DNA from: Ramlibacter sp. WS9
GTDB lineage: Bacteria > Pseudomonadota > Gammaproteobacteria > Burkholderiales > Burkholderiaceae_C
Assembly: GCF_003797765.1 (NCBI RefSeq)
Contig: NZ_RKMB01000003.1
Span: forward strand, 62,001-126,000
Direction of reading: 5' to 3'
DNA length: 64,000 nucleotides
A program made the translations under genes and the position numbers. Below are positions 1 through 64,000 of this stretch, one piece after another; the first letter of the stretch is position 1; each line of letters begins with the position of its first letter. The notes below the pieces were generated by a model. It did no database searches. It was not told the DNA's origin and saw only the letters and a list, made by a program, of their open reading frames with translations.

Positions 1-75
1 GCCCCGCAGGGCCTCCACGGCGGCGGCGTCTTCTTTCACACGAGCGTTGATTTCGATTCCGTTGAACACCGACAT
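1..75 (-). CDS. Partial CDS, N-terminus of an unidentified protein
   Basis: Only the first 25 codons are in the window, starting MSVFNGIEINARVKE from an ATG at 75 and running off the left edge. The gene starts 3 bp after the stop of the Bug gene and so is the third gene of the rraA-bug operon. The fragment is too short to name a family. It has no signal peptide, so a cytoplasmic enzyme acting after uptake is plausible but is inference. Confidence 0.6.
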   Translation of the reverse strand, partial: MSVFNGIEINARVKEDAAAVEALRG

Positions 76-78
76 ATT

Positions 79-1056
79 TCAATCTACCTTTGCGCCGGAG
101 CGCTTGACCACGGATTCCCACAAGGGCAGTTCCCTCGCGATGAACTTGGTGAACGCCTCAGGCGTTGTCTTGACATCCGCGGAGCCCATCTTGTCCAGGC
201 TCGCACGGACTTCCTTTGTTTCCAGCACGGCGTTGAGCGCCGTGTTCAGGCGTTGCACGAGAGCGGGCGGTGTGTTGGCCGGCGCGAACACGCCGTACCA
301 GTTCTCGGTCACGAAGTCGGGCATGCCCAGCTCCTTCATGGTGGGCACGTTGGGCAGGCTTGCGGAGCGCGCACTGCCCGTTGTGGCGAGGGCACGGACG
401 CGGCCCGACGTGAGCTGGGGACCGATCACGCTCATGGCCTCGAACGAGACTTGCACCTGTCCCGCCACCACGTCCTGGATCGCCGGCCCCGAGCCCTTGT
501 ATGGAATGTGGACGAGCGAGATCTTCTGCTCCAGCTTGAGCAGTTCACCCATCAGGTGTTGCGGGCTGCCGCTGCCGGCGGACGCGTAGCTGAGCTTGCC
601 CGGGTTCTTCTTCGCCAGGTCGACCAGCTGGCTGAGGTTGGCAGCCGGTACGCCCGAATGGACGTACAGCACCAGGGGAACCGAGGCGACCGGCCCGATC
701 GCGGCCAGGCCCTTCACTGGGTCCACCCGCAACTTGTAGAGATTGCGGTTGATCGCCACGCCGGTGTTGTTGCCCAGGAGCAGCGTGCAGCCATCGGGGG
801 CGGCCGTGGCGACGAACTCGGTGCCGATGTTGCCGCTCGCGCCGGCCTTGTTCTCGACGATCACGGTGGTTGCAAGTTCTTTCGCCAAACCCGGCTGGAC
901 CAGCCGCGCCAGCAGGTCGGTGGTGCCGCCCGGCGGATAAGGCGATACGAGCTTGACGGTAGCACAGGGATAGGCCGATTGCGCGAAGGCTCCCGCCGGA
1001 ATCGACAGCAGGGCCACGCCGAAGGCAATGGCGGACAGGACGGATGCGGTCTTCAT
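79..1056 (-). CDS. Bug/TctC-family tripartite tricarboxylate transporter receptor
   Basis: A 325-residue periplasmic solute receptor. Residues 1-26 form a Sec signal peptide ending AFAQ. The mature start has the family pattern (VKLVSPYPPGGTTD), followed by the ENKAGASGNIGTEFVA block and a YKGSGPA segment near residue 190. These proteins bind small carboxylates in a Venus-flytrap cleft, and in Burkholderiales they usually exist far in excess of TctA/TctB membrane partners. No such partner is encoded nearby. The start overlaps the rraA-like stop by 4 bp (ATGA), so the two genes are translationally coupled. The substrate is unknown; a hydroxy- or oxo-dicarboxylate handled by the RraA-like aldolase is a guess. 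Confidence 0.93.
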   Translation of the reverse strand: MKTASVLSAIAFGVALLSIPAGAFAQSAYPCATVKLVSPYPPGGTTDLLARLVQPGLAKELATTVIVENKAGASGNIGTEFVATAAPDGCTLLLGNNTGVAINRNLYKLRVDPVKGLAAIGPVASVPLVLYVHSGVPAANLSQLVDLAKKNPGKLSYASAGSGSPQHLMGELLKLEQKISLVHIPYKGSGPAIQDVVAGQVQVSFEAMSVIGPQLTSGRVRALATTGSARSASLPNVPTMKELGMPDFVTENWYGVFAPANTPPALVQRLNTALNAVLETKEVRASLDKMGSADVKTTPEAFTKFIARELPLWESVVKRSGAKVD

Positions 1057-1742
1057 GACGCCGCCAGAGGAGAATCCACGGCGCGTTGCAGCGTGTGGTA
1101 CTTGAACTGCTTGCGGGCTTCAACCAGGGGCATACCGCCCAGGGCCGCAGCGAGAATTTTCTCCTCGATCGTCCGGGTTTCGAGGGCCTTCGTGAGCACG
1201 TCTTGAATTCGGGCTCGCAGCACCACCACGATGCCGTCGGCGTCGCCAACGACGAGGTCCCCCGGGCACACGCGCACGTCGCCGAGCGACACCGGCTGCT
1301 CGTATGCCTCCACTTGCACGCGGTCCTTGCCGGTGCGCATGAAGCGGCCGTTGGCATACAGCGGGTAGCCTGCCTCGTCGGCTTCGGCGGTGTCGCGGCA
1401 CACGCCGTGGATCACCGTGCCCGCCAGGCCCTTGTGCGCAGCCAGGCGGCTCATGATGCCGCCCCACACGGTGCAGTCGAGGCGCCCGCCGTTGTCGAGC
1501 ACGGCCACGGTATCGGGTCCCAGCTTGTCGAGAAAGTCCCCCACCGTTCCCGGCGAGGAACGGTCGATCGGCGCGAAGCGCACGGTGTACGCGAAGCCGA
1601 ACAGCTTGGCGGGCCCGGCCACCGGGCGAATGCCCAGGGCGCTGCCCGGCAGCTTCAGCGCGTCGAGTGCGTCGGAGATTTCCGCAGTGGTGAGGGTTCG
1701 CGCTTGCGCGAACCAGTCGGTTTGGGTGATGTCGTTGTTCAT
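1053..1742 (-). CDS. RraA-like 4-hydroxy-4-methyl-2-oxoglutarate aldolase / oxaloacetate decarboxylase family
   Basis: A 229-residue RraA/HMG-aldolase fold protein. It carries the family catalytic pair in the segment GVCRDTAE (Arg116, Asp117), the preceding LDCTVWGGIMSRLAA block and the C-terminal PGDLVVGDADGIVVV signature. Members of this class II pyruvate aldolase family cleave 4-hydroxy-2-oxoacids to pyruvate plus another oxoacid or decarboxylate oxaloacetate; RraA itself is a catalytically dead RNase E inhibitor. The retained R-D pair argues for an enzyme. I chose the ATG at 1742; a TTG at 1778 would add 12 residues. The gene is divergent from the LysR gene at 1807 and overlaps the Bug start by 4 bp. 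Confidence 0.85.
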   Translation of the reverse strand: MNNDITQTDWFAQARTLTTAEISDALDALKLPGSALGIRPVAGPAKLFGFAYTVRFAPIDRSSPGTVGDFLDKLGPDTVAVLDNGGRLDCTVWGGIMSRLAAHKGLAGTVIHGVCRDTAEADEAGYPLYANGRFMRTGKDRVQVEAYEQPVSLGDVRVCPGDLVVGDADGIVVVLRARIQDVLTKALETRTIEEKILAAALGGMPLVEARKQFKYHTLQRAVDSPLAAS

Positions 1743-1784
1743 GGAGCGAATGATGGAACAGTGAATAAATGAATTCAACTTCCG

Positions 1785-1808
1785 ATTTCTGAACTAATAT
1801 TCAGAAAT
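1785..1808. promoter_or_regulatory. Perfect inverted repeat overlapping the LysR start codon
   Basis: Arms ATTTCTGAA (1785-1793) and TTCAGAAAT (1800-1808) are exact reverse complements around the spacer CTAATA. The right arm runs into the LysR ATG (1807-1809). The surrounding 64 bp between rraA-like and LysR are AT-rich. The site has the form of a LysR T-N11-A operator and would suit autoregulation plus control of the divergent operon. The binding role is inference. Confidence 0.65.
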
Positions 1809-2718
1809 GCTGAACCTGAAGCAGCTTCGGTACTTTTGCGAGGTCGTGGACTCCGGCAATGCCCGGACGGCCGCAGGCAAGTTGTTCGTGGCGGCAACGG
1901 CCATCAGCATGCAGATCAGCCAGTTCGAAGAATTGCTCGGCGGGCCTTTGTTCGACCGCAGCAGCCGGCCCATGACGCTGACGCCGCTCGGCGAATTCGT
2001 CTACGCGAAAGCGAAGGAGTTGCTGTCGGCCGCCAGGCGGCTCGAGCTGGAGGCCCAAGGCATCGCGGCCGGCAATCTCGGCTGGCTCGGTATCGGCTTC
2101 ACGCGATCCACGATCTTTTCGATCCTGCCCGAGGCGGTGCGCGCGATGCAGGCCGCCTATCCGAACGTGCGCATCGACCTGCTGGAGATCCTCACCGAGG
2201 AGCAGCCGGCAGCATTGCGCAGCGGCGTCATTCACCTTGCCATTGCGCGGACCCTTGGAGCGTTCATCCGTGAGCCGGACCTGCACTACACAGAGCTGTT
2301 CGACGATCCTCTCGTCGCCGCCCTGCCGCTCCAGCATCCGCTGATTGCGCGTGACTCGTTGAATGCCGCGGACCTGGAGGCGCTGCCCTACATCAGCTAC
2401 CCGAAGGTGGCCAACGCGCATTTCTCCCGGCAGGTGCTCAACATCCTGGAGCTGGCCGGCGCCAAGGTCCAGGTCGGTCACGAGGCCAAGGAGATCCACA
2501 CGGCGCTGGCGCTGGTGGCCGCGGGCCTGGGGACGACGGTGGTGGGCCGAAGCGTCGCGGCCAACAACCGGACCGACATTCGCTTCGTGCCCATTGCCGA
2601 CCTGGAAGTCCATAGCAAGGTCCTTGCCGTTCGAAAGAGCGGCCTGGTTCATCCGTTGGCCGACGCTCTTCTGGCCAAGCTGCGCGAGCAGGTGCCGCAC
2701 GAGCGCCCAGCAGGATGA
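1807..2718 (+). CDS. LysR-family transcriptional regulator
   Basis: A 303-residue protein with an N-terminal winged helix-turn-helix (LKQLRYFCEVVDSGNARTAA, residues 4-23, then AISMQISQFEELLG) and a periplasmic-binding-protein-like effector domain from about residue 90. It is divergent from the rraA-bug operon and separated from it by 64 bp containing the inverted repeat at 1785-1808, so it probably regulates that operon and itself. No ribosome-binding site is visible before the ATG; the start codon sits inside the operator-like repeat, so the transcript may be nearly leaderless. The effector is probably the substrate of the neighbouring Bug/aldolase, by inference. Confidence 0.92.
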   Translation: MLNLKQLRYFCEVVDSGNARTAAGKLFVAATAISMQISQFEELLGGPLFDRSSRPMTLTPLGEFVYAKAKELLSAARRLELEAQGIAAGNLGWLGIGFTRSTIFSILPEAVRAMQAAYPNVRIDLLEILTEEQPAALRSGVIHLAIARTLGAFIREPDLHYTELFDDPLVAALPLQHPLIARDSLNAADLEALPYISYPKVANAHFSRQVLNILELAGAKVQVGHEAKEIHTALALVAAGLGTTVVGRSVAANNRTDIRFVPIADLEVHSKVLAVRKSGLVHPLADALLAKLREQVPHERPAG

Positions 2719-2722
2719 AGCT

Positions 2723-3616
2723 TCAGATTCCCCGATTGTTCGGATTCTTGTAGGCCTCGCGCACTGCGGGCGACATGGGGAAGTTCAGGTTGATGTTGGC
2801 CGGCGGCACAGGGCGGGTGAACCACTTGGCGTAGAGCTCGTTGATTTCCCCGCTCTTCATCACGGCGGCCACCGTCCTGTCGACCAGCGTCTTGAACTGG
2901 ATGTCGTCCTTGCGGTACATGAAGCCGTAGGGCTCGTCGCGCAGGCGTTCGTCCAGTATCTTGTATTCGCCCGGATTGCGGACTTGCGCGATCAGCCCGG
3001 CGAGCTGCACGTCTTCCAGGATCATCGCGACAGCACGGTCCGACGAGAGCATCAGGAACGCTTCGGAAATGTCCTTGCCGGACACCTCCGCGATGTCCAC
3101 CTTCTCGCTGCGGCGGTAGGCACGCAGCAATTGAATCGCCGTGCTGCCGGTCACGGTCGCCACTCGCTTGCCGTCGAGGTGCGCCATGCTGTCGACGCCC
3201 GAAGTCTTCTTGACCGCAGCGGCCACGCTCCCCACGAAGTGCGTCGGCGCGAAATCCACTTGCTGGCCGCGCGCAACGGTGTTCGTGGTGGTGCTGCATT
3301 CGAGGTCGACAGTTCCGTTTTGCACCAGCGGGATGCGGTTGGCCGGCGTCACGATCGTGTACTGGACCCTGAGTTTCGGCATGTCGAGCTTCGCCTTCAC
3401 CGCCTCCACAACTTTCATGCACAAGTCGGCCGAGAAGCCGATCGGATTGGCGTCTGCACTGGTCTTGTACGAGAAGGGGAACGAGGCGTCCCGGCCGCCA
3501 AGCTGGATGACACCGGTCTCCTTGATCTTCTGCAGCGTGTCCTTCGGCTGGGCGTGAGCGGTCACGGTTTGCAGAGCAAGAACGGCCGCGGCGGCAAGGG
3601 CAAGTTTCAGTTTCAT
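2723..3616 (-). CDS. Amino-acid ABC transporter substrate-binding protein (GltI/AatJ type), orphan
   Basis: A 297-residue periplasmic protein with a signal peptide (residues 1-22, ending AHAQ) and the family-3 solute-binding layout: GVIQLGGRDASFPFSY at the ligand cleft, then VDLECSTTTNT near residue 130, typical of glutamate/aspartate receptors. No permease or ATPase gene lies beside it. It is the last gene of the minus-strand operon that starts at 8896 and overlaps the alpha/beta hydrolase by 4 bp. It may share a membrane complex encoded elsewhere. It lies tail-to-tail with the LysR gene, 4 bp apart. Confidence 0.88.
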   Translation of the reverse strand: MKLKLALAAAAVLALQTVTAHAQPKDTLQKIKETGVIQLGGRDASFPFSYKTSADANPIGFSADLCMKVVEAVKAKLDMPKLRVQYTIVTPANRIPLVQNGTVDLECSTTTNTVARGQQVDFAPTHFVGSVAAAVKKTSGVDSMAHLDGKRVATVTGSTAIQLLRAYRRSEKVDIAEVSGKDISEAFLMLSSDRAVAMILEDVQLAGLIAQVRNPGEYKILDERLRDEPYGFMYRKDDIQFKTLVDRTVAAVMKSGEINELYAKWFTRPVPPANINLNFPMSPAVREAYKNPNNRGI

Positions 3617-4263
3617 GAAGTCTCCATATGGGATAGAACGAGTGAGCGCAGCACGTGAAGCCGGCCCGTGAAGAAATGGTCCGCGCCCGGAACGACGGTG
3701 ACCGGTTGGGCGTGCGGCCTTGCCCAGTCCAGCACGGCCTTCAGCGGCACGCGCTCGTCGAGCTCGCCATGAACGACGAGCGCGTCCGGGATGCCGCCTG
3801 GCGTGTCGTAGCGGCGTTGGCCATCGACATCGCCGGTCGGCATTCCGGCCAGGCAGACACGCCAGGGCGGCGTGGCGCGCTCGGCCATCGACCGCGCCAC
3901 GCGTGCCAGGACGAAGGCCCCGAAGGAAAAGCCGATCAATGCCAACCGCAGGTCCGGGCGGATTTCACGCAGCACTGCGCAGAGCGCAAGAACGTCCTCC
4001 GTCTCGCCCAGGCCAGCGTCATGCGCTCCTGCGCTGCGCCCGACCCCGCGAAAGTTCGGACGCGCCACCAGCCAACCAGCCTCCGCGAGTCCGCGCGCAA
4101 GCATGTGCGGCACCTTGTGCGTCGCATGCCCTCCAAGCAGTGGCTGCGGGTGCGCGACGACGGCAATGCCGGCTGCGGGGCCCTTCGGGAGATCGATGAG
4201 GACCTCCATCGGGCCGACAGGCCCGTCCAGCAATTGCGGACCGCTTTCGCGCAGGTCAAACAT
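3613..4263 (-). CDS. Alpha/beta hydrolase (dienelactone-hydrolase-like)
   Basis: A 216-residue single-domain alpha/beta hydrolase without signal peptide. The catalytic triad is visible: nucleophile elbow GFSFG with Ser113, acid Asp169 in VVHGELDERVP, and His196 in PGADHFF. The fold also shows the oxyanion segment AHPQPLLGGH near residue 40. The family includes CocE/DLH-like esterases and the small hydrolases often annotated YfhR-like. It starts 3 bp after the Bug stop and overlaps the ABC receptor start by 4 bp. The substrate is not predictable; an ester, lactone or thioester in the same pathway is possible. Confidence 0.85.
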   Translation of the reverse strand: MFDLRESGPQLLDGPVGPMEVLIDLPKGPAAGIAVVAHPQPLLGGHATHKVPHMLARGLAEAGWLVARPNFRGVGRSAGAHDAGLGETEDVLALCAVLREIRPDLRLALIGFSFGAFVLARVARSMAERATPPWRVCLAGMPTGDVDGQRRYDTPGGIPDALVVHGELDERVPLKAVLDWARPHAQPVTVVPGADHFFTGRLHVLRSLVLSHMETS

Positions 4264-4266
4264 GGG

Positions 4267-5262
4267 TCAATCGGCGAACTGGCCAGCCGCCTTGATCACC
4301 GGCCCATAGCGCTGCGTCTCCTGCTGCAGCCAGCTCTGCAGGCCAAGAGGGGTGAGTTTGTCGTCCGTGGGGATCACGGCGCCCAGTTCGGCGAGCCGCA
4401 CCGCCACCGCCGGATCCTTCAGCGCGGCCCTGAGCGCGGCGCCAAACTTGTCTACCGCTTCCTTGGGCGTGCCCTTTGGCGCGTAGATGCCGTGCCACAC
4501 GACGACCTCGAAGCCCTTCAAACCCTGTTCGGCGAGCGTGGGCGTGTCGGGCAAGGTCTTGAGCCGGCTCGGAGTCGTCACGCCGAAAAGCTTCACCGAC
4601 CCCGCCTTGATGTGGGCCGTGGTGGACGTCGTCTGGTCGCACAACAGGTCGACCTGCCCGGCCAGCAAGGCATTCATCGCCGGGCCGGTCCCTTGGTAGG
4701 GCACGGTCGTCAGGTCGACTCCGACGGCCTGGCGAAAGAGCATGCCGCACAAATGGGAAACGGCGCCCAGGCCGGCATGCGCCAGGTTGACCTTGTCCCC
4801 GCTGGTCTTCAGGTACGCAAGCAGTTCCTTGAAGTCCCTGGCGGGCAGATCCTTGCGCCCGATCACCGTCATCGGCACGTCGATGACCTGGCTCACGTAC
4901 TCGAAATCCGCGAGCGGGTTGTAGGGCAACTTGCGGTACAACGCCGGTGCCGTCGCCATGCCGTTGTGGTGGATGAGGAAGGTGTAGCCGTCGGGCGCGG
5001 CGCGCGCCACGGTGGCTGCGGCAATGGTTCCGCCGGCACCCACCTTGTTCTCGATCACCACCGTCTGGTTGAGGGACTTCGTCATCACCGCACCCAAGGT
5101 GCGGGCCACCACGTCGGTCGGCCCACCGGCGGCGAATGGCACGACCAAGGTGATGGCCTTGCTCGGATACGTTTGCGCGGAAGCCGCAAGCGGCAGGGCG
5201 AGGCATGCCAGCATCGCTCCAGCGACAGCTGCCGCGCGCCGCATCATGTTCAAAGTTTTCAT
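4267..5262 (-). CDS. Bug/TctC-family receptor
   Basis: A 331-residue periplasmic receptor with signal peptide MKTLNMMRRAAAVAGAMLAC... ending SAQT. It has the PAGGPTDVVAR-type cleft loop, the IENKVGAGGTIAAATVA block and YQGTGPAMNALLAGQVDL. It is the second Bug of the operon that also encodes a thiamine-diphosphate decarboxylase and an aldehyde dehydrogenase. The two Bugs (this one and 6776-7744) flank the dehydrogenase and are clearly different sequences, so they may bind related but distinct acids. No TctA/B gene is present. Confidence 0.92.
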   Translation of the reverse strand: MKTLNMMRRAAAVAGAMLACLALPLAASAQTYPSKAITLVVPFAAGGPTDVVARTLGAVMTKSLNQTVVIENKVGAGGTIAAATVARAAPDGYTFLIHHNGMATAPALYRKLPYNPLADFEYVSQVIDVPMTVIGRKDLPARDFKELLAYLKTSGDKVNLAHAGLGAVSHLCGMLFRQAVGVDLTTVPYQGTGPAMNALLAGQVDLLCDQTTSTTAHIKAGSVKLFGVTTPSRLKTLPDTPTLAEQGLKGFEVVVWHGIYAPKGTPKEAVDKFGAALRAALKDPAVAVRLAELGAVIPTDDKLTPLGLQSWLQQETQRYGPVIKAAGQFAD

Positions 5263-5292
5263 TTCGTTTTTTCCCCAACGTGTCAGGTCTGC

Positions 5293-6771
5293 TCAACGCA
5301 TCACGAATGGATTGCCCGCGACCGCGCCGCTGTTGATCCACACGCTTTTCACCTGCAGGTACTCGCGGATCGCGTCGATTCCGTTCTCGCGGCCGAGGCC
5401 GGAATCCTTGTAGCCGCCGAAGGGCGCCAGGTAGCTGATCGCGCGGTAGGTGTTGATCCACACCGTTCCGGCCTGCAGCTTCTCGGACATGCGAAGGGCC
5501 CGGCCGATGTCGCTCGTCCACACCGCGGCGGCCAGGCCGAAGCGCACGTCGTTCGCGATCGCCACGGCCTCGGCCTCGTCCTTGAAGCGCAGGATGGAGA
5601 GCACCGGGCCGAACACCTCCTCCTGCGCGATGCGCATGTCGTTGCGCACGCCGCCGAAGATCGTCGGCTGCACGAACCAGCCGTCGCCGCATTCCGGCGC
5701 GTTGCCGCGCTCGCCGCCCAGCAGGAGGGTGGCGCCCTCCTGGCGGGCCACGGTGATGTACTCGAGCACCTTCTTGAACTGCGGCGGCGTGGTGACCGGG
5801 CCCACCTGCGTGCTCGCATCCATCGGGTCGCCCATGCGCGCTGTTTTTGCCACCGCCAGCAGCTTCGCCACGAAGTCGTCGTAGATGCTGTCTTGCACCA
5901 GCAGGCGCGAGCCGGCGATGCAGGTCTGGCCGGTGGCCGCGAAGATGCCCGAGATGGCACCAAACACCGCTTGGTCGAGGTCCGCGTCTGCAAACACGAT
6001 GTTGGGCGACTTTCCGCCCAGTTCCATGGCCGTGTGCTTGAAGTGTCGCGCCGCTTTCTCGTTGATGATGCGTCCGGTGGTGTCCGAGCCGGTGAAGCTG
6101 ATCTTGCGCACCAACGGGTGCTCGACCAGCGGCGTGCCGACTTCTGAGCCGAAGCCCGTGACCACGTTGAACACGCCCGGCGGAAATCCAGCCTCGTCGA
6201 ACAGTTCGGCAAACTCGAGCGTCGAAGCCGATGTGAACTCTGAAGGCTTGACGACGATGGTGCAGCCGGCGGCGAGGGCCGGGGCAATCTTCCAGCTCGC
6301 CAGCATCAGCGGCGAGTTCCACGGCGTGATGGCGGCCACCACGCCCAGCGGCTCATGGCGCGTGAAGCTGAAGTAGCCCTTCTTGTCCAGCGGCAAGGTC
6401 GCGCCCTGGATCTTGTCGGCGAGGCCGCCGTAGTAGTAGTACCACTGGGGGATGTAGTTCAGCTGGCCCAGCATCTCCGCCAGCAGCTTGCCGTTGTCGC
6501 GGACTTCGATGGCCGCCAGCTTGGCCGCGTCGCGCGCGATGAGGTCGCCTAGCCGATGCAGCAGCATGCCGCGTTGGCTGGCCGACATCTCCGCCCATGG
6601 GCCTTGGGTGACTGCGCGATGGGCGGCCTGCACGGCGAGGTCCACGTCACGCGCGTCGGCGCGTGGAATTTCCGCCCAGGCCTGGCCGGTGTAGGGGTTC
6701 TGGGTTTCGAACCAGGTCCCGCCTTCGGGGTCCACCGACTGGCCGTCGATTCGCAACTGGTATCGCTTCAT
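5293..6771 (-). CDS. NAD(P)-dependent aldehyde dehydrogenase
   Basis: A 492-residue ALDH-superfamily enzyme of normal length. Key residues are visible: Asn152 (TPWN), Lys175 (VVKPSE), general base Glu250 (MELGGKSPN), FTGSDTTG cofactor loop near 226, and nucleophile Cys284 (TGQTCIAGS). I used the ATG at 6771, which follows the Bug stop by 4 bp; an upstream extension to 6825 would overlap the Bug gene and has no family similarity. In context it probably oxidises the aldehyde released by the two-subunit 2-oxoacid decarboxylase encoded upstream in the same operon. The overall sequence resembles betaine- or aromatic-aldehyde dehydrogenases; the true substrate is unknown. Confidence 0.93.
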   Translation of the reverse strand: MKRYQLRIDGQSVDPEGGTWFETQNPYTGQAWAEIPRADARDVDLAVQAAHRAVTQGPWAEMSASQRGMLLHRLGDLIARDAAKLAAIEVRDNGKLLAEMLGQLNYIPQWYYYYGGLADKIQGATLPLDKKGYFSFTRHEPLGVVAAITPWNSPLMLASWKIAPALAAGCTIVVKPSEFTSASTLEFAELFDEAGFPPGVFNVVTGFGSEVGTPLVEHPLVRKISFTGSDTTGRIINEKAARHFKHTAMELGGKSPNIVFADADLDQAVFGAISGIFAATGQTCIAGSRLLVQDSIYDDFVAKLLAVAKTARMGDPMDASTQVGPVTTPPQFKKVLEYITVARQEGATLLLGGERGNAPECGDGWFVQPTIFGGVRNDMRIAQEEVFGPVLSILRFKDEAEAVAIANDVRFGLAAAVWTSDIGRALRMSEKLQAGTVWINTYRAISYLAPFGGYKDSGLGRENGIDAIREYLQVKSVWINSGAVAGNPFVMR

Positions 6772-6775
6772 GGCG

Positions 6776-7744
6776 CTACTCGATCTTGGCGCCACTGAGC
6801 TTGACGAGGTCGCGGTAGCGATCAAGCTCCGACGTCCAGAAGGACGCGAATGCGGCGGGGGTGGATGTCTTGGGTTCGGCGCCCATGTCCTGGAGCCGTT
6901 TGGCGATCTCGGGCTTTTGCAGTGCCGCGGTCATGGCGTTGTTCAGCCTCTCGACCACCGCGGCCGGCGTGCCCTTGGGCGCCGCCATGCCGAACCAGGT
7001 GCTCAGCTGCACGCCCGGCCACCCCAGTTCGGCAAATGTCGGAATGTCGGGAACAGCCGCCAGGCGCCGCTCGGAAGCAACGGCAAGGCCTCGCACCTTC
7101 CCGCCCTGGATCATCGCGACGGCCCCGTTGTCGAACATGAAATCGATCTGTCCACCGATCAGGTCCACCATCGCCGGCGCGTTGCCCTTGTACGGGACGT
7201 GCTGGGCGTCGACTTTGGCGACGGACTTGAACAACTCCGCGCTGAGGTGGCCGGAGTTGCCGTTGCCGCCGGACCCGTAGGCCAGCTTGCCAGGGTTCGC
7301 CTTCGCCGCAGCGACGATGTCTTTCGGCGACTTGTAGGGTGAGGCCGCGGGCACGATGAGGATGCTCGGGGACAGTGCGATGGGCGCGACCGGCACGAAG
7401 TCAGTGATCGGGTGGAAGCCGATCTTGGTGAACAGCGCGGGGCTTGCCGCGTTGGTCGTGCTCGTCGCCAGCAGCAGCGTGTAGCCATCGGGCTGCGAAC
7501 GCACGAACTGCTGTGTGCCGATGTTGCCGGAGGCACCCGCGGCGTTCTCCACAAAGACGCTCTGGCCCAACTCCACGGCCAGGGCGCCGGCGACCAGCCG
7601 GCCGATCGCGTCGGCCGAGCCGCCCGGCGGCCAGGTCACGACCAGTTTGATCGGCTTGGCCGGGTAGGCCTGCGCGAGCGCGGGCAGCGGCGCCAGCGTG
7701 AGCGCGAAGAGAAGGCCCAAGGTCTTCCACACAACTGACGTCAT
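6776..7744 (-). CDS. Bug/TctC-family receptor
   Basis: A 322-residue periplasmic receptor with Sec signal peptide (residues 1-25, ending ALAQ). It has the WPPGGSADAIGRL loop, VENAAGASGNIGTQQFVR and YKGNAPAMVDLIGGQIDF. A clear Shine-Dalgarno (AAGGAGA) precedes the ATG at 7744. It lies between the decarboxylase beta subunit and the aldehyde dehydrogenase, which suggests that it captures the oxoacid or hydroxyacid feeding this pathway. That link is inference from gene order. Confidence 0.93.
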   Translation of the reverse strand: MTSVVWKTLGLLFALTLAPLPALAQAYPAKPIKLVVTWPPGGSADAIGRLVAGALAVELGQSVFVENAAGASGNIGTQQFVRSQPDGYTLLLATSTTNAASPALFTKIGFHPITDFVPVAPIALSPSILIVPAASPYKSPKDIVAAAKANPGKLAYGSGGNGNSGHLSAELFKSVAKVDAQHVPYKGNAPAMVDLIGGQIDFMFDNGAVAMIQGGKVRGLAVASERRLAAVPDIPTFAELGWPGVQLSTWFGMAAPKGTPAAVVERLNNAMTAALQKPEIAKRLQDMGAEPKTSTPAAFASFWTSELDRYRDLVKLSGAKIE

Positions 7745-7766
7745 CGCGTTGTCTCCTTGGATGGAA

Positions 7767-8360
7767 TCAGAAGGGCTCGAAGCCGAGCGCGGCGCGAAAG
7801 CGGTTCTTGATATGGACGCCGTCGCGCGGCGGCAGGGCCCGGGGCGGTTCGTTCGCGGCGATGCGCACCTGCACGAACGTTGTTCCCTGCCGAGCCGCGG
7901 CCCGGTCCGCTATCTCGCCGCAACGCTCAATGCTGTCGACGGCAAAGGCACTCGCGATACCGCAGCCCTTCGCCACGGCGACCAGGTCGGTGCCCAGGCT
8001 CGTGTGGCTGCGCTGCATGCCGGTTTCGCCGAAGTGACCGTTGTCGAGCACCACGATCGTGAGGTTGCGGGGCTGCTTTGCCGCGATGGTGGCCAGGCTG
8101 CCGATTCCCATCAGCTGTTCGCCGTCTCCGGTGACCACGACCACGGACTTGTCCGGCTGCGCGAGGGCGAGCCCCAGGGCCAACGAGGTGGAACCGCCCA
8201 TCGCGCCCCAGAGGTAGTAGTTCTTGTCGCGATCGCCGGCTGCGAAGACGTCATAAGAGGCGGAGCCGAGGCCTGTGACGACCAGAGCTTCCGGCAACGC
8301 GCCCAGAAGCCTGGAGACGAATTCGCGGCGGTCGGCCGTCTTGCTGATGCCGTTGTTCAT
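7767..8360 (-). CDS. Thiamine-diphosphate 2-oxoacid decarboxylase, beta (TPP-binding) subunit
   Basis: A 197-residue protein matching the C-terminal ThDP domain of sulfopyruvate/phosphonopyruvate decarboxylases. The ThDP motif begins GDGE (78-81) and ends with DN at 106-107, about 27 residues later, as in the family. The ATG at 8360 shares one base with the alpha-subunit stop (TGATG), which fixes the start and indicates coupling. Split alpha/beta enzymes of this type include ComDE (sulfopyruvate decarboxylase). The acid decarboxylated here is unknown. The downstream aldehyde dehydrogenase suggests that the product aldehyde is oxidised to an acid. Confidence 0.88.
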   Translation of the reverse strand: MNNGISKTADRREFVSRLLGALPEALVVTGLGSASYDVFAAGDRDKNYYLWGAMGGSTSLALGLALAQPDKSVVVVTGDGEQLMGIGSLATIAAKQPRNLTIVVLDNGHFGETGMQRSHTSLGTDLVAVAKGCGIASAFAVDSIERCGEIADRAAARQGTTFVQVRIAANEPPRALPPRDGVHIKNRFRAALGFEPF

Positions 8361-8896
8361 CACTTGCGCTCCCACTTCTTGCGTCCGATCAGGTTCTGCC
8401 CCAGCAGCACCGCAACCCGGTCACCCGCCTCGAAGGCGGCGTCGAAGCCGGCCCTGACGATCTCCTCGACCTGGTCCGGGTCCGACGCGCGAAGCACCGT
8501 GATGCCCATGAGCTCGAGCGCGCCTTGGGTCGCGCGGCCCATCGGTCCTTGCCAGGGGTTGAAGTCCGCGTACTCGCCGCGCATCGTCACCAGCGTGAAG
8601 AAGGGAAAATTCGCGCAGGCCAGCAGCGAAAACATGTTGACGCAGTTGCCGACGCCGCTGCTTTGCATCAGCAGCACGGCGCGCTGGCCACCGAGCCAGG
8701 CCCCGCTGACAACTGCGACGCCCTCCTCTTCGGTGGTCAGGACAATGTCCTCGATGTCCGGGTCCGCGATGGCGCTGCGGATCACGTGCGAGTGGCCGGC
8801 GTCGGGGACGTACGCGATCTGGCGCACGCCGCCCTCCTTCAAGACCTTGAAGATGTCCTGCTGCCAGGCAGGGGTGGTGTCGGCGGAGTGATCCAT
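8360..8896 (-). CDS. Thiamine-diphosphate 2-oxoacid decarboxylase, alpha (PYR) subunit
   Basis: A 178-residue PYR-domain subunit. The conserved Glu that activates the ThDP pyrimidine ring lies in LTTEEEGVA (residues 56-58), followed by LLMQSSGVGNCVNM and RGEYADFNPWQGPMG, typical of the sulfopyruvate decarboxylase alpha subunit. It is the first gene of the operon running to 2723 and is divergent from the LysR gene at 9010. The active site would form at the interface with the beta subunit encoded by the next gene. Distinguishing sulfopyruvate, phosphonopyruvate and other 2-oxoacid specificity needs phylogeny. Confidence 0.88.
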   Translation of the reverse strand: MDHSADTTPAWQQDIFKVLKEGGVRQIAYVPDAGHSHVIRSAIADPDIEDIVLTTEEEGVAVVSGAWLGGQRAVLLMQSSGVGNCVNMFSLLACANFPFFTLVTMRGEYADFNPWQGPMGRATQGALELMGITVLRASDPDQVEEIVRAGFDAAFEAGDRVAVLLGQNLIGRKKWERK

Positions 8897-9009
8897 TGCA
8901 ATCAGCGGTGGCGGTGAAATGACGATGAGGAATCATAGAATCTGATGTGTTCGATGTTGAAATAGAATTTTGGAATACCTCCATCACACGCCGTCATTGC
9001 GAAACCTTC

Positions 9010-9942
9010 ATGGACTTCAAACAGTTGCGCGCATTCCTCACAGTCGCGGACACGGGCAACGTCACCCGCGCGGCGGAGTTGCTCAACCTGGTGCAACCCG
9101 CCGTGTCGCGCCAGCTTCGGCTCCTGGAGGAGGACATCGGCGCCGAGTTGTTCGAGCGGGAGCGCCATGGCATGGTGCTCACCGATTCGGGCAAGGCGCT
9201 GCTGGTCTACGCGCGCCGCGCCATGCTGGAACTCGACAGGGCAAGGGCCGAGGTCGGCGGTGCGGTCAACGGCATCGGTGGGCTGGTGACCGTGGGGTTG
9301 CTGCCCAGTACGACTGAGCTTCTCTCAAACGCGCTGGTGAGTTCCGTGGCGGCGGCCTATCCGGGCATCCGCATGAGGATCGCCATGGGCTATGCAGGTA
9401 CCTTGCACCAGTGGCTGGAAAGCGGTGAGATCGACATTGCCCTCCTCTACGGCGTCGAGCGAGCGCCCAACATCCAAGCCAGGCCGTTGCTCGACGAGGC
9501 ACTCTGGGTGGTCGGACCGGCGTCGGCCAAACTGCGCCGGCAAAAGCCTGTGTCCCTGGCCAGTCTGGCGGGGCGGCCGCTGATCCTTCCTAGCGGGCCG
9601 CATGGTATTCGCATGCTCGTGGACCATGCCTGCGCGGTTTCGAACGTGACGCTGACGGTGGCTGCCGAGACGAATGCAATGAGCATCCAGAAGAGCCTTG
9701 TCCTGGGCGGCCACGGCCTCACAATCCTTCCGCCGATCGCTTTCGCAGACGAGCTCGCCCGCAAGCAGGTCACGGCCGCGCCCCTGTGCAAGCCCGATAT
9801 CACGCGGACCATCGTTCTCGCGCTTTCGGCGAACCGGGCGGTCGGCCAGCACGTGCGGCGCACGGCCGATCTGCTGGCTCAATGTGTCAAGGATGCCGTG
9901 CACCGGGGAGCTTGGCTCGAAGCGCGCTGGATAGAGGGATGA
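9010..9942 (+). CDS. LysR-family transcriptional regulator
   Basis: A 310-residue LysR protein. The HTH (MDFKQLRAFLTVADTGNVTRAA) starts at the ATG at 9010, which I prefer over the upstream in-frame ATG at 8947 because family homology begins here. The effector domain follows from about residue 90. It is divergent from the decarboxylase operon across a 113-bp AT-rich spacer and is the likely regulator. It resembles the CbbR/NAC-like branch acting on aromatic or C4 acid operons, but specificity is not predictable. Confidence 0.92.
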   Translation: MDFKQLRAFLTVADTGNVTRAAELLNLVQPAVSRQLRLLEEDIGAELFERERHGMVLTDSGKALLVYARRAMLELDRARAEVGGAVNGIGGLVTVGLLPSTTELLSNALVSSVAAAYPGIRMRIAMGYAGTLHQWLESGEIDIALLYGVERAPNIQARPLLDEALWVVGPASAKLRRQKPVSLASLAGRPLILPSGPHGIRMLVDHACAVSNVTLTVAAETNAMSIQKSLVLGGHGLTILPPIAFADELARKQVTAAPLCKPDITRTIVLALSANRAVGQHVRRTADLLAQCVKDAVHRGAWLEARWIEG

Positions 9943-9994
9943 AAGAGGCGCACCACCAGCCAGATAGATGGCATGCCGCTGGCCAGCCTCAGCC

Positions 9995-11185
9995 TCAGCG
10001 CCAGAGCTTGAGCGCGGAAGGCGCGGCGTCGAGCTGCAGCCGCTCGCCGGTGTCGGTTAGGTCGCCGGCAACGTTTCGGTACAGGCGGATCTGCCGGTTT
10101 GCGGCGTCCTGCACCAGCACCGAACGCCCATCGGGCGTGAAGGCGTGGCCTTGCAGCCATTGGCCCCCGACGACCTGCGCGACCGCGTGAAGGCGGCCAT
10201 CGGTGATGCCGAACAAGCGATAGCGCGCCGTGCCGTGAAAGGCTGACCCCTTCGGCTTGTTGCTGCCGTCGATGACGGTCACGCCCAGAAAGCGCCCATC
10301 GGGCGAGAAGAAAATGCCTTCAGGCGTTTGGCCGGCAGAGACTGTGTCGACAACGCGGGGCGGCTGGGCCCTGAGGTCGATCAGGCTGATCGTGTCGGCG
10401 TCGCCCTGGCCTGCTCCGAGGTTGCCGACGGCGGCCCACGCACCGTCCGGTGAGACATCGAGACCATAGGGACGCAGGCCCGCATAGATCTCGCGCGCCT
10501 CGAGCGTGACCGAGCGACCTTCGATGGCCAGGAGGCTGATGCGGTTGTCACCGTCACGGCTGACGAGGGCGCGCCGGCCATCGGCGGTGAACGCTACGTG
10601 CGCGGGCCCGGACTTGTCGCCGAGCGCCACTTTCCCCACGGCCTGGACCTGTTCACCCTCGATGGCGAGGACGGAGACCGAGCCTTCGACGCGATTGGCT
10701 ACCAGGGCCAGCGTGCCCGCACGGTTGATGGAGATGCCGGACGCACCCGCACCAGCACGCACGCTCGATACGACGCGCGGTGGCGCGTTCCCGGACGGGT
10801 CGAGCGCCACCACCGACACGAGGTCGAATGCAGCCACCTTGGTGGCATCCAACGGATCACGGCGGGTGGCCGCGCTAACCAGTGCCAGCCGGCCGCCGGA
10901 TGCAATGGCGATTGAGCTCGGCGGCCCGACCAGCGATGTCGGCATGGCGATCTGTTGTGCCACGCGCAGGCGGCCCGCCGCGACCTCGACCACGGCAAGC
11001 GAGTCCGCCGCTCCGCGCACTACCGATCGTCCATCCACCAGGCCGGCGCGCCCGTCCTGGACGGAGAGGAAGTACGAAGGCGTATCGAGAGCCTCCGTCA
11101 TGCCGGCACATCCCGCGAGGACGGCGACGGTGACCACTGCGAGCGCGCGCCGCAGAATCAACAGAGTTCGTTGCAACATTGCCAT
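9995..11185 (-). CDS. Beta-propeller (YncE/6-phosphogluconolactonase-like) lipoprotein
   Basis: A 396-residue protein with a type II signal peptide and lipobox LAGC at Cys26, so it is predicted to be membrane-anchored on the periplasmic side. The rest is made of about seven repeats of roughly 40 residues with YVTN/lactonase-like features (for example NRAGTLALVANRVEGSVSVLAI, GLDVSPDGAWAAVGNL, GIFFSPDGRFLGVTV). It begins 4 bp downstream of the Bug stop, as the last gene of the AcnX-Bug operon. Such propellers can be lactonases or non-enzymatic binding scaffolds. No catalytic residues can be assigned by eye. Confidence 0.82.
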   Translation of the reverse strand: MAMLQRTLLILRRALAVVTVAVLAGCAGMTEALDTPSYFLSVQDGRAGLVDGRSVVRGAADSLAVVEVAAGRLRVAQQIAMPTSLVGPPSSIAIASGGRLALVSAATRRDPLDATKVAAFDLVSVVALDPSGNAPPRVVSSVRAGAGASGISINRAGTLALVANRVEGSVSVLAIEGEQVQAVGKVALGDKSGPAHVAFTADGRRALVSRDGDNRISLLAIEGRSVTLEAREIYAGLRPYGLDVSPDGAWAAVGNLGAGQGDADTISLIDLRAQPPRVVDTVSAGQTPEGIFFSPDGRFLGVTVIDGSNKPKGSAFHGTARYRLFGITDGRLHAVAQVVGGQWLQGHAFTPDGRSVLVQDAANRQIRLYRNVAGDLTDTGERLQLDAAPSALKLWR

Positions 11186-11189
11186 TTCG

Positions 11190-12161
11190 TCACTCGACCG
11201 TGGCGCCGGAGATCTTCACCAGATTGCCCCACTTGTCGATCTCCTGGTCGAGGATCTTCTTGAACTCGACTGGCCCGTTGCCGACGGGCGTGGACCCCTG
11301 GTCGGAAAGGGCCTTGCGGAACGCCGGCTCTTGCGTCACCTTCTGGATGGCGGTGGCAAGTCTGGCCACGACGGCAGGCGGGGTGGCTGCAGGCGTCAGA
11401 ACGCCGTTCCAAAGCGACACCTCGAAGCCCGGAAGTGACTCCGCTATCGCCGGCACATTGGGCAGTCGCTGCGAGCGGGCCTTCGTCGTCACGCCGAGGG
11501 CGCGCAGTTTGCCGCCCTCGATGAACGGCATTACCTCGACCAACGGCGAAAAGACCGCCTGAATCTGCCCGCCGATGAGGTCGGTGTTGGCGGGCGCACC
11601 ACCCTTGTAGGCGACGTGCTGCATGTCGCCCTTGGCCATGCTGTTGAACAGGGCCCCCGACAGGTGCGAGGCCGAGCCGCTGCCCGCCGAGCCGTAGTTG
11701 ACGGGGCCCTTCTTCTTCTGCACGTGGTCGACGAACTCTTGAAGGGACTTCGCAGGCAAGTCATTGTTGACAGTCAGCACGTTGGGGATCAGGGCAACTT
11801 GTGAAACCGGCACGAGGTCCTTGCGCAGATCGAAGCCCATGCTCTTGTACAGGGTGACATTCGTGGCGATCGTGCTCGTGGCGAAAAGGAGCGTGTAGCC
11901 GTCGGCCGCCGACTTGGCCACGTAGGCTGAACCTATGTTGCTGCCGGCACCCGCCTTGTTGTCGACGATGACCTGCTGGCCCAGCTCCTTGCTCAACCTC
12001 TCGGCCAGCAGGCGCGCCGTGGAATCGGTGCTGCCGCCTGCGGCGAATGGCACGACCAGGGTGATGGGCTTCCTCGACGGCCACTCCTGGGCATGGGATG
12101 CCAAGCCAGTGGCAGCCAGGCAGGCGGCGAGTGTGAGGCGAAAGAACGGGCGTCGGGTCAT
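11190..12161 (-). CDS. Bug/TctC-family receptor
   Basis: A 323-residue receptor with signal peptide (MTRRPFFRLTLAACLAATG...ASHAQ). It has FAAGGSTDSTARLLAERL, VDNKAGAGSNIGSAYVAK and YKGGAPANTDLIGGQIQA. The ATG at 12161 follows a good Shine-Dalgarno (AGGAGA) and is preferred to the upstream in-frame codon at 12218. It lies between the AcnX small subunit and the propeller lipoprotein, so it probably captures the AcnX substrate or a precursor; that is inference from the operon. Confidence 0.93.
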   Translation of the reverse strand: MTRRPFFRLTLAACLAATGLASHAQEWPSRKPITLVVPFAAGGSTDSTARLLAERLSKELGQQVIVDNKAGAGSNIGSAYVAKSAADGYTLLFATSTIATNVTLYKSMGFDLRKDLVPVSQVALIPNVLTVNNDLPAKSLQEFVDHVQKKKGPVNYGSAGSGSASHLSGALFNSMAKGDMQHVAYKGGAPANTDLIGGQIQAVFSPLVEVMPFIEGGKLRALGVTTKARSQRLPNVPAIAESLPGFEVSLWNGVLTPAATPPAVVARLATAIQKVTQEPAFRKALSDQGSTPVGNGPVEFKKILDQEIDKWGNLVKISGATVE

Positions 12162-12249
12162 GAATGTCTCCTGGGTGTGTTTCGGGCTGCCGCATGGCGC
12201 GGCCGGCCCTTGAATCAACAGAGGGGCTCGTTGCGGGATTGCGGAAAGG

Positions 12250-12687
12250 CTAAGAACTGCCTGAAGCGTCTCGAATGGTCACGGAGACGGTGCCGGCATC
12301 AGCGTCGACCTCGACGAAATCTCCGTTGGAAATAACGTGCGTCGGATCCTGGTCCAGACCCGCCACGACCGGAATGTTTCCGATAATGGCGCCGATGGTA
12401 GTCACGCCTTCGGGGCTCACTTGGACGAAAGCAACCGGGGCTGTGCCGCGCGACACCATGTCGTAAATCTTGTACGAGCCGCCGGTGGACCCCTTTCCGG
12501 TAAGGAACACAAGAATCTTGCCGGCGATGTTCACGCCTTCGATCTCGTGCCCGGGTTCGGTGACGATTCCCGTCATGTTGTCGACGCCGCCATTGAAGCT
12601 GATGGCCTCCCGGGTCACAACAGCCTCGCCGCTGGCTTTGCCCGTGACGATCTTGCGGCCCTTCAAGATGAGCTTGTCAGTCATCAT
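12250..12687 (-). CDS. Aconitase X (AcnX) small/swivel subunit, DUF126
   Basis: A 145-residue swivel-domain protein. It shows the DUF126 pattern: GKASGEAVVT near the start, the FNGGVDNMTGIV block, FLTGKGSTGGSY around residue 65 and the C-terminal SNGDFVEVDADAGTVSV. It pairs with the large AcnX subunit encoded 5 bp upstream. Split AcnX enzymes are Fe-S hydro-lyases; characterised bacterial members dehydrate cis-3-hydroxy-L-proline and an archaeal member acts on mevalonate 5-phosphate. No proline racemase or other hydroxyproline gene is adjacent, so substrate remains open. Confidence 0.88.
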   Translation of the reverse strand: MMTDKLILKGRKIVTGKASGEAVVTREAISFNGGVDNMTGIVTEPGHEIEGVNIAGKILVFLTGKGSTGGSYKIYDMVSRGTAPVAFVQVSPEGVTTIGAIIGNIPVVAGLDQDPTHVISNGDFVEVDADAGTVSVTIRDASGSS

Positions 12688-12692
12688 GGCGC

Positions 12693-13934
12693 CTACCTCC
12701 AGACGCCGTTGATGGCGGCTTGCATGACCCTGTCCAGATTCCCGTAGTGCGTGGGAAGGCCGAACTGGCCCGGCGCATAGAACGCCATCTTGGCCGAGTT
12801 GGTGGTCAGCGTTTTGTAGCCTTTGTTCGGCGCGATCACGCGACTGCGAGCGAGGAAGGGACAGGTTTCGCGCACCACGATGCCGCCCGCTTCCTCGATC
12901 GTCCGGATGTAGCCGTTGCGTTCGGCCATGGCATGCATCGCGCCTGCCGTGGTCACCCAGAGCGCGACATCCTTGTGGACCTTCTTGCCTTGGAGGGCTT
13001 CAGCGACCTCGCGAATCTCCTGCACCGAGGCGTTAGGACACCCGACGAGAATCCAATCCACGTGGTCGGACGGTTCTCTATTTAAGGCTGCCTCCGCCTG
13101 CTCCCTTTCGGCGTCACCAAAGACAAGCACCTTCTGCGGAGCCCCTCCGCCGAAAGCCTCCTGCAGCGTCGAAGCTTCGGGAGTGACCCCGACCGCATGG
13201 AACATGCTCACCGATCCGGAAGAAGCCAGCGCGGCACTCAGCGCCTTCAACTGCTCCAGGGTCGGGTCGGTCGGCATGCCGGTGAAGACCGGCGTGTCCT
13301 GCCCGGCGATCTTGCCTGTGAAGTAGCCGAGTGTTCCGTAGTCGGTCATGTCACGCAGCTTTGCCTCCACCTTCACCAGGAACTTGCCGTAGCGGTTCTG
13401 CTTCAAGTGGTAGCCATATTCCGGCGTGCGGCCTGTCAGGGCCGAGGCCAGTCCGCTTGGCCCTCCTTCCCTGTTCGTGCGGGCGCCGCAAACGGAATTG
13501 GCAAACACGACCGCGGACGACTCGCCCCATGCCATATGCTCGCCGAAGCGCGGCATGTTGCCCACTAGGTAGGGAATGCAGGTGTTGCAGCTGTTCGCGC
13601 CCATGCCCGCATACGCATTGGTCAGGCGGGTCTGCAGGACGCTGTCCGATTCGGGAATGCCGATCTCCCGCCATTGCGTGGGATCGACGGCAGTGGGGTT
13701 GGTCGTGACGCGGGTCACGAACTTTCCGCCCTGATTCCGGATGTCCTCGACGAATCGAGTGCCGGCCTCTTCGGCGACCAGCACCGACGATCCAGCCATG
13801 TGGACGTTGTTCACCGGCACGAGCCGTTCGGCGCCGAAGCTTTCGCCCAAGGCCACCAGGATCTGCATCGCCTTCTGCACGGCAGCTCCCTTGCCGCCGT
13901 CGAGCATTGCCGCTTCTTCTTCAGTCAAAACCAT
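12693..13934 (-). CDS. Aconitase X (AcnX) large catalytic subunit, DUF521
   Basis: A 413-residue protein starting MVLTEEEAAMLDGGKG, the AcnX N-terminal signature. The ATG at 13934 follows a strong AAGGAGA site; an upstream extension to 14012 has no family similarity. Candidate Fe-S ligands are Cys116 and Cys119 in NSCNTCIPYL and Cys149 in NSVCGARTNREGG, with further conserved Cys in the GCPNAS and ETCPFLARS segments. It is the first gene of the AcnX-Bug-lipoprotein operon and divergent from a LysR gene. Probably a hydroxycarboxylate or hydroxyproline dehydratase. Confidence 0.9.
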   Translation of the reverse strand: MVLTEEEAAMLDGGKGAAVQKAMQILVALGESFGAERLVPVNNVHMAGSSVLVAEEAGTRFVEDIRNQGGKFVTRVTTNPTAVDPTQWREIGIPESDSVLQTRLTNAYAGMGANSCNTCIPYLVGNMPRFGEHMAWGESSAVVFANSVCGARTNREGGPSGLASALTGRTPEYGYHLKQNRYGKFLVKVEAKLRDMTDYGTLGYFTGKIAGQDTPVFTGMPTDPTLEQLKALSAALASSGSVSMFHAVGVTPEASTLQEAFGGGAPQKVLVFGDAEREQAEAALNREPSDHVDWILVGCPNASVQEIREVAEALQGKKVHKDVALWVTTAGAMHAMAERNGYIRTIEEAGGIVVRETCPFLARSRVIAPNKGYKTLTTNSAKMAFYAPGQFGLPTHYGNLDRVMQAAINGVWR

Positions 13935-14010
13935 TTGCTTGTCTCCTTGTTGCGCATCTCTCGCGAGGCGCCCTTCGATGGGTGAATTCTGGTCCGCCAT
14001 CTCGATTAGC

Positions 14011-14042
14011 AAAAGCGATAAATCGGAATGAGGCTATATTCC
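14011..14042. promoter_or_regulatory. Putative LysR-control region (AAAAGCGATA box and GGAAT-N8-ATTCC repeat)
   Basis: The intergenic region between acnX and the LysR gene contains AAAAGCGATA at 14011-14020 and an inverted repeat with arms GGAAT (14025-14029) and ATTCC (14038-14042). The first box recurs in front of the paralogous LysR gene at 41202. Regulatory function is inferred. Confidence 0.4.
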
Positions 14043-14080
14043 ACTTCGAGATCAACTTGGCGGTACGGCGGAGCAAGACC

Positions 14081-14983
14081 ATGATGACGTTCAAGCAACT
14101 CGAAGCGTTCTTCTGGGTTGTGCAGGCGGGCGGCTTTGCGCAAGGCGCCAGCAAGCTGCACACCACGCAGTCGGCCGTGTCGAAGCGGGTGCAGGAGCTG
14201 GAGTCGGTGTTTGAGACCCCCTTGTTCGATCGCTCCGCGCACAGGGCGAAGCTCACCGAAAAAGGCGAGGAGATGTTCCTGCTCGCCAAGCAGTTGCTCG
14301 ACCTGCGCGATGTCACGGTGGAACGATTTCAGCGCGCCGAGGTGCTGGAGCGACACGTCCGCATCGGCGTTACCGAGCTCACCGCGATGACTTGGCTGCC
14401 CCGCCTCGTCAGTGCGATCCAAGCCAGGTATCCGCGCGTCATCATCGAACCCCATGTCGACGCAAGCGTCATGCTGCGTGACAAACTGCTTGCCGACGAA
14501 GTGGACCTCATGATCGTTCCGGACGTTTTCGACGATCAACGGTTCCTTTCCAAACGGGTCGGCGTGGTCGAGCACACGTGGATGTGCAAGCCCGGCATGG
14601 TGCGTCGGCGGCACCGGATTCGCATGCAGGAACTCGCGGAACACCGGCTCCTGACCCAGGATGAGCGGTCCGGCACGGGCCAGCTCTACAACCGGTGGAT
14701 GCTCTCGATCGGCATCAAGCCGGAGCACACGGTGTTCAGCACCAGCCTCGTGGCCATGATCGGCCTCACGATCTCCGGCATGGGCATCAGCTACCTGCCA
14801 CGCAAGTGCCTCGCTCCGATGGTCGACACGGGCGCGCTCGAGGTTCTCTCCGTGACGCCTGCCTTACCGGTGGCGCCCTACGCTGCTGTCTGCAAGGGCG
14901 ACCGGCCGAGCAGTCTTGTGTTGTCCATCGCGACGCTTGCGCAAGAACAGTGCGACTTCGGCCGGATCTTCCAGACGGGGTGA
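14081..14983 (+). CDS. LysR-family transcriptional regulator (paralogue of 41202-42125)
   Basis: A 300-residue regulator; translation begins at one of two adjacent ATGs (14081 or 14084). Its HTH reads TFKQLEAFFWVVQAGGFAQGA, followed by LHTTQSAVSKRVQELE. The region from the HTH through KLLADEVDLMIVPD and TWMCKPGM is strongly similar by eye to the regulator at 41202. It is divergent from the AcnX operon and is the probable regulator of it. The two paralogues may recognise a similar operator (see the box at 14011). Confidence 0.92.
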   Translation: MMTFKQLEAFFWVVQAGGFAQGASKLHTTQSAVSKRVQELESVFETPLFDRSAHRAKLTEKGEEMFLLAKQLLDLRDVTVERFQRAEVLERHVRIGVTELTAMTWLPRLVSAIQARYPRVIIEPHVDASVMLRDKLLADEVDLMIVPDVFDDQRFLSKRVGVVEHTWMCKPGMVRRRHRIRMQELAEHRLLTQDERSGTGQLYNRWMLSIGIKPEHTVFSTSLVAMIGLTISGMGISYLPRKCLAPMVDTGALEVLSVTPALPVAPYAAVCKGDRPSSLVLSIATLAQEQCDFGRIFQTG

Positions 14984-15323
14984 GCGGCGAATCTCATGGC
15001 TGAAAGCGGGTATCCGTCCATGATGCACCGCGCCGCGGACTCGCAAGCCTTCAGTCTCTTGGCTGAATTGGGGAAAGCTGCTAATACCGCCAGGTAGTTT
15101 GCGTGGTGCATGCAGCTTTGGGCGCTTCTATGCGCACCGTGCAGCTGATCCGCGAACTTGGAACGCAAGTGGCCCATCTCCGGTCAAACGGAGCGTCGGC
15201 GCATTGTGACAGTCACAACGCTACTTTGCGCCGCACTTAGACCAGCCACGACGACGTAGCCAGGCTCGGCCCGCCGTCAAGGCACGAAGAGTCTGCGTAT
15301 GGCCCTGCCCCGCCACAATCCGA
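14984..15323. other. 340-bp convergent intergenic region with one perfect palindrome
   Basis: This lies between the 3' ends of the LysR gene and the glutathione reductase gene. I see no supportable gene in it. It contains a perfect 15-bp palindrome at 15204-15218 (TTGTGAC, A, GTCACAA), which could be a hairpin or operator half-site. There is no poly-T tract marking a classical terminator. A weak minus-strand open frame at 15177-14878 has no recognisable homology and is not called. Confidence 0.5.
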
Positions 15324-16691
15324 TCAGTTCGAGTCGGTGCCCGCCCTAGGCGTGCGAAGAGTCACCATCTCTTCTGCCGCGGTGGGATGGATGCCAACCG
15401 TGCGGTCGAAATCGATCTTGCGCGCCCCACTCTTCATGGCGATGGCTACGCCCTGCATGATCTCGGGCGCATCGCGACCCACCATGTGACAGCCCACGAC
15501 GCGCTGCGACTCGCGCTCCACGATCAACTTCATCATCGTGCGCTCGGACCGGCCGGACACCGTGTTCTTCAAGGGTTTGAAAGCAGTCTGGTACACGTCG
15601 AATGCCAAGCCGTCGCGCGCCGCGTCCTGTTCCGTGACGCCGACACAAGCGACTGGCGGCTGACTAAAGACAGCGCTGGGCACATCGTCGGCGCGATACC
15701 AGAACGGCACGCCGGCAAACAGGGAGTCGGCCAAGGAGCGCCCTTGCGCGATCGCCACTGGCGTGAGGTTGACCTGGTCCGTGACGTCGCCGACGGCGTA
15801 CACGCTGGACACCCGCGTGCGGCAGGCCTCATCGATCGGAATGGCGCCGGAGGGGCCGAGCACGACGCCAATGTCTTCGAGCCCAAGCGAGGCCGTGTTC
15901 GGTTGACGCCCGGTCGCCGCCACGACCGCGTCGCACGCAAGGGTCGAAACCGCAGTAGCGACCAGAAGGCGATTGCCGTCCGAGCGCTTCACGGAACGCA
16001 CCGGCTGATTCAACACGATGCGGATGCCGCGCGCCTTCATCTGCTCGTACAAAGCAGCCTGCACGTCGGCATCGAAGCCGCTCAACAGGCTGGGGCCGCG
16101 CGCCAATACCGTGGTACCCGACCCGAGTCCATTGAGGATGCCGGCGAATTCCGAGGCGATGTAACCGCCGCCCACAATCACCACTTCATCGGGAAGCTCG
16201 GGCCAAGCAAAAAGATCGTCGGAGGTCTGGAACAGATCCGATCCCGCAACATCCGGCACGACCGGCCGCGCGCCAGTCGCAATGAGAATGTGCTCGGCGG
16301 TGAGCGTGCTGCCGCCAACCTGCACCGTGTGTGCGTCCACCAGGCGCGCAGCGCCGCGCACCAACTCCACTCCGGCATCCCGCAGCATGCTTTGGTAGAG
16401 CCGCTCCAGGCGCGCCACTTCGCCTGCCTGCTGGGCCTGCAACACCGCCCAGTCAAAGCGGCCCTCCATCTTCCAGCCGTAGCCGGGCCCGTCGTGCAAC
16501 GCATCGGCGAACTCGGACGCATACATGAGGATCTTCTTGGGCACGCAGCCCCGGATCACACAGGTGCCACCGACCCGGTCTTGTTCGCAGATGGCCACGC
16601 GCGCGCCGTGGCTCGCCGCCCGGCGCGATGCAGCCACGCCGCCGGATCCGGCGCCGATGGTGAGCAGATCGTAATGGTAGCGACCGCTCAT
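15324..16691 (-). CDS. gor: Glutathione-disulfide reductase
   Basis: A 455-residue FAD-dependent reductase. It has the N-terminal FAD motif TIGAGSGGVAASRRAA (residues 11-26), redox-active Cys44 and Cys49 in GGTCVIRGCVPKK, the second nucleotide-binding motif GGGYIASEFAGILNGLG near 175, and the C-terminal HPTAAEEMVTL that supplies the catalytic His to the dimer partner. It reduces GSSG to GSH with NAD(P)H. It is the last gene of the isoprene cluster run and overlaps the chemoreceptor gene by 4 bp. Maintaining GSH fits a pathway that consumes glutathione in epoxide conjugation. Confidence 0.93.
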   Translation of the reverse strand: MSGRYHYDLLTIGAGSGGVAASRRAASHGARVAICEQDRVGGTCVIRGCVPKKILMYASEFADALHDGPGYGWKMEGRFDWAVLQAQQAGEVARLERLYQSMLRDAGVELVRGAARLVDAHTVQVGGSTLTAEHILIATGARPVVPDVAGSDLFQTSDDLFAWPELPDEVVIVGGGYIASEFAGILNGLGSGTTVLARGPSLLSGFDADVQAALYEQMKARGIRIVLNQPVRSVKRSDGNRLLVATAVSTLACDAVVAATGRQPNTASLGLEDIGVVLGPSGAIPIDEACRTRVSSVYAVGDVTDQVNLTPVAIAQGRSLADSLFAGVPFWYRADDVPSAVFSQPPVACVGVTEQDAARDGLAFDVYQTAFKPLKNTVSGRSERTMMKLIVERESQRVVGCHMVGRDAPEIMQGVAIAMKSGARKIDFDRTVGIHPTAAEEMVTLRTPRAGTDSN

Positions 16692-18145
16692 GCAGCAGCC
16701 AGAGCAGTCTGCGTTGGCGTATGGTCCTCGACCGTGAAGGCCAGCAGCGATTGGTCCAGCGCCGTCTGGTGCTTCTGCAATGCTTTCAAGGCCCTGGCCA
16801 CTTCGGCGGCGAACGACGCGTTCTGCTGGATCGAGCTATCAACGGCCTGCAGCGTAGTGCTGATCCCGCCCAGGCGAACCAGGTCCTGCCGGGCCTGTTG
16901 CGACAACTGGCTCATCAGGCCAGAGGCTCGTGGGGCAGAAGCGAGCAGCTCTTCCAGCGACCGGCCCGCTTCGGCCATCCGCTCGGCACCATGCGCGATC
17001 TGATCGCTTGCCTGCGCAAGCAAGGTCCGCACTTCGACTGCGGAGCGGCCGGCTTGTTCGGCCAGGCGGCGAACTTCGATAGCCGTCTCGGAAAACCCTG
17101 TCTTGTGTTCGCCACCGCGGCTAGCCTTGACTCCGGCGTCAACGGCCAGTACACCTGTTTTTCGCGCGATGGTCTCGACGACCGCGACAGCCTCTCCCAT
17201 GTGCCGCGACTTCTGTTTCAGGCCGTTCATGGTTTCGATTGCCTCGCGCACTATAAGGCCGATCTCCTGCGCCGCGCTCTGCACTCTGCGACCGAAGTCG
17301 TCTGCCTGCATCGTCTGCTCAACGGTCTTTTGCGCACCGCTGGCGAACCGCTGGAGCTCGCCAGTTGCTGTGTGGATGTGGGTGGCGCTGCGTTCGGTGC
17401 GCGTCGATAGATCCGCCGTGCCCGAAGCGATGCTGGCAACCGTCTCGGCAAGGGCCTTGGCCGAAACATCGATTTGGCCGATCGCGCCGCCCAGGCGGCG
17501 CTGCATGCCGATCATGGCCACCTCCATCTCAGAGCGCGGCGAGGCCGACACGCCGGCGGTCGTCTGGATCTTGCCCTGGGCGATGCGCTCGGCCATGTCC
17601 GCCACCTCGAACGACGAAAACACCAGCTTGCGCAGTGCCATCGCAACGTATGACAGAACCAGCGTCTCGGCGCCGCCGACCGCCGCATGAACCCAGAAGT
17701 GCCCCCACAGACCACGGCCGTCGTTGAACACCCACAAGCCCATGCCGCTGGGTTGCAGCAGCACGAACACCAGGTGGTGCAGCGCGATGGCCCCGTAGGC
17801 CAGCACGATCGGCCGCCAGTCGCAGTAGGCCACCAGAACCGCCAGCATGACGAAGAAGCTGAAGTGCGCTTCCAGGTCACCACGTGTCTGCAGGATGATC
17901 AAGCCCGTGAAGATCATGAATGCAACAGCCATCACCATGCGTGAAATCAGCCGCGTGGGGTGCAAGCTGCTCACGTACCAGGGCACAGCCAGCGCTGGGG
18001 CACCGATGAGGAGGGCGAGCAGCCACGTGTTGGTGAAGGGCGCGAATGCGACGCACACGAGAAGGTGCGCCAGCGCGGACCCGAGCGCGAAGCCATGCGC
18101 TCGCTGGTAGAACGCCAGCTCCTTGTTTGGGCGGGGTGATGCCAT
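16688..18145 (-). CDS. Methyl-accepting chemotaxis-like protein with integral-membrane sensor and degenerate tip
   Basis: A 485-residue protein starting at an ATG preceded by AAGGAG. Residues about 15-190 contain five or six hydrophobic helices including the RGDLEAHFSFF segment characteristic of membrane-embedded MCP sensors. A long coiled-coil cytoplasmic part follows. The hairpin tip, normally close to QTNLLALNAAIEAARAGE, here reads KTGVLAVDAGVKASRGGE, so several residues that contact CheA/CheW are changed. It is embedded between a micro-ORF and gor in the isoprene operon. It may sense isoprene or redox state, or may signal through a non-canonical partner. The sensory role is inference. Confidence 0.82.
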   Translation of the reverse strand: MASPRPNKELAFYQRAHGFALGSALAHLLVCVAFAPFTNTWLLALLIGAPALAVPWYVSSLHPTRLISRMVMAVAFMIFTGLIILQTRGDLEAHFSFFVMLAVLVAYCDWRPIVLAYGAIALHHLVFVLLQPSGMGLWVFNDGRGLWGHFWVHAAVGGAETLVLSYVAMALRKLVFSSFEVADMAERIAQGKIQTTAGVSASPRSEMEVAMIGMQRRLGGAIGQIDVSAKALAETVASIASGTADLSTRTERSATHIHTATGELQRFASGAQKTVEQTMQADDFGRRVQSAAQEIGLIVREAIETMNGLKQKSRHMGEAVAVVETIARKTGVLAVDAGVKASRGGEHKTGFSETAIEVRRLAEQAGRSAVEVRTLLAQASDQIAHGAERMAEAGRSLEELLASAPRASGLMSQLSQQARQDLVRLGGISTTLQAVDSSIQQNASFAAEVARALKALQKHQTALDQSLLAFTVEDHTPTQTALAAA

Positions 18146-18170
18146 GCTGTGTACTCCTTGCTTGGATCGA

Positions 18171-18323
18171 TCAACGGGCCGTGGTGCAATACGGCAAGAT
18201 GTCAACAATGGTCACGGGGTTGAGCAACCACGACAGCACCAACGTAGCGGCCAGCCAGACCGCGACCACGACGTGGGCACGTCCGGTGCCGGTTCCAGCC
18301 GCGGCAGCCTGCTGCGGTGCCAT
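18171..18323 (-). CDS. Small (50 aa) single-pass membrane protein, hypothetical
   Basis: An open frame from ATG 18323 to TGA 18171 encodes 50 residues beginning MAPQQAAAAGTGTGRAH, followed by one hydrophobic segment (VVVAVWLAATLVLSWLL) and a short tail containing one Cys. It starts 8 bp after the ompW-like stop and ends 25 bp before the chemoreceptor start, filling an otherwise unexplained gap in a tight operon. I recognise no family. A real small membrane protein is plausible but coding status is unproven. Confidence 0.45.
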   Translation of the reverse strand: MAPQQAAAAGTGTGRAHVVVAVWLAATLVLSWLLNPVTIVDILPYCTTAR

Positions 18324-18331
18324 GGGCGGAC

Positions 18332-18976
18332 TCAGAAGCGGTAGCTCACACCGGCGTGCACCAGCAGGGGGTTGAGCCGCACCGATGCGTTCGCGGGGGC
18401 CGGACCCACCATGCCCGTCGCCGTGGTCTTGAGAAAGATTTTCTTCACGTCCAGGAAAACTCCCCAACGCTTGTCGAGAGGCAGATCGACGCCGGCCTGC
18501 AGCACGCCGCCGAACGCGTTTTTCGCATCCAGCGATGTGATCACGCCGTCTTTAGACGCAAGCACGATGGTGTAGTTGATACCCGCGCCCAGGTATGGCC
18601 GTACCGCGCCCATGCCGTCGAACGCCCACGTCAGCGAGGCCACGGCCGGCCCGTACTTCAGGCGCCCCAGCTCTCCCGCGCCGGCCAGCGGACCGGTGCC
18701 GGTGATCCGCGTCGTCGGCGGCACGCCCACCGTCACGCGCGCGGCCAGATTGGGAGTCAGGTCATACCCGACTTCCAGGCCAAGCGTAGTGTTGCTGCTT
18801 GCGGCCAGGCCCGCGCCCGGAACAGCGGCTCCGCCCAGGCTGACGTCGGCGCTGGTGTGGAACGTCACGTTCACCGGGCCTACGTGGACCCACCAAGGGT
18901 TAGGGCTCTGCGCCAGGGCCAGGCCCGGCAGCATCAGCAAGCCAGCCAGCGCGGCGTTTCTTATGGTCAATTTCAT
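18332..18976 (-). CDS. OmpW/AlkL-family outer-membrane beta-barrel
   Basis: A 214-residue protein with Sec signal peptide (MKLTIRNAALAGLLMLPGLALAQ) and a mature region of alternating beta-strands ending in the outer-membrane C-terminal signature HAGVSYRF. Internal landmarks are TTLGLEVGYDLTPNLAARVTVG and RPYLGAGINYTIV, typical of OmpW eight-stranded barrels. OmpW/AlkL proteins let small hydrophobic molecules cross the outer membrane. It sits 46 bp after isoF, so a role in uptake of isoprene or a related alkene is a reasonable inference. Confidence 0.9.
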   Translation of the reverse strand: MKLTIRNAALAGLLMLPGLALAQSPNPWWVHVGPVNVTFHTSADVSLGGAAVPGAGLAASSNTTLGLEVGYDLTPNLAARVTVGVPPTTRITGTGPLAGAGELGRLKYGPAVASLTWAFDGMGAVRPYLGAGINYTIVLASKDGVITSLDAKNAFGGVLQAGVDLPLDKRWGVFLDVKKIFLKTTATGMVGPAPANASVRLNPLLVHAGVSYRF

Positions 18977-19022
18977 CTCATGTTTCCTCGTTGTGGTCAG
19001 GGGGTGGTTGCCGCTTCGTACG

Positions 19023-20051
19023 TCAGCAAAAGCGGTCATAGAAAACCCGGTCGGCGCGGGCGCGGCCGGTGGCCACCAGCTCGCGCATCGCGTTGTCGAT
19101 GAGCCCGGGCGGGCCCGCCATGTACAGATCACAGGACTGCAGGTCGTCGATGTCCGCGGCGAGGGCTGAGCCTGCCGTGCCTGCCCGGCACACCACCGGG
19201 TCACCAGGCGCCGGGTTCATTAGCACCAAATCAATCTGAAGGTTTGAATGCCGCTGTTGCGCCTGTTCCATCTCGGCCAGCCAGAACAGGTCTTGCGCGC
19301 GGTTGACACCGAAGTACAGCCGCAGTGGGCCTTGCGGTGAGCGCGCCAGCGCTCCCTGGGCAATGGACCAGATTGGCGCAAGGCCGGAACCGCCCGCCAG
19401 CAATACGACATCGCGCTGACTCTCGTGGCGCAGCCAGGCGCGGCCGTACGGTCCCTCGAGATCAAGCCAGTCGCCCGGCTTGATTTGCTCGAAGAAGAAG
19501 CGGCTGGCCGCCCCGCCGGGCTTGCGCTTGATGAGGAACTCCAGCTGGCCAGTGCCTTGCGCAACGTTGGCCATGGAATAGGCGCGGCGGCCAATACCAG
19601 CACCCAGTGCGAACAGCATGAACTGCCCTGGCAGAAAATCCACCGGCTGCTGCGCCTCCAGCACCAGGTGGATGACGTCGGGATTGAGCGTTCGGACGCT
19701 GCGCACAGTGGCGCCCAAGGGCGCGGGCGGCGTGTGCACACGCTCGTCGCCCGCCCGCAGCTTGATGACGCAGTCGCCCTGTGGGATGCTTTGGCAGCAC
19801 AGGATGCGGTCGCCCTTGCGCCGGTCGCGCTCACTCAGTCCTGGCGCATCGGGCCAAAGCGACCCGACTTCACCGGCGGCCAACTGGCCGCGGCAAGTGC
19901 CGCAGCTGCCGCTTGCGCACTCGTACGGCAGGTCGATCCCGGCGGCGAGGGCTGCCGCAAGAAGCGTTTGCCCGGGTGCGCAGGCAAAGCTTCGCCCGTC
20001 AGGCTCCACGCGAACGCGAGCCCCCGGGCCCTCGTGGGCCGAGTTCATCAT
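19023..20051 (-). CDS. isoF: Isoprene monooxygenase NADH reductase component
   Basis: A 342-residue ferredoxin-NADH reductase. The N-terminal plant-type [2Fe-2S] domain has Cys45, Cys50, Cys53 and Cys85 (ECASGSCGTC ... ILCC). The FAD domain has RRAYSMAN (R-x-Y-S) and the NAD domain GGSGLAPI and AGPPGLID. It transfers electrons from NADH to the Rieske component encoded by isoC. The ATG-ATG start at 20051/20048 follows CGGAGA, 22 bp after isoE. Similar reductases serve toluene (TmoF) and alkene monooxygenases; the isoprene assignment rests on the gene cluster. Confidence 0.9.
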   Translation of the reverse strand: MMNSAHEGPGARVRVEPDGRSFACAPGQTLLAAALAAGIDLPYECASGSCGTCRGQLAAGEVGSLWPDAPGLSERDRRKGDRILCCQSIPQGDCVIKLRAGDERVHTPPAPLGATVRSVRTLNPDVIHLVLEAQQPVDFLPGQFMLFALGAGIGRRAYSMANVAQGTGQLEFLIKRKPGGAASRFFFEQIKPGDWLDLEGPYGRAWLRHESQRDVVLLAGGSGLAPIWSIAQGALARSPQGPLRLYFGVNRAQDLFWLAEMEQAQQRHSNLQIDLVLMNPAPGDPVVCRAGTAGSALAADIDDLQSCDLYMAGPPGLIDNAMRELVATGRARADRVFYDRFC

Positions 20052-20073
20052 GGCGGTCTCCGGTGTGGCGGGG

Positions 20074-21105
20074 CTAGTCTTGCGGGCCGAGGCCGGCGTC
20101 GGCGAGGAACGCCAGCCATTGCGTCCCGGCGCGGTCGGCGATGGCGCCTGCCTGCGTGCCCGGCGCGTGGCGCGCGAGCAGGCGGCTGCCGGATTCGAGC
20201 ATGGCCTGCCCGTGCGGGCGCCATTGCGCCAAGTGCCCGCGCAGTACCGCTGCATTGCCTGAATCGGCTTGCACCATGGCCCGGGTGGCATCAGCCGTCC
20301 AGCGGCGGCTGCGCTGCGCGTCGAGGTAGAGGTTCTCGGCGATCATCGCGTCCAGTTCGTCGCCCTGCTCGCGGGCGACGTCGGCGAAAGACTTGAGGAA
20401 CAGTTCATCCGCCACCGGCTTGACGACAAGATTGAGCCCGACGAAAGCCTGGTCCCAATCGAAAGCCAGCAAGAGACTCTCGATGGCCTTCCGGGTGGGT
20501 TGCCAATCGGAATCGGCTTCCCACAGTTGGCGCTCGGCGGCGCCAAACCGGCGCTGGGGATGGGCGTTGGCGAGCTGGCGCGTGCGATACGCCACGCGCT
20601 GCACGCGACGCAATTGGTCCGCCGTCTGGAAGGCCGCGCAGTTGGCCACATAGCTGGAATGCGCCAGTTGCTGCACATAGGCGGTGACCATCTGCAACCC
20701 ATGGCCAAGATAGCGCGTCGGCGCCATGGCCGCTGACAGCAGGTCGAGCGCCGCGGGCGTGAGTGCGGCGTCACTGGCCTGGACCTGGCTGTAATGCTGC
20801 AGCAAGCCGTCGATGTAGGTTTCCTGCTCGTCCATCGCCTGGGTGTACTTGCGATACGTCATCTGGTCTGGATCGCGGAAAGCATCCAGCTTGGCGACCT
20901 TCAGCGCATTGCCGTCGCGGTGCTTCAGCAGCCACTGGTTGCCGTGCACGCCCGGACCCATCTCCAATGGCGTCGCGCCCACCGTGTGGTTCATGTTGTG
21001 GGTGACGATCTCGTACTCGTTCGGCTTGCGGCCGAGCTGGCCGAAGCTCGACCAGGTCTTGGTGCGGCGTGTGCGCAGCTGGGGCACAGAAGGGGTGGCG
21101 GTCAT
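20074..21105 (-). CDS. isoE: Isoprene monooxygenase hydroxylase beta subunit
   Basis: A 343-residue beta subunit of a soluble diiron monooxygenase (TmoE/TouE class). It is a mostly helical ferritin-like protein lacking the full set of iron ligands. Landmarks include RTKTWSSFGQLGRKPNEYEIVTH-type N-terminus, the YIDGLLQHYSQVQ helix and AFDWDQAFVGLNLVVKPVADE. It forms the (alpha-beta-gamma)2 hydroxylase with IsoA and IsoB. It lies between isoD and isoF in the canonical isoABCDEF order. Confidence 0.92.
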   Translation of the reverse strand: MTATPSVPQLRTRRTKTWSSFGQLGRKPNEYEIVTHNMNHTVGATPLEMGPGVHGNQWLLKHRDGNALKVAKLDAFRDPDQMTYRKYTQAMDEQETYIDGLLQHYSQVQASDAALTPAALDLLSAAMAPTRYLGHGLQMVTAYVQQLAHSSYVANCAAFQTADQLRRVQRVAYRTRQLANAHPQRRFGAAERQLWEADSDWQPTRKAIESLLLAFDWDQAFVGLNLVVKPVADELFLKSFADVAREQGDELDAMIAENLYLDAQRSRRWTADATRAMVQADSGNAAVLRGHLAQWRPHGQAMLESGSRLLARHAPGTQAGAIADRAGTQWLAFLADAGLGPQD

Positions 21106-21144
21106 GGTTTGTCTCCGGTCTTTGTTTGCTGGCGGCTGGCGTGT

Positions 21145-21459
21145 TCAGGACTTGAGGTACCAGCGGTATTCCTTGTCGCTGGTCTGCATGCGCCCCGCGA
21201 AAGACGGCATTTCGATCTCCAGCATCGACAGGTCGTAGCTGCGGCCCAGATTTCGCTCAAGGCTGGCGCGGGTGAGCCGGCAATCCATCAGTGTGTGGAT
21301 GTGCAGGTAGTCGCCCCGGTCTGTCACGTACACGTCGCGCCCGGGGTTGTCCTCGGCCACGGCATCGATCACCGCGTCGGCGATGTCGCCGCTGCGCATG
21401 ATGGGGCCGACGGCGTCGTACTCCACCGCGTCGGTCATGAACACTCGTTCTGTCGTCAT
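21145..21459 (-). CDS. isoD: Isoprene monooxygenase coupling/effector protein
   Basis: A 104-residue MmoB/TmoD-type effector, cofactor-free. The segment VGPIMRSGDIADAVIDAVAEDNPG is typical of the family, followed by VYVTDRGDYLHIHT and the C-terminal YRWYL. It binds the hydroxylase and tunes substrate access and electron coupling. The ATG at 21459 overlaps the isoC stop by 4 bp (ATGA), which fixes this start over longer in-frame extensions. Confidence 0.92.
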   Translation of the reverse strand: MTTERVFMTDAVEYDAVGPIMRSGDIADAVIDAVAEDNPGRDVYVTDRGDYLHIHTLMDCRLTRASLERNLGRSYDLSMLEIEMPSFAGRMQTSDKEYRWYLKS

Positions 21460-21815
21460 GCAGTCTCTCCTTGTTCTTCGCTCGGGTCGGTGGACACGAA
21501 CACTTTTCCGCCCTCGATGCGCAGCGCGAAGCGTCTCAGGCATTCGGCTTTGGGGTTGATGCCCTCGCCCGTGCAGGCATCGAAGCTCCATTCGTGGGCG
21601 CGGCAGGTCAACACCTTGCCGTCGAACCGGCCCTCGACCAGCGACACGCTCTGGTGCGGGCAGATGCCGTCGAAGGCCTGCAGCTCGCCGTCGACGTTGA
21701 GGATGAGGACCTCATGCGAGGCGACCTCGAAGCTCTCCATCTCGCCCATCCACAAGTCCTCGACGGCACAGACTTCGACGAACGCCTGCTTGGTAGTGCT
21801 GCTCACTGCCTGCAC
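21456..21815 (-). CDS. isoC: Isoprene monooxygenase Rieske ferredoxin
   Basis: A 119-residue Rieske [2Fe-2S] protein. Cluster ligands are Cys52/His54 (CPHQ) and Cys71/His74 (CRAHEW). It shuttles electrons from IsoF to the diiron centre. The gene appears to start with GTG directly after the isoB stop (21815); a second GTG at 21806 would remove three residues. It overlaps isoD by 4 bp. Confidence 0.93.
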   Translation of the reverse strand: MQAVSSTTKQAFVEVCAVEDLWMGEMESFEVASHEVLILNVDGELQAFDGICPHQSVSLVEGRFDGKVLTCRAHEWSFDACTGEGINPKAECLRRFALRIEGGKVFVSTDPSEEQGETA

Positions 21816-22082
21816 CTACTTGTTCCAGCTGACGGTGACCCACTCCAGGGGCTTGAGGCCTGTCTCGGCCAGCACCTGCAGCAGGGACTGCTCATTGGCG
21901 ACCGTCTTGCCGCCGATCTGAACCCGGTAGCCGGCGTTGCCTGGCGGACGCGGCACGCGCCGGCCGACGCTGTGAACCGCGATCTTCGCGGCCACCTGGT
22001 CCATGGTGTCCTCGGTATCCACCGCCACCAGGTGCGGCACGAAGTCGCCGGCGAACACGCCGTAAACGGGAAATAAAGCCAT
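21816..22082 (-). CDS. isoB: Isoprene monooxygenase hydroxylase gamma subunit
   Basis: An 88-residue ubiquitin-like gamma subunit (TmoB family): MALFPVYGVFAGDFVPHLVA at the start and LQVLAETGLKPLEWVTVSWN at the end. Length matches the usual 80-90 residues. The ATG at 22082 follows AAGGAGA. It is part of the (alpha-beta-gamma)2 hydroxylase. Confidence 0.92.
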   Translation of the reverse strand: MALFPVYGVFAGDFVPHLVAVDTEDTMDQVAAKIAVHSVGRRVPRPPGNAGYRVQIGGKTVANEQSLLQVLAETGLKPLEWVTVSWNK

Positions 22083-22107
22083 GTGCTTCTCCTTGGGGTT
22101 GCGTGCT

Positions 22108-23601
22108 TCACGCGGCTTTGCGTTGAGGCGCCGCGTAGTCGGCAGCCCACTTGTAGGCGAACGCGTCATCGCCCATCACCTCGGGCGTGATGCCCATCCA
22201 CTGCAGGCCGCCCGCCAGATTCATCGGCTGGATCTGGCCGAGCAGGAAGCGGTCGATCACGTTGGTGTGGCCGGCGTAGCGCTCGGGCTCCGTGTCGAAG
22301 ATCCACTTGGACACGTCGGAGTCGAAGTTGTACAGGCGCCCCTTGTACTCGCTGGTGTACATCTTCAAATGATGCCGGTCCCAGGCCGAGCCCAGCGGCA
22401 GCTGCGTGATGTTGCACAGTGCCGGCAGCGTCTCGGGATAGGTCTGCGCCATCTCGCCGTTGTTGACGTTGGCGATGATTTCGTCCCACAGGCCGCCCCA
22501 GCTGTCTTCCCAGTTGGGGTACTTTTCATTGAGCCATTTGCGCTCGGCCTTGGAGACGCCGGCGTTGGGTTTCCAGAACAGGGTGGGCCGCCAGAACCAG
22601 GTGCCGATGTGCATCGCGTGGTGGCCGTGGTCCAGGCATTGCAGGAAGGTCTCCCAGTACCAGGGCTTGGCCAGGCCGAAGTCTTTCATGGTGCGCTCAT
22701 GGTGGTGCACCACCCACTCCATCATGAATTCCTTGAACGACATCTTGCGCTTGGCCACGGGCGTGTAGTAGTCCATGGCCGTGCCGGTGAGCGTCTGGAA
22801 CAGGCGGAACGAACGCCAGAACGACACGTCGAAGATGTACTGCGCACGCTTGGGGTCGTGCTTCATCAGCACTTCGAGCGTGGGAAACCCCAGCTGCGCG
22901 TGGCGCGCCTCGTCGGTCTGGATGCTGGAGAGAAGGTTGGAGAAGTCGATGTCCCCCGCTTCCATGGCATCGGCTGCGAGGGCCACGAACTGGATGTTGG
23001 TGAAGCCGTGCTCCACCACCAGGCTGGTGGCCATCGCCGCTTCAATGCAGTTCGCATTGAGCATCCAGTCGTCGAAGAAGTTCTTGACGGCCAGCACGCC
23101 CCACTCGTTGGTGTGGAAGGCCTTGTTGCACCAGTCGAAGCGCTCGTCGTGTTTCAGCAAATCGTGCGAAAAAGCGAGATCGAGCTGCGCGTGGCGGATC
23201 TCGTCGAGCATGCCGAACACGCCCAGGTTGCGCCAACGCGGCGTGGGGGCAAAACGGCAGAAGCGGCTTTGCATGGTCACGGCCATCTGCTCGACCATGC
23301 AGGTCGTTCCCATGTGCAGCTGCGACGACGCGGTATGGCCCGGGTCGAGCTTGTCGTAGACATTGGCGCGCTTCAAGGCTTCGCGCACCGCATAGGCGCC
23401 GGCCTCCTTCTCGCGCTGCACCCGCACATAGTCGCGGAAGGTCACGCGAAAGGGCTCATCCCACTCGTCCCATGCGGCCTTGGGCACGTTGCCGCCGCCG
23501 GTCCAGGCCTCGGGAAAGGCTTCCTTCTCGTCGACGTACGAGAGCGTCCATTCGACGTCACGGCCGATGTCGTACCAATCGTCTCTGCTGAGCAATGCCA
23601 T
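22108..23601 (-). CDS. isoA: Isoprene monooxygenase hydroxylase alpha (diiron catalytic) subunit
   Basis: A 497-residue catalytic subunit. From the ATG at 23601 (preceded by CAGGAGA) all six diiron ligands fall at the numbering known for toluene 4-monooxygenase TmoA: Glu104, Glu134, His137 (DEIRH), Glu197, Glu231 and His234 (DEARH). It catalyses O2-dependent epoxidation of isoprene to epoxy-isoprene. The distinction from toluene or other alkene monooxygenases rests on flanking isoGHIJ; sequence alone would allow other alkenes. isoA is the usual marker gene for isoprene degraders. Confidence 0.92.
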   Translation of the reverse strand: MALLSRDDWYDIGRDVEWTLSYVDEKEAFPEAWTGGGNVPKAAWDEWDEPFRVTFRDYVRVQREKEAGAYAVREALKRANVYDKLDPGHTASSQLHMGTTCMVEQMAVTMQSRFCRFAPTPRWRNLGVFGMLDEIRHAQLDLAFSHDLLKHDERFDWCNKAFHTNEWGVLAVKNFFDDWMLNANCIEAAMATSLVVEHGFTNIQFVALAADAMEAGDIDFSNLLSSIQTDEARHAQLGFPTLEVLMKHDPKRAQYIFDVSFWRSFRLFQTLTGTAMDYYTPVAKRKMSFKEFMMEWVVHHHERTMKDFGLAKPWYWETFLQCLDHGHHAMHIGTWFWRPTLFWKPNAGVSKAERKWLNEKYPNWEDSWGGLWDEIIANVNNGEMAQTYPETLPALCNITQLPLGSAWDRHHLKMYTSEYKGRLYNFDSDVSKWIFDTEPERYAGHTNVIDRFLLGQIQPMNLAGGLQWMGITPEVMGDDAFAYKWAADYAAPQRKAA

Positions 23602-23632
23602 TTGTCTGTCTCCTGTTATTGGGATTCGGGTT

Positions 23633-25060
23633 TCAGCCACCGAGCTTCACGTTCAGCACCTGGACAGAGGTGTATTCCTCCAGTCCCAGCTGGCCGAGTT
23701 CGACGCCGAGGCCCGAACCCTTGACGCCACCGAAGGGGATGTCCGGGCCCATGGCCGGATGCTGGTTGACCCAGGCACCGCCCGAGTCCAGGCGCGCGGC
23801 CAGACCAGCGGCGTGCTCGATGTCGCTGCCCCACACCGAGCCACCCAGGCCGTATTCGGTCTCGTTGGCCCAGCGCAGTGCATCTTCCTCGTCGTCGTAG
23901 GGTGTGATCGTCAGCACCGGGCCGAAGACTTCTTCCTTCACCACGCGCATTGCGGGTGTGACGTTGGTGAGGATGGTGATCGGCAGGAAGAGGCCAGGGC
24001 CCGCCGGGACCGGGCTGCGGTAGAGCACCTCGGCGCCAGCTTCCAAGGCTTCGTCCACCATCGCGTGGACCAGGTCGTACTGCGCCTTGTTCTGGATCGG
24101 GCCGATGTCCATGCCCTCTTCCATGCCGTTGCCGATCTTCACGGTGGCCGCGAATTTCACCAGCTCTTCGCAGACTTTTGCGTAGACGCTGCGATGCACG
24201 TACATGCGCTTGAGCGCAGCGCACACCTGGCCGCAGTTCGAGAACTTGGCCCAGAACAGGTCTGCAGCGACCTTGGCCGGGTCCGCATCTGCCAGTACGA
24301 TGCCCGCGTCGTTGCCGCCCAATTCGAGTGTCAGGCGCTTGAGGTTGCCGGCTGCGCTGGCCATGATGCGCTTGCCGGTCGGCCCGGAGCCGGTGAAAGC
24401 GATCTTGCGGATGCCAGGGTGCTCGGTCATCCAGGCGCCGAGTGCGTTGCCGCCCGAAACCACATTGACGACGCCGCGAGGGAATACCTTCTGCGCCAAT
24501 TCACCCAGGCGCAAGGTCGCCAGCGGCGTGTAGGGCGATGGCTTGAGCACCACCGTGTTGCCGGCGAGTACGGCAGGCACGATCTTCCACATTGCCAGCA
24601 GCACCGGGTAGTTCCAGGCGGTGATGGCCCCGACGACGCCGAGGGGGCGGCGGCGCAGCTCGACGCGTTGCGTGGCCGTGTCGCGCAGCACCTGCGGCGC
24701 CAAGTCCAGCGCGGCATAGCCGCGCGAGAAGAACACCGCGGAGTTGATTTCGCTCTTGGCCTTTGCCAGCGGCTTGCCCTGCTCGTGGGTGATCAGCGAG
24801 GCCAGCGTCTCCACGTCAGCCACCACCGCTTCGATGAAGGCATTCACGAGGCGCCGCCGCTCTTCGAAAGGCTCTGCACCCCATTTGGTGAAAGCGCGCT
24901 GCGCCGCCTTGACGGCCGACTCGAGCTGCTCGCGGCTGCAGTCAGGCACTGTGGCGAAGGGGGCGGCAGTCGCTGGGTCGATGACTTCCAGCGTGGCGGA
25001 CGCGGTGACGAGCTCGCCGTCGATGGACATGCGGTGCAATGAGAGTTGGGCTGCGGTCAT
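23633..25060 (-). CDS. aldH: Aldehyde dehydrogenase of the isoprene cluster
   Basis: A 475-residue ALDH-superfamily enzyme. Visible residues are Asn150 (AWNYP), Lys173 (VLKPSP), Glu247 (LELGGND), FTGSGPTG near 222 and nucleophile Cys280 (NCGQVCAALKR). Aldehyde dehydrogenase genes occur in known isoprene clusters, where they are thought to help oxidise the glutathione-conjugate aldehyde or other intermediates. It lies between isoJ and isoA, with 50 and 31 bp gaps. The aldH symbol follows literature use for such clusters and is not a specific orthology claim. Confidence 0.9.
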   Translation of the reverse strand: MTAAQLSLHRMSIDGELVTASATLEVIDPATAAPFATVPDCSREQLESAVKAAQRAFTKWGAEPFEERRRLVNAFIEAVVADVETLASLITHEQGKPLAKAKSEINSAVFFSRGYAALDLAPQVLRDTATQRVELRRRPLGVVGAITAWNYPVLLAMWKIVPAVLAGNTVVLKPSPYTPLATLRLGELAQKVFPRGVVNVVSGGNALGAWMTEHPGIRKIAFTGSGPTGKRIMASAAGNLKRLTLELGGNDAGIVLADADPAKVAADLFWAKFSNCGQVCAALKRMYVHRSVYAKVCEELVKFAATVKIGNGMEEGMDIGPIQNKAQYDLVHAMVDEALEAGAEVLYRSPVPAGPGLFLPITILTNVTPAMRVVKEEVFGPVLTITPYDDEEDALRWANETEYGLGGSVWGSDIEHAAGLAARLDSGGAWVNQHPAMGPDIPFGGVKGSGLGVELGQLGLEEYTSVQVLNVKLGG

Positions 25061-25078
25061 GGCTGTACTGCTTGAATA

Positions 25079-25113
25079 GGTGTCAGGTTTCAGGTGTCAG
25101 GTGTCAGGTGTCA
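25079..25113. repeat. Five-unit heptamer tandem repeat at the isoJ 3' end
   Basis: Five consecutive 7-bp units GGTGTCA (the second unit is GGTTTCA) span 25079-25113. The last unit contains the isoJ stop codon. On the coding strand each unit carries TGA, so stops occur in successive frames. Copy number would alter only the isoJ-aldH spacer, which is otherwise about 50 bp. Confidence 0.85.
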
Positions 25114-25830
25114 GGCGGCGGTTGCGGGGGCTGGCGACTTGCCGCCAAATAGCACGTTCCAGGTTTCGTCGGTGTAGTAACTGGTCTTGGCCGCCTGCTT
25201 GGTGGCCTCATCGCGGTCAAGCTTCTTCAATGCCGAGGGCCGCCCGCCAACTGCGTCGCACCAACGCTTGACGTTGGGAAAGTCGTCCAGGTTCACCCCC
25301 TGTCCCTTCGCCACACGCACCCAGGGAAAGACCGCGATGTCGGCGATGGAAAACTCCCCATCGATGTAGTCGCGTCCCGCAAGCTGCCGCTCCAGCACGC
25401 CGTAGAGCCGGGCGGCTTCCCTTCGGTACCGATCGACCGCGTATTCGACGCCGATCCCGCGGTTCGCTGCATGGCTCACGAAGTGCGCGGCTTGTCCGAG
25501 CAGCGGACCTTGGCTCGATGTCTGCCAGAACAGCCATTGAATGACGTTCCAGCGGCGGATCGGATCGGTCGGCACGAGCTTGCCGGTCTTCTCGGCCAAG
25601 TACAGCAGGATGGCGCCCGATTCGAACACCTTGAGCGGCCGACCTCCGGGTCCGTGGTGATCAACCAGGGCCGGTATCTTCCGGTTTGGGTTGATCCTCT
25701 CGTACTCGTCGGTATGCTGATCGCCTGCGCTGATGTCGGTCCACCGAACCTCGTAAGGCAACCCGATTTCCTCGAGCATCATCAACGCCTTGCGGGCGTT
25801 GGGCGACGTGTAGTAGTAGAGCTCGAGCAT
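25111..25830 (-). CDS. isoJ: Glutathione S-transferase, isoprene cluster
   Basis: A 239-residue GST with an N-terminal thioredoxin-like domain (MLELYYYTSPNARKALMMLE, then NPNRKIPALVDHHG with the cis-Pro, and FESGAILLYLAEKTG for glutathione binding) and an all-helical C-terminal domain. In Rhodococcus AD45 the second GST, IsoJ, is thought to act later in the pathway, possibly removing glutathione. It follows isoI by 11 bp. Assignment to IsoJ rather than another GST is by gene order. Confidence 0.88.
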   Translation of the reverse strand: MLELYYYTSPNARKALMMLEEIGLPYEVRWTDISAGDQHTDEYERINPNRKIPALVDHHGPGGRPLKVFESGAILLYLAEKTGKLVPTDPIRRWNVIQWLFWQTSSQGPLLGQAAHFVSHAANRGIGVEYAVDRYRREAARLYGVLERQLAGRDYIDGEFSIADIAVFPWVRVAKGQGVNLDDFPNVKRWCDAVGGRPSALKKLDRDEATKQAAKTSYYTDETWNVLFGGKSPAPATAA

Positions 25831-25841
25831 GGCAACCCCGA

Positions 25842-26558
25842 TCAGATTCCGAACTTGTCCTTCATGCGGCCCATGTAGCCGACCAGGTTCTTCTTCGACC
25901 CCGCGTAGTCCTTGGTGTCGAAGTTGAAGGGCGTGTCGACGATATGGCGCAAGATGGAAAGCACCGGGGCGTCGACCCAGCGAGGCTGGTCACCCATGAA
26001 GAACTTCTTGTCGCCGAGAAAGTTGGACAGCGTGTCAATGTCGGTGCGGGCACGCCGGTAGATCACATCAGCGGGCATGCGGCCCCATCCACCGTTCATG
26101 AACTCGTTGAGGATGCGGAAGCGGAAGTCGTCGGCGAAAGAGCGCAGGCCCGCAGGAACGTCGTCGGTTCCGGCGATGATCCGCAGGTACTTCTCCCAGT
26201 TTTCCGTCTCGCGCCACCGCGGCTGAATCACCGCCACCCAATAGGTGTGTTCGTCGATCATTCGGTTGAAAGCCATCATCGTCGCCTGGTCTTGCGCGGT
26301 GACTCCCTCGCCCAGCTTGTCGCCGTACTTGTCCTTCAGGTACTCGATGATGTGGGTGGAGTCGTTCACCGCCGTGCCATCGGTGTCCACGATGCAGGGC
26401 AGCTTGCCCGCAGGGGTGTCCTTGTCCAGGCGCGTCAGGTCCTGCGGCTTCGTGTCGTACGTCAGCCCCGTCATCTTCATGTAGTACGCCACCTTGGTGA
26501 CATACGGGCTGATGCAGGGCACGGTCCAGGCGGGAAGGTATTGGTAAAGCGTGATCAT
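25842..26558 (-). CDS. isoI: Glutathione S-transferase conjugating epoxy-isoprene
   Basis: A 238-residue GST. The N-terminal domain includes ITLYQYLPAWTVPCISPYVTK, TPAGKLPCIVDTDG and NDSTHIIEYLKDKYG. By analogy to IsoI of Rhodococcus AD45 it would add glutathione to 3,4-epoxy-3-methyl-1-butene, giving 1-hydroxy-2-glutathionyl-2-methyl-3-butene. Its position between isoH and isoJ is canonical. The C-terminal half (FMGDQPRWVDAPVLSIL) is typical of the family. Confidence 0.9.
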   Translation of the reverse strand: MITLYQYLPAWTVPCISPYVTKVAYYMKMTGLTYDTKPQDLTRLDKDTPAGKLPCIVDTDGTAVNDSTHIIEYLKDKYGDKLGEGVTAQDQATMMAFNRMIDEHTYWVAVIQPRWRETENWEKYLRIIAGTDDVPAGLRSFADDFRFRILNEFMNGGWGRMPADVIYRRARTDIDTLSNFLGDKKFFMGDQPRWVDAPVLSILRHIVDTPFNFDTKDYAGSKKNLVGYMGRMKDKFGI

Positions 26559-26603
26559 GGTTGTCTCCTGTCGTTGTGATGCGATGGCGTGGATGACCGG
26601 GGG

Positions 26604-27284
26604 CTACCAGAGCAGCTTGTCCCCGTTGGCGTGGCGAAACTGTCCGGATGCGGCCGGGCTCAACTCGTCCATGCGGGCGATCAACCCGCGTGCCGCATCT
26701 TCCGGCTGGATGTAGTTGTAGTTGCCCGGGTAGTCTTTCGTGAGGTCCGTAGCCACCATGCCCGGGTGCAGCGCGACCACCGAGATGCCCTTCTTGATCA
26801 GGTCGTGGTGCAGGTTCAAGGCGACCATGTTGGCGCCCGCCTTTGAAACCCGGTAGGCGTACATGCCCCCCGAACTGTTGTCGCCCAATGAGCCGACGCG
26901 GCTGGTCACGATGCCAACCTTTGCGTTGGGGCCGAGGAACGGGAAGCAAGCTTCGACCACGCGCAGCGGCCCCAATGTGTTGATCTCGAATTGGCGACGC
27001 ATGTCGTCATAGTCGATCTTGCCGAGCTCGTCCAGGCCGAGCACGCCAGCCACATGCAGAATCCAGTCCAGGCGGACGCCCCGCGAGCGCAGGCCCTCGG
27101 CCAGCTTGGCCACCGCCGGCGGGGATGTCACGTCGATGCCGCCGATCGTGTCGACGCCACCTTCGGTGAAGCCTTCGCCCGCACCCATGCACGCGGCAAT
27201 AACATGCTCACCTCGCGCCTCGAGCTGCCGGCAGATCGCGTTGGCGATTCCACGGTCGGCACCAACCACCAGAATGTTGTTCAT
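26604..27284 (-). CDS. isoH: SDR dehydrogenase for the hydroxy-glutathionyl intermediate
   Basis: A 226-residue short-chain dehydrogenase with the N-terminal cofactor motif VVGADRGIANAIC, HVAGVLG near 85 and catalytic YRVSK (Tyr-x3-Lys). IsoH oxidises the alcohol of the glutathione conjugate in two steps to the acid in the characterised system. The ATG at 27284 follows AAAGGAAG; longer in-frame extensions run into isoG and are rejected. The length equals that of known IsoH. Confidence 0.91.
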   Translation of the reverse strand: MNNILVVGADRGIANAICRQLEARGEHVIAACMGAGEGFTEGGVDTIGGIDVTSPPAVAKLAEGLRSRGVRLDWILHVAGVLGLDELGKIDYDDMRRQFEINTLGPLRVVEACFPFLGPNAKVGIVTSRVGSLGDNSSGGMYAYRVSKAGANMVALNLHHDLIKKGISVVALHPGMVATDLTKDYPGNYNYIQPEDAARGLIARMDELSPAASGQFRHANGDKLLW

Positions 27285-27295
27285 CAGACTTCCTT

Positions 27296-28504
27296 TCAAG
27301 TTTTGTTGCGCAGAGACTCGCTGCCGATGATGCGGGCCGAACGCAGTTCGTTGCGCATGGATTCGGAATAGCCCAGCTCTGCCAGTATCTCGTCGTTGTG
27401 CTGCCCGAGCAACGGCGCGCCGCGCCGCAGTTCGGACGGCGTGCGCTCGAATCGCGCTGGCGAACGGGCTTGGCGCAGGCGACCCGCGGCGGGGTGATCG
27501 ACCTCGACAATCGTTTCCGACGCCAGCACCTGCGGATGGCGGATCACTTCGCTGCGCGTGAGTGCCGGCGCACACGGCACGTCGTGCGCTTCCAGGCACT
27601 CCATCCATTCGCCCGTGGTGCGCGTTTTGAGCACCTCTTGCGTCATGAGGAGACGCTCGTTCACGTGGCTGTCGCGTGCCTTCGGGGTGGCGAAACGGGC
27701 GTCGGCAAGCCATTCGGGCTTGTCCAAGGCCTTGGTGAGTCCGACCCATTCCTTGTTGCTCATCACGGCCACGGTCATGTGCCCGTCCTTGGTTTCGTAA
27801 ATCAGGTCGATGAAGCTGGCGGCTTCCTGGTTGCTCATGGTCTTGTCAGGGTATGTCTGCGCGCCCATGTCCGAAGCCCACAGGAAATAGAGCACGGAAT
27901 CGAGCATCGAGATCCGAACGTGCTGCCCTTCGCCCGTGCGGTGCCGCGAGACCAGCGCGGCCGACAGCGACTGCGCCACCGTCACGGCCGCGAGCTTGTC
28001 GGGCAGCACAGTGCGGATCAGGCGCGGCCGCTCGCCGTCGGAGCCGGCCTGCACTGTCGTCAGTCCCGAGATTGCCTGAATGACAGGGTCGTACACCGGC
28101 TTGCCGACCCAGGGGCCGACATCGCCAAAGCCGCTGATGGATGCATAGATGATGTTGGGGGCGACGGCGCGGATGTCGGCCTCGCCCACACCGAGCCGGT
28201 CCACGACGCCCGGGCGGAAGTTCTGCATGAAGACGTCCGCTCCTTTGGCCAGGTCCAGCACGATCTGGCGGCCTTGCGGGTTCTTCACGTCCACGCTGAC
28301 CGAGCGCTTGTTGCGGTTGATGTTCAGGAACATCGCCGACATGCCGGCGCGTTGGTTGCCGAGCGAGCGCACATGATCGCCGGCTTCGGGAACCTCGACC
28401 TTGATCACGTCGGCGCCCTGATCCGCCAGGATCATCGCCGCCCAGGGGCCCGACAGCATCGTCGTCATGTCGATGATGCGAATGCCGGCTAAAGGTCCAC
28501 TCAT
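27296..28504 (-). CDS. isoG: CaiB/BaiF-type CoA transferase, first gene of the isoprene operon
   Basis: A 402-residue family III CoA transferase. The catalytic Asp is Asp139 in VYDPVIQAISG, and the N-terminus ILADQGADVIKVEVPEAGD is diagnostic. IsoG is proposed to attach CoA to the glutathionyl-butenoate so that glutathione can be removed and the carbon skeleton oxidised. The ATG at 28504 follows TGGAGA. It heads the run of 15 genes to 15324 and is divergent from a LysR gene. Confidence 0.9.
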   Translation of the reverse strand: MSGPLAGIRIIDMTTMLSGPWAAMILADQGADVIKVEVPEAGDHVRSLGNQRAGMSAMFLNINRNKRSVSVDVKNPQGRQIVLDLAKGADVFMQNFRPGVVDRLGVGEADIRAVAPNIIYASISGFGDVGPWVGKPVYDPVIQAISGLTTVQAGSDGERPRLIRTVLPDKLAAVTVAQSLSAALVSRHRTGEGQHVRISMLDSVLYFLWASDMGAQTYPDKTMSNQEAASFIDLIYETKDGHMTVAVMSNKEWVGLTKALDKPEWLADARFATPKARDSHVNERLLMTQEVLKTRTTGEWMECLEAHDVPCAPALTRSEVIRHPQVLASETIVEVDHPAAGRLRQARSPARFERTPSELRRGAPLLGQHNDEILAELGYSESMRNELRSARIIGSESLRNKT

Positions 28505-28524
28505 TCTTGTCTCCATTTACGTCG

Positions 28525-28549
28525 CCCCTCGCGAATTTCGCGGGTGGGG
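28525..28549. promoter_or_regulatory. Inverted repeat in the isoG leader
   Basis: CGCGAA (28530-28535) and TTCGCG (28537-28542) pair around a single T, extended outward by CCCC (28525-28528) and GGGG (28546-28549) across a small internal loop. It lies 21-45 bp upstream of the isoG start and could be an operator or a transcript hairpin. Function is inferred. Confidence 0.45.
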
Positions 28550-28671
28550 ATGACTTGTTTCGTTTGGCTGGATCGAATAGTAGGTTGGCCATGAAAAACG
28601 TACTAGACCAAAATTTGAGGATTCAAAGTACGGTTAAAGTGGACAGTCAAAGCAATGCAGGAGATGGCGAA

Positions 28672-29604
28672 ATGATCAAGGAGCTTTACCGGATGGCCGT
28701 GTTCGCCGAGGTCGTGGAGCACGGCTCCTTTTCCAAGGCGGCGACCACCTTGGGTCTTGGGAAATCGATCGTGAGCGCGCATGTGGCCGCGCTCGAAAAG
28801 CGCATCGGCGCGCAGTTGCTCACGCGCAGCACGCGTGCGCTTTCGCTTACTCAGGAGGGGGTTGCGTTCTACGAGAACTGCAGGCGCATGGTGGCCGCCG
28901 GCGAAGATGCGTTCACGACGGTGGAATCAAGGCGTGTCAGCGTCAGCGGAACGATTCGCCTCACCTCTTCGTACAACGTCGGCGTGAGCTTCCTGATCGC
29001 GGCGCTGGCGCGATTCAAGGACGCGTACCCGGACGTGTCATTTGACCTGGTCCTGGAGGACTCCATATCGCATGTCATCGAGGAAAGGTTTGACCTCGCG
29101 GTGCGCGTGGGGCGCCTCCCGGACACGGGTCTCTTTGCCTCCCAGCTTGGCAACTGCTCAATGCTGCTGTGTGCAGCGCCGTCGTTCGTGCGGCGCCACG
29201 GGAAGATCACCAAGCCTGAAGAACTGGCCAAGGTGCCTTGGGTCACCATTACCCAGCTGCCTCACCCGGAGAAGCTTCATCTCGTACATCAGAAGACGGC
29301 ACAGCGCCTGACGGTTGGCATTCATGGCGCTGTCAAGACTCATTCCGGCATCGCTGCGCGGGAGTTCGTTCGTTGCGGAACCGGGGTGGGCCTGCTGCCT
29401 GACTACGCGGTGCACGGTGACCTGTCCAAGGGCGACCTGATCCGCATTCTGCCGGCCTGGAACGAAGCGAATGATCGCCCGATCTCAGCCGTGTTTCCGA
29501 GCCGGGACCGCATACCTACCCGAGTCAGGCTGCTCATCGATTTTCTGCGCGATTCACTGAACCCATCCGGGACTGGAAACGCCGATACAGGCAGCCGCCG
29601 ATGA
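28672..29604 (+). CDS. LysR-family regulator (CrgA/AaeR-like), divergent from the isoprene operon
   Basis: A 310-residue LysR protein. I chose the ATG at 28672, preceded by AGGAGA; in-frame upstream starts exist at 28591 and 28507. The HTH reads YRMAVFAEVVEHGSFSKAA and the next helix KSIVSAHVAALEKRIG, which places it in the CrgA-like branch. Its divergent position 167 bp from isoG suggests that it controls isoprene catabolism; known isoprene degraders induce iso genes on the epoxide. Its last 51 bp overlap the end of the convergent LysR gene. Confidence 0.9.
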   Translation: MIKELYRMAVFAEVVEHGSFSKAATTLGLGKSIVSAHVAALEKRIGAQLLTRSTRALSLTQEGVAFYENCRRMVAAGEDAFTTVESRRVSVSGTIRLTSSYNVGVSFLIAALARFKDAYPDVSFDLVLEDSISHVIEERFDLAVRVGRLPDTGLFASQLGNCSMLLCAAPSFVRRHGKITKPEELAKVPWVTITQLPHPEKLHLVHQKTAQRLTVGIHGAVKTHSGIAAREFVRCGTGVGLLPDYAVHGDLSKGDLIRILPAWNEANDRPISAVFPSRDRIPTRVRLLIDFLRDSLNPSGTGNADTGSRR

Positions 29605-30477
29605 CGCTGCCTTGGTCAACAGCCACTCTCGAAAGAGCCGTAGCGAAATCATGTGACGCTTCGCGGACGAATACACAAGGTGGTATCCGCGAGTGTTCAT
29701 CACCTCGGCAATCCACGGTATCTCGAGCTTGCCTGTTTCGAGATAGTCATCCAGCAGGCATCGTTGCACCACCGCAATGCCCAGGCCGGACGATGCGGCT
29801 TCCATCATCTGGCTTGCCTGGTCCAGACCAATACGAAGATCAAGGGCCGGGACACTCTCGCAGACGGATTTGAACCACCAGGGCCAAACATCGGGCTGCG
29901 CCGTATTGAACAGGAGCGGGAAGTTCGCGATCTCTTCCGGCTTTGTTATCGCTAGCGGGATGAACCCCGGGCGGCATACCGGAACGATTTCCCTGCCAAC
30001 GATGTAGTCCGAAACGACGTCGGGCGGGCTGCTGCCGTCTGTACTCCGAATTGTGGCATCGACCTCGTCGAGCGGCGACTCCTTCTTGTACTGCACAAAC
30101 TCCAGCTGGATTCCGGGATGTTGGCGATGGAAGTCCGGCAGGCGGCGAATGAGCCAGTGGCTCGCGAGTGTCGGGATGACCGAGATGCGAAGACGCTCTG
30201 CGTCCTGGCGCCGCCGCGTCCGCCGGCTCGATTCCTCCAGGACGTCCAGCGCGGGCCCAATGGCCTCGAGGTAGGCCTTGCCGGCGCTGTTTAGCACTGT
30301 CCCCCGGCGGTTGCGCTCGAAAAGCACTTGGCCAAGGTGCGACTCCAGGCGCTGCAAGGCCCGTGTCACGGCTCCCTGCGTGACGTTCAGCGACTCCGCG
30401 GCCGCCAGCACGCTGCCGGCACGCGCCACGGCGACGAACGCATGAAGCTCAACGAGAGACGGCGAATCCATGCGCAT
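29554..30477 (-). CDS. LysR-family regulator (GcvA-like)
   Basis: A 307-residue protein with the HTH LVELHAFVAVARAGSVLAAA and GAVTRALQRLESHLGQ typical of GcvA-type LysR regulators, then WPWWFKSV and SSGLGIAVVQRCLLDDYL in the effector domain. It is divergent from the amidohydrolase-porin-RidA operon at 30554 and is the likely regulator. The 3' end overlaps the isoprene-side LysR gene tail-to-tail by 51 bp. Confidence 0.91.
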   Translation of the reverse strand: MRMDSPSLVELHAFVAVARAGSVLAAAESLNVTQGAVTRALQRLESHLGQVLFERNRRGTVLNSAGKAYLEAIGPALDVLEESSRRTRRRQDAERLRISVIPTLASHWLIRRLPDFHRQHPGIQLEFVQYKKESPLDEVDATIRSTDGSSPPDVVSDYIVGREIVPVCRPGFIPLAITKPEEIANFPLLFNTAQPDVWPWWFKSVCESVPALDLRIGLDQASQMMEAASSGLGIAVVQRCLLDDYLETGKLEIPWIAEVMNTRGYHLVYSSAKRHMISLRLFREWLLTKAASSAAACIGVSSPGWVQ

Positions 30478-30481
30478 GTGC

Positions 30482-30498
30482 TATGACCTTCTTGCATA
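30482..30498. promoter_or_regulatory. Candidate LysR operator TATG-N9-CATA
   Basis: TATG (30482-30485) and CATA (30495-30498) form a short inverted repeat 5 bp upstream of the GcvA-like regulator start, in the 76-bp divergent spacer. Small arms, so the call is tentative. Confidence 0.3.
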
Positions 30499-30553
30499 CC
30501 TCGTGCTGATTCTGTCAGTTTCCCGGAGACGCAGCAATCAAGAGAATTCGTGA

Positions 30554-31882
30554 ATGCAATCGCCCGCCCCTGAAGTGAATACCACCGTCCCCCGCAATGT
30601 CGTTCTGACGAACTTCGAGCTGCTCGATGTCGACGCCGGCGAACTCCAAAGCGGCTGTTCGCTCCAGGTGAAGGGCGAACAGATCAGTGCCCTGAAGAAG
30701 GGCCGCATCGACGATCCGGAGGCGGTGCACATCGATCTCGGCGGGCGCACCTTGATGCCGGGTCTCATCGACTGCCATGTGCACGTTTGCGCCGACGCGA
30801 TGTCGAGCAATCCGCCGATGCTCGCGGCCATGGGCGTGGCGAAGGCCGGGCACCTATTGCACGACACCCTTATGCGCGGCTTCACGACAATCAGGGACGC
30901 CGGCGGCGCGGATGCCGGCTATCGGCAAGCAGTCGAGCGTGGCCTGTTCCTCGGCCCGCGGTTGCTCGTGAGCGGAAGGCCGATCAGCCAAACAGGCGGA
31001 CACGGTGACTCCCGCGCCACGAGCGACTTCTGCGAAGTCTGTCCCAAAGGAGCCACGTTCCGCCTGATCGCCGATGGTGTGGACGAAGTCAGGAAAGGCG
31101 TGCGCGAGGAGATTCGCCGCGGCGCGGACCAGATCAAGATCATGGCCTCCGGCGGCGTCGCGTCGCCAGCGGACCCGATCGACTACATCCAGTATTCAAT
31201 GGATGAACTGCTGGCGGCGGTCGATGAGGCCACGCGGGCCAATAAATACGTGATGGCGCACGCCTATATGGCCGATGCAATCCGGCGCGCCGTCGAAGCA
31301 GGCGTGCGCAGCATCGAGCACGGCAATTTCCTCGACGAACAGGTAGCTCGGCAGATGGCGGAGCGCGGGACATTCCTGGTTCCTACGCTGATCGTGTACC
31401 GCCGCCTTGTGAGCCATGCCAAACAGGTGGGGGCCAGCGAGTTGCATGTACAGAAGTCCAGGCAAGTGCTGGAGATGGGCACCCGCTCTCTCGAGATCGC
31501 AAAACGGGCGGGCGTCAAGATGGCATTCGGCTCGGACCTTTTCAAGGCGCCGAAGGAATTCCAGTCCGAAGAATTCCTGGTGCGCGCGGAAGTGCTCAGC
31601 CACGCGGAAGTGATCAGGAGCGCGACCATCGTGTCGGCCGAGTTGCTGCGACTGGACGACCGGATCGGGCGCATTCGCGAGGGCTACCTGGCAGACCTGA
31701 TCGCCGTCGAAGGCAACCCGCTAAGAGACTTCCAGTGCCTCCAGGACCAGGGCAAACACATGGCATTCATCATGAAGGGCGGTCGCCGGATCAAGGACAC
31801 GCTCTCCGAGGTGGGGCCCGACAAGGTTGAGGAGCCCAAGTCCCTCGGCGAGAACTACCTGGGTTGGAGACGCAGCCGCTAG
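30554..31882 (+). CDS. Metal-dependent amidohydrolase (imidazolonepropionase/Sgx-like family)
   Basis: A 442-residue TIM-barrel amidohydrolase. Metal ligands are His75 and His77 (GLIDCHVHV), a Lys in GADQIKIMASGG, His in YVMAHAYMADAI, and another in RSIEHGNFLD; the late Asp lies in KMAFGSDLFK. No signal peptide. Relatives hydrolyse cyclic amides, ureido acids and dipeptide N-acyl bonds. It heads a six-gene operon with two Bugs, a porin, an aminotransferase and RidA, which suggests hydrolysis of a nitrogenous substrate to an amino acid. Confidence 0.88.
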   Translation: MQSPAPEVNTTVPRNVVLTNFELLDVDAGELQSGCSLQVKGEQISALKKGRIDDPEAVHIDLGGRTLMPGLIDCHVHVCADAMSSNPPMLAAMGVAKAGHLLHDTLMRGFTTIRDAGGADAGYRQAVERGLFLGPRLLVSGRPISQTGGHGDSRATSDFCEVCPKGATFRLIADGVDEVRKGVREEIRRGADQIKIMASGGVASPADPIDYIQYSMDELLAAVDEATRANKYVMAHAYMADAIRRAVEAGVRSIEHGNFLDEQVARQMAERGTFLVPTLIVYRRLVSHAKQVGASELHVQKSRQVLEMGTRSLEIAKRAGVKMAFGSDLFKAPKEFQSEEFLVRAEVLSHAEVIRSATIVSAELLRLDDRIGRIREGYLADLIAVEGNPLRDFQCLQDQGKHMAFIMKGGRRIKDTLSEVGPDKVEEPKSLGENYLGWRRSR

Positions 31883-31903
31883 CGCGGCGACGGAGCAAAA
31901 GCC

Positions 31904-32899
31904 ATGGTTCGACCCGACCGCATCTCCCGCAGGCAGATGCTGACCGCAGCCTCTGGGGTCGCCGTTGCAGGCGCCATCGGCTTCCCCGCTTTGGCGAGCG
32001 ACTTTCCGCGCAAGGCCATCCGCATCATCGTGCCATTCCAGGCCGGCGGCATCGTGGACCAGGTTGCGCGGGCCGTGAGCGACTTCGCGTCGTCGGCGCT
32101 GGGCCAACCTGTGGTGGTGGAACCGATGCCTGGTGCTGGCGGCATGATCGGCACAATGGCTGTCGCGCGAGCACAGCCGGATGGACATACTTGGCTGTTG
32201 GCCACCTCCGGCCACGTCGCCACGCCCTTGCTCCAGGCCTCCAGTTACGACCCGGTGGACGATTTCGTCGCCGTGAGCTACCTCGGTCGCGGCCAGCACG
32301 TGGCCCTGGTGCCAGCGGCTTCCAAAGCGCACAACCTCGCCGATTTCGTGCAACTCGCCAAAGCGAAGCCGGGGGCGTTGAACTACCTGAACCCCGGCAA
32401 CGGCTCCTTCTCGCACCTGGCAGCCGAATTGCTCCAGATGAACACGGGCGCCAAGCTGCAGGCCGTCGCCTACAAGGGCCTGCCCCAGGGTCTGCAGGAC
32501 CTGGCGGCAGGCCGGATCGACTTCGCCCTGGCATCTCTTCCCTTGCCGATCCCGTTCATCCAGGCGGGAAAGATGCGCGGGATCGGCATCATGGCCGTGC
32601 GGCGCAATCCCGCCGTCGCCGACGTGCTTACCTTTCAGGAGCAGGGCTTCGGGTCCTCTCAGATGATCTCCTGGAGCATGGTGCTGCTGCCGGCAAAGAC
32701 GCCGAAGCAGATCGTCGAGCAAGTCAATGCGATGTTCAACAAGGCCCTGCAGGACCCTGAGGTGATGCAGCGGCTGCGAACGATCCACCTCTCTCCCGCG
32801 GACCCGATGCCGTGGCACGAGGTGCAGAGCCTGCTCGCCACGGACGCGAAGCGCGTGGCGGAGATCGTGAAGCGAGCTCAAGTCAAGGCAGTCAACTAA
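31904..32899 (+). CDS. Bug/TctC-family receptor with Tat-type signal
   Basis: A 331-residue receptor. Its N-terminus RISRRQMLTAASG carries a twin-arginine motif followed by a hydrophobic stretch ending ALAS, so export by Tat is likely; most Bugs use Sec. It has FQAGGIVDQVAR, EPMPGAGGMIGTMAVAR and YKGLPQGLQDLAAGRIDF. It is strongly similar to the second Bug of this operon at 34950. It follows the amidohydrolase by 21 bp. Confidence 0.91.
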   Translation: MVRPDRISRRQMLTAASGVAVAGAIGFPALASDFPRKAIRIIVPFQAGGIVDQVARAVSDFASSALGQPVVVEPMPGAGGMIGTMAVARAQPDGHTWLLATSGHVATPLLQASSYDPVDDFVAVSYLGRGQHVALVPAASKAHNLADFVQLAKAKPGALNYLNPGNGSFSHLAAELLQMNTGAKLQAVAYKGLPQGLQDLAAGRIDFALASLPLPIPFIQAGKMRGIGIMAVRRNPAVADVLTFQEQGFGSSQMISWSMVLLPAKTPKQIVEQVNAMFNKALQDPEVMQRLRTIHLSPADPMPWHEVQSLLATDAKRVAEIVKRAQVKAVN

Positions 32900-32925
32900 C
32901 CGGACAACAACGAGGAATGTCGAGA

Positions 32926-34011
32926 ATGAAACTCAGAACAGCCGCCCTGGCGGCCTTCATCGCAGCGCCCGCAGCCTACGCCCAATCGTCAGTGGCCATC
33001 TTTGGCATTGTCGATGCGGGCGTTGGCAAAATCTCCGCCGACGGCAACGGGTCCGTAACGCGTGTTCTCAGCGGCGCGTTCAACGCGACCCGCCTGGGCT
33101 TTCGCGGGCAGGAGGACCTGGGGGGCGGCATGTGGGCAGGCTTTCACGTGGAAACCGGCTTTCTGACCGACAGTGGCGTCGGCCAGGCTACGAACACAAA
33201 CAATCAGGCGTCCGGCGGTAGTCCGGCGCCCGGCGGCGGACAAGGGATGACCTTCAACCGCAAATCCACCGTTTCGCTCGGCGGTGGATGGGGTGAGCTG
33301 CGCCTGGGCCGGGACTATGTGCCCTCCTATATCAACCTGTCCGCCTTCGACGTTTTCAACAACGTGGGCAGCGGGGGTGCGCTCAACATGACGGAAGCGG
33401 CGGGACTTGGGACGGGGCAGGCACCGGTCGCCGCGACCCGCGCGTCCAACACGATCAGCTACTTCACCCCGAGCTTCTCGGGCTTCACCGGGCATGTGAT
33501 GTACGCGCTCGGGGAGAACTCGTCCAATTCGGGTGCAACGAGCGACGACGGACGGTATGCCGGCGGGCGGATCGCGTACACCGAGGGAAAGCTGGTCGCG
33601 GGCGCGGGCTACGGCCGCACCCAGTACGCGTCCGGCGATTACCACCAAAGCAACACCGGCGTCTCCTACGACTTTGCCGTGGTGAAGCTGAGCTTCCTGG
33701 TGGGACGCGAGGAGCTGAAATCGCCCGCTAACACGCGCCAGACCCACTGGAGCGTTGGAGCCATCGTTCCGGCGGGCCACGGCGAAATCCGCGCGCAATA
33801 TGTTCGCGTCAATGTAGCCGGCACTTCCAACGATGCGGACTCGGTGGCGCTGGGCTATGCCTATCCGTTCTCCAAGAGAACACTCGCGTACGCCACGTGG
33901 GCCCGCGTGGACAACAAGGGCACTGGAACGTCCTTCAACAATGGCCGCGCGGTGACAACGCCCGGCGGCGCGTCCACCGGATACGAATTCGGTGTTCGCC
34001 ACACGTTCTGA
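32926..34011 (+). CDS. Burkholderiales trimeric porin
   Basis: A 361-residue outer-membrane porin. Sec signal peptide MKLRTAALAAFIAAPAAYAQ, then the gram-negative porin start SSVAIFGIVDAGVG, the NATRLGFRGQEDLGGGMWAGF block, the LRLGRDYVPSY loop and the C-terminal FGVRHTF. The ATG at 32926 sits 10 bp after GAGG; an ATG at 32917 would add three residues. It likely admits the substrate captured by the neighbouring Bugs. Confidence 0.9.
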   Translation: MKLRTAALAAFIAAPAAYAQSSVAIFGIVDAGVGKISADGNGSVTRVLSGAFNATRLGFRGQEDLGGGMWAGFHVETGFLTDSGVGQATNTNNQASGGSPAPGGGQGMTFNRKSTVSLGGGWGELRLGRDYVPSYINLSAFDVFNNVGSGGALNMTEAAGLGTGQAPVAATRASNTISYFTPSFSGFTGHVMYALGENSSNSGATSDDGRYAGGRIAYTEGKLVAGAGYGRTQYASGDYHQSNTGVSYDFAVVKLSFLVGREELKSPANTRQTHWSVGAIVPAGHGEIRAQYVRVNVAGTSNDADSVALGYAYPFSKRTLAYATWARVDNKGTGTSFNNGRAVTTPGGASTGYEFGVRHTF

Positions 34012-34020
34012 CGGAATTCC

Positions 34021-34944
34021 ATGACGCTCTCCCCGCAAGCATCCAAAACGAGTTCGCAGGCCTATCGGCCCGATGAACGAAACGATGAGGTGCTGGTCTA
34101 CGTGAACGGCGCCTTCGTGCCGCGCGCCGACGCCAAGGTCTCTGTTTTCGACGCCGGCTATGTGTGCGGCGATGGCGTCTGGGAGGGGGTCCGCCTCGTA
34201 AAGGGGAAGGTCGTCTCTTTCGACGCCCATATCGAACGGCTTTTCGAGGGCGCCGCGACCATCGCGATGGACATCGGCATGTCCAGGGAGCGGGTCAAGG
34301 GCGTGATCATGGAAACGTTTGCTGCCAACGGGATGGTCGATGGCGCGCACGCCCGTCTGATGGTGACCCGAGGCGTGAAGAAAACGCCGAACCAGGATCC
34401 ACGGTTCGTGATCGGCAGTGCGACGGTGGTCTGCATCGCCGAACACAAGGTAGTCACGGCCGAGTCGAAGCAGCGTGGCTTGAAGCTACATACGTCGGCG
34501 ATCCGATGCAGTTCTCCCGACGTGTTTGACCTGCGCTTGAACTCGCACAGCCGACTCAACTTCATCCAGGCGCTGATCCAGGCGATCAACGCGGGCGCGG
34601 ACGAGGCGATCATGCTCGATCCGCACGGGTTCGTTTCGAGCTGCAACTCGACCAACTTCTTCATCGTGCGAGACGGAGCGCTCTGGACTTCTTCAGGCCG
34701 CTACTGCTTCAACGGGATCACCCGCGCCACGGTGCTTCGCCTGGCAAGGCAAGCCGGCATTCCCGCGTTCGAGGGCGACTACACGCTGGCCGAGACCTAC
34801 ACGGCGCAGGAGGCCTTCGTCACCGGGACGCTGGGCGGCATCACCCCGGTCTCGGCCATCGACGGCCGCAAGCTACTGACCGAAGGCGCGGGCGCCGTGA
34901 CGCGGCAACTCGGTGAACTCTATCAAGAATACATCTCGGCCTGA
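34021..34944 (+). CDS. Class IV aminotransferase-like protein lacking the PLP lysine
   Basis: A 307-residue fold-type IV protein resembling branched-chain/D-amino-acid aminotransferases: VYVNGAFVPRADAKVSVFDAGYVCGDG-type N-terminus, CNSTNFFIV near 208 and GTLGGITPVSAIDG. In the segment that normally provides the Schiff-base lysine it reads FDLRLNSHSRLNF, with Arg172 and Arg178, and there is no lysine between Lys155 and the GRKLL segment near the C-terminus. It therefore may not catalyse normal transamination. It may bind PLP non-covalently, act with a rescuing partner or have another role. RidA is two genes downstream. Confidence 0.85.
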   Translation: MTLSPQASKTSSQAYRPDERNDEVLVYVNGAFVPRADAKVSVFDAGYVCGDGVWEGVRLVKGKVVSFDAHIERLFEGAATIAMDIGMSRERVKGVIMETFAANGMVDGAHARLMVTRGVKKTPNQDPRFVIGSATVVCIAEHKVVTAESKQRGLKLHTSAIRCSSPDVFDLRLNSHSRLNFIQALIQAINAGADEAIMLDPHGFVSSCNSTNFFIVRDGALWTSSGRYCFNGITRATVLRLARQAGIPAFEGDYTLAETYTAQEAFVTGTLGGITPVSAIDGRKLLTEGAGAVTRQLGELYQEYISA

Positions 34945-34949
34945 CCCAG

Positions 34950-35951
34950 ATGCCGGTCATGAATCACCCATCAAGGACATTCGGGCGGCGACGGATTCTC
35001 CAGCTCGGCGCGTCCTCCTTCGTTTACGCGTCCCCGCTCATCGCGACGGCCAGGGCCTTCCCCACCAAGCACATCCGTCTCATATCGCCGTATCCGGCAG
35101 GCGGCGCCGTCGATCAGGTGTCACGCGCCTTGAGTGACAGCCTGGCCGCGGAACTGCGCCAGCCGGTTGTCGCCGAAGCGCTGCCCGGCGCCGGCGGCTC
35201 GATCGGCACGCAGGTCGTGGCGAAGTCGGACGCCGACGGCCATACCTGGCTTATGGCCACGCCTAGTCACATCGCGACGCCCTACTTGCAGCCCACCCCG
35301 TACGACCCGGTTCGGGACTTCAAGGCGGCGGCGGTGGTCGGCAGCGGCCGGGCGGTGGCCGTCGTGCCCGCGACATCCTCCGCCCGCACGATGGCGGACT
35401 TGATACGGCTAGCCAAGGCTCGCCCGGGCGAGCTCAATTACCTCAATGCGGGAAATGGCAGCGTGGCCCACATGAGCACCGAGCTGTTCAAGCTCCACGC
35501 CAAAATCTCGATGCAAGCCGTCCTCTACAAAGGGCTACCCCCTGGCGTGCAGGACCTCGCCGCAGGCCGCCTCGACTTCGGCTTTGTCAGCCTGCAGGTC
35601 GCCCTACCGTTGATCACTGCCGGGCGCCTGCGTGCGATCGCCATCTCGACGCCTGTGCGGCAACCGGACTTGCCGGAGGTGATGACCCTGGATGAACAGG
35701 GCTTCGCAACCTCGTACATCCCCGGATGGTTCATGGTCTGTGTGCCCGCCGCGACGCCAAGGCTGGTGATCGATCGGATCAACGCGGCAGTCAACAAGTC
35801 CGTTGCCGCGGCCGATGTCCGGAAAAATCTCGCGACCGCGTTTGTCACGCCAGCCTTGCGGCAGACACCCGAACAGTGCCAGAGCCTCCTGTTGCGCGAC
35901 CACCAGCGCATCGGCGTAATCATCAAGGAAGCCAAGATCAAGGCGAGCTGA
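34950..35951 (+). CDS. Bug/TctC-family receptor with Tat-like signal
   Basis: A 333-residue receptor starting 5 bp after the aminotransferase stop. The N-terminus TFGRRRILQLGASS carries an RR-R-I-L twin-arginine motif and a hydrophobic run ending TARA. Cleft motifs are YPAGGAVDQVSR, EALPGAGGSIGTQVVAK and YKGLPPGVQDLAAGRLDF. It is a close relative of the receptor at 31904, so this operon carries a duplicated receptor flanking the porin and aminotransferase. Confidence 0.91.
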   Translation: MPVMNHPSRTFGRRRILQLGASSFVYASPLIATARAFPTKHIRLISPYPAGGAVDQVSRALSDSLAAELRQPVVAEALPGAGGSIGTQVVAKSDADGHTWLMATPSHIATPYLQPTPYDPVRDFKAAAVVGSGRAVAVVPATSSARTMADLIRLAKARPGELNYLNAGNGSVAHMSTELFKLHAKISMQAVLYKGLPPGVQDLAAGRLDFGFVSLQVALPLITAGRLRAIAISTPVRQPDLPEVMTLDEQGFATSYIPGWFMVCVPAATPRLVIDRINAAVNKSVAAADVRKNLATAFVTPALRQTPEQCQSLLLRDHQRIGVIIKEAKIKAS

Positions 35952-35962
35952 ATGGAACGCTC

Positions 35963-36376
35963 ATGAGCATCGAGAAAATCCAAGTGGGCAACGCGCTTGA
36001 CGTGAACAAGCGCGGAACCACCAGCGTTCCAGCGGCGGCAGCCAACGGGCTTGTCTACACGTACGGCATCACGGCGATCGATCCCCAAAAGGGCGGCGTG
36101 ATCGCCGGCGATATCGAAACCCAGACCCGCCGGGTGCTCGACAACCTGCAAATGGCCCTGCAAGCAGCAGGCTCAAGCCTTTCGCAGGCCGTCTACACGA
36201 CGGTCTACCTGCGCGACATCCGGGGAGATTACGCCGGGTTCAACAAGGCCTACGACGATTACTTCGGATCGAATCCCATCCCGCGAACCGTCGTTCAAGC
36301 CGTCATCAGGTCGCCGGATGCGCGGGTCCAGATCCAGATCGTGGCGCTTCAAGGCGCCGGGAAGGGCGGTCAGTGA
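35963..36376 (+). CDS. RidA/YjgF-family enamine/imine deaminase
   Basis: A 137-residue RidA-family protein. It contains the family C-terminal motif with Arg in [23 protein letters not shown] and the [17 protein letters not shown] helix. RidA proteins hydrolyse reactive 2-aminoacrylate or other enamines and imines released by PLP enzymes. The ATG at 35963 is preferred because family homology begins at SIEKIQVGN; the Shine-Dalgarno is weak. It is the last gene of the operon. Confidence 0.9.
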
Positions 36377-36388
36377 CTTTGGGGGATG

Positions 36389-36423
36389 TCGGGCGCTGCA
36401 ACCTGCGCGGCCGCTGACGACAG
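36389..36423. repeat. 35-bp dispersed repeat, copy A
   Basis: Matches 45766-45800 at 33 of 35 positions. In the second locus this sequence encodes the C-terminal end of the LuxR-type regulator. Here it lies in noncoding DNA, next to a truncated dadA, so it may be a recombination remnant. Confidence 0.6.
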
Positions 36424-36499
36424 GTGGCCTTGGATACGTCCCCACCTTGTGGAAACAAGTCGCTCACCACCATTTCCAGCGTCGCACGACGGCGTGGAT

Positions 36500-36607
36500 T
36501 CAACCGAAGATCGATGCCCCGATGACCGTCACGTCGTGGCCGCTTCGGGCTAGATAGTAGGCGCTGGTCACGCCGACGACGCCTGCGCCCAGTACAAGGA
36601 TGCGCAT
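36500..36607 (-). pseudogene. Truncated D-amino-acid dehydrogenase (dadA) N-terminus
   Basis: From ATG 36607 the frame reads [19 protein letters not shown], continuing [10 protein letters not shown], which is the FAD-binding start of DadA-type oxidoreductases, and then hits a stop at 36500 after 35 residues. Full-length family members are about 410-430 residues. It begins 4 bp after the class V aminotransferase stop, so it was the next gene of that operon before truncation. The sequence after VTVI does not continue the family. Confidence 0.8.
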
Positions 36608-36611
36608 GACG

Positions 36612-37907
36612 CTAGCTCGCCTCGACCGACATGGCCAGACTGATCTGGCGCGTGATGTGAAGGAAGCGGTCGACATCGGCCACGGAATTGCAGTGCAAAG
36701 GCGAAACCCGGATGGCACCTTCCAGATCGAACGATTCGAGCATCCGCTTCGAATACAGACTTGAGGACACTCGTTCGTAGACGATGACGCCGCGCTTTTC
36801 ATACTCGCGAACGGCTTGGGCATGCTCCAGGTTGTCGATGCCGATGGCGAGGATCAGATCTCGCTTGGTCAAATCCTCGTAGTCGAGGAAGACTTTGATG
36901 CCATCGAGGTGCCGCAGCCCCGAGCGGCCGTCGCTGCCGTTCAACATGCGCGCCAGAAGTGCCCGCTCGTGCAACTCGATCCTCTCGATGCCGCAGACGA
37001 AGAGTTCGCGCCGATCGGCGCTGCCGGTGAACTGGCTGCCGATCCAGCACACGTAATTCACGATCTCGGTCACCACGCCGAACTGCGCCGGTGCCGAGCT
37101 GCCCAGGTCCCAGAAATCAACATTTTTGGCTGCCAGCTTGTGATGAGGGAGCCGCGCAGCGCGGTCCGACAACCAAGACATGCCAGATCCTCGGCAACCG
37201 AAGAACTTGTAGGGCGCGATGTTGATGCCGTCCACCGGCGTTTTCTGCAGGTCAATCAAACCGTGTGGCGCATGCTGCACCGCGTCCACAACGATGTAGA
37301 TGTCGGGCTTGATGGCCCGTGCCTGCTTGACGATTTCTTGAATGTCGAGCTTGGCACCCGAGATGTTGGATGCATAGATCACACTCAGGAGCGTCGTGTC
37401 CTGATCGATCAAGCCGACGATGTCGGCCACATCGACGCCACCGGTCACAGGGTTGGACTTGGCGACGCGCAGTTCTTTGTCAAGCCGCTGGGCGTAAAGT
37501 GTCAACGCATCGAACGACGAAGGATGTTCGAGCGTCGTGGTCACCATGTTCGTGCCGGGAATGTTCTCGGCCACCGCCCGCACCATGTCAAACATGCCAC
37601 CCGAGGCTGTCAGCGATGCGTACACGCTGCCGCCCTGAGCATTGAGGATTGTGCGCACGTCAGCCGTTCCATCGGCCTGGACCTTCTGGAGCAATCGCGA
37701 CATTTCGTGAATGCGTTCGGGGCAGTCGGGCAACGCGTCGATCTGGGCGAAGCGTTCGACGGCCGACTTGAGCCGGAACGACCCGCCCGCGTTGTCGAAA
37801 AACAGACGCTCGCGACCGTTCATGTCGCGATCGACATAGTGGAAGCGGTCCTTGATCTCGCGGGTCAACGCTTCGGGAAAGAGAATGCCTTGATCGTTGT
37901 TCATCAC
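36612..37907 (-). CDS. Class V (cysteine-desulfurase-like) aminotransferase
   Basis: A 431-residue PLP enzyme. PLP lysine Lys234 ([13 protein letters not shown]), Asp208 ([12 protein letters not shown]) with His212, and the LEHPSS segment (His128) that stacks on the cofactor. Length and architecture match class V aminotransferases acting on small amino acids rather than IscS, which has a conserved C-terminal Cys loop not seen here. It follows an amino-acid ABC transporter ATPase in one operon, so it probably acts on the imported amino acid. Starts at either of two adjacent ATGs. Confidence 0.88.
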
Positions 37908-37932
37908 AATGGTTTCTGGGGTTTGTATTGAT

Positions 37933-38700
37933 TCAGTGGGAGCGCAGATCTGACAAGAACTTCTGCGCCCGCTCGCTCTTCGGCCGGCTGAAAAAATTTT
38001 CGGGAGTGTCGGTCTCGACCAAACGGCCTGCGTCCATGAACCACACCTTGTCGGCCACTTCCCGTGCGAAGTTCATCTCGTGGGTGACGCACATCATGGT
38101 CATGCCCTCGCGCGCCAGGCTCTTCATCACTTGCAACACTTCGCCCACCATCTCCGGGTCGAGCGCACTGGTCGGTTCGTCGAAGAGCATGGCCGGCGGG
38201 TCCATGGCCAAGGCCCGCGCGATGGCCACGCGCTGCTGCTGGCCGCCGGAGAGCTGGCCCGGGTACGAGCCCGCCTTGGCGGCAAGGCCGACGCGCTCGA
38301 GCAACTCGCTTGCCCGCTGTCGCGCCTGCGTCTTGCTCTTCCCAAGCACGTTCGTGGGGGCCAGCATGATGTTCTCGGCCACCGACAGGTGCGGGAACAG
38401 GTTGAAGCTCTGGAACACAAAGCCGACGTGGCTGCGAAACTTGTTCAAGTCGAGCTTTGGAGCATGAACGTCTTGTCCGTTGAACTCGATCCTGCCGCCC
38501 TGAATTTCCTCCAGTCGATTCACAGTTCGGATCAGCGTGGACTTGCCGGAGCCCGAGGGCCCGCAAACCACGACGACCTCCCCCTTGGCGACATCCGCGG
38601 TGATATCGGTCAGCGCCTGGAAGGTGGAGCCATACCACTTGTTGACGGCATTGAAGACGATCATCTTCTTGCCGCCCTCGGGAGGAGAGGTCTTTTCCAT
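37933..38700 (-). CDS. Polar amino-acid ABC transporter ATP-binding protein
   Basis: A 255-residue ATPase of the GlnQ/HisP family. Walker [11 protein letters not shown]-loop [10 protein letters not shown], signature [16 protein letters not shown], Walker [15 protein letters not shown] and H-loop CVTHEM are all intact. The ATG at 38700 follows AAAGG; the frame is open to 38784 but without homology. It energises import through the two permeases encoded just upstream. Confidence 0.92.
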
Positions 38701-38728
38701 GATGAACCTTTGTGAAAGCGAAGGAGCG

Positions 38729-39484
38729 TTACTCGACCGGCTGGAGCACCGCTGTCGCGGATGCCGGGGTTCGCGGCGCAACATCTTGATGGCCCGCTCG
38801 TTTTCTGGCGATGCGGCGCTCGAGGTGGCGAGCCAATTGGGTCAAGGAGAAGCAGACGAGGAAATAGATACCCGCAAGGAGGATGAACACCTGGAACGGC
38901 TTTGTGAGCAAGGTGTTGTTGACCTGGTTCGCGGCGAATGTCAGTTCGTTGACGCTGATGACGTAACCCAACGAGGTTTCCTTGATGGTCGAGACGAACT
39001 GGCTGACCATGGCCGGCACCATGTTGTAGAGCGCCTGGGGCAACACCACCTTGAAGGTCGTCTGCATGTAACTCAGGCCCAGTGCGCGTGAAGCTTCCGT
39101 CTGCCCCCGTGAAAGCCCCTCGATGCCAGCGCGGATCACTTCCGCGAGGTATGCCGCCTGATAGATGACCAGTGTGACGACCATCGTCGTGAAGCCACTT
39201 ACCGTGTGTCCGGTCAACGCGGGCAGGAAGAAGTAGACCCAGAAGATGAACATGATGAGCGGCACGCCACGCACCACGTAGACCACCGCCGTGGCCGGGG
39301 CCCGCAACCAGCCGATCGGGCTGACCCGGGCCAGGGCCAGAACCACCCCAAGGGGGAAGGCCAGCGCCAAGCCGAGGACGGACAGCAGCAGCGTGATCGC
39401 GAGCCCGCCCAACGGGCCGTTTGGATATTGCCCGATCAGCAGCAACGTCCAGTTGTCACGCAGAATGTTCAGGATATCGCTCAT
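38729..39484 (-). CDS. Amino-acid ABC transporter permease (second subunit)
   Basis: A 251-residue HisM/GltK-type permease with about five membrane helices and the EAA-loop region ([27 protein letters not shown]). It begins 3 bp after the first permease stop and pairs with it as a heterodimer. The C-terminal tail is basic and cytoplasmic. Confidence 0.9.
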
Positions 39485-39487
39485 GGC

Positions 39488-40186
39488 TTACCTCGCCTGA
39501 ATGCGCAAGCGACGTTCCACCATTTCGCCGGCGGTCATGATCAGCAGCGAGATGCCTAAGTACGCAGCGGTCGCCATCAGGTACACCTCGACGGTGCGAA
39601 ACGACTGACTCTCGATCTCGCGAGTCGCGTAGGTCAGTTCCGCAACGCCGATCGTCATGGCGAGGCTGGTGTTCTTGAAGAGCAATACCGTGTGGCTGAC
39701 CAGGGTCGGCATGGCAGTTCGGATCGCCTGTGGAAGCACCACCAGCCGGCTGGCCTTCAGGTATGACAGCCCGAGGGCTCGGGCCGCTTCGATCTGCGAC
39801 TTGGGGATCGAGCGGATGCCCCCGCGAAGGTCTTCCGATATGTAGGCCCCCATGGCCAGGCCGACCGCGATGAAAGCGAAGACGAATTCGCTGTGGTGGG
39901 CGTTGAGCCACTGCTGCCACGCGCCTGGAAGCAGCGTTGCCACGCCAAAGTACCAGAGGAAGATCTGAACCAGCATCGGTACGTTCTGGTGGTATTCGAC
40001 GTAAGCGGCGACGAAGCCCTGAGCGACGCGACTGCTGGTCATTCGCACCACCGCGAGCACGATGCCGACGACCATCGCCAGAATCCACGCGAGCAACGTG
40101 AGTTCGAACATGGTCACCATGCCGTCCAAGATCATCTTCAGATACTCGGGGCGCATCAGGACCGAGAAGTCCAGTCTGGCGTTCAT
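39488..40186 (-). CDS. Amino-acid ABC transporter permease (first subunit)
   Basis: A 232-residue HisQ/GltJ-type permease with an EAA loop (YISEDLRGGIRSIPKSQIEAARALGLS). It sits 51 bp after the substrate-binding protein and directly before its partner permease. Membrane helices are visible in FELTLLAWILAMVVGIVLAVV and the C-terminal region. Confidence 0.9.
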   Translation of the reverse strand: MNARLDFSVLMRPEYLKMILDGMVTMFELTLLAWILAMVVGIVLAVVRMTSSRVAQGFVAAYVEYHQNVPMLVQIFLWYFGVATLLPGAWQQWLNAHHSEFVFAFIAVGLAMGAYISEDLRGGIRSIPKSQIEAARALGLSYLKASRLVVLPQAIRTAMPTLVSHTVLLFKNTSLAMTIGVAELTYATREIESQSFRTVEVYLMATAAYLGISLLIMTAGEMVERRLRIQAR

Positions 40187-40237
40187 GAAGCTGTGATCGG
40201 TTGAGTGATCGCGGCAAATGGGGCGCTGCGCTGCCCG

Positions 40238-41050
40238 TCAGCCTTTGATCGGCTCGATCTTGAAGCTGCGCGGCATTTTGAAGATGGTGCTCATGCCCAT
40301 CCACTTGTCATAGATCTGCGCCGCCTCACCCGACTTCTCCATGGATTCCAACATGCCATTGACGTGCTTGATCAGCGCCGTCTCGCCCTTTCGCATGCCA
40401 ACGCCCCACGGTTCCAACAGCAGCGACGGTTCGAGGATCACGACCGGCGACGACGCCTCGGACTGCTGCTTAAACTTGACGAGAGCGAGCTCGGACAACA
40501 CGAAGCCTTCGACCTTGCCTTGTTGCATCGCCAAGAAACCGCTTGGCGGGTCCTGGAAGGTGACCGTGGTTGCGGTCGGCAATGCCTTGCGTACCGCCAA
40601 CTCCGAGCTGGATCCCTTGGTGGCGCTCACGCGCTTGCCGGCCAGATCCTTGACGCTGGTGAAGCCGCTTTCTTTTCGGGCGGCAATCTTTTGCTGACTG
40701 GCGAAATATTGATCGCTGAAGGCGATCTGCTCGGCGCGCTCGGGCGACCAGCCGAGATTGGCGATGACGACATCGACTCGCCCCTGCTGCAGCTCGGGAA
40801 TGCGTGCGGCGACGGCGATCGGCTTGAGATCGAGCTTCACGCCGAGCGACTTGGCCACAGCCTTGCAGAAATCAACGTCATAGCCCTGGATCTCGCGAGT
40901 CTGCGGATCCGGGAAGCTGAAGGGCTCCGAGGTGCCGAGCGTGCCGCAGGTCAAGACACCCTTCGCCTTGATGTCGGCAAGCTGGTCAGCACAAGCTGAG
41001 CCGGCTGCAAGGGTCAAGGCGCAAGTAACGAAGGCGATTCTGGCGTTCAT
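40238..41050 (-). CDS. Polar amino-acid ABC transporter substrate-binding protein
   Basis: A 270-residue family 3 periplasmic receptor with signal peptide (MNARIAFVTCALTLAAGSACA). Landmarks are KGVLTCGTLGTSEPFSFPD, GYDVDFCKAVAKSLGVKLD and GRVDVVIANLGWSPERAEQIAFS. It is the first gene of the ABC-aminotransferase operon and divergent from the LysR gene at 41202. Confidence 0.92.
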   Translation of the reverse strand: MNARIAFVTCALTLAAGSACADQLADIKAKGVLTCGTLGTSEPFSFPDPQTREIQGYDVDFCKAVAKSLGVKLDLKPIAVAARIPELQQGRVDVVIANLGWSPERAEQIAFSDQYFASQQKIAARKESGFTSVKDLAGKRVSATKGSSSELAVRKALPTATTVTFQDPPSGFLAMQQGKVEGFVLSELALVKFKQQSEASSPVVILEPSLLLEPWGVGMRKGETALIKHVNGMLESMEKSGEAAQIYDKWMGMSTIFKMPRSFKIEPIKG

Positions 41051-41124
41051 GGTGGTCTTTCAGAGTTCGGTGGCCGGGGTGGGGGTGCGTGATGTCCAAA
41101 TTCTGGGCGAGCAGTAAAATTAAA

Positions 41125-41166
41125 AAAAGCGATATTTGGGCATAAAAATCCATCGAAAAAAGCGAT
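41125..41166. promoter_or_regulatory. Two AAAAGCGAT boxes upstream of the LysR/ABC divergent promoter
   Basis: AAAAGCGAT occurs at 41125-41133 and 41158-41166, 33 bp apart (about three helical turns), in an AT-rich 151-bp spacer. The same box stands before the paralogous regulator at 14081 (14011-14020). Proposed as recognition sites for the LysR pair; inference only. Confidence 0.45.
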
Positions 41167-41201
41167 GCCGTCAGGGTTAACGTGAATAAGGTGAATCCAC
41201 C

Positions 41202-42125
41202 ATGACGTTCAAGCAGCTCGAGGCTCTGTACTGGATTGCGCAGTTGGGGGGGTTTTCCGCCGCCGCCCTCAAACTTCACACCACACAGTCAGCCGTATCG
41301 AAAAGGGTGCAGGAGTTGGAACTGCTGTTCGATACGGAGTTGTTCGACCGCAGTCAGCGCAGCGCGCGTCTCACGGAAAAGGGGGAGGAAATGTTCGTGC
41401 TGGCCAAGAAGCTGCTCGAACAGCGTGACGCGGCCATTGAGCAATTCAGCCGGCCCGAGGTGATCGAACGGCGCGTACGGATCAGCGTCACTGAAATGAC
41501 CGCGTTGACCTGGTTGCCGCAGCTGGTGAATCTGATTCAGCGCTACTACCCCAAGGTCGTCATCGAGCCCGATGTAGACAACGCCATCAGTCTGAGGGAC
41601 AAGCTGCTAGCCGACGAGGTTGACCTTATCGTCCTGCCTGACGCGTTTGAGGACACGCGCTTCTCTTCGAAAGTACTCGGCAGCGTGGAATACGCGTGGA
41701 TGTGCAAGCCCGGCATGCTCGACTCAAGCAAGCGCTTGCGGGTTCACGAACTGGCGACCCATCGACTACTGGTGCAGGGGGAAAAGTCAGGCACCGGGCT
41801 TCTTTACGCACGCTGGTTCAAGGCGCTCGGGTTCCAGCCCGCGAGTGTCATCACCAGTAGCAATCTGGTTGCACTCATCGGCATGACGGTTTCGGGGTTG
41901 GGCGTTAGCTACCTTCCCCGGCAGTGTCTCGACCCGCTGGTTGCCGCAGGCATGCTCGACGTGATCAAGACTACCCCCGCCCCGCCTGCTGTGACCTATG
42001 TTGCCCTACACAAAGGAGGGCAACGAAGTACGCTCGTCTCTTCAATCATCCTGATGGCCCAGGAGTGCTGTGACTTCACGCGCATGCTTCAAACTTCCAA
42101 GATTGCGCCAGGCGCGGGGATCTAG
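41202..42125 (+). CDS. LysR-family transcriptional regulator (paralogue of 14081-14983)
   Basis: A 307-residue regulator with HTH TFKQLEALYWIAQLGGFSAAA and LHTTQSAVSKRVQELE. Most of the N-terminal 170 residues align residue by residue with the regulator at 14081, including LTEKGEEMF and KLLADEVDL. It is divergent from the amino-acid ABC operon and likely controls it. Confidence 0.92.
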   Translation: MTFKQLEALYWIAQLGGFSAAALKLHTTQSAVSKRVQELELLFDTELFDRSQRSARLTEKGEEMFVLAKKLLEQRDAAIEQFSRPEVIERRVRISVTEMTALTWLPQLVNLIQRYYPKVVIEPDVDNAISLRDKLLADEVDLIVLPDAFEDTRFSSKVLGSVEYAWMCKPGMLDSSKRLRVHELATHRLLVQGEKSGTGLLYARWFKALGFQPASVITSSNLVALIGMTVSGLGVSYLPRQCLDPLVAAGMLDVIKTTPAPPAVTYVALHKGGQRSTLVSSIILMAQECCDFTRMLQTSKIAPGAGI

Positions 42126-42141
42126 TTTCGCCTGAAAACGC

Positions 42142-42546
42142 TCAGCGATCGCCAGTCGCAACCAAGTCAGGATTCAGCGCCCGGATGCGCTCGTCCGTGT
42201 AGTAACCGCCGTACTCCGTGTATCGCAGGAAGGGGCGCCCACACGCCGCGCACGCCCAGACGTCGCAGCGGTTGTAGGGAAACCAGGCCGGCGCGATGGG
42301 CGCATCGGCTGACCATCCGTGGGTTCCGGCCGGGTGATACTCCGCGACTGTGGGTTCTTCGTTCTCGGAGTTCTTCAGAGTGCCAACGCACCGCAGCAGT
42401 GCCCGGTCGAAGCCGCCGGGCAGAGACTCCCAGCCAGCACAGACGAGTGCGTTGCAATCGTCGCATGGCGGCCCACCTTGGGCGCTTTGGCCCAGCGCGA
42501 GGAGGTCGTCGACCGTCAGTAGGGGAACTCGTGGATGGTCAGGCAT
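42142..42546 (-). CDS. Hypothetical Cys-rich protein
   Basis: A 134-residue protein with two cysteine pairs, CDDC near residue 28 and CDVWACAACG near 93, followed by RPFLRYTEYGGYYTDERIR. The arrangement suggests a zinc-binding fold. I do not recognise a named family and there is no signal peptide. It lies tail-to-tail with the LysR gene, 16 bp apart. Confidence 0.75.
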   Translation of the reverse strand: MPDHPRVPLLTVDDLLALGQSAQGGPPCDDCNALVCAGWESLPGGFDRALLRCVGTLKNSENEEPTVAEYHPAGTHGWSADAPIAPAWFPYNRCDVWACAACGRPFLRYTEYGGYYTDERIRALNPDLVATGDR

Positions 42547-42762
42547 TCTGTGTGTTTGGGAAAGCGGTGCAAAAGTACATGGTCGCGAGCGCGCCTACTC
42601 TGTCAGCCAACCACACCGGCCAACACATTGCCGCCCCAAGCTGACACATTTTGCCATCCCCGCTGAGTCTTTCAGCCATTGTGCCCGGCACGCGCGCGTC
42701 GGGATACTTGCGGAGCCCGCACACCACTCGGGGCATCAGCAAAACGAAGGAGACATTGCGCG

Positions 42763-45132
42763 ATGAATTTCTTGCAGTACGTGCTTGCCGTAGCCACGGC
42801 AACGATGACACTGGGTGCATCCGGCACGGAGAATCGGGCGTTGCCACTCGAGATTTCGAGCCTCAGCAACCGGGCTGATCTGCTCAGCGGTGGCAATGCG
42901 TTGGTCGAGGTCCGGCTGCCGGCGAAGGCCGATCCTCGCTCGTTGAGAGTTCGACTCAACGGAAAAGATGTCACAGCCGCGTTTGTCGCTGGAGACAAAA
43001 CGCATCGGCGAGGTCTGCTGGACCAGCTTGCGATCGGCCGCAACGTCATCGTCGCTCGGGCCAAAGGAGCCAGAGCGGCAGAGCTGGTCGTCACGAATGC
43101 GCCTCGCGGCGGCCCTGTGCTGGCCGGGCCTCAAGTGACGCCCTATGTGTGCGCCACGCGGGCAGCCCGCGCCGCAACGGCCACCACGGCCGCGACAAAC
43201 GCCAGCGGCTTCAGCACTGAAGCGGTGGACGCGCAATGCAATATCGCCACCGAAATGTCGTTCTTCTATCGCAGCACGCAAGCCGGTTGTTCGATGGCGA
43301 GCCCGAACCCGAGCCCGCCGGCCACCGCGCCCGCCAACGCGTGCTTCAAGCCCTACGCCGTGGGAGCTGCCGTGCCGGTTGACCTGGCAACCATCACCAC
43401 GGACAAGGGACTGCAGGTGCCCTACATTGTGCGGCTCGAGCGCGGCGTGATCAATCGCGGTATCTACGAAATGGCAGTTCTGTTCGATCCCGCGAAACCG
43501 TGGAGCAGTGGCCTCGCACCGCAAAGCACCTGGAACGGCAAACTTGAATTCGTTTTCGGCGGGTCTAGCGGCCAGGCCCGCCGGCAGTTCCGGCCCGCGA
43601 GCCTGTGGAACCATGACGCGGCGCTGGCCAAGGGCTGGCTCGTCGCCACCAACAGCCTGATCGACGCTTCACGCAATTCCAATCGCGCGGTGATGACCGA
43701 TACCGTGATGATGATGAAAGAAGATGTCATCGAACGCTACGGGCCTCTGAAGTACACGGTGGGCAACGGCTGCTCCGCCGGTTCCATGACGGCCCTGACC
43801 ATTACATCCACCTTTCCCGGCCTCCTGGACGGCCTGCTGATTTCGTGTGCCCTGAACGACCCCGAGTCGTCCAACCAGGAAAGCGTCGACTGCGGCCTGC
43901 TGGTCGAGGCCTACGACAAGCCGCGCTGGCGCGAGCTGATGGCCTCGGGCGGCTACAGCCTGGCCGATGCCAACCGCAAGAAGGCCGCCATCAACGGCCA
44001 CGCCGATCACACGGCCTGCATCGGCTGGTACAACAGCTTCGGCCCCAACAAGCTCGCGGGCAACTTTGAGACCGTTCGCGAAGTCATCCCCGCCAACAGG
44101 GAGAGCGGCGTGATCACCGAGCGCTCGCTCCCGGAGCCGACCAACCTGTGCCAGTTGCCGGTGAGCCAGGTCTTCGACCCGATCAAGAATCCGAGCGGCC
44201 TGCGCTGTTCGCAGTGGGACCATGCGGTCTCTGTCTTCGGCAGACGCACGGACGGAGCGGCCAACTCGACGCGGGACAATACCGGCGTGCAGTACGGCCT
44301 GAAGGCGCTCGTCAGCGGGACGATCAAGCCCGAAGAATTCGTCACCCTCAATGAAATCATCGGCGGTGTGAACCGAGATGGATTCAGCGTGCCGGAGCGC
44401 GCGGTGGCCGACACCTCCGCGCTGGAAACCGCATACCGCAGCGGGCTGATGCCCGACTACAAGCTGGTCGCCAGGGTACCGATTCTTGACTTTCGCGGGT
44501 ACGACGACAGCTTGACTCCACCGGTCGCGAACACTGGGCGCACCGGGCTGCATCAGATCTGGAAGAGCTTTGCCAACCGGGAGCGGCTCGTGTATGCCAC
44601 CGCAACGGCGGGCAACTACGCGATGTGGCGCTACGGCATCAGCCCGAAGGGCTTCATCCCGAGCGACGCGATGGCCGATGAGGGATTTGCCGTGATGGAC
44701 CAATGGCTGGCCAATCTGAGCGCCTTGAACCGCGGGACGCTCGAATCCCGAGTACTTGCCTCCCGTCCCGCCACGGCAGCGGATCACTGCCTGCTCAGTA
44801 CCGATGCAATGCAATCCACCAAGGTCGCGGATCCAGCGGCCTGTGATGCGGACCCGCTGCTGCGTCGCGGCATGTCGCCGCGCGAGGCCGCCGGCGGTCC
44901 CCTTGCGAACGACATCCTCAAGTGCCGGCTCAAGCCGGTCGCTGCCGCAGACTACGCGCCTGTTGAGCTGAGCGCCACCCAGCTCAATCGGCTGCGCGCA
45001 AGTTTCCCCGATGGCGTCTGCGACTACAACAAACCAGGTGTCGGCGCGCAGCCGTCGTGGGGAGTGACGAGCTTCGCATCGCGGCCCGGTGGCCAGCCGC
45101 TGCCCGCCGCGCCTGTGTCGACGCCGCGGTGA
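42763..45132 (+). CDS. Secreted DUF6351-like alpha/beta hydrolase
   Basis: A 789-residue exported protein (signal peptide about residues 1-20). I judge it to be DUF6351-like from the N-terminal LRVRLNGKDVTAAF region, the PQVTPYVCATR segment and the overall length; this is recognition without a search. A nucleophile-elbow-like motif GCSAG places Ser338 as a candidate catalytic serine, followed by a FRGYDDS segment in the C-terminal half. Many cysteines suggest disulfides. The ATG at 42763 follows AAGGAGA. The substrate is unknown; an extracellular esterase is plausible. Confidence 0.75.
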   Translation: MNFLQYVLAVATATMTLGASGTENRALPLEISSLSNRADLLSGGNALVEVRLPAKADPRSLRVRLNGKDVTAAFVAGDKTHRRGLLDQLAIGRNVIVARAKGARAAELVVTNAPRGGPVLAGPQVTPYVCATRAARAATATTAATNASGFSTEAVDAQCNIATEMSFFYRSTQAGCSMASPNPSPPATAPANACFKPYAVGAAVPVDLATITTDKGLQVPYIVRLERGVINRGIYEMAVLFDPAKPWSSGLAPQSTWNGKLEFVFGGSSGQARRQFRPASLWNHDAALAKGWLVATNSLIDASRNSNRAVMTDTVMMMKEDVIERYGPLKYTVGNGCSAGSMTALTITSTFPGLLDGLLISCALNDPESSNQESVDCGLLVEAYDKPRWRELMASGGYSLADANRKKAAINGHADHTACIGWYNSFGPNKLAGNFETVREVIPANRESGVITERSLPEPTNLCQLPVSQVFDPIKNPSGLRCSQWDHAVSVFGRRTDGAANSTRDNTGVQYGLKALVSGTIKPEEFVTLNEIIGGVNRDGFSVPERAVADTSALETAYRSGLMPDYKLVARVPILDFRGYDDSLTPPVANTGRTGLHQIWKSFANRERLVYATATAGNYAMWRYGISPKGFIPSDAMADEGFAVMDQWLANLSALNRGTLESRVLASRPATAADHCLLSTDAMQSTKVADPAACDADPLLRRGMSPREAAGGPLANDILKCRLKPVAAADYAPVELSATQLNRLRASFPDGVCDYNKPGVGAQPSWGVTSFASRPGGQPLPAAPVSTPR

Positions 45133-45746
45133 ATCCCCACGCGCGCTGCGACGGGCGGCGCAGCGCAGCGTAGATGATGCAATATTGGGTGCCAGTTGCG
45201 CTTGGTCAAGCTGGGCAGGTCGACCCGACTCAGGTACGGCACGCAAGGCGTTGATGCTGTCCTCACCGAACAACGCGTTCCATGTGTGCACGGTCTGGCG
45301 CGCCACGCCCACGGCCAGCGCCACCTCGGCGCAGCCCTTGCCCTTTTTGCCGCATCCGCCCGGTGCGCAACCGCTTTCTCGCTGCTTTGCTCAATCGCTT
45401 TTGCACCATGCCCATATTCTCCAGGAACAAGCCTGAAGACATAACGCACGGGGCGGGTGGCGCAATGGTCGTCATGTTTTTAGAGAGGATCAACAGTCGA
45501 CACGGACGAATTGCGGCTTGTCGCCGCATGTCGCCGGTCACACGCACGTGTTAGGTCGTACAGGGGCGAACAAACCTAAGCGCGAAGTCCCTTGTACTCG
45601 GCCTAAGTCGCTCCAGGACTTACCGCCGGATTGGGCGCATCGTGGAGACTGGGAGCACCCGACGAGTTCTTCGGCCGGCCGCGATCGGGCGAGTTGCCGC
45701 TTGGCGCGCAAAGGCGATGGCGAGGATCAAGTCGCGCCTGGACAGG
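45133..45746. other. 614-bp region with gene remnants
   Basis: This stretch contains no intact gene. It holds an IS630-like transposase N-terminal remnant (about 45190-45415, minus strand) and, at 45712-45745, a short minus-strand piece reading LSRRDLILAI that resembles [10 protein letters not shown] of the class V aminotransferase at 36612. The rest (45416-45700) has no recognisable content. Confidence 0.6.
45190..45415 (-). pseudogene. IS630-like transposase N-terminal remnant, frameshifted
   Basis: From about 45409 the frame reads MVQKRLSKAARKRLRTGRM, then shifts near 45345 in a CAAAAAGGGC stretch to continue as CAEVALAVGVARQTVHTW, NALFGEDSINALR and SGRPAQLDQAQLA, the helix-turn-helix start of IS630-type transposases. 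Coding similarity ends near 45190. The catalytic DDE domain is missing. Confidence 0.6.
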
Positions 45747-46898
45747 TCAGTGGTGCTGACGGCCTTCGGGTGCTGCAACCTGCGCGGCCGCCGACGACAG
45801 CACAAGGCGCACCAGATCGGCCTGCCGGCTCGCTCCAGTCTTGGCCTGCACCTGCTTGAGCTGCCAGCGCACCGTTCCCACCGTCACGTGGCGCTGCTGC
45901 GCATATTGCTCCAGAGTGTGACCGGCGACGATGGCCTGGACCAGGAGCGATTCCGCGCGTGTCAGATCGAACAGGCTCATCAACGCAGGCACCGGTATGT
46001 CTGCGGTGCTCGCGCCCGTCAACAGGACCAACACCGAAGCCTTGCCGCGCGCGCAGGCATCGGTTGGCGCTAGCGGCTGTATAGCCACGTGCAAGGCTTG
46101 CTCGCCACAGGCGAGCGACAGATAGCGCCCATCGCTCAATGCGCCGGCTCCGGCCACGTCGGCGATGTCCTGGTGGAGCGATCGAGTGGCCGCCGGCGCA
46201 GGCGCCAGCAAGCTGCCTGCGTGCAGCCGCAAGGCCTGCCCCCCGTGCAGCAGGGCCTCCGCGCTGCGATTCATCCAGCCCACACGAGCATCTGCGCCGC
46301 AGACGAGCACACCGCAGCGCAGCCGGTCGAAATACTGACCCAGCCTTGCGCCGAAATCGCTAGCGTCCTGCAGGCGCCCACCAAGTTCGACGGCTTGGCC
46401 AAGATGGGGCAGCAACGCCGAAAGCCGGTGGATCTGCGCCTTGGAGAAGTCCCTCGTATCCGATGCCGCGCGATGCAAGGCCACGCCCAGGTAGCTGTCG
46501 GAGCCCAGCGGGCGCAAGGAGCCGACGAAAAGCCCTAACCCCATCTGGGCCAGCGACTCTTTCAACTGGTGCCGCTGGCTGTCTTCCCACTCGAACAGGT
46601 CCTCGTCACGGGCGATCCGGTTCAGACCGCGCAGCGCCCTCCTCGCGTCCAGGCGCGGGTTGCGCTCATCGGAAACGGCAGATTGGTGCAGCGCCTCGGC
46701 GCTGTGCGTGCGCGAATCCTGCACCGACCAGCAGGTTCGCAGTCGCACGCCGTCAGCCTTGAAGGTCTGTACCACCACTGAGTGGGCGCCAGTTTCCGCG
46801 CAGATGCCATCCAGCACGCGAGGCCAGCGCGCAGGTTCGGCCGCGCACGCGTACAGGTCGAGCAGCAGCGAATCCGAGGCCATCGCAGTCGCGGCCAT
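45747..46898 (-). CDS. LuxR-type transcriptional regulator
   Basis: A 383-residue protein with a C-terminal LuxR-type HTH (LTRAESLLVQAIVAGHTLEQ, then RHVTVGTVRWQLKQVQAKTG, residues about 310-355) and a long N-terminal region without an obvious receiver domain, similar to PAS-like LuxR regulators common in Burkholderiales. It begins 12 bp after the Bug stop and probably shares its transcript. Its last 18 codons include the 35-bp repeat copy B. Confidence 0.85.
   Translation of the reverse strand: MAATAMASDSLLLDLYACAAEPARWPRVLDGICAETGAHSVVVQTFKADGVRLRTCWSVQDSRTHSAEALHQSAVSDERNPRLDARRALRGLNRIARDEDLFEWEDSQRHQLKESLAQMGLGLFVGSLRPLGSDSYLGVALHRAASDTRDFSKAQIHRLSALLPHLGQAVELGGRLQDASDFGARLGQYFDRLRCGVLVCGADARVGWMNRSAEALLHGGQALRLHAGSLLAPAPAATRSLHQDIADVAGAGALSDGRYLSLACGEQALHVAIQPLAPTDACARGKASVLVLLTGASTADIPVPALMSLFDLTRAESLLVQAIVAGHTLEQYAQQRHVTVGTVRWQLKQVQAKTGASRQADLVRLVLSSAAAQVAAPEGRQHH
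45766..45800. repeat. 35-bp dispersed repeat, copy B
   Basis: Lies within the C-terminal codons of the LuxR gene (around AAAQVAA) and matches 36389-36423 at 33 of 35 positions. An aminotransferase-like remnant lies 20 bp away, while copy A lies beside the class V aminotransferase operon, which hints at an old recombination between the loci. Confidence 0.6.
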
Positions 46899-46910
46899 GG
46901 CTTGCTCCGT

Positions 46911-47906
46911 TCAGTCGAGGCTGAAGCCCGAGGCCCGGATGATGGGCTGCCACTTGCCGATTTCGGCGCTGGTGAGCTGGCTCAGCTCCTGCGGCGTCGA
47001 TGGCGTGGGTTCGAGCCCCAGGTTGCGCAGGCGCTCCTGGACATCTGGCAACGCCAATACCCCGCGGATGGATTGGTTCCACTGCTGGATCACGGCGGGG
47101 CTCGCCTTGGGAGGCACATACAGCCCGATGAAGCCCTGCCCCACCACTTCGGGGTAGCCCAGCTCTGTGAAGGTCGGCACGTCGGGCAGTTGCGGAATCC
47201 GCTTCGCTGCCGATACCGCGACGATGCGGATCCGTCCGCCGCGGTGATGCTCCATCAAGTCCCCCACGGTGCTGATGCCCGCGGAAACCTGCCCTCCCGC
47301 CAGGTTGGTGACGATCGGCGCGGTGCCCTGGAAAGGCACGTGAACCATGTCCACGCCGATCGCGCGGCCCACCACGAGGCCGAAGAAGTGCGGAGGGCTG
47401 CCCGGTGCGGGCGAGCCGAAGCTGGCACGCGCCGGGTTGGCCTTGGCCCAGCGCACGTAGTCGGCGAAAACCGCGGCCTTCGGGTCTTCGCCCACCGCAA
47501 GGGCAAAGGGAAATTGGACCAGCGTCGAGACCGGCACAAAGTCACGCGCCGGGTCGTAGGTGAGCTTCTTGAACACGATGGGTGCACTGACGGAGATGGT
47601 GTCCGGCGCGATCATGACGACGCTGCCGTCTGCGGGCGCGTTCTTGAAAGTATCCACCGCCAGCCGCCCACCGGCGCCTGGCCGGTTCTCGACCAGCACG
47701 GGACGTTTGAGGTGCGTTTGCAACTTCTCTCCGAGCAGCCGCGCAATGGTGTCCAGCGAGCCGCCCGGCGGGAAGCCGACGACTATCTTCACCGGCCCGC
47801 CCTCACCCGTTTGCGCGCGCGCCGGATTCACCCAGGCGGTGAACACCAACGCCGCACACACCAGCCACGCCGCGCGGCGATTGGACAACATGACATCCGA
47901 CGACAT
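46911..47906 (-). CDS. Bug/TctC-family receptor
   Basis: A 331-residue receptor with signal peptide ending NPARAQ. It has FPPGGSLDTIARLLGEKL, VENRPGAGGRLAVDTFK and FQGTAPIVTNLAGGQVS. The ATG at 47906 follows GAAGGAG; an internal ATG at 47891 is the other option. It is divergent from the gamma-glutamyltransferase gene and co-oriented with the LuxR regulator. Confidence 0.92.
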   Translation of the reverse strand: MSSDVMLSNRRAAWLVCAALVFTAWVNPARAQTGEGGPVKIVVGFPPGGSLDTIARLLGEKLQTHLKRPVLVENRPGAGGRLAVDTFKNAPADGSVVMIAPDTISVSAPIVFKKLTYDPARDFVPVSTLVQFPFALAVGEDPKAAVFADYVRWAKANPARASFGSPAPGSPPHFFGLVVGRAIGVDMVHVPFQGTAPIVTNLAGGQVSAGISTVGDLMEHHRGGRIRIVAVSAAKRIPQLPDVPTFTELGYPEVVGQGFIGLYVPPKASPAVIQQWNQSIRGVLALPDVQERLRNLGLEPTPSTPQELSQLTSAEIGKWQPIIRASGFSLD

Positions 47907-48027
47907 GAACGCGCTCCTTCGGGAGGTAATTGGGCGAGTAGGCTTGCAGCATTCGCCGGGGCCGGCGGACGACTGCATTGAAGCGTTAAATCGTTTCTTT
48001 GTCAACAATCTTAGTTACCATCAAGCC

Positions 48028-49626
48028 ATGGCTACCTCCTTCGACTGGCGATTTCCCTATGCGGCGCAAAAGGCGCCCGTTCTGGCGCGCAACCTCGTGG
48101 CAACCTCCCAGCCGCTGGCTGCGCAAGCGGGCCTTCGCATGCTGCTCAAAGGCGGCAACGCCGTGGACGCCGCAGTGGCGGCCGCGGCCGCGCTCACCGT
48201 CGTGGAGCCGACCATGAACGGCATCGGCGGGGACCTGTACGCACTCGTGTGGGACGGCACGAAATTGCACGGGCTGAACGCGACGGGCGCATCGCCGGCC
48301 GCATGGCATGCGCAGCAGTTTCAGGACTACGACGCGATGCCGATGAAAGGCTGGGACAGTGTCACGGTGCCCGGCGGCGTGGCCGGTTGGAAAGCGCTGT
48401 CGCAACGTTTCGGCCGACTGCCCTTTGCCGACTTGTTCGAGCCCGCCGTCGCGTACGCGACCGAGGGATTTCCGGTGTCGCCTTTCATCGCGAGCGTGTG
48501 GCGGGAACTGGCCGACCTGGTGGCCGACCAGCCCGGTTTTGCGCCGGCGTTCCTCCCGCAGGGGCGGGCACCAAGGCCGGGCGAACTCTGGAGATTCCCC
48601 GAACAGGGCCGCACCCTGCAGGCCATCGCGGAATCCGGCGGCGAAGTGTTCTACCGCGGCGCGCTGGCCGAAGCCATTGTGGCTTTCTCCGCGCAAACTG
48701 GGGGCTGTATAAGCCTCGACGACTTGGCCGGGCATGAGGTCGAATGGGTCGAACCGCTGGCGCAAAGCTACCGGGACTTCGTGCTGCACGAGATCCCGCC
48801 CAACGGCCAGGGCATTGCCGCCTTGATGGCATTGGGCATCCTGGAGCATTTCGACGTGGCCGCGATGGGACTGGACAGTGCGGCTGCGTGTCATGTGCAG
48901 ATCGAAGCCACGAAGCTCGCGTTCGCCGACCTCTACGCCCACGTGAGCGATCCACGGACCATGCGTGTTCCGAGCAGCGCGCTCCTGTCGCCGACCTACC
49001 TCGCACAACGCGCGCGAACAATCGACATGGCCAGGGCCGCGGCGCCGGTTGCCGGCGCACCGGCCGAACGTGGCACCGTCTACCTGACCACCGCGGACGC
49101 CAGCGGCATGATGGTGTCGCTGATCCAGTCCAACTACTGGGCCTTCGGCTCCGGGCTGGTCGTGCCCGGCACCGGCATCTCGTTGCACAACCGCGGGGCC
49201 AACTTCGTCCTGCAGCCGGGGCATCCGAATGAGGTGGCACCGGGTAAGAAGCCGCTGCACACCATCATCCCCGCTTTCGTCACCCGGGATGGGGCACCGG
49301 TGATGTCATTCGGGGTGATGGGTGGGGCCATGCAGGCGCAAGGCCACTTGCAGATGATGAGCCGGCTGGTGGACTTTGCACAGAACCCGCAGGCCATGAG
49401 CGACGCGCCGCGCTTCATGGTGGGGCCGCAGGACGGCTCCCTCAGCGTCGAACAGCACATGCCGCCGGCCGTCGTCGATGGCCTTCGCGAACGCGGTCAT
49501 CGCCTCGAGGTATCGCCCACCGGTCACCTGAAGTTCGGTGCGGCCCAGTTGATCCACCGGCTGGAGGGTGCGGGCTATCTCGGCGCTTCGGACGGCAGGC
49601 GCGACGGGCAGGTCGTCGGCTTCTAG
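48028..49626 (+). CDS. Gamma-glutamyltransferase-family protein, without signal peptide
   Basis: A 532-residue Ntn-hydrolase of the gamma-glutamyltransferase family. It carries the conserved ATSQPLAAQAGLRMLLKGGN region, the EPTMNGIGGD oligomer segment and an autoprocessing site at GTVYLTTAD, where Thr350 would become the N-terminal nucleophile. The length is near normal, but there is no signal peptide, unlike periplasmic Ggt. The ATG at 48028 is the start where homology begins. Substrates may be gamma-glutamyl compounds or other amides (some members are cephalosporin or 7-ACA acylases). Confidence 0.88.
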   Translation: MATSFDWRFPYAAQKAPVLARNLVATSQPLAAQAGLRMLLKGGNAVDAAVAAAAALTVVEPTMNGIGGDLYALVWDGTKLHGLNATGASPAAWHAQQFQDYDAMPMKGWDSVTVPGGVAGWKALSQRFGRLPFADLFEPAVAYATEGFPVSPFIASVWRELADLVADQPGFAPAFLPQGRAPRPGELWRFPEQGRTLQAIAESGGEVFYRGALAEAIVAFSAQTGGCISLDDLAGHEVEWVEPLAQSYRDFVLHEIPPNGQGIAALMALGILEHFDVAAMGLDSAAACHVQIEATKLAFADLYAHVSDPRTMRVPSSALLSPTYLAQRARTIDMARAAAPVAGAPAERGTVYLTTADASGMMVSLIQSNYWAFGSGLVVPGTGISLHNRGANFVLQPGHPNEVAPGKKPLHTIIPAFVTRDGAPVMSFGVMGGAMQAQGHLQMMSRLVDFAQNPQAMSDAPRFMVGPQDGSLSVEQHMPPAVVDGLRERGHRLEVSPTGHLKFGAAQLIHRLEGAGYLGASDGRRDGQVVGF

Positions 49627-49630
49627 TTGA

Positions 49631-49700
49631 GCGGCGCCCCAAGCCGCGAAGGCCCCCTCGGGGGGCAGCGACCCACACGAAGTGGGGGAGCGTGGGGGCC
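49631..49700. terminator. GC-rich twin-hairpin spacer element between convergent genes
   Basis: Two stems lie in tandem: GCCCCC (49652-49657) with GGGGGC (49661-49666), and CCCAC (49672-49676) with GTGGG (49682-49686). GGCCCCC (49651-49657) can alternatively pair with GGGGGCC (49694-49700). It separates the ggt and marR 3' ends and probably terminates both. Similar GC-rich elements recur in Comamonadaceae genomes to my knowledge. Confidence 0.6.
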
Positions 49701-49706
49701 AGCCCT

Positions 49707-50246
49707 TCACAGCTCCAAACTGCGCTTCATCAGCTTGTCGAGGATGATGTCCAGTTGCCGGTGTTCGTGGTCGTCCAGCGCCTCGAGGTACCAGGCTTCG
49801 CGGGCGGCGGCGGCAGGCAGGATGTCGGCGCACATCTTCTCGCCCTTGGTCGTCAGCGACAGGATCAGCTTGCGGCCGTCGGCGGGATCGTCCACAGTCT
49901 CGATCATTTTCAAGTCGACCAGACGTCGATGCGCTCGTGACGCACGGGCCTTGTCCATGCTGGTGCGGTCCACCACCTCGTTGAACACCAAGTCACCGTA
50001 GGCATAGAGCGCCATCAGGATGCGCCACTCTGGGATCTGCAGGTCGAACCGCGCTTCGAACAGGCGGCCGATAGACTGGGAGACACGATTGGCCACGACG
50101 GACAGCTTGTAGGGGATGAAGTCCTCGAGCTTGCCCATCGGTCCCAGGTTGGGGCGCTTCACGGTGACGCGCTTGGCCGCCGGGGCGCGTGGCTTCTTCT
50201 TCGCGGCAACGGTCTTCCTGGGGGCGGGGTCTCTGGCCATGCTCAT
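49707..50246 (-). CDS. MarR-family transcriptional regulator
   Basis: A 179-residue winged-helix protein with a basic N-terminal extension (KKKPRAPAAKRVTVKRP) before the MarR domain. The core includes PEWRILMALYAYGDLVFNEV, the recognition region SMDKARASRAHRRLVDL and the beta-wing DPADGRKLILSLTTKG. It is divergent from the operon at 50381, so it probably represses it. The start is at ATG 50246 or the next ATG at 50240. Confidence 0.9.
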   Translation of the reverse strand: MSMARDPAPRKTVAAKKKPRAPAAKRVTVKRPNLGPMGKLEDFIPYKLSVVANRVSQSIGRLFEARFDLQIPEWRILMALYAYGDLVFNEVVDRTSMDKARASRAHRRLVDLKMIETVDDPADGRKLILSLTTKGEKMCADILPAAAAREAWYLEALDDHEHRQLDIILDKLMKRSLEL

Positions 50247-50302
50247 GATCGAACGATGCTAACAGGACAAGCCTGGTCCGCGCGCCTCAGTCTTTGATCG
50301 CT

Positions 50303-50320
50303 CCCCTCCCAAATGAGGGG
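50303..50320. promoter_or_regulatory. Inverted repeat in the MarR/operon spacer
   Basis: CCCCTC (50303-50308) and GAGGGG (50315-50320) flank a 6-base spacer in the 134-bp divergent region upstream of the outer-membrane channel gene. It may be the MarR operator or an mRNA hairpin. Confidence 0.35.
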
Positions 50321-50380
50321 TGAAACGAAAGCTCGCCTTCCCTACGATGAGTCCACTTCAAAGACCACGAGGAGAGAGAG

Positions 50381-51322
50381 ATGACCCCCACGTTCAAATA
50401 CCGCCGGCTTTCGGGCCACGCCTTCGCGCTGTCCCTGCTGGCCGCCGCTGCCGCACCGGCGCACGCCGTCGAGAACGGTGCCCCGATCACGCCCTTCGGC
50501 GTGTTCGACTTCGGCGCCGGCCAGTTGCCGCCTCCTTCCGAGATCGCCACCGTGGGAGTGCGGGCGGCAGTCTATCGTGCCAGCGAGCTGCGCGACAACG
50601 CGGGCAACGTATCGCCGGTGGGAGCGAAGGTCAGAGTCGACAGCGTCGGCGCAGCCATCATCAAGATGACCGACCACAGCTTCATGGGCGGCAAGTACGG
50701 TTGGGGCGCCGTGATCCCGGTGCTCAACATGGGCCTGGATCTGGCCATCCCCACCCCGGTCGGCACCGTCAACGTGTCCGGCCGCAACACGGCCGTCGGC
50801 GACATCCAGCTCATTCCGCTGATGGTGCAATGGACGCCCTCCCCTGGCCTCTTCACCAACGCGAGCCTGCAGCTGCAACTGCCCACGGGCTCCTACGACA
50901 AGAGCCGTGCGATCAACGCCGGAACCAACCACTGGACGGTGGTGCCGACCTACGCGTTCACCTACATCACTTCGGGCGGCTTCGAGGTCTCCTCGAACTT
51001 CCAGCTCAATTTCAACGGCCGCAACAAGGACACGGACTACCGCTCGGGCGTCGAATACCAGCACGAGTTCGCGCTGGGCCAGCACCGGGGCCCGTGGACC
51101 TTCGGGCTGGGCGGCTACTACTACCAGCAGCTGACCGACGACAAGGCACCCGGCCTGCCGAACGGCAACCGCTCGCGCGTCGCGGCACTGGGGCCTGTGG
51201 TCAGCTTCTTCGAACTCGGTTCGGGCCTGCCTCTGGTGTGGGTCCACGCGTACAAGGAATTCGGCGCCCGCAACCGCAGCCAGGGCTCGCAGCTCACGGT
51301 CCGGGCCGCCTGGACGTTCTGA
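50381..51322 (+). CDS. Phenol MetA-pathway-type outer-membrane channel
   Basis: A 313-residue outer-membrane protein with signal peptide (ending APAHAV) and a C-terminus QLTVRAAWTF typical of beta-barrels. The mature part begins ENGAPITPFGVFDFGAGQLPP and contains QWTPSPGLFTNASLQLQLPTG, the style of the MetA-pathway phenol degradation/SphA family. It likely forms a channel for the substrate of the downstream amidohydrolase and ABC importer. The first gene of the MarR-controlled operon. Confidence 0.85.
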   Translation: MTPTFKYRRLSGHAFALSLLAAAAAPAHAVENGAPITPFGVFDFGAGQLPPPSEIATVGVRAAVYRASELRDNAGNVSPVGAKVRVDSVGAAIIKMTDHSFMGGKYGWGAVIPVLNMGLDLAIPTPVGTVNVSGRNTAVGDIQLIPLMVQWTPSPGLFTNASLQLQLPTGSYDKSRAINAGTNHWTVVPTYAFTYITSGGFEVSSNFQLNFNGRNKDTDYRSGVEYQHEFALGQHRGPWTFGLGGYYYQQLTDDKAPGLPNGNRSRVAALGPVVSFFELGSGLPLVWVHAYKEFGARNRSQGSQLTVRAAWTF

Positions 51323-51350
51323 CCCGATCGCGAACGAGGAGCAAGCACCC

Positions 51351-53015
51351 ATGCCCAGACAGTCCACCGGCTCGGCCGATCTTGTGTTGCGCAACGGCGC
51401 GATCTACACCATGGACGCCGCCCGCCCCTGGGTCGAGGCGCTGGCCATTCGCGACGGCCGCTTGTTGGCGCTGGGTCCGGAGGCGCAAGTGCGCGCGGCG
51501 GCCGCGCCGGATGCCCGCGTGGTGGACCTGCACGGGCGCATGGCCATGCCCGGCATCGTCGATGTGCACAGCCACTTCGTGTGGGCCGGGCGCGCCGAGC
51601 TGTATGAAACCACGTTCCCCCCTATCCTCACCCTCGAGCAAGTGCTCGACCAAGTGCGCCAGACAGCGGCCAAGCAGCCGCCCGGCGCATGGGTGGTCGG
51701 CGGCATCTGGGGCAGCGGGCTGATCGGCGAGCTGACCGCGCAAGCGCGCCTGGCACTCGACGAAGCCGCGGGCGGACGCCCCGTGATGCTGCGCGACGAC
51801 TCGCACCACAACCGCTGGGCCAGCACGGCCGCATTGCAGCAGGCCGGCATCGACGCATCCACCCCCAACCCACGCAACGGCGAGATCGTGCGCGACGCGA
51901 GCGGTGAGGCCACCGGCCTGCTGCTCGAGTCGGCCTCAGCGCTGGTGGAAGCGGCGGTCGCCAAGGCATTGGCGGCCTCGCCACAACTGGACTTCAATGC
52001 CGCCGCGCATGCCATCCGGCGCTTCAATGCCTGCGGCGTTACCGCCACGCAGGAAGCGTTGACCACTCGGGCCGTACTGGAAGCCATCAAGTCCCTGGAA
52101 GGCGCGGGCCAGCTCACCGCCTGGGTCGTGGGCAGCCTGCCGGTGGTCGAGGCGCCCCTGGCGCCCGGCGAATGGGGCGAGACCCTGTTCGCGCTGCGCG
52201 ACCACTACCGCAGCCGCCACTTCCGGCCCGACGCCGGCAAGATCTTCCTCGATGGCGTTCCGACCTCGCGCACCGCGGCGATGCTCGAGCCCTACCTGCC
52301 CGATGCGGCACATGGCTGCTGTTTCCGCGGCGGCACCACACTCACGGTGCCACAACTCGCGCGGGCGCTGGCCGACTGCGAGGCACGCGGCATCGCCGTC
52401 AAGATTCACTGCGCGGGCGACGGCGCCGTGCGCAGCGCGCTCGACGCGGTGGAAGTCCTGCGCAGTTTCAACGGGCCCGGGCTCGCGCACCAGATCGCGC
52501 ACGCGAGTTTCATCGCCGACGACGACGTGCCGCGCTTTGCCGCGCTCAACGTCGTGGCCGACCTGTCGCCGATGCTGTGGTTCCCCGGTGTCATCGTCGA
52601 AGCCATCCGGGCCGCCGTGCCGTCCGAGCGCGTCGAGCGTTTCTGGCCCAACCGGGATCTGATGGAGGCCGGCGCGCTGATCGCGGCAGGTTCCGACTGG
52701 CCGGTGGTGCACGACCCCAGCCCCTGGGCCGGCATCCAGGGCATGGTCACGCGACGTGACCCGACCGGCCGGTTCCCCGGCGCGCTGTGGCCCGAGCAGG
52801 CGCTGGACCTGGCGTCGGTGCTGCGTGCCTACACCATCAACCCGGCACGGGCGATGGGCCTGGCGGACGAGACCGGCTCGCTCGAAGTCGGCAAATCGGC
52901 CGACCTAATCGTGCTCGATCGGCACCTTTTCGAAGTCCCGCCCGAAGAACTCGCCGCCACTCGTGTGCTCAGCACCTACTTCGAAGGCCGCGTGGTGCAT
53001 GAGGCCGGCTCGTGA
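51351..53015 (+). CDS. YtcJ-like amidohydrolase (Amidohydro_3)
   Basis: A 554-residue cytoplasmic amidohydrolase. Metal ligands include His73 and His75 (GIVDVHSHF), the KIHCAGDGAVRSALDAVE region and the terminal Asp in AAGSDWPVVHDP. Homologues are exoenzyme-type YtcJ or N-substituted formamide deformylases. It overlaps the CobW-like GTPase gene by 4 bp, which suggests dedicated metal loading. A paralogue with a signal peptide is at 59928. Confidence 0.88.
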   Translation: MPRQSTGSADLVLRNGAIYTMDAARPWVEALAIRDGRLLALGPEAQVRAAAAPDARVVDLHGRMAMPGIVDVHSHFVWAGRAELYETTFPPILTLEQVLDQVRQTAAKQPPGAWVVGGIWGSGLIGELTAQARLALDEAAGGRPVMLRDDSHHNRWASTAALQQAGIDASTPNPRNGEIVRDASGEATGLLLESASALVEAAVAKALAASPQLDFNAAAHAIRRFNACGVTATQEALTTRAVLEAIKSLEGAGQLTAWVVGSLPVVEAPLAPGEWGETLFALRDHYRSRHFRPDAGKIFLDGVPTSRTAAMLEPYLPDAAHGCCFRGGTTLTVPQLARALADCEARGIAVKIHCAGDGAVRSALDAVEVLRSFNGPGLAHQIAHASFIADDDVPRFAALNVVADLSPMLWFPGVIVEAIRAAVPSERVERFWPNRDLMEAGALIAAGSDWPVVHDPSPWAGIQGMVTRRDPTGRFPGALWPEQALDLASVLRAYTINPARAMGLADETGSLEVGKSADLIVLDRHLFEVPPEELAATRVLSTYFEGRVVHEAGS

Positions 53016-54091
53016 GCGCCGCCGCCGACGTGCGCCTTCCGGTCACCGTGCTCACGGGCTTCCTGGGCAGCGGCAAGACGACGGTGCTGAACCACTTGCT
53101 GGGCCACCCAGAACTGGGCGACAGCGCCGTCATCATCAATGAATTCGGCGAGGTGGGCCTCGACCACCTCCTGGTCGAGCAAGTCAGCGAGAACCTGCGT
53201 GTGCTCAATAGCGGCTGCCTGTGCTGCACCGTCCGCGGCGACCTGGTCGACACCCTGCGGGAGCTGGAAGCGCGGCGCACGCGCGGAGACGTCGCCCCGT
53301 TCTCCCGCGTCATTGTCGAGACCACCGGGCTGGCCGATCCCGCGCCCGTCCTGCACACACTGATGGCCGATCCCGCGGTGACGCCGGGCTATCGGCTCGA
53401 AGGCGTCGTGACCACAGTCGATGCGGTCAACGGCTTGGCGACGCTGCAACACCATCCGGAAGCCGTGAAGCAGGCGGCGGTGGCCGACCGGCTCCTGTTA
53501 ACCAAGACCGACCTGGCCGGCACGCCGCAGATACAGGTCCTGGCCGCACGGCTGCAAGCCGCCAACCCCGCGGCCCGCTTGCAGCACGTGGTCGGCGGAG
53601 CGATCGCGCCCCGGGACGTCTTGCAGATCGGCTGGTACGACCCCCTGGACAAGTCGTCCGACGTGCGCTACTGGCTGGCGCGCGAGGCGCATCACGGCCA
53701 CCAGCGCGAACACAGTCATGGCCATGCGCCGCACCGGCATGACCACGCCGGCCGCCATGGCGACCGCATTCGGGCGCACTGCTTCATCTCGGACGAGCCG
53801 GTGCGCGAAGCAGCATTCACCCACTGGCTCGAACTGATGGCCGCGATGCGCGGCGAGAAGCTGCTTCGCGTCAAAGGACTTGTGCACTTGGCCGAGCGTC
53901 CCGAGCAACCCCTGGTGGTGCACGGTGCGCAGCACGTCTTCCATCCGCCGCGCTACCTGCCCGCATGGCCGTCGACGGACCACCGCACTCGTCTTGTCTT
54001 CATCACCGACGGCCTCGATCGCGCGGACATCGAACGCACGCTGTCCCAGTTCGCCGGCTTGCGCACCGCCGGCTCCCCGCATCCTGCATGA
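53012..54091 (+). CDS. CobW/P47K-family metal-chaperone GTPase
   Basis: A 359-residue GTPase. P-loop GFLGSGKT (16-23), the conserved GCLCC motif (68-72) that binds zinc, TKTD guanine-specificity motif, and a His-rich linker (HHGHQREHSHGHAPHRHDH, about residues 230-248) before the CobW C-terminal domain. Members deliver Zn or Co to client enzymes. It begins inside the amidohydrolase stop, so the client is probably that enzyme. Confidence 0.91.
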   Translation: MSAAADVRLPVTVLTGFLGSGKTTVLNHLLGHPELGDSAVIINEFGEVGLDHLLVEQVSENLRVLNSGCLCCTVRGDLVDTLRELEARRTRGDVAPFSRVIVETTGLADPAPVLHTLMADPAVTPGYRLEGVVTTVDAVNGLATLQHHPEAVKQAAVADRLLLTKTDLAGTPQIQVLAARLQAANPAARLQHVVGGAIAPRDVLQIGWYDPLDKSSDVRYWLAREAHHGHQREHSHGHAPHRHDHAGRHGDRIRAHCFISDEPVREAAFTHWLELMAAMRGEKLLRVKGLVHLAERPEQPLVVHGAQHVFHPPRYLPAWPSTDHRTRLVFITDGLDRADIERTLSQFAGLRTAGSPHPA

Positions 54092-54108
54092 CACGGAGAC
54101 TCACCCCC

Positions 54109-55419
54109 ATGAACGCAAAGTCCATCTCGAAGAAACACACTACCCCCGCCGTCGATCTCGGGCGGCGCCGCTCCATCGCGCTGACGGGCGCCGCCCTCGC
54201 GTTTCCGCAGCTCGCGCTGGCCCAGTCGCGTCCGATCAAGATCGGCTACATCACCGCCCTGTCGGGTGTGCGGGCCGCGTTCGGCGTGGCCGACGAATGG
54301 CAGCTGGCGAGGATGCGCGAGATGCTCAAGAACGGCATCGAGGTGAGCGGCAAGCGCCATGCAGTCGAGATCGTGCTGAAGGACAACCAGTCCGACGCCA
54401 ACCGCTCGCAGCAAGTGGCCAGCGACCTGGTACTGCGCGACAAGGTCGACCTGATGCTGGTCCAGGACGGCGACGCGGCCACCCCTGCGGGCCAGCTGTG
54501 CGACGTGCATGGCATCCCCATGATCAGCACGATGACGCCCTGGCAGGCGTTCCTGTTCGCTCGCGGCGGCACGATCGGCAAAGGCTTCCCGTTCTCCTTC
54601 AACTTCTTCTGGGGCGCCGACGACGTGGTGAAGAACTTCGTCGCGATGTGGGACGGCGTCAAGACCAACAAGGCCGTGGGCACGTTGTATGTCGACAACC
54701 CGCCGGGGCAGGCTTTCGCCGATCCCCTGCGCGGCATGCCGCCGGCGCTGCGCGACGCCGGCTACAACCAGGTCTCGTCCAGCTTCTTCAAGGTCGCCAC
54801 CGACGACTTCTCGAACCAGGTCGCAACCTTCAAGGCCAAGGAGGCCCAGATCGCGTCGGGCTTCATGTTCGAAAGCCACTTCGCCACTTTCTGGAAGCAG
54901 GCGCAGCAGGCCGGCTATCGGCCCGAAGTCTGCACCATCGCCGGTGCCTTCCTGTTCCCGAGCGCGCTGAAGGCCCTTGGCAACGCCGGCAATGGCATGT
55001 CCACCGAAGTGTGGTGGACGCCGAACTATCCGTTCAAGTCGTCGCTCACCGGCCAATCGGCGCAGGCGCTCGCGGCCGATTGGGAAAAGTCCACCGGCAA
55101 CCAATGGACGCAACCCCTCGGCTACGCCCATGCGCTGTGGGAAACCGGCATCGCCGCCCTCAAGACGGCGGCCGATCCGCTCGACCGCAAGGCAGTCAGG
55201 GACGCAATCCGCGACATGGTGCTCGACACCATCGTCGGCAAGGTGGACTTCAAAAACAGCCCCATCAAGAGCGTGGCGAAGACCTCGCTCGCCGGCGGGC
55301 AGTGGCGGCGCTCGGCTGCGGGAGCGCGCTTCCCGTTCGAGCTGCAGGTGGTGAGCAACCCGACCGCACGGCACATCCCCGTCGGCGCCGAGTTCAAGCT
55401 GCTGTCGCAGTTGGCCTGA
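54109..55419 (+). CDS. Branched-chain-type ABC transporter substrate-binding protein
   Basis: A 436-residue receptor of the LIV/urea/amide type. The N-terminus carries GRRRSIALTGAAL, a twin-arginine-like signal ending LALAQ. Landmarks are IKIGYITALSGVRAAFG and KDNQSDANRSQQVASDLV. It lies directly before the ATPase livG-like gene. The start was chosen at ATG 54109; a longer frame is open upstream without homology. Confidence 0.87.
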   Translation: MNAKSISKKHTTPAVDLGRRRSIALTGAALAFPQLALAQSRPIKIGYITALSGVRAAFGVADEWQLARMREMLKNGIEVSGKRHAVEIVLKDNQSDANRSQQVASDLVLRDKVDLMLVQDGDAATPAGQLCDVHGIPMISTMTPWQAFLFARGGTIGKGFPFSFNFFWGADDVVKNFVAMWDGVKTNKAVGTLYVDNPPGQAFADPLRGMPPALRDAGYNQVSSSFFKVATDDFSNQVATFKAKEAQIASGFMFESHFATFWKQAQQAGYRPEVCTIAGAFLFPSALKALGNAGNGMSTEVWWTPNYPFKSSLTGQSAQALAADWEKSTGNQWTQPLGYAHALWETGIAALKTAADPLDRKAVRDAIRDMVLDTIVGKVDFKNSPIKSVAKTSLAGGQWRRSAAGARFPFELQVVSNPTARHIPVGAEFKLLSQLA

Positions 55420-55429
55420 CGCGAACGCC

Positions 55430-56155
55430 ATGGTCCTCGTGGTCGACGGCCTATGCAAGGCCTATGGCGAAGTGGTGGTGGCCGATGACGTGAGCTTCTC
55501 GCTGGCCCACGGGGAATGCCTGGGCGTGATCGGGCCCAATGGCGCCGGCAAGAGCACGCTGTTCCACCTGCTAGCCGGCGCGGTGACCCCCGAGCGCGGC
55601 AGCATCCGCCTGAACGGTAACGAGCTCGTGGGGCTGCCGGCGCACCGGCGTGCCCGCATGGGCGTTGCGCGGGCTTTCCAGATCCCACAGCCGTTCGCGC
55701 ATCTGACCGTCTACGAGAACGTGCTGGCCGCGGCTTCGTTCGGTGCCGGCCTGCGCGGGCGCGCCGCGGCCGACGCGGCGGTGGCCGCCCTGGAACGTAC
55801 CGGATTGCACGATCGGCGCTCGATGCTGGCAGGCGCATTGCCGCTGCTGGACCGCAAGCGGCTCGAGGTTGCCAAGGGAATTGCCGCCGCGCCCAAGCTG
55901 CTGCTGCTCGACGAAGTGGCCGGCGGACTGACGGAGCGCGAGGTGCAAGCGATGGTGGAACTGGTGCGCGAACTGAAGCAGTCTTACGCGGTGATCTGGA
56001 TCGAACACATCCCGCACGCCCTGAAGGCCGTGGCCGATCGGGTGATGGTGCTGCACTTCGGCCGCAAGCTGCTGGAGGACACGCCGCAGGCGGTGATGGA
56101 CAGCGCCATCGTGCGCGAAATCTACATGGGGATACCGGCCGATGCCGCTGCTTGA
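55430..56155 (+). CDS. Branched-chain-type ABC transporter ATP-binding protein (LivG type)
   Basis: A 241-residue ATPase: Walker A GPNGAGKST, RAFQIPQPF Q-loop region, Walker B LLLLDEVAGGL, and a signature region that reads ALPLLDRKRLEVAKG rather than the usual LSGGQ. The changed signature is unusual and worth noting. It overlaps the next ATPase by 14 bp. Confidence 0.88.
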   Translation: MVLVVDGLCKAYGEVVVADDVSFSLAHGECLGVIGPNGAGKSTLFHLLAGAVTPERGSIRLNGNELVGLPAHRRARMGVARAFQIPQPFAHLTVYENVLAAASFGAGLRGRAAADAAVAALERTGLHDRRSMLAGALPLLDRKRLEVAKGIAAAPKLLLLDEVAGGLTEREVQAMVELVRELKQSYAVIWIEHIPHALKAVADRVMVLHFGRKLLEDTPQAVMDSAIVREIYMGIPADAAA

Positions 56156-56840
56156 ACTCGAATCCGTGGAAGTTTTTTACGGCGATCTGCAGGCAGTGTT
56201 CGGCGTGTCGCTGTCGTTGGCGCAGGGCGAAGCCCTGGCTTTGATCGGCGCCAACGGCGCGGGCAAGTCGACCTTGCTCAACGCCATCACCGGCCTCGTT
56301 CCGGCGCGCGCGGGCGTCGTTCGGTTCGATGGCGAGTCGATCGCCGGATTGCCGGCGGAGAAAATCGCGGCGCTGGGCATCGCGATGGTGCCCGAGGGGC
56401 GGTTGCTATTCCCCTCGCTCAGCGTCGAGGAGAACCTGTTGATGGGCACGCTGACGCGGCGCGCCGGTCCCTGGAACCTGGACGCGGTGTACAGCCTGTT
56501 CTCGATGCTGCACGAGATGCGCAATCGGCCCGCAACGCGGCTGTCGGGCGGGCAGCAGCAGATGGTCGCGATCGGGCGCGCGCTGATGTCCAACCCACGA
56601 CTGCTGTTGTGCGACGAGTTGTCGCTCGGCCTGGCGCCGCTGGTGATCGAGGAGATCTACCGCGCGTTCGAGCGCATCCGCGCAGAAGGCCTGTCCGTCA
56701 TCCTGGTCGAACAGGACGTGGCGCGCGCCTGCAAGGTGTCCGAGCAACTGCTTTGCCTGTTGAAAGGGCGTGTCACCCTGGCCGGCCCGGTCTCGCAGTT
56801 TTCACACAGCCGCATCGCAGCGGCCTACTTCGGGGAATGA
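56142..56840 (+). CDS. Branched-chain-type ABC transporter ATP-binding protein (LivF type)
   Basis: A 232-residue ATPase with Walker A GANGAGKST, signature LSGGQQQMVAIGRAL and Walker B LLLCDELSLGLAP. It pairs with the LivG-like ATPase. The 14-bp overlap and the normal signature here suggest an asymmetric ATPase dimer. Confidence 0.91.
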   Translation: MPLLELESVEVFYGDLQAVFGVSLSLAQGEALALIGANGAGKSTLLNAITGLVPARAGVVRFDGESIAGLPAEKIAALGIAMVPEGRLLFPSLSVEENLLMGTLTRRAGPWNLDAVYSLFSMLHEMRNRPATRLSGGQQQMVAIGRALMSNPRLLLCDELSLGLAPLVIEEIYRAFERIRAEGLSVILVEQDVARACKVSEQLLCLLKGRVTLAGPVSQFSHSRIAAAYFGE

Positions 56841-56847
56841 GGCCACC

Positions 56848-57714
56848 ATGGACTGGATCGCCACCATCATCAACGGCGCCCTGCTGGGTGGCCTCTACGG
56901 ACTGTTCGGCCTCGGGCTCGCGCTGGTGTTCGGCGTCATGCGCGTGGTCAACCTCGCCCACGGAGAGTTCATCGTGATGGGCGCCTACCTGGGCGTCTTC
57001 CTGGTCGCCTCGATGCCGCAGGTCCCGCCGTGGCTCATGATCGTGCCGGTTGCGCTGGCCGGCTACGCACTGGGCTGGGGACTGCAGCACAGCGTGGTCA
57101 ACCTCGCGCAACGCACCGGCGACCCGCTGACACCGTTGATGCTCACCTTCGGCCTGTCCGTCATCCTTCGCAACGGCATGGTCGAACTCTTCGGCGCCGA
57201 CTCCCGTGCCATCGACGGCGGCGCCCTCACCAGCGCCGGCTTCGACCTGTTCGGGCTGCGCCTGGGCGTCTATCCGCTGCTGGTGCTGGGGCTGGCCATC
57301 GTGTTGTTCGGCAGCCTCCAGTGGCTGTTGAACCGCACCGAGTTCGGCCGCGTGGTGCGCGCGACGGCCGACGCGCCACCTGTGGCCCGCCTGATGGGCG
57401 TGGCGCCGGGCCGCGTGTTCAACCGCGTGATGGGTCTGTCGCTGGCCTTCGCGCTGGTCGCGGGTTTCCTGCTCGCGCAGCGCACCTCGTTCACGCCGTT
57501 CTCCGGCGCCGAGCGCATGCTGGTGGCGTTCGAGGTCGTCATCATCGGTGGGCTCGGCTCTTTCTGGGGCGCGCTGATCGGCGGCGTGGTGCTGGGCATC
57601 GCCCAGCTGGTGGGGCAGAAGTTCGATCCGAACGCCGGGCCCTTGTACGCGCACCTGCTGTTCGTGGCGACGCTGGTGCTGCTGCCCAAAGGCCTCGCCG
57701 GGGAGCGCAAGTGA
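56848..57714 (+). CDS. Branched-chain-type ABC permease (LivH type)
   Basis: A 288-residue permease with about eight membrane helices and the start MDWIATIINGALLGGLYGLF. It contains the conserved RVVNLAHGEFIVMGAYLG segment. The ATG at 56848 is 7 bp after the livF-like stop. Confidence 0.91.
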   Translation: MDWIATIINGALLGGLYGLFGLGLALVFGVMRVVNLAHGEFIVMGAYLGVFLVASMPQVPPWLMIVPVALAGYALGWGLQHSVVNLAQRTGDPLTPLMLTFGLSVILRNGMVELFGADSRAIDGGALTSAGFDLFGLRLGVYPLLVLGLAIVLFGSLQWLLNRTEFGRVVRATADAPPVARLMGVAPGRVFNRVMGLSLAFALVAGFLLAQRTSFTPFSGAERMLVAFEVVIIGGLGSFWGALIGGVVLGIAQLVGQKFDPNAGPLYAHLLFVATLVLLPKGLAGERK

Positions 57715-58697
57715 ACAAGCAACGGATGGCGAGCCTGCTGGCCGCGGCGGTGGCTGCCGCCGCCCTGGCGGCCATGGCGCCGCGTTTTGCCGACGCCGGC
57801 GTCTTGCGCCTGTGCGCGGAGATCCTGCTGGCGATCTGCATGGCCCAGATGTGGAACCTGCTCGCGGGCTACACCGGCCTGTTGTCACTGGGCCACCAGA
57901 TTTTCGTCGGCATTGGCGCGTATGTCCTGTTCGAAGGCTCGCAACGCCTCGGGGTGGCGCCGTACTGGTTGCTGCCCGCGGCCGGGTTGGCGGGCGGATT
58001 GGCCGCCGCGCTGATGGCGCCGGCGCTGTTCCGGCTGCGCGAGGCCTACTTCTCGATCGGGCTGTGGGTGTTCGCCGAGATCGCCTACCTGGCCGTTTCG
58101 AAGGCACCGTTTCTCGGCTCGTCGGCAGGGCGCACGCTCGACCTGTCGGCCATCGACGACCCGGAGAAGTTCCAGGCGATCTCGTTCTGGGTGGCCTGCG
58201 CCATCGGCGCATGCGCGTTGGCCGGAGTCTATGCCCTCATGCGCTCGCGCCTGGGCCTCGCATTGATGACCGTGCGGGACAACGAACTGGCGGCACGCAG
58301 CATCGGCGTCGACGTCTGGCGGGTGCGGCTGCCGGCCTTCGTCGCTTCGGGCTTCGGCTGCGCGCTGGCGGGCGCCGCCTATTACATGGGCGGCATGTTC
58401 GTCTCGCCCAACGCGGCTTTCGACATCAACTGGGTGGTGATGATGATGTTCGCCACGCTGATCGGTGGTGTCGGCAGCATCGAGGGACCGGTCATCGGCG
58501 TGCTGGTCTGGTTCGCGCTGCGCGAGCTGCTCGCCACCTGGCTGGGGCTGCCCGGCGGCTGGTACCTGATCGGCATGGGTGCGGTCGCCATGGTGGTGAG
58601 CCTGGTTGCACCGCGCGGCATCTGGGGCCTGGCACAGCGCCGCTGGGGCTGGCGCGGTTGGTCCGTCACACGGCGACCGCCCGCTGCGGTGGAGTGA
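57711..58697 (+). CDS. Branched-chain-type ABC permease (LivM type)
   Basis: A 328-residue permease. The start is a GTG at 57711 overlapping the livH-like stop (GTGA) with GGGGAG upstream; ATG 57726 is a shorter alternative. It has the NLLAGYTGLLSLGHQIFVGIGAY segment and MTVRDNELAARSIGVDVW typical of LivM. Confidence 0.91.
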   Translation: MNKQRMASLLAAAVAAAALAAMAPRFADAGVLRLCAEILLAICMAQMWNLLAGYTGLLSLGHQIFVGIGAYVLFEGSQRLGVAPYWLLPAAGLAGGLAAALMAPALFRLREAYFSIGLWVFAEIAYLAVSKAPFLGSSAGRTLDLSAIDDPEKFQAISFWVACAIGACALAGVYALMRSRLGLALMTVRDNELAARSIGVDVWRVRLPAFVASGFGCALAGAAYYMGGMFVSPNAAFDINWVVMMMFATLIGGVGSIEGPVIGVLVWFALRELLATWLGLPGGWYLIGMGAVAMVVSLVAPRGIWGLAQRRWGWRGWSVTRRPPAAVE

Positions 58698-58720
58698 AAC
58701 ACATGTCAAGGAGCCTTCGA

Positions 58721-59893
58721 ATGCCCGGTTTTTCCAACACGCCCACGCGCGTCCGCCACGTGGCTCACGTTGCCGCCATTGTCCTGGCCCTGGCTTGTCC
58801 CGCCGCGTGCGCAGCCAAGGACGCAGGCACCATCAAGGTCGGCGCCATCAGCACGCTGACAGGGACGGGGATCTCCACGGAGGCGGTCCGAGGCGCCAAA
58901 GCGTATTTCGACGCGCTCAATGCGGCCGGGGGAATCCGCGGCAAACGCATCGTGCTGGTTTCGGAGGACGACCGGGCCGAACCGCAATCGGCCGCGGCCG
59001 CCGCTAACCGGCTGGTTGCCGACAAGGACATCGTGGCGATGGTCGGCGGCTCCAGCGTGCTCGAGTGCGCAGTGAACCACAAGCTCTATGAGGAAGCCGG
59101 GCTGATGTCCCTCCCGGGCGGGGGGATCGATCCCCTGTGCTTCGGCTCCCCCAACATCGCGCCTGTCAACGCCGGACCCTACGTCTCGCTGGCCAATGGA
59201 CTGACATTCGCGCGAACCGTGCTGCGGCATGAACGCCTGTGCGTGGTCTCGCCGGCGCTGCCTGGCATGGTGGAGGCATTCCAGCAAGCGATCGACCAGT
59301 GGGCCAAGACCCAACGCGTGCCCAGTCCACCGATGGAAATCTTCCAGCTGGGCGATCCGATGGAGCCTGTCGTGAAACGGGTGGCGGCGCGAGCCTGCCA
59401 ATCGCTCGTGTTCACCGGACCGAACGTGGTCGAGTGGGCGCGCAGTTCGCGGCCACTGCTGCCGGGTGTGGAACAGATATTCCTGACGCCGGCGTACACC
59501 ACTGTCGTGACCCAGGCGCTGGGTGCCTCCGGCGAAGGCATCTATGCCATCGCGGAATTCGAACCCTGGACAAGCCGGTCGCTGCAGCTTAATGACTGGC
59601 GCGCGTTGATGACCGCCAACAAGGTACCGTTGAGTTCGCTCTCGCAAGGCGGCTACTTGGCGGCCCAGATGTTCGGTAAGGCGGTACGCGGAATTAGCGG
59701 CCCCATCACACGCGAAACCGTGGCCAAGGCGCTGCGCGAGATGGCGCCGGTGTCGAACGCCTTGACCGCTTCGCCGTTCGTCGTCGGGCCCGGCCGGTCA
59801 CACAATCCGAACAACAGCGGGATTCCGATGCAGTTGAAGGACGGCCAGTGGCGCGTGGCGCATTCGAAGTGGATCAGCTTCGAGATGCGCTGA
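58721..59893 (+). CDS. Second branched-chain-type ABC substrate-binding protein
   Basis: A 390-residue periplasmic receptor with signal peptide ending ACAAKD and the LIV-type start IKVGAISTLTGTGISTE. It follows the permeases by 23 bp; the ATG at 58721 is placed 7 bp after AAGGAG, so I prefer it to ATG 58703. The operon therefore has two receptors for one importer, which might widen the substrate range. Confidence 0.9.
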   Translation: MPGFSNTPTRVRHVAHVAAIVLALACPAACAAKDAGTIKVGAISTLTGTGISTEAVRGAKAYFDALNAAGGIRGKRIVLVSEDDRAEPQSAAAAANRLVADKDIVAMVGGSSVLECAVNHKLYEEAGLMSLPGGGIDPLCFGSPNIAPVNAGPYVSLANGLTFARTVLRHERLCVVSPALPGMVEAFQQAIDQWAKTQRVPSPPMEIFQLGDPMEPVVKRVAARACQSLVFTGPNVVEWARSSRPLLPGVEQIFLTPAYTTVVTQALGASGEGIYAIAEFEPWTSRSLQLNDWRALMTANKVPLSSLSQGGYLAAQMFGKAVRGISGPITRETVAKALREMAPVSNALTASPFVVGPGRSHNPNNSGIPMQLKDGQWRVAHSKWISFEMR

Positions 59894-59927
59894 CGCGCGT
59901 GGAATCACGCTCCATCCCGCGCAGGAT

Positions 59928-61673
59928 TCAAGGCGCGGAATGCACCAACCTTCCCTGGAAGAAGGTTCGCTGCACCTGCGTGAGATGGATCTGCTCGACC
60001 GGCACCTTGAACACATCGCGATCCAACACGATGAAGTCCGCAGACTTGCCCGGTTCGATGGAGCCGGTTTCGCGCGCCAAGCCCATGGCCTGCGCGCTGT
60101 TGATGGTATAGATGCGCACGGCCGTTGCTAGGTCGACCGCCTGATCCGGCCCAAGCACGCCGGGAATCTCGCCGAGCGGATTCTTTCGCGTCACCATGCC
60201 TTCGATTCCTATCCACGGATTGGCTGTCGGCTGGCCAGCCGGCCAGTCCGAGCCGCCGGCCACCAGGGCCCCGGCCGTCACCAGCGACTTGATGGGAAAG
60301 ATGCGCTTGGCACGAATTTCGCCGATGGCCATCGCCGTCGCGATGTTCAGGCCCGTCGGAAACCACAGCATGGGTGACAGGTCCGCTGTGACATTGAGCT
60401 TCCTGAAACGCGGCAGATCACTGTCGGCGATGAAGCTGGCATGGGCGATCTGGTGGCGTGGTCCTTTCGGTCCGTTGCGCTTGCGGACGGCTTCGACTGC
60501 GTCCAGCGCCTGATGCAACGAGGCGTCGCCGGTGGCGTGCATCTTGGCTGCCACACCCTGCTTGTCCAGCACGGCCAGCATCTCTACCAGTTGAGCGAAG
60601 GTGTAGGTTGTCCTGCCGCGGAAGTCCGATCCATGCTCATGATCCGGCAGGTAGGGCTCGATGAAGCTTGACGTGCGCGCGGGCGGCACACCATCGAGAA
60701 ACAGTTTGGCAAAGTCCGGCCTGACGTTCGCCGTTCGATAGCTGCCGCGCGCGCCGACCAGGGCCATGCCATTTCGGTCCCCCGTCTGCTCCGGCTCCAG
60801 CATCGACACAGACGCGACAACGCGCAGCGAAAGCGCCTTGCTGCGATCCGCCTGCGACCAGAGGCGCAGGCTTTGCTCTGAGCTGGCGGCGTCTTGCACG
60901 CCGGTGATGCCATAGCCGTTCAGCGTGCGGCTGGCCGCCTCGACTGTCTGACGCATTTGATCGGCGGTGCGTGGCGGGATCAACTTCTGGACTTCGGCGA
61001 AGGCCGGAAACTCCTTGAGCAGGCCCACGGGCTGTCCCGTCACCGCGTCCTTGACGTAGCTCCCATTGGGTGGATCCGCGCTCTGCGCGCTGATGTTCGC
61101 GCGTTGCAACACGTCGCTACTGACCCAGCGATTGTGGTAAGTCTCGTCGCGCAGCACTGTGGGATGGCCCGCGCTCGCCTTGTCCAATGCCTCCAGCGAC
61201 GTGCTCGACGCGATCTGTCCGAGCAGGCGGCTGCTCCAACCCCCGCCGACAATCCACCCTCCGGGGGCGGCACGCTTTGCGCACGCTGCCACGCGTTCGA
61301 GCACCTTCTCGAGGTCGTCGGATTGCGCCATGTTGCAAGCGAACAAGTCTTCGTACGCGCCGCTCAAGGGGTGTGCGTGCACGTCGTTGATGCCGGGCAT
61401 GGCCATTGCCCCTTTCAGGTCGATCACCTGGGTCTTGGGTCCGATGTGGCGCGCCATGTCGGAGTCGGAACCGACGGCAATGTATCGGCCATTGCGCACC
61501 GCGAACGCTTGAGCCCAAGGCTTGGCCCCCTGCACCGTGTAGATGGCGCCGCTGCGCACCACCAATTCGGCAGGGGTAGCGGCCTGGGCGCGCACCAGCG
61601 CCGTGGGCATGGCCAGGCCCAACGCGAGCGCCACGTGCAGCGTCAAACGCTGCGTTGTTCGATCCGATTTCAT
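59928..61673 (-). CDS. Exported YtcJ-like amidohydrolase
   Basis: A 581-residue amidohydrolase with a Sec signal peptide (residues 1-30, ending RAQAA) starting at ATG 61673 after ACAAGGA. Metal ligands are in GINDVHAHPL and KMHATGDASLHQALDAVE, with the late Asp in GGSDWPAGQ. The mature sequence resembles the cytoplasmic enzyme at 51351 (for example RDETYHNRW vs RDDSHHNRW). Exported and cytoplasmic paralogues in neighbouring operons suggest related substrates at two locations. Confidence 0.88.
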   Translation of the reverse strand: MKSDRTTQRLTLHVALALGLAMPTALVRAQAATPAELVVRSGAIYTVQGAKPWAQAFAVRNGRYIAVGSDSDMARHIGPKTQVIDLKGAMAMPGINDVHAHPLSGAYEDLFACNMAQSDDLEKVLERVAACAKRAAPGGWIVGGGWSSRLLGQIASSTSLEALDKASAGHPTVLRDETYHNRWVSSDVLQRANISAQSADPPNGSYVKDAVTGQPVGLLKEFPAFAEVQKLIPPRTADQMRQTVEAASRTLNGYGITGVQDAASSEQSLRLWSQADRSKALSLRVVASVSMLEPEQTGDRNGMALVGARGSYRTANVRPDFAKLFLDGVPPARTSSFIEPYLPDHEHGSDFRGRTTYTFAQLVEMLAVLDKQGVAAKMHATGDASLHQALDAVEAVRKRNGPKGPRHQIAHASFIADSDLPRFRKLNVTADLSPMLWFPTGLNIATAMAIGEIRAKRIFPIKSLVTAGALVAGGSDWPAGQPTANPWIGIEGMVTRKNPLGEIPGVLGPDQAVDLATAVRIYTINSAQAMGLARETGSIEPGKSADFIVLDRDVFKVPVEQIHLTQVQRTFFQGRLVHSAP

Positions 61674-61718
61674 GACATTTCCTTGTAAAACCATTTCCAT
61701 TGCTCCGCACTTTCGAAT

Positions 61719-62477
61719 TCAGATTCCACGCGCCGCGGCAGGCATTCGGGCGCCGCCATCGGCCACCAGCGCCGCGCCTGTGATGAAAGAGCTTTCGTCG
61801 CAGGCAAGGAACAGGCACACGGCGGCCATCTCCTCGGGCCGCGCCATGCGGGCCAGTGCAATGCGGGCGACTGTGCGCTCCCTGGCCTGCGCCTCGGTGA
61901 TGCCCAGCTCGCGCGCTATGTCCTGCATCTCCTTGGCGGCCATCGGCGTGTCGACCCACCCCGGGCACAGCGCATTGACGCGCACGCCCTGCGCGCCGTA
62001 GGCCTGCGCCGCCGATCGTGTGAGGGCGACCACACCCGCCTTGCTGGCCCCGTAGCTCGCCGAGCCGGCGCCTGCGTTGAAGGCCGCCACCGAGGCAATG
62101 TTGACTACCGATCCGGTGCCGCGCGAAAGCATGTGCGGCAACACTGCCCGCATCGTGCGCATCGTGCCGGCGAGGTTGATCTCGTGCTGGCGCGACCAGA
62201 CCGAATCTTCGATGTCGGCTGCATCGTCGTTGACGATCACGCCTGCGGCATTGACCAGCACGTCGATGCGGCCATGCCGTTCGAGCGCAGCCGCCACGGC
62301 GGCGCGCACCTGGGCCTCGTCGGTCACGTCGCAGGTCAGGGCGCCCGGGAATGGCGGCAGCGGCATACCGCACGCCAGCACTGTGGCGGCCTCCTGCGCG
62401 AAGCGCCAGACCACCGCGGCGCCGATGCCGCTGCTCGCGCCGCACACCAACGCCACCTTGCCCTTCAATGCTGCCAC
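61719..62477 (-). CDS. SDR-family dehydrogenase
   Basis: A 252-residue short-chain dehydrogenase/reductase: cofactor motif VCGASSGIGAAV, NAAGV near 85, and catalytic Ser/Tyr/Lys (SVAAFNAGAGSASYGASKAG). The likely start is GTG at 62477, overlapping the APC transporter stop by 13 bp; a TTG at 62468 is an alternative. It lies downstream of the permease and upstream of the exported amidohydrolase. Confidence 0.87.
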   Translation of the reverse strand: MAALKGKVALVCGASSGIGAAVVWRFAQEAATVLACGMPLPPFPGALTCDVTDEAQVRAAVAAALERHGRIDVLVNAAGVIVNDDAADIEDSVWSRQHEINLAGTMRTMRAVLPHMLSRGTGSVVNIASVAAFNAGAGSASYGASKAGVVALTRSAAQAYGAQGVRVNALCPGWVDTPMAAKEMQDIARELGITEAQARERTVARIALARMARPEEMAAVCLFLACDESSFITGAALVADGGARMPAAARGI

Positions 62478-63964
62478 TGCCCTGCCCTCTCGGTAGGCTT
62501 GCTCGCCTGCGGCTCGATGCGCCGAAACTCGGCCTCGAGCACCTGCTCGACCTCGGCCGGGGTGAACAGCGGCCGGCGCTGGACGAAGGCAGTCCATAGC
62601 AGCGCATACAACGCCGTCAGTCCCAGCATCACACCGAAGGGCACATAGATGTCGCGCGGGTTCATGTTCGGCGGCGTGATGTACCAGATGGCAATCAGGA
62701 TGCCGATCGAGGACACGATCTGCGGCAACGGAAAGAACGGCGAGCGGTAGGCCCGCGGCAGTTCGGGGCGCCGGATACGCAGCAGCACCACCGACACGTT
62801 GACCATCAGGTAGGCCGTTCCCCATGCACACACCGCCGCGAGCACCAACGGCAGGATGCGATCGAGGTTACCGTTGATCCAGATCACGTGCGCGATCGGG
62901 ATGATGGCCGAGACCACGATGCCGACAACCGGGCTGCGGTACTTGGGATGGAGGTAGGCGAACGCCTTTGGCAACGCGCCGTCCACCGCCATGCCGTACA
63001 GGATGCGCGGCAATGCAGCCATCAAGGTATTGATCGTCGCGGCGCCGGCCAGGAGGAAGGCAATCCCGAGCCAGATGCGTCCGAAAGGTCCGAGCACCTG
63101 CTCGGCGAAGGCGGGGATCGCCTCGGGTGTCTCCAGCAGATGCACGAGCCCCTTGGGATCCACCGGCGTGTTGGGCACCTGGCGTTGCATCGCGGCGCCC
63201 CACATCAGCATGCACAGCGACACCAGGCACAAACCCATGAACATCGACCGCGGGATCGAGCGTTGGGCATTGCGCAGGTCCGGCGCCAGCGGCGTGACGA
63301 ACTCGACGCCCAGGAACATGAACATTGCCAGGCCCACCAGCGACAACACCGCGAACAGGTCGGTGCCCACCGCCGATGCGCCGAACCAGCCCTCCAGGTT
63401 GACCTGCGCCGCCATCGACAGCCCCAGCACGCCAAAAACCATCAGCGTGACCCACATACAGAAGGTCAGGACCACTTCCACCCGCCCGAATGCGGCGATG
63501 CCGAAATAGTTGAGCCCCGCGAACAGCACAACCATGCCCACGCCCACGGTCCAGGTGGCATCGTGCGCCACGAGCACGCCATGCAGGCCCGGGAAGTTGA
63601 CTGTGGCCATCACACCGGAGAGGATGGTCTCGGCGGTGCCAGCGAACACATGCACCAGCATGTAGGCCGAGATGGTTCCGGTGATGGCGAAGAAGCGCCC
63701 GCAGCCACAAGCGATGTAGTCGTAGACGGAGCCGGCCGTGGGCAGCATGGTCGCCGCCTCGGCAAAGGTCGAGGCCTGCGCCAGCATCAGCACGAAGGCG
63801 ATGAGCATCGCGGCGACGAAAGCCCAGCCGCCGATCGAAAAACCGGTGGTGGCCGTCAGGATGGCGGGGCTGGCCATCACAACGCCGACAGAGGTGGCCA
63901 GCGCGGTCGGGAATCCGACAACGCCGCGTACGAGGTGCGCATGGGTGCGTTCTGCAGGGGTCAT
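62465..63964 (-). CDS. APC-superfamily amino-acid/amine permease
   Basis: A 499-residue integral membrane protein with about twelve hydrophobic helices, including ATSVGVVMASPAILTATTGFS near the start and PTAGSVYDYIACGCGRFF. The family imports amino acids, polyamines or related amines by proton symport. It begins 36 bp from the window's right edge with a weak ribosome-binding site. Confidence 0.9.
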   Translation of the reverse strand: MTPAERTHAHLVRGVVGFPTALATSVGVVMASPAILTATTGFSIGGWAFVAAMLIAFVLMLAQASTFAEAATMLPTAGSVYDYIACGCGRFFAITGTISAYMLVHVFAGTAETILSGVMATVNFPGLHGVLVAHDATWTVGVGMVVLFAGLNYFGIAAFGRVEVVLTFCMWVTLMVFGVLGLSMAAQVNLEGWFGASAVGTDLFAVLSLVGLAMFMFLGVEFVTPLAPDLRNAQRSIPRSMFMGLCLVSLCMLMWGAAMQRQVPNTPVDPKGLVHLLETPEAIPAFAEQVLGPFGRIWLGIAFLLAGAATINTLMAALPRILYGMAVDGALPKAFAYLHPKYRSPVVGIVVSAIIPIAHVIWINGNLDRILPLVLAAVCAWGTAYLMVNVSVVLLRIRRPELPRAYRSPFFPLPQIVSSIGILIAIWYITPPNMNPRDIYVPFGVMLGLTALYALLWTAFVQRRPLFTPAEVEQVLEAEFRRIEPQASKPTERAGQWQH

Positions 63965-64000
63965 GGGGTGCTTTCGGATTCGTTGAAGAAAGGGCTCTCC

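Follow-up and report, generated by a model that had tools for sequence, protein, structure and literature searches.

The region described here is, with a probability that we put at roughly 85%, the iso operon of Ramlibacter sp. WS9 under a divergent LysR-type regulator and a conserved 27-bp element, with an added AlkL-like outer-membrane barrel, an MCP-derived membrane protein and a glutathione reductase of its own. The operon occupies the minus strand throughout, from the isoG start codon (ATG, 28504) to the stop codon of gor at 15324, in the window, i.e. the whole 64-kb stretch of DNA analysed (Table 1). Coordinates, profile models and tblastn matches together bear out the order isoG-isoH-isoI-isoJ-aldH-isoABCDEF proposed in the earlier note. 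Profile models back 11 of the 14 probable genes, the families being CoA-transferase III (IsoG), the IsoH and IsoI equivalogs, GST (IsoJ), Aldedh, Phenol_Hydrox (IsoA, IsoE), the Fer2/FAD/NAD reductase (IsoF), OmpW, MCPsignal and glutathione-disulfide reductase; IsoB, IsoC and IsoD were assigned by tblastn matches lying in the same order as in known clusters, and the translation of isoC displays the Rieske ligands CPH and CRAH.

Table 1. Features of the iso region and its regulatory interval (positions in the window)
Feature	Coordinates	Strand	Evidence or remark
gor, glutathione-disulfide reductase	15324..16691	-	NF004776 555.7 bits, cut-off 480; 43% to WS11 iso-gor
MCP-like protein, 485 aa	16688..18145	-	PF00015 65.6 bits; 4-bp overlap with gor
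50-aa ORF, probably no gene	18171..18323	-	no credible relatives; chance ~4-5%
OmpW-family, AlkL-like outer-membrane barrel	18332..18976	-	PF03922 102.3 bits
isoF, Fer2/FAD/NAD reductase	19023..20051	-	PF00111, PF00970, PF00175; 61% to WS11
isoE, beta subunit	20074..21105	-	PF02332 194.6 bits; 73% to WS11
isoD, coupling protein	21145..21459	-	80% to WS11
isoC, Rieske ferredoxin (start codon GTG, its exact position uncertain)	21456..21815	-	58% to WS11
isoB, gamma subunit	21816..22082	-	73% to WS11
isoA, monooxygenase alpha subunit, 497 aa	22108..23601	-	PF02332; tree and ligand columns
aldH	23633..25060	-	PF00171 500.7 bits; 80% to WS11
isoJ, glutathione S-transferase	25111..25830	-	PF13409 and others; 77% to WS11
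isoI, isoprene-epoxide glutathione S-transferase	25842..26558	-	NF049950 equivalog 398.5 bits, cut-off 300
isoH, HGMB dehydrogenase	26604..27290	-	NF049951 equivalog 381 bits, cut-off 350
isoG, family III CoA-transferase/racemase type	27296..28504	-	PF02515 373.5 bits; 84.5% to WS11
conserved 27-bp element, candidate operator/promoter of iso operon	28619..28645	-	lysR-isoG interval
LysR-type regulator, divergent from isoG	28672..29604	+	PF00126, PF03466

The count of 15 genes given earlier falls to 14, as the 50-aa membrane ORF proposed as a gene is indistinguishable from chance. It has no Pfam match, and a search of 299 family genomes returned, besides itself, two weak matches (in G597 and G654), both in unrelated coding contexts and spurious. 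When the 186-bp gap in which it lies was shuffled 5000 times, 271 of the shuffles held an ORF of that length or more, as did 186 of 5000 stretches of 186 bp drawn at random from the window. That gap, between ompW and mcp, is also where the claim of no interval above about 50 bp breaks down; the other twelve spacings (-4 to 50 bp) agree with it. A promoter scan of 14.9-29.2 kb returned zero sites anywhere, isoG included, and terminators predicted in the same interval number 7, against a shuffle mean of 10.5. As isoG too is without a predicted site, the promoter scan is uninformative, and neither prediction served as evidence. The assembly of Ramlibacter sp. WS9 comprises 6,980,851 bases.

Isoprene ranks with the most abundant volatiles of biogenic origin; to our knowledge, few Gram-negative isoprene degraders have been cultured. 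The assignment of the pathway, in its Gram-negative layout, is supported by a single run of genes that contains both isoGHIJ and isoABCDEF, by IsoH and IsoI passing NCBI curated isoprene-specific models, and by IsoA, in which all six diiron ligands (Glu104, Glu134, His137, Glu197, Glu231 and His234; EEHEEH) are present with the numbering exact, confirming the ligand columns read earlier at TmoA numbering. IsoA is 92.2% identical to that of Variovorax sp. WS11 (published figure, 92%) and forms a 99/99 clade with it and two Comamonadaceae MAGs. Clustering of IsoA with toluene/benzene monooxygenases, which would have told against the earlier reading, is not what the tree returns: the IsoA proteins form a 100/100 clade separate from five alpha subunits of toluene or related type, to which identity is 45-50%, and a toluene/benzene monooxygenase was rejected on these grounds. 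Growth of Ramlibacter WS9 on isoprene has been reported (PMC6908491), as has, for WS11, the loss of such growth when isoA is deleted. The WS9 iso cluster is already in print (PMC6908491, PMC7143210, PMC12917321); the present locus is almost certainly that cluster. WS9 is thus a cultured isoprene degrader with a printed iso cluster, so the pathway itself is not new. The main texts of these three papers contain no mention of ompW, outer membrane or chemotaxis; their figures may show the genes. In searches for IsoI, 1 of 398 genomes in a phylum sample and 3 of 299 in a family sample exceed the cut-off, WS9 itself included in each count, and an IsoA search at E 1e-100 of 397 genomes of presumed Sphingomonadaceae (the family being guessed) returned none, which is uninformative.

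Upstream of isoG, lysR was taken to start at Met56 of its longest ORF, the residue from which homology extends. The protein is the counterpart of that encoded upstream of isoG in WS11 (probably dmlR_4), with identities to proteins so placed of 72% in WS11, 70% in a Comamonadaceae MAG and 61% in a Polaromonas MAG, and of 39% to LysR proteins of two alphaproteobacterial iso loci. In the 27-bp element 16 of 30 aligned columns are identical over four Comamonadaceae clusters, against at most 7 in shuffles (n=60). The pattern derived from it has one match in the window; as it was taken from the same four-cluster alignment, it matches those clusters by construction, and the shuffle test is the evidence for conservation. 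A conserved candidate operator in this position makes regulation by LysR directly testable.

Whether the genes behind isoF belong to the isoprene response is less clear-cut. We consider it unlikely, if far from negligible, that ompW, mcp and gor just happen to follow the pathway genes and have no part in that response. Such a view is consistent with the 186-bp separation of ompW from mcp, with isoprene growth of WS11, whose cluster lacks ompW and mcp, and with a tblastn search at 1e-3, in which ompW and mcp were found in 0 of 10 other iso loci, seven of which extend ~10 kb downstream of isoA and three of which (L043, L046, L049) are short. Set against this, the genes lie on the same strand, with 46 bp between isoF and ompW and -4 bp between mcp and gor, spacings that would agree with a single transcript; other Gram-negative clusters also carry gor, and that of WS11 is induced; and the barrel is of hydrocarbon type. 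With neither gene found in the 10 loci, the reading of ompW-mcp as a regular component of iso clusters in Gram-negative bacteria was rejected. The proposal of an uptake/sensing/redox module accordingly survives in its redox part, through gor and the induction of its WS11 relative, and is weakened in its sensing part by the degenerate tip and methylation sites of the MCP-like protein described below; as a standard four-gene module it is lost, with ompW and mcp not found in the other loci and the 50-aa gene unsupported.

A role for gor as redox partner of the isoprene pathway is supported. Its product contains the CxxxxC redox pair (GGTCVIRGCVPKK) and passes NF004776, scoring 560.3 with TIGR01424, below the cut-off of 606 for that model; gor is also present in other Gram-negative iso clusters, and in Variovorax WS11 garB is upregulated by as much as 205-fold on isoprene (PMC9804861). 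The WS9 and WS11 iso copies, judged by sequence, were likely recruited separately, because they are 43% identical whereas the copies of the two strains outside the clusters are 70% identical; fast divergence of one iso copy could instead account for these values, and a seven-row gor tree has no starred branch. The occurrence of gor in iso clusters thus probably reflects repeated recruitment, implying that glutathione recycling is in demand rather than that gor is one inherited part.

The OmpW-family assignment of the barrel is well above threshold (102.3 bits, cut-off 24), and among solved structures AlkL is nearest (106.7 bits, compared with 61 bits for OmpW). Ancylobacter also has an OmpW-family gene behind the operon of a related diiron monooxygenase, and Xanthobacter Py2 has one on its alkene plasmid. 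One further iso cluster, that of Sphingopyxis OPL5, may have an outer-membrane gene, as the legend of a published figure of the cluster defines 'omp'. By analogy, a function as an uptake channel for hydrophobic substrates is plausible. It is doubtful that the barrel would help with a C5 volatile, because AlkL gave no significant speed-up of hexane use (PMC5376172); a further point against an uptake role is that WS11, with no ompW in its cluster, outgrows WS9 on isoprene (PMC7143210). In a plasmid search with OmpW all 169 matching records were below 60% identity, with no close relative.

The MCP-like protein combines a conserved sensor with a degenerate signalling tip. In its N-terminal membrane domain 33 of 37 invariants are kept, as defined over five relatives excised manually from open frames; the query for the family-sample search was the first 215 residues. 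A working chemoreceptor towards isoprene, comparable to the proposed alkane receptor AlkN, appears very unlikely to us, even though PF00015 is exceeded (65.6 against 34.6 bits, a value from the protein scan that lies outside the cut-off list of the control search), the hairpin aligns gap-free to Tsr from residue 275, and mcp adjoins an AlkL-like gene, with alkN being a predicted MCP gene. Ordinary chemotaxis signalling is unlikely on sequence grounds because the kinase-control tip and the methylation sites are degenerate: 12 of the 25 tip invariants, defined over 11 tip strings, are lost and 13 kept, and of the methylation sites of Tsr, which we take to be Glu/Gln at 297, 304, 311 and 493, three of four are gone (Q297R, E304T, Q311R). 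The tip is identical to Tsr at 18 of 39 positions, compared with 25-38 in 34 control rows, the control MCPs being the best 30 of 166 matches from 21 genomes and so biased to canonical tips, with two of the 30 loci duplicating paralogs of WS9 itself. The tip, with E385K, F373R, N381D, R394T and V398E relative to Tsr, is not of the canonical CheA/CheW-contact type, although Glu391, Arg388 and Glu493 are retained, and the tip is still more like Tsr than is the flanking hairpin (15/63). By contrast, 22 of the 25 invariants are intact in a relative's MCP whose sensor domain is of the same type, and the four other MCPs listed for the WS9 genome score 142-193 bits, with tips of 37/39 for the three on one contig (C116) but no more than 25/39 for the fourth, PilJ-like by eye.

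The mcp frame is open and overlaps gor, unlike a dead gene. An AlphaFold model, built without relatives, has a mean pLDDT of 57.3, and in a plasmid search all 3535 matching records were below 60% identity, with no close relative. It is conceivable, if quite unlikely, that the protein is a non-chemotactic membrane sensor dedicated to the isoprene operon, whose membrane domain would read isoprene, the epoxide or membrane state and whose altered tip would signal to a new partner such as LysR, or would match the output of barrel and reductase to the load of substrate. Either decayed or rewired, an MCP near an AlkL-like barrel poses a small puzzle about the way in which genes for uptake and sensing enter hydrocarbon operons.

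That the oxygenase is instead a Xanthobacter XAMO-type propene/alkene monooxygenase is scarcely credible, since, despite 71-72% identity of IsoA to XamoA and the nesting of XamoA within the IsoA clade (95/98), isoGHIJ-aldH is present with two isoprene-specific equivalogs, XamoA has I100 and L196 where all IsoA rows of the tree have T and V, the 2-hydroxypropyl-CoM lyase of the Py2 locus (and any other CoM gene) is absent from the families of the WS9 cluster and ten scanned neighbours, and WS9 is reported to grow on isoprene (PMC6908491).

For the iso operon with its added genes, we propose that the divergent LysR protein acts on the 27-bp element upstream of isoG, starting the transcript. By extension from steps established for the family, IsoABCDEF would convert isoprene to the epoxide, IsoI would add glutathione to it, IsoH would oxidize the conjugate, and IsoG, IsoJ and AldH would take the carbon further in the direction of CoA intermediates, with glutathione presumably recycled by the gor product. 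The most likely role of the barrel is to help hydrophobic substrate enter the cell. As for the MCP-derived protein, it most likely began as a chemoreceptor and has kept its membrane sensor while losing normal CheA control; it may be on its way out or working through another partner.

Among the closest known systems is that of Variovorax sp. WS11 (plasmid pVarWS11_iso; L041), which shares the isoGHIJ-aldH-isoABCDEF order, the divergent LysR gene, the 27-bp element and a gor gene behind isoF; it differs in that gor, 43% identical, directly follows isoF, with no ompW, mcp or 50-aa ORF found. Rhodococcus sp. AD45 (PMC7143210) shares isoABCDEF and isoGHIJ, but its aldH is not between isoJ and isoA, its isoGHIJ are duplicated, and gshAB and marR are present. 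The membrane sensor domain of the MCP-like protein is 49-52% identical to that of three Burkholderiaceae hybrid histidine kinases, so named from their sequences, in which the output is a kinase and receiver, whereas the WS9 protein has an MCP hairpin. The alk operon of Pseudomonas putida GPo1 (alkL, alkN) likewise links an OmpW/AlkL-family barrel and a predicted MCP-type gene to a hydrocarbon oxygenase; AlkB, the oxygenase of GPo1, does not belong to the soluble diiron monooxygenases, unlike that of WS9.

The genes form a genuine iso operon of Ramlibacter sp. WS9, which the earlier note named correctly and which had been described before. The strain, isolated from willow soil, is reported to grow on isoprene (PMC6908491), and its iso cluster is in print, as Figure 1 of PMC7143210 according to the legend, and in the discussion accompanying Figure 3 of PMC6908491. 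The 14 probable genes of the run all lie on the minus strand; it begins with the start codon of isoG (ATG at 28504) and ends with the gor stop at 15324. Profile models back 11 of these genes, with IsoB, IsoC and IsoD assigned by tblastn against known clusters. The identification as an isoprene operon proposed in the earlier note is borne out by the IsoH and IsoI models, both above cut-off, by the IsoA tree and by the gene order of known clusters. The claim that no gap exceeds about 50 bp holds for spacings of -4 to 50 bp, but not for the 186 bp between ompW and mcp. The 50-aa membrane ORF in this gap, previously counted as a fifteenth gene, is left out of our count because it has no Pfam match, has no credible relative among 299 genomes, and is of a length reached by chance: when the gap was shuffled 5000 times, 271 of the shuffles held an ORF at least as long, as did 186 of 5000 fragments of 186 bp drawn at random from the window.

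Features of the iso operon and its flanks (window coordinates)
Feature	Coordinates	Strand	Profile or remark
AcnX-type aconitase	12693-14012		PF04412, 475 bits; downstream of iso operon
LysR gene	13907-14983	opposite to AcnX gene	downstream of iso operon
gor		minus	glutathione-disulfide reductase NF004776, 555.7 bits, cut-off 480
MCP-like	16688-18145	minus	PF00015
OmpW	18332-18976	minus	PF03922
IsoF		minus	Fer2/FAD/NAD profiles
IsoA, IsoE		minus	PF02332 each
AldH		minus	PF00171
IsoJ		minus	GST profile
IsoI		minus	NF049950, 398.5 bits, cut-off 300
IsoH		minus	NF049951, 381 bits, cut-off 350
IsoG		minus	PF02515
lysR	28672-29604	plus	divergent from isoG
Amidohydrolase, two TctC-type receptors, porin, class IV aminotransferase	30554-35951	plus	separate run upstream of iso cluster

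All six diiron ligands ascribed to IsoA (Glu104, Glu134, His137, Glu197, Glu231 and His234, TmoA numbering) are present. In a tree of 16 rows, comprising IsoA sequences, XamoA of Xanthobacter Py2 and five toluene-type or related alpha subunits, the window IsoA forms one clade with Variovorax sp. WS11 and two Comamonadaceae MAGs (support 99/99), and all IsoA rows together with XamoA form a 100/100 clade separate from the five alpha subunits, to which the window IsoA is 45-50% identical. IsoA therefore does not group with toluene/benzene monooxygenases, the placement that had been named as speaking against an isoprene pathway. Its identity to the WS11 protein (92.2%) is in line with the published 92% (PMC7143210). 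XamoA (locus L003, 8001-9494) sits within the IsoA clade (95/98), a pattern as if the propene enzyme had been derived from an isoprene enzyme. Two columns, I100 and L196, distinguish XamoA from every IsoA row in the tree.

The LysR protein encoded divergently from isoG is 72%, 70% and 61% identical to the products of genes upstream of isoG in WS11, a Comamonadaceae MAG and a Polaromonas MAG, respectively, and 39% identical to LysR proteins of two alphaproteobacterial iso loci; divergent dmlR genes were already noted by Dawson and others (PMC7143210). The lysR-isoG intergenic region contains a 27-bp block (28619-28645) common to the four Comamonadaceae clusters compared, in which 16 of 30 alignment columns are identical; the highest count in 60 shuffles was 7. 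We propose this block as a candidate operator, at which LysR would act. The layout differs in two Rhodospirillales MAG loci (L044 and L045), where a LysR gene (~39% to that of the window) is divergent from isoH, with isoG beyond it; isoJ is partial in L044 and on the opposite strand in L045.

The proposal that the genes behind isoF form a four-gene uptake, sensing and redox module stands only in part: gor is a known type of partner, but the 50-aa ORF is probably not a gene, and a tblastn search of 10 further IsoA loci on genome contigs found neither ompW nor mcp; seven of these loci extend ~10 kb downstream (WS11, Polaromonas, a Comamonadaceae MAG, two Rhodospirillales MAGs, Rhizocola and Rhodococcus jostii). 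The extra genes are a strain-level variant. The literature collection searched contained no paper tying OmpW to isoprene and monooxygenase, and none joining chemotaxis or methyl-accepting chemotaxis with isoprene degradation/isoA or isoprene monooxygenase. Because 'omp' is defined in the legend of the cluster figure of one Sphingopyxis OPL5 paper, earlier work may already have depicted an outer-membrane gene beside iso genes. In the Polaromonas and Comamonadaceae MAGs the iso cluster stops after isoE, the next gene being on the opposite strand (L042, 12519-14558; L050, 12700-14502); neither isoF nor gor was found in the ~8 kb past isoE, and outside the cluster the closest isoF-like genes of the two genomes reach only 33% identity.

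Genes of the gor type (gorA/garB) are known from Gram-negative iso clusters (PMC12917321; PMC7271495), and WS11 garB is reported to be isoprene-induced (PMC9804861). The WS9 product, though above the NF004776 cut-off, scores below that of another glutathione reductase model (TIGR01424, 560.3 versus 606). The iso-gor proteins of WS9 and WS11 are only 43% identical, apparently, as far as we have seen, a new observation; each is closer to some non-cluster gor (50% and 45%) than to its counterpart. The best-matching non-cluster copies of the two strains share 70% identity, and their Iso proteins 58-92%. A seven-row gor tree shows no resolved branching. The simplest reading of these identities is that the two strains would have recruited gor separately into the same slot, the WS9 gene being a known type of partner, probably recruited anew.

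The mcp frame is open and overlaps gor by 4 bp. Its 485-residue product aligns with Escherichia coli Tsr from residue 174, gap-free from 275, and scores 65.6 bits against PF00015, versus 142-193 for four other MCPs listed for the genome. In the tip region, 18 of its 39 residues match Tsr 366-404, compared with 25-38 (median 37) in 34 control rows, which are biased to best matches, the genome's own PilJ-like MCP being one of three rows with 25. It retains 13 of 25 positions invariant in distinct control tips, losing Q374, N376, L380, N381, A383, G393, R394, V398 and others, which we take to include trimer and CheA/CheW contacts; F373 is replaced by R and E385 by K. At what we take to be the Tsr methylation sites, 297, 304 and 311 are R, T and R, and 493 is retained. 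Five relatives share 37 invariant residues in the N-terminal membrane domain, and the WS9 protein has 33 of them. L073, another relative's MCP with the same sensor domain (46% identical), retains 22 of the 25 tip invariants. The WS9 protein thus combines a conserved input domain with a degenerate output domain; it may be either a chemoreceptor relic or a rewired sensor. A family search of 299 genomes with its first 215 residues gave as nearest matches three proteins reading as hybrid histidine kinases (49-52%), with weaker matches (26-39%) in frames of ~470-570 aa. No Pfam family covers this region of the window's protein. The membrane sensor domain, with conserved E-x-HFS and HH motifs, recurs in L070-L074, which read as an MCP, a GGDEF protein and hybrid kinases.

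The barrel has AlkL as its nearest solved structure (106.7 bits), with OmpW second (61 bits). OmpW-family genes also occur behind a related diiron monooxygenase operon on Ancylobacter polymorphus pA, in Xanthobacter dioxanivorans (a similar gene, its annotation split in two pieces) and ~17 kb from xamoA on the alkene plasmid pXAUT01; in WS9 itself, a 52% paralog has genes for a Rieske oxygenase alpha subunit and a Fer2/FAD/NAD reductase 5-7 kb away. Because of AlkL, these neighbourhoods and those of the paralog, a hydrocarbon link appears reasonable, and the barrel is a plausible candidate partner of the pathway. Import of isoprene itself is a different matter: in one report AlkL did not significantly improve hexane use (PMC5376172), which counts against it, as does the comparison with WS11, which is without ompW in its cluster yet is reported to grow faster on isoprene than WS9 (PMC7143210).
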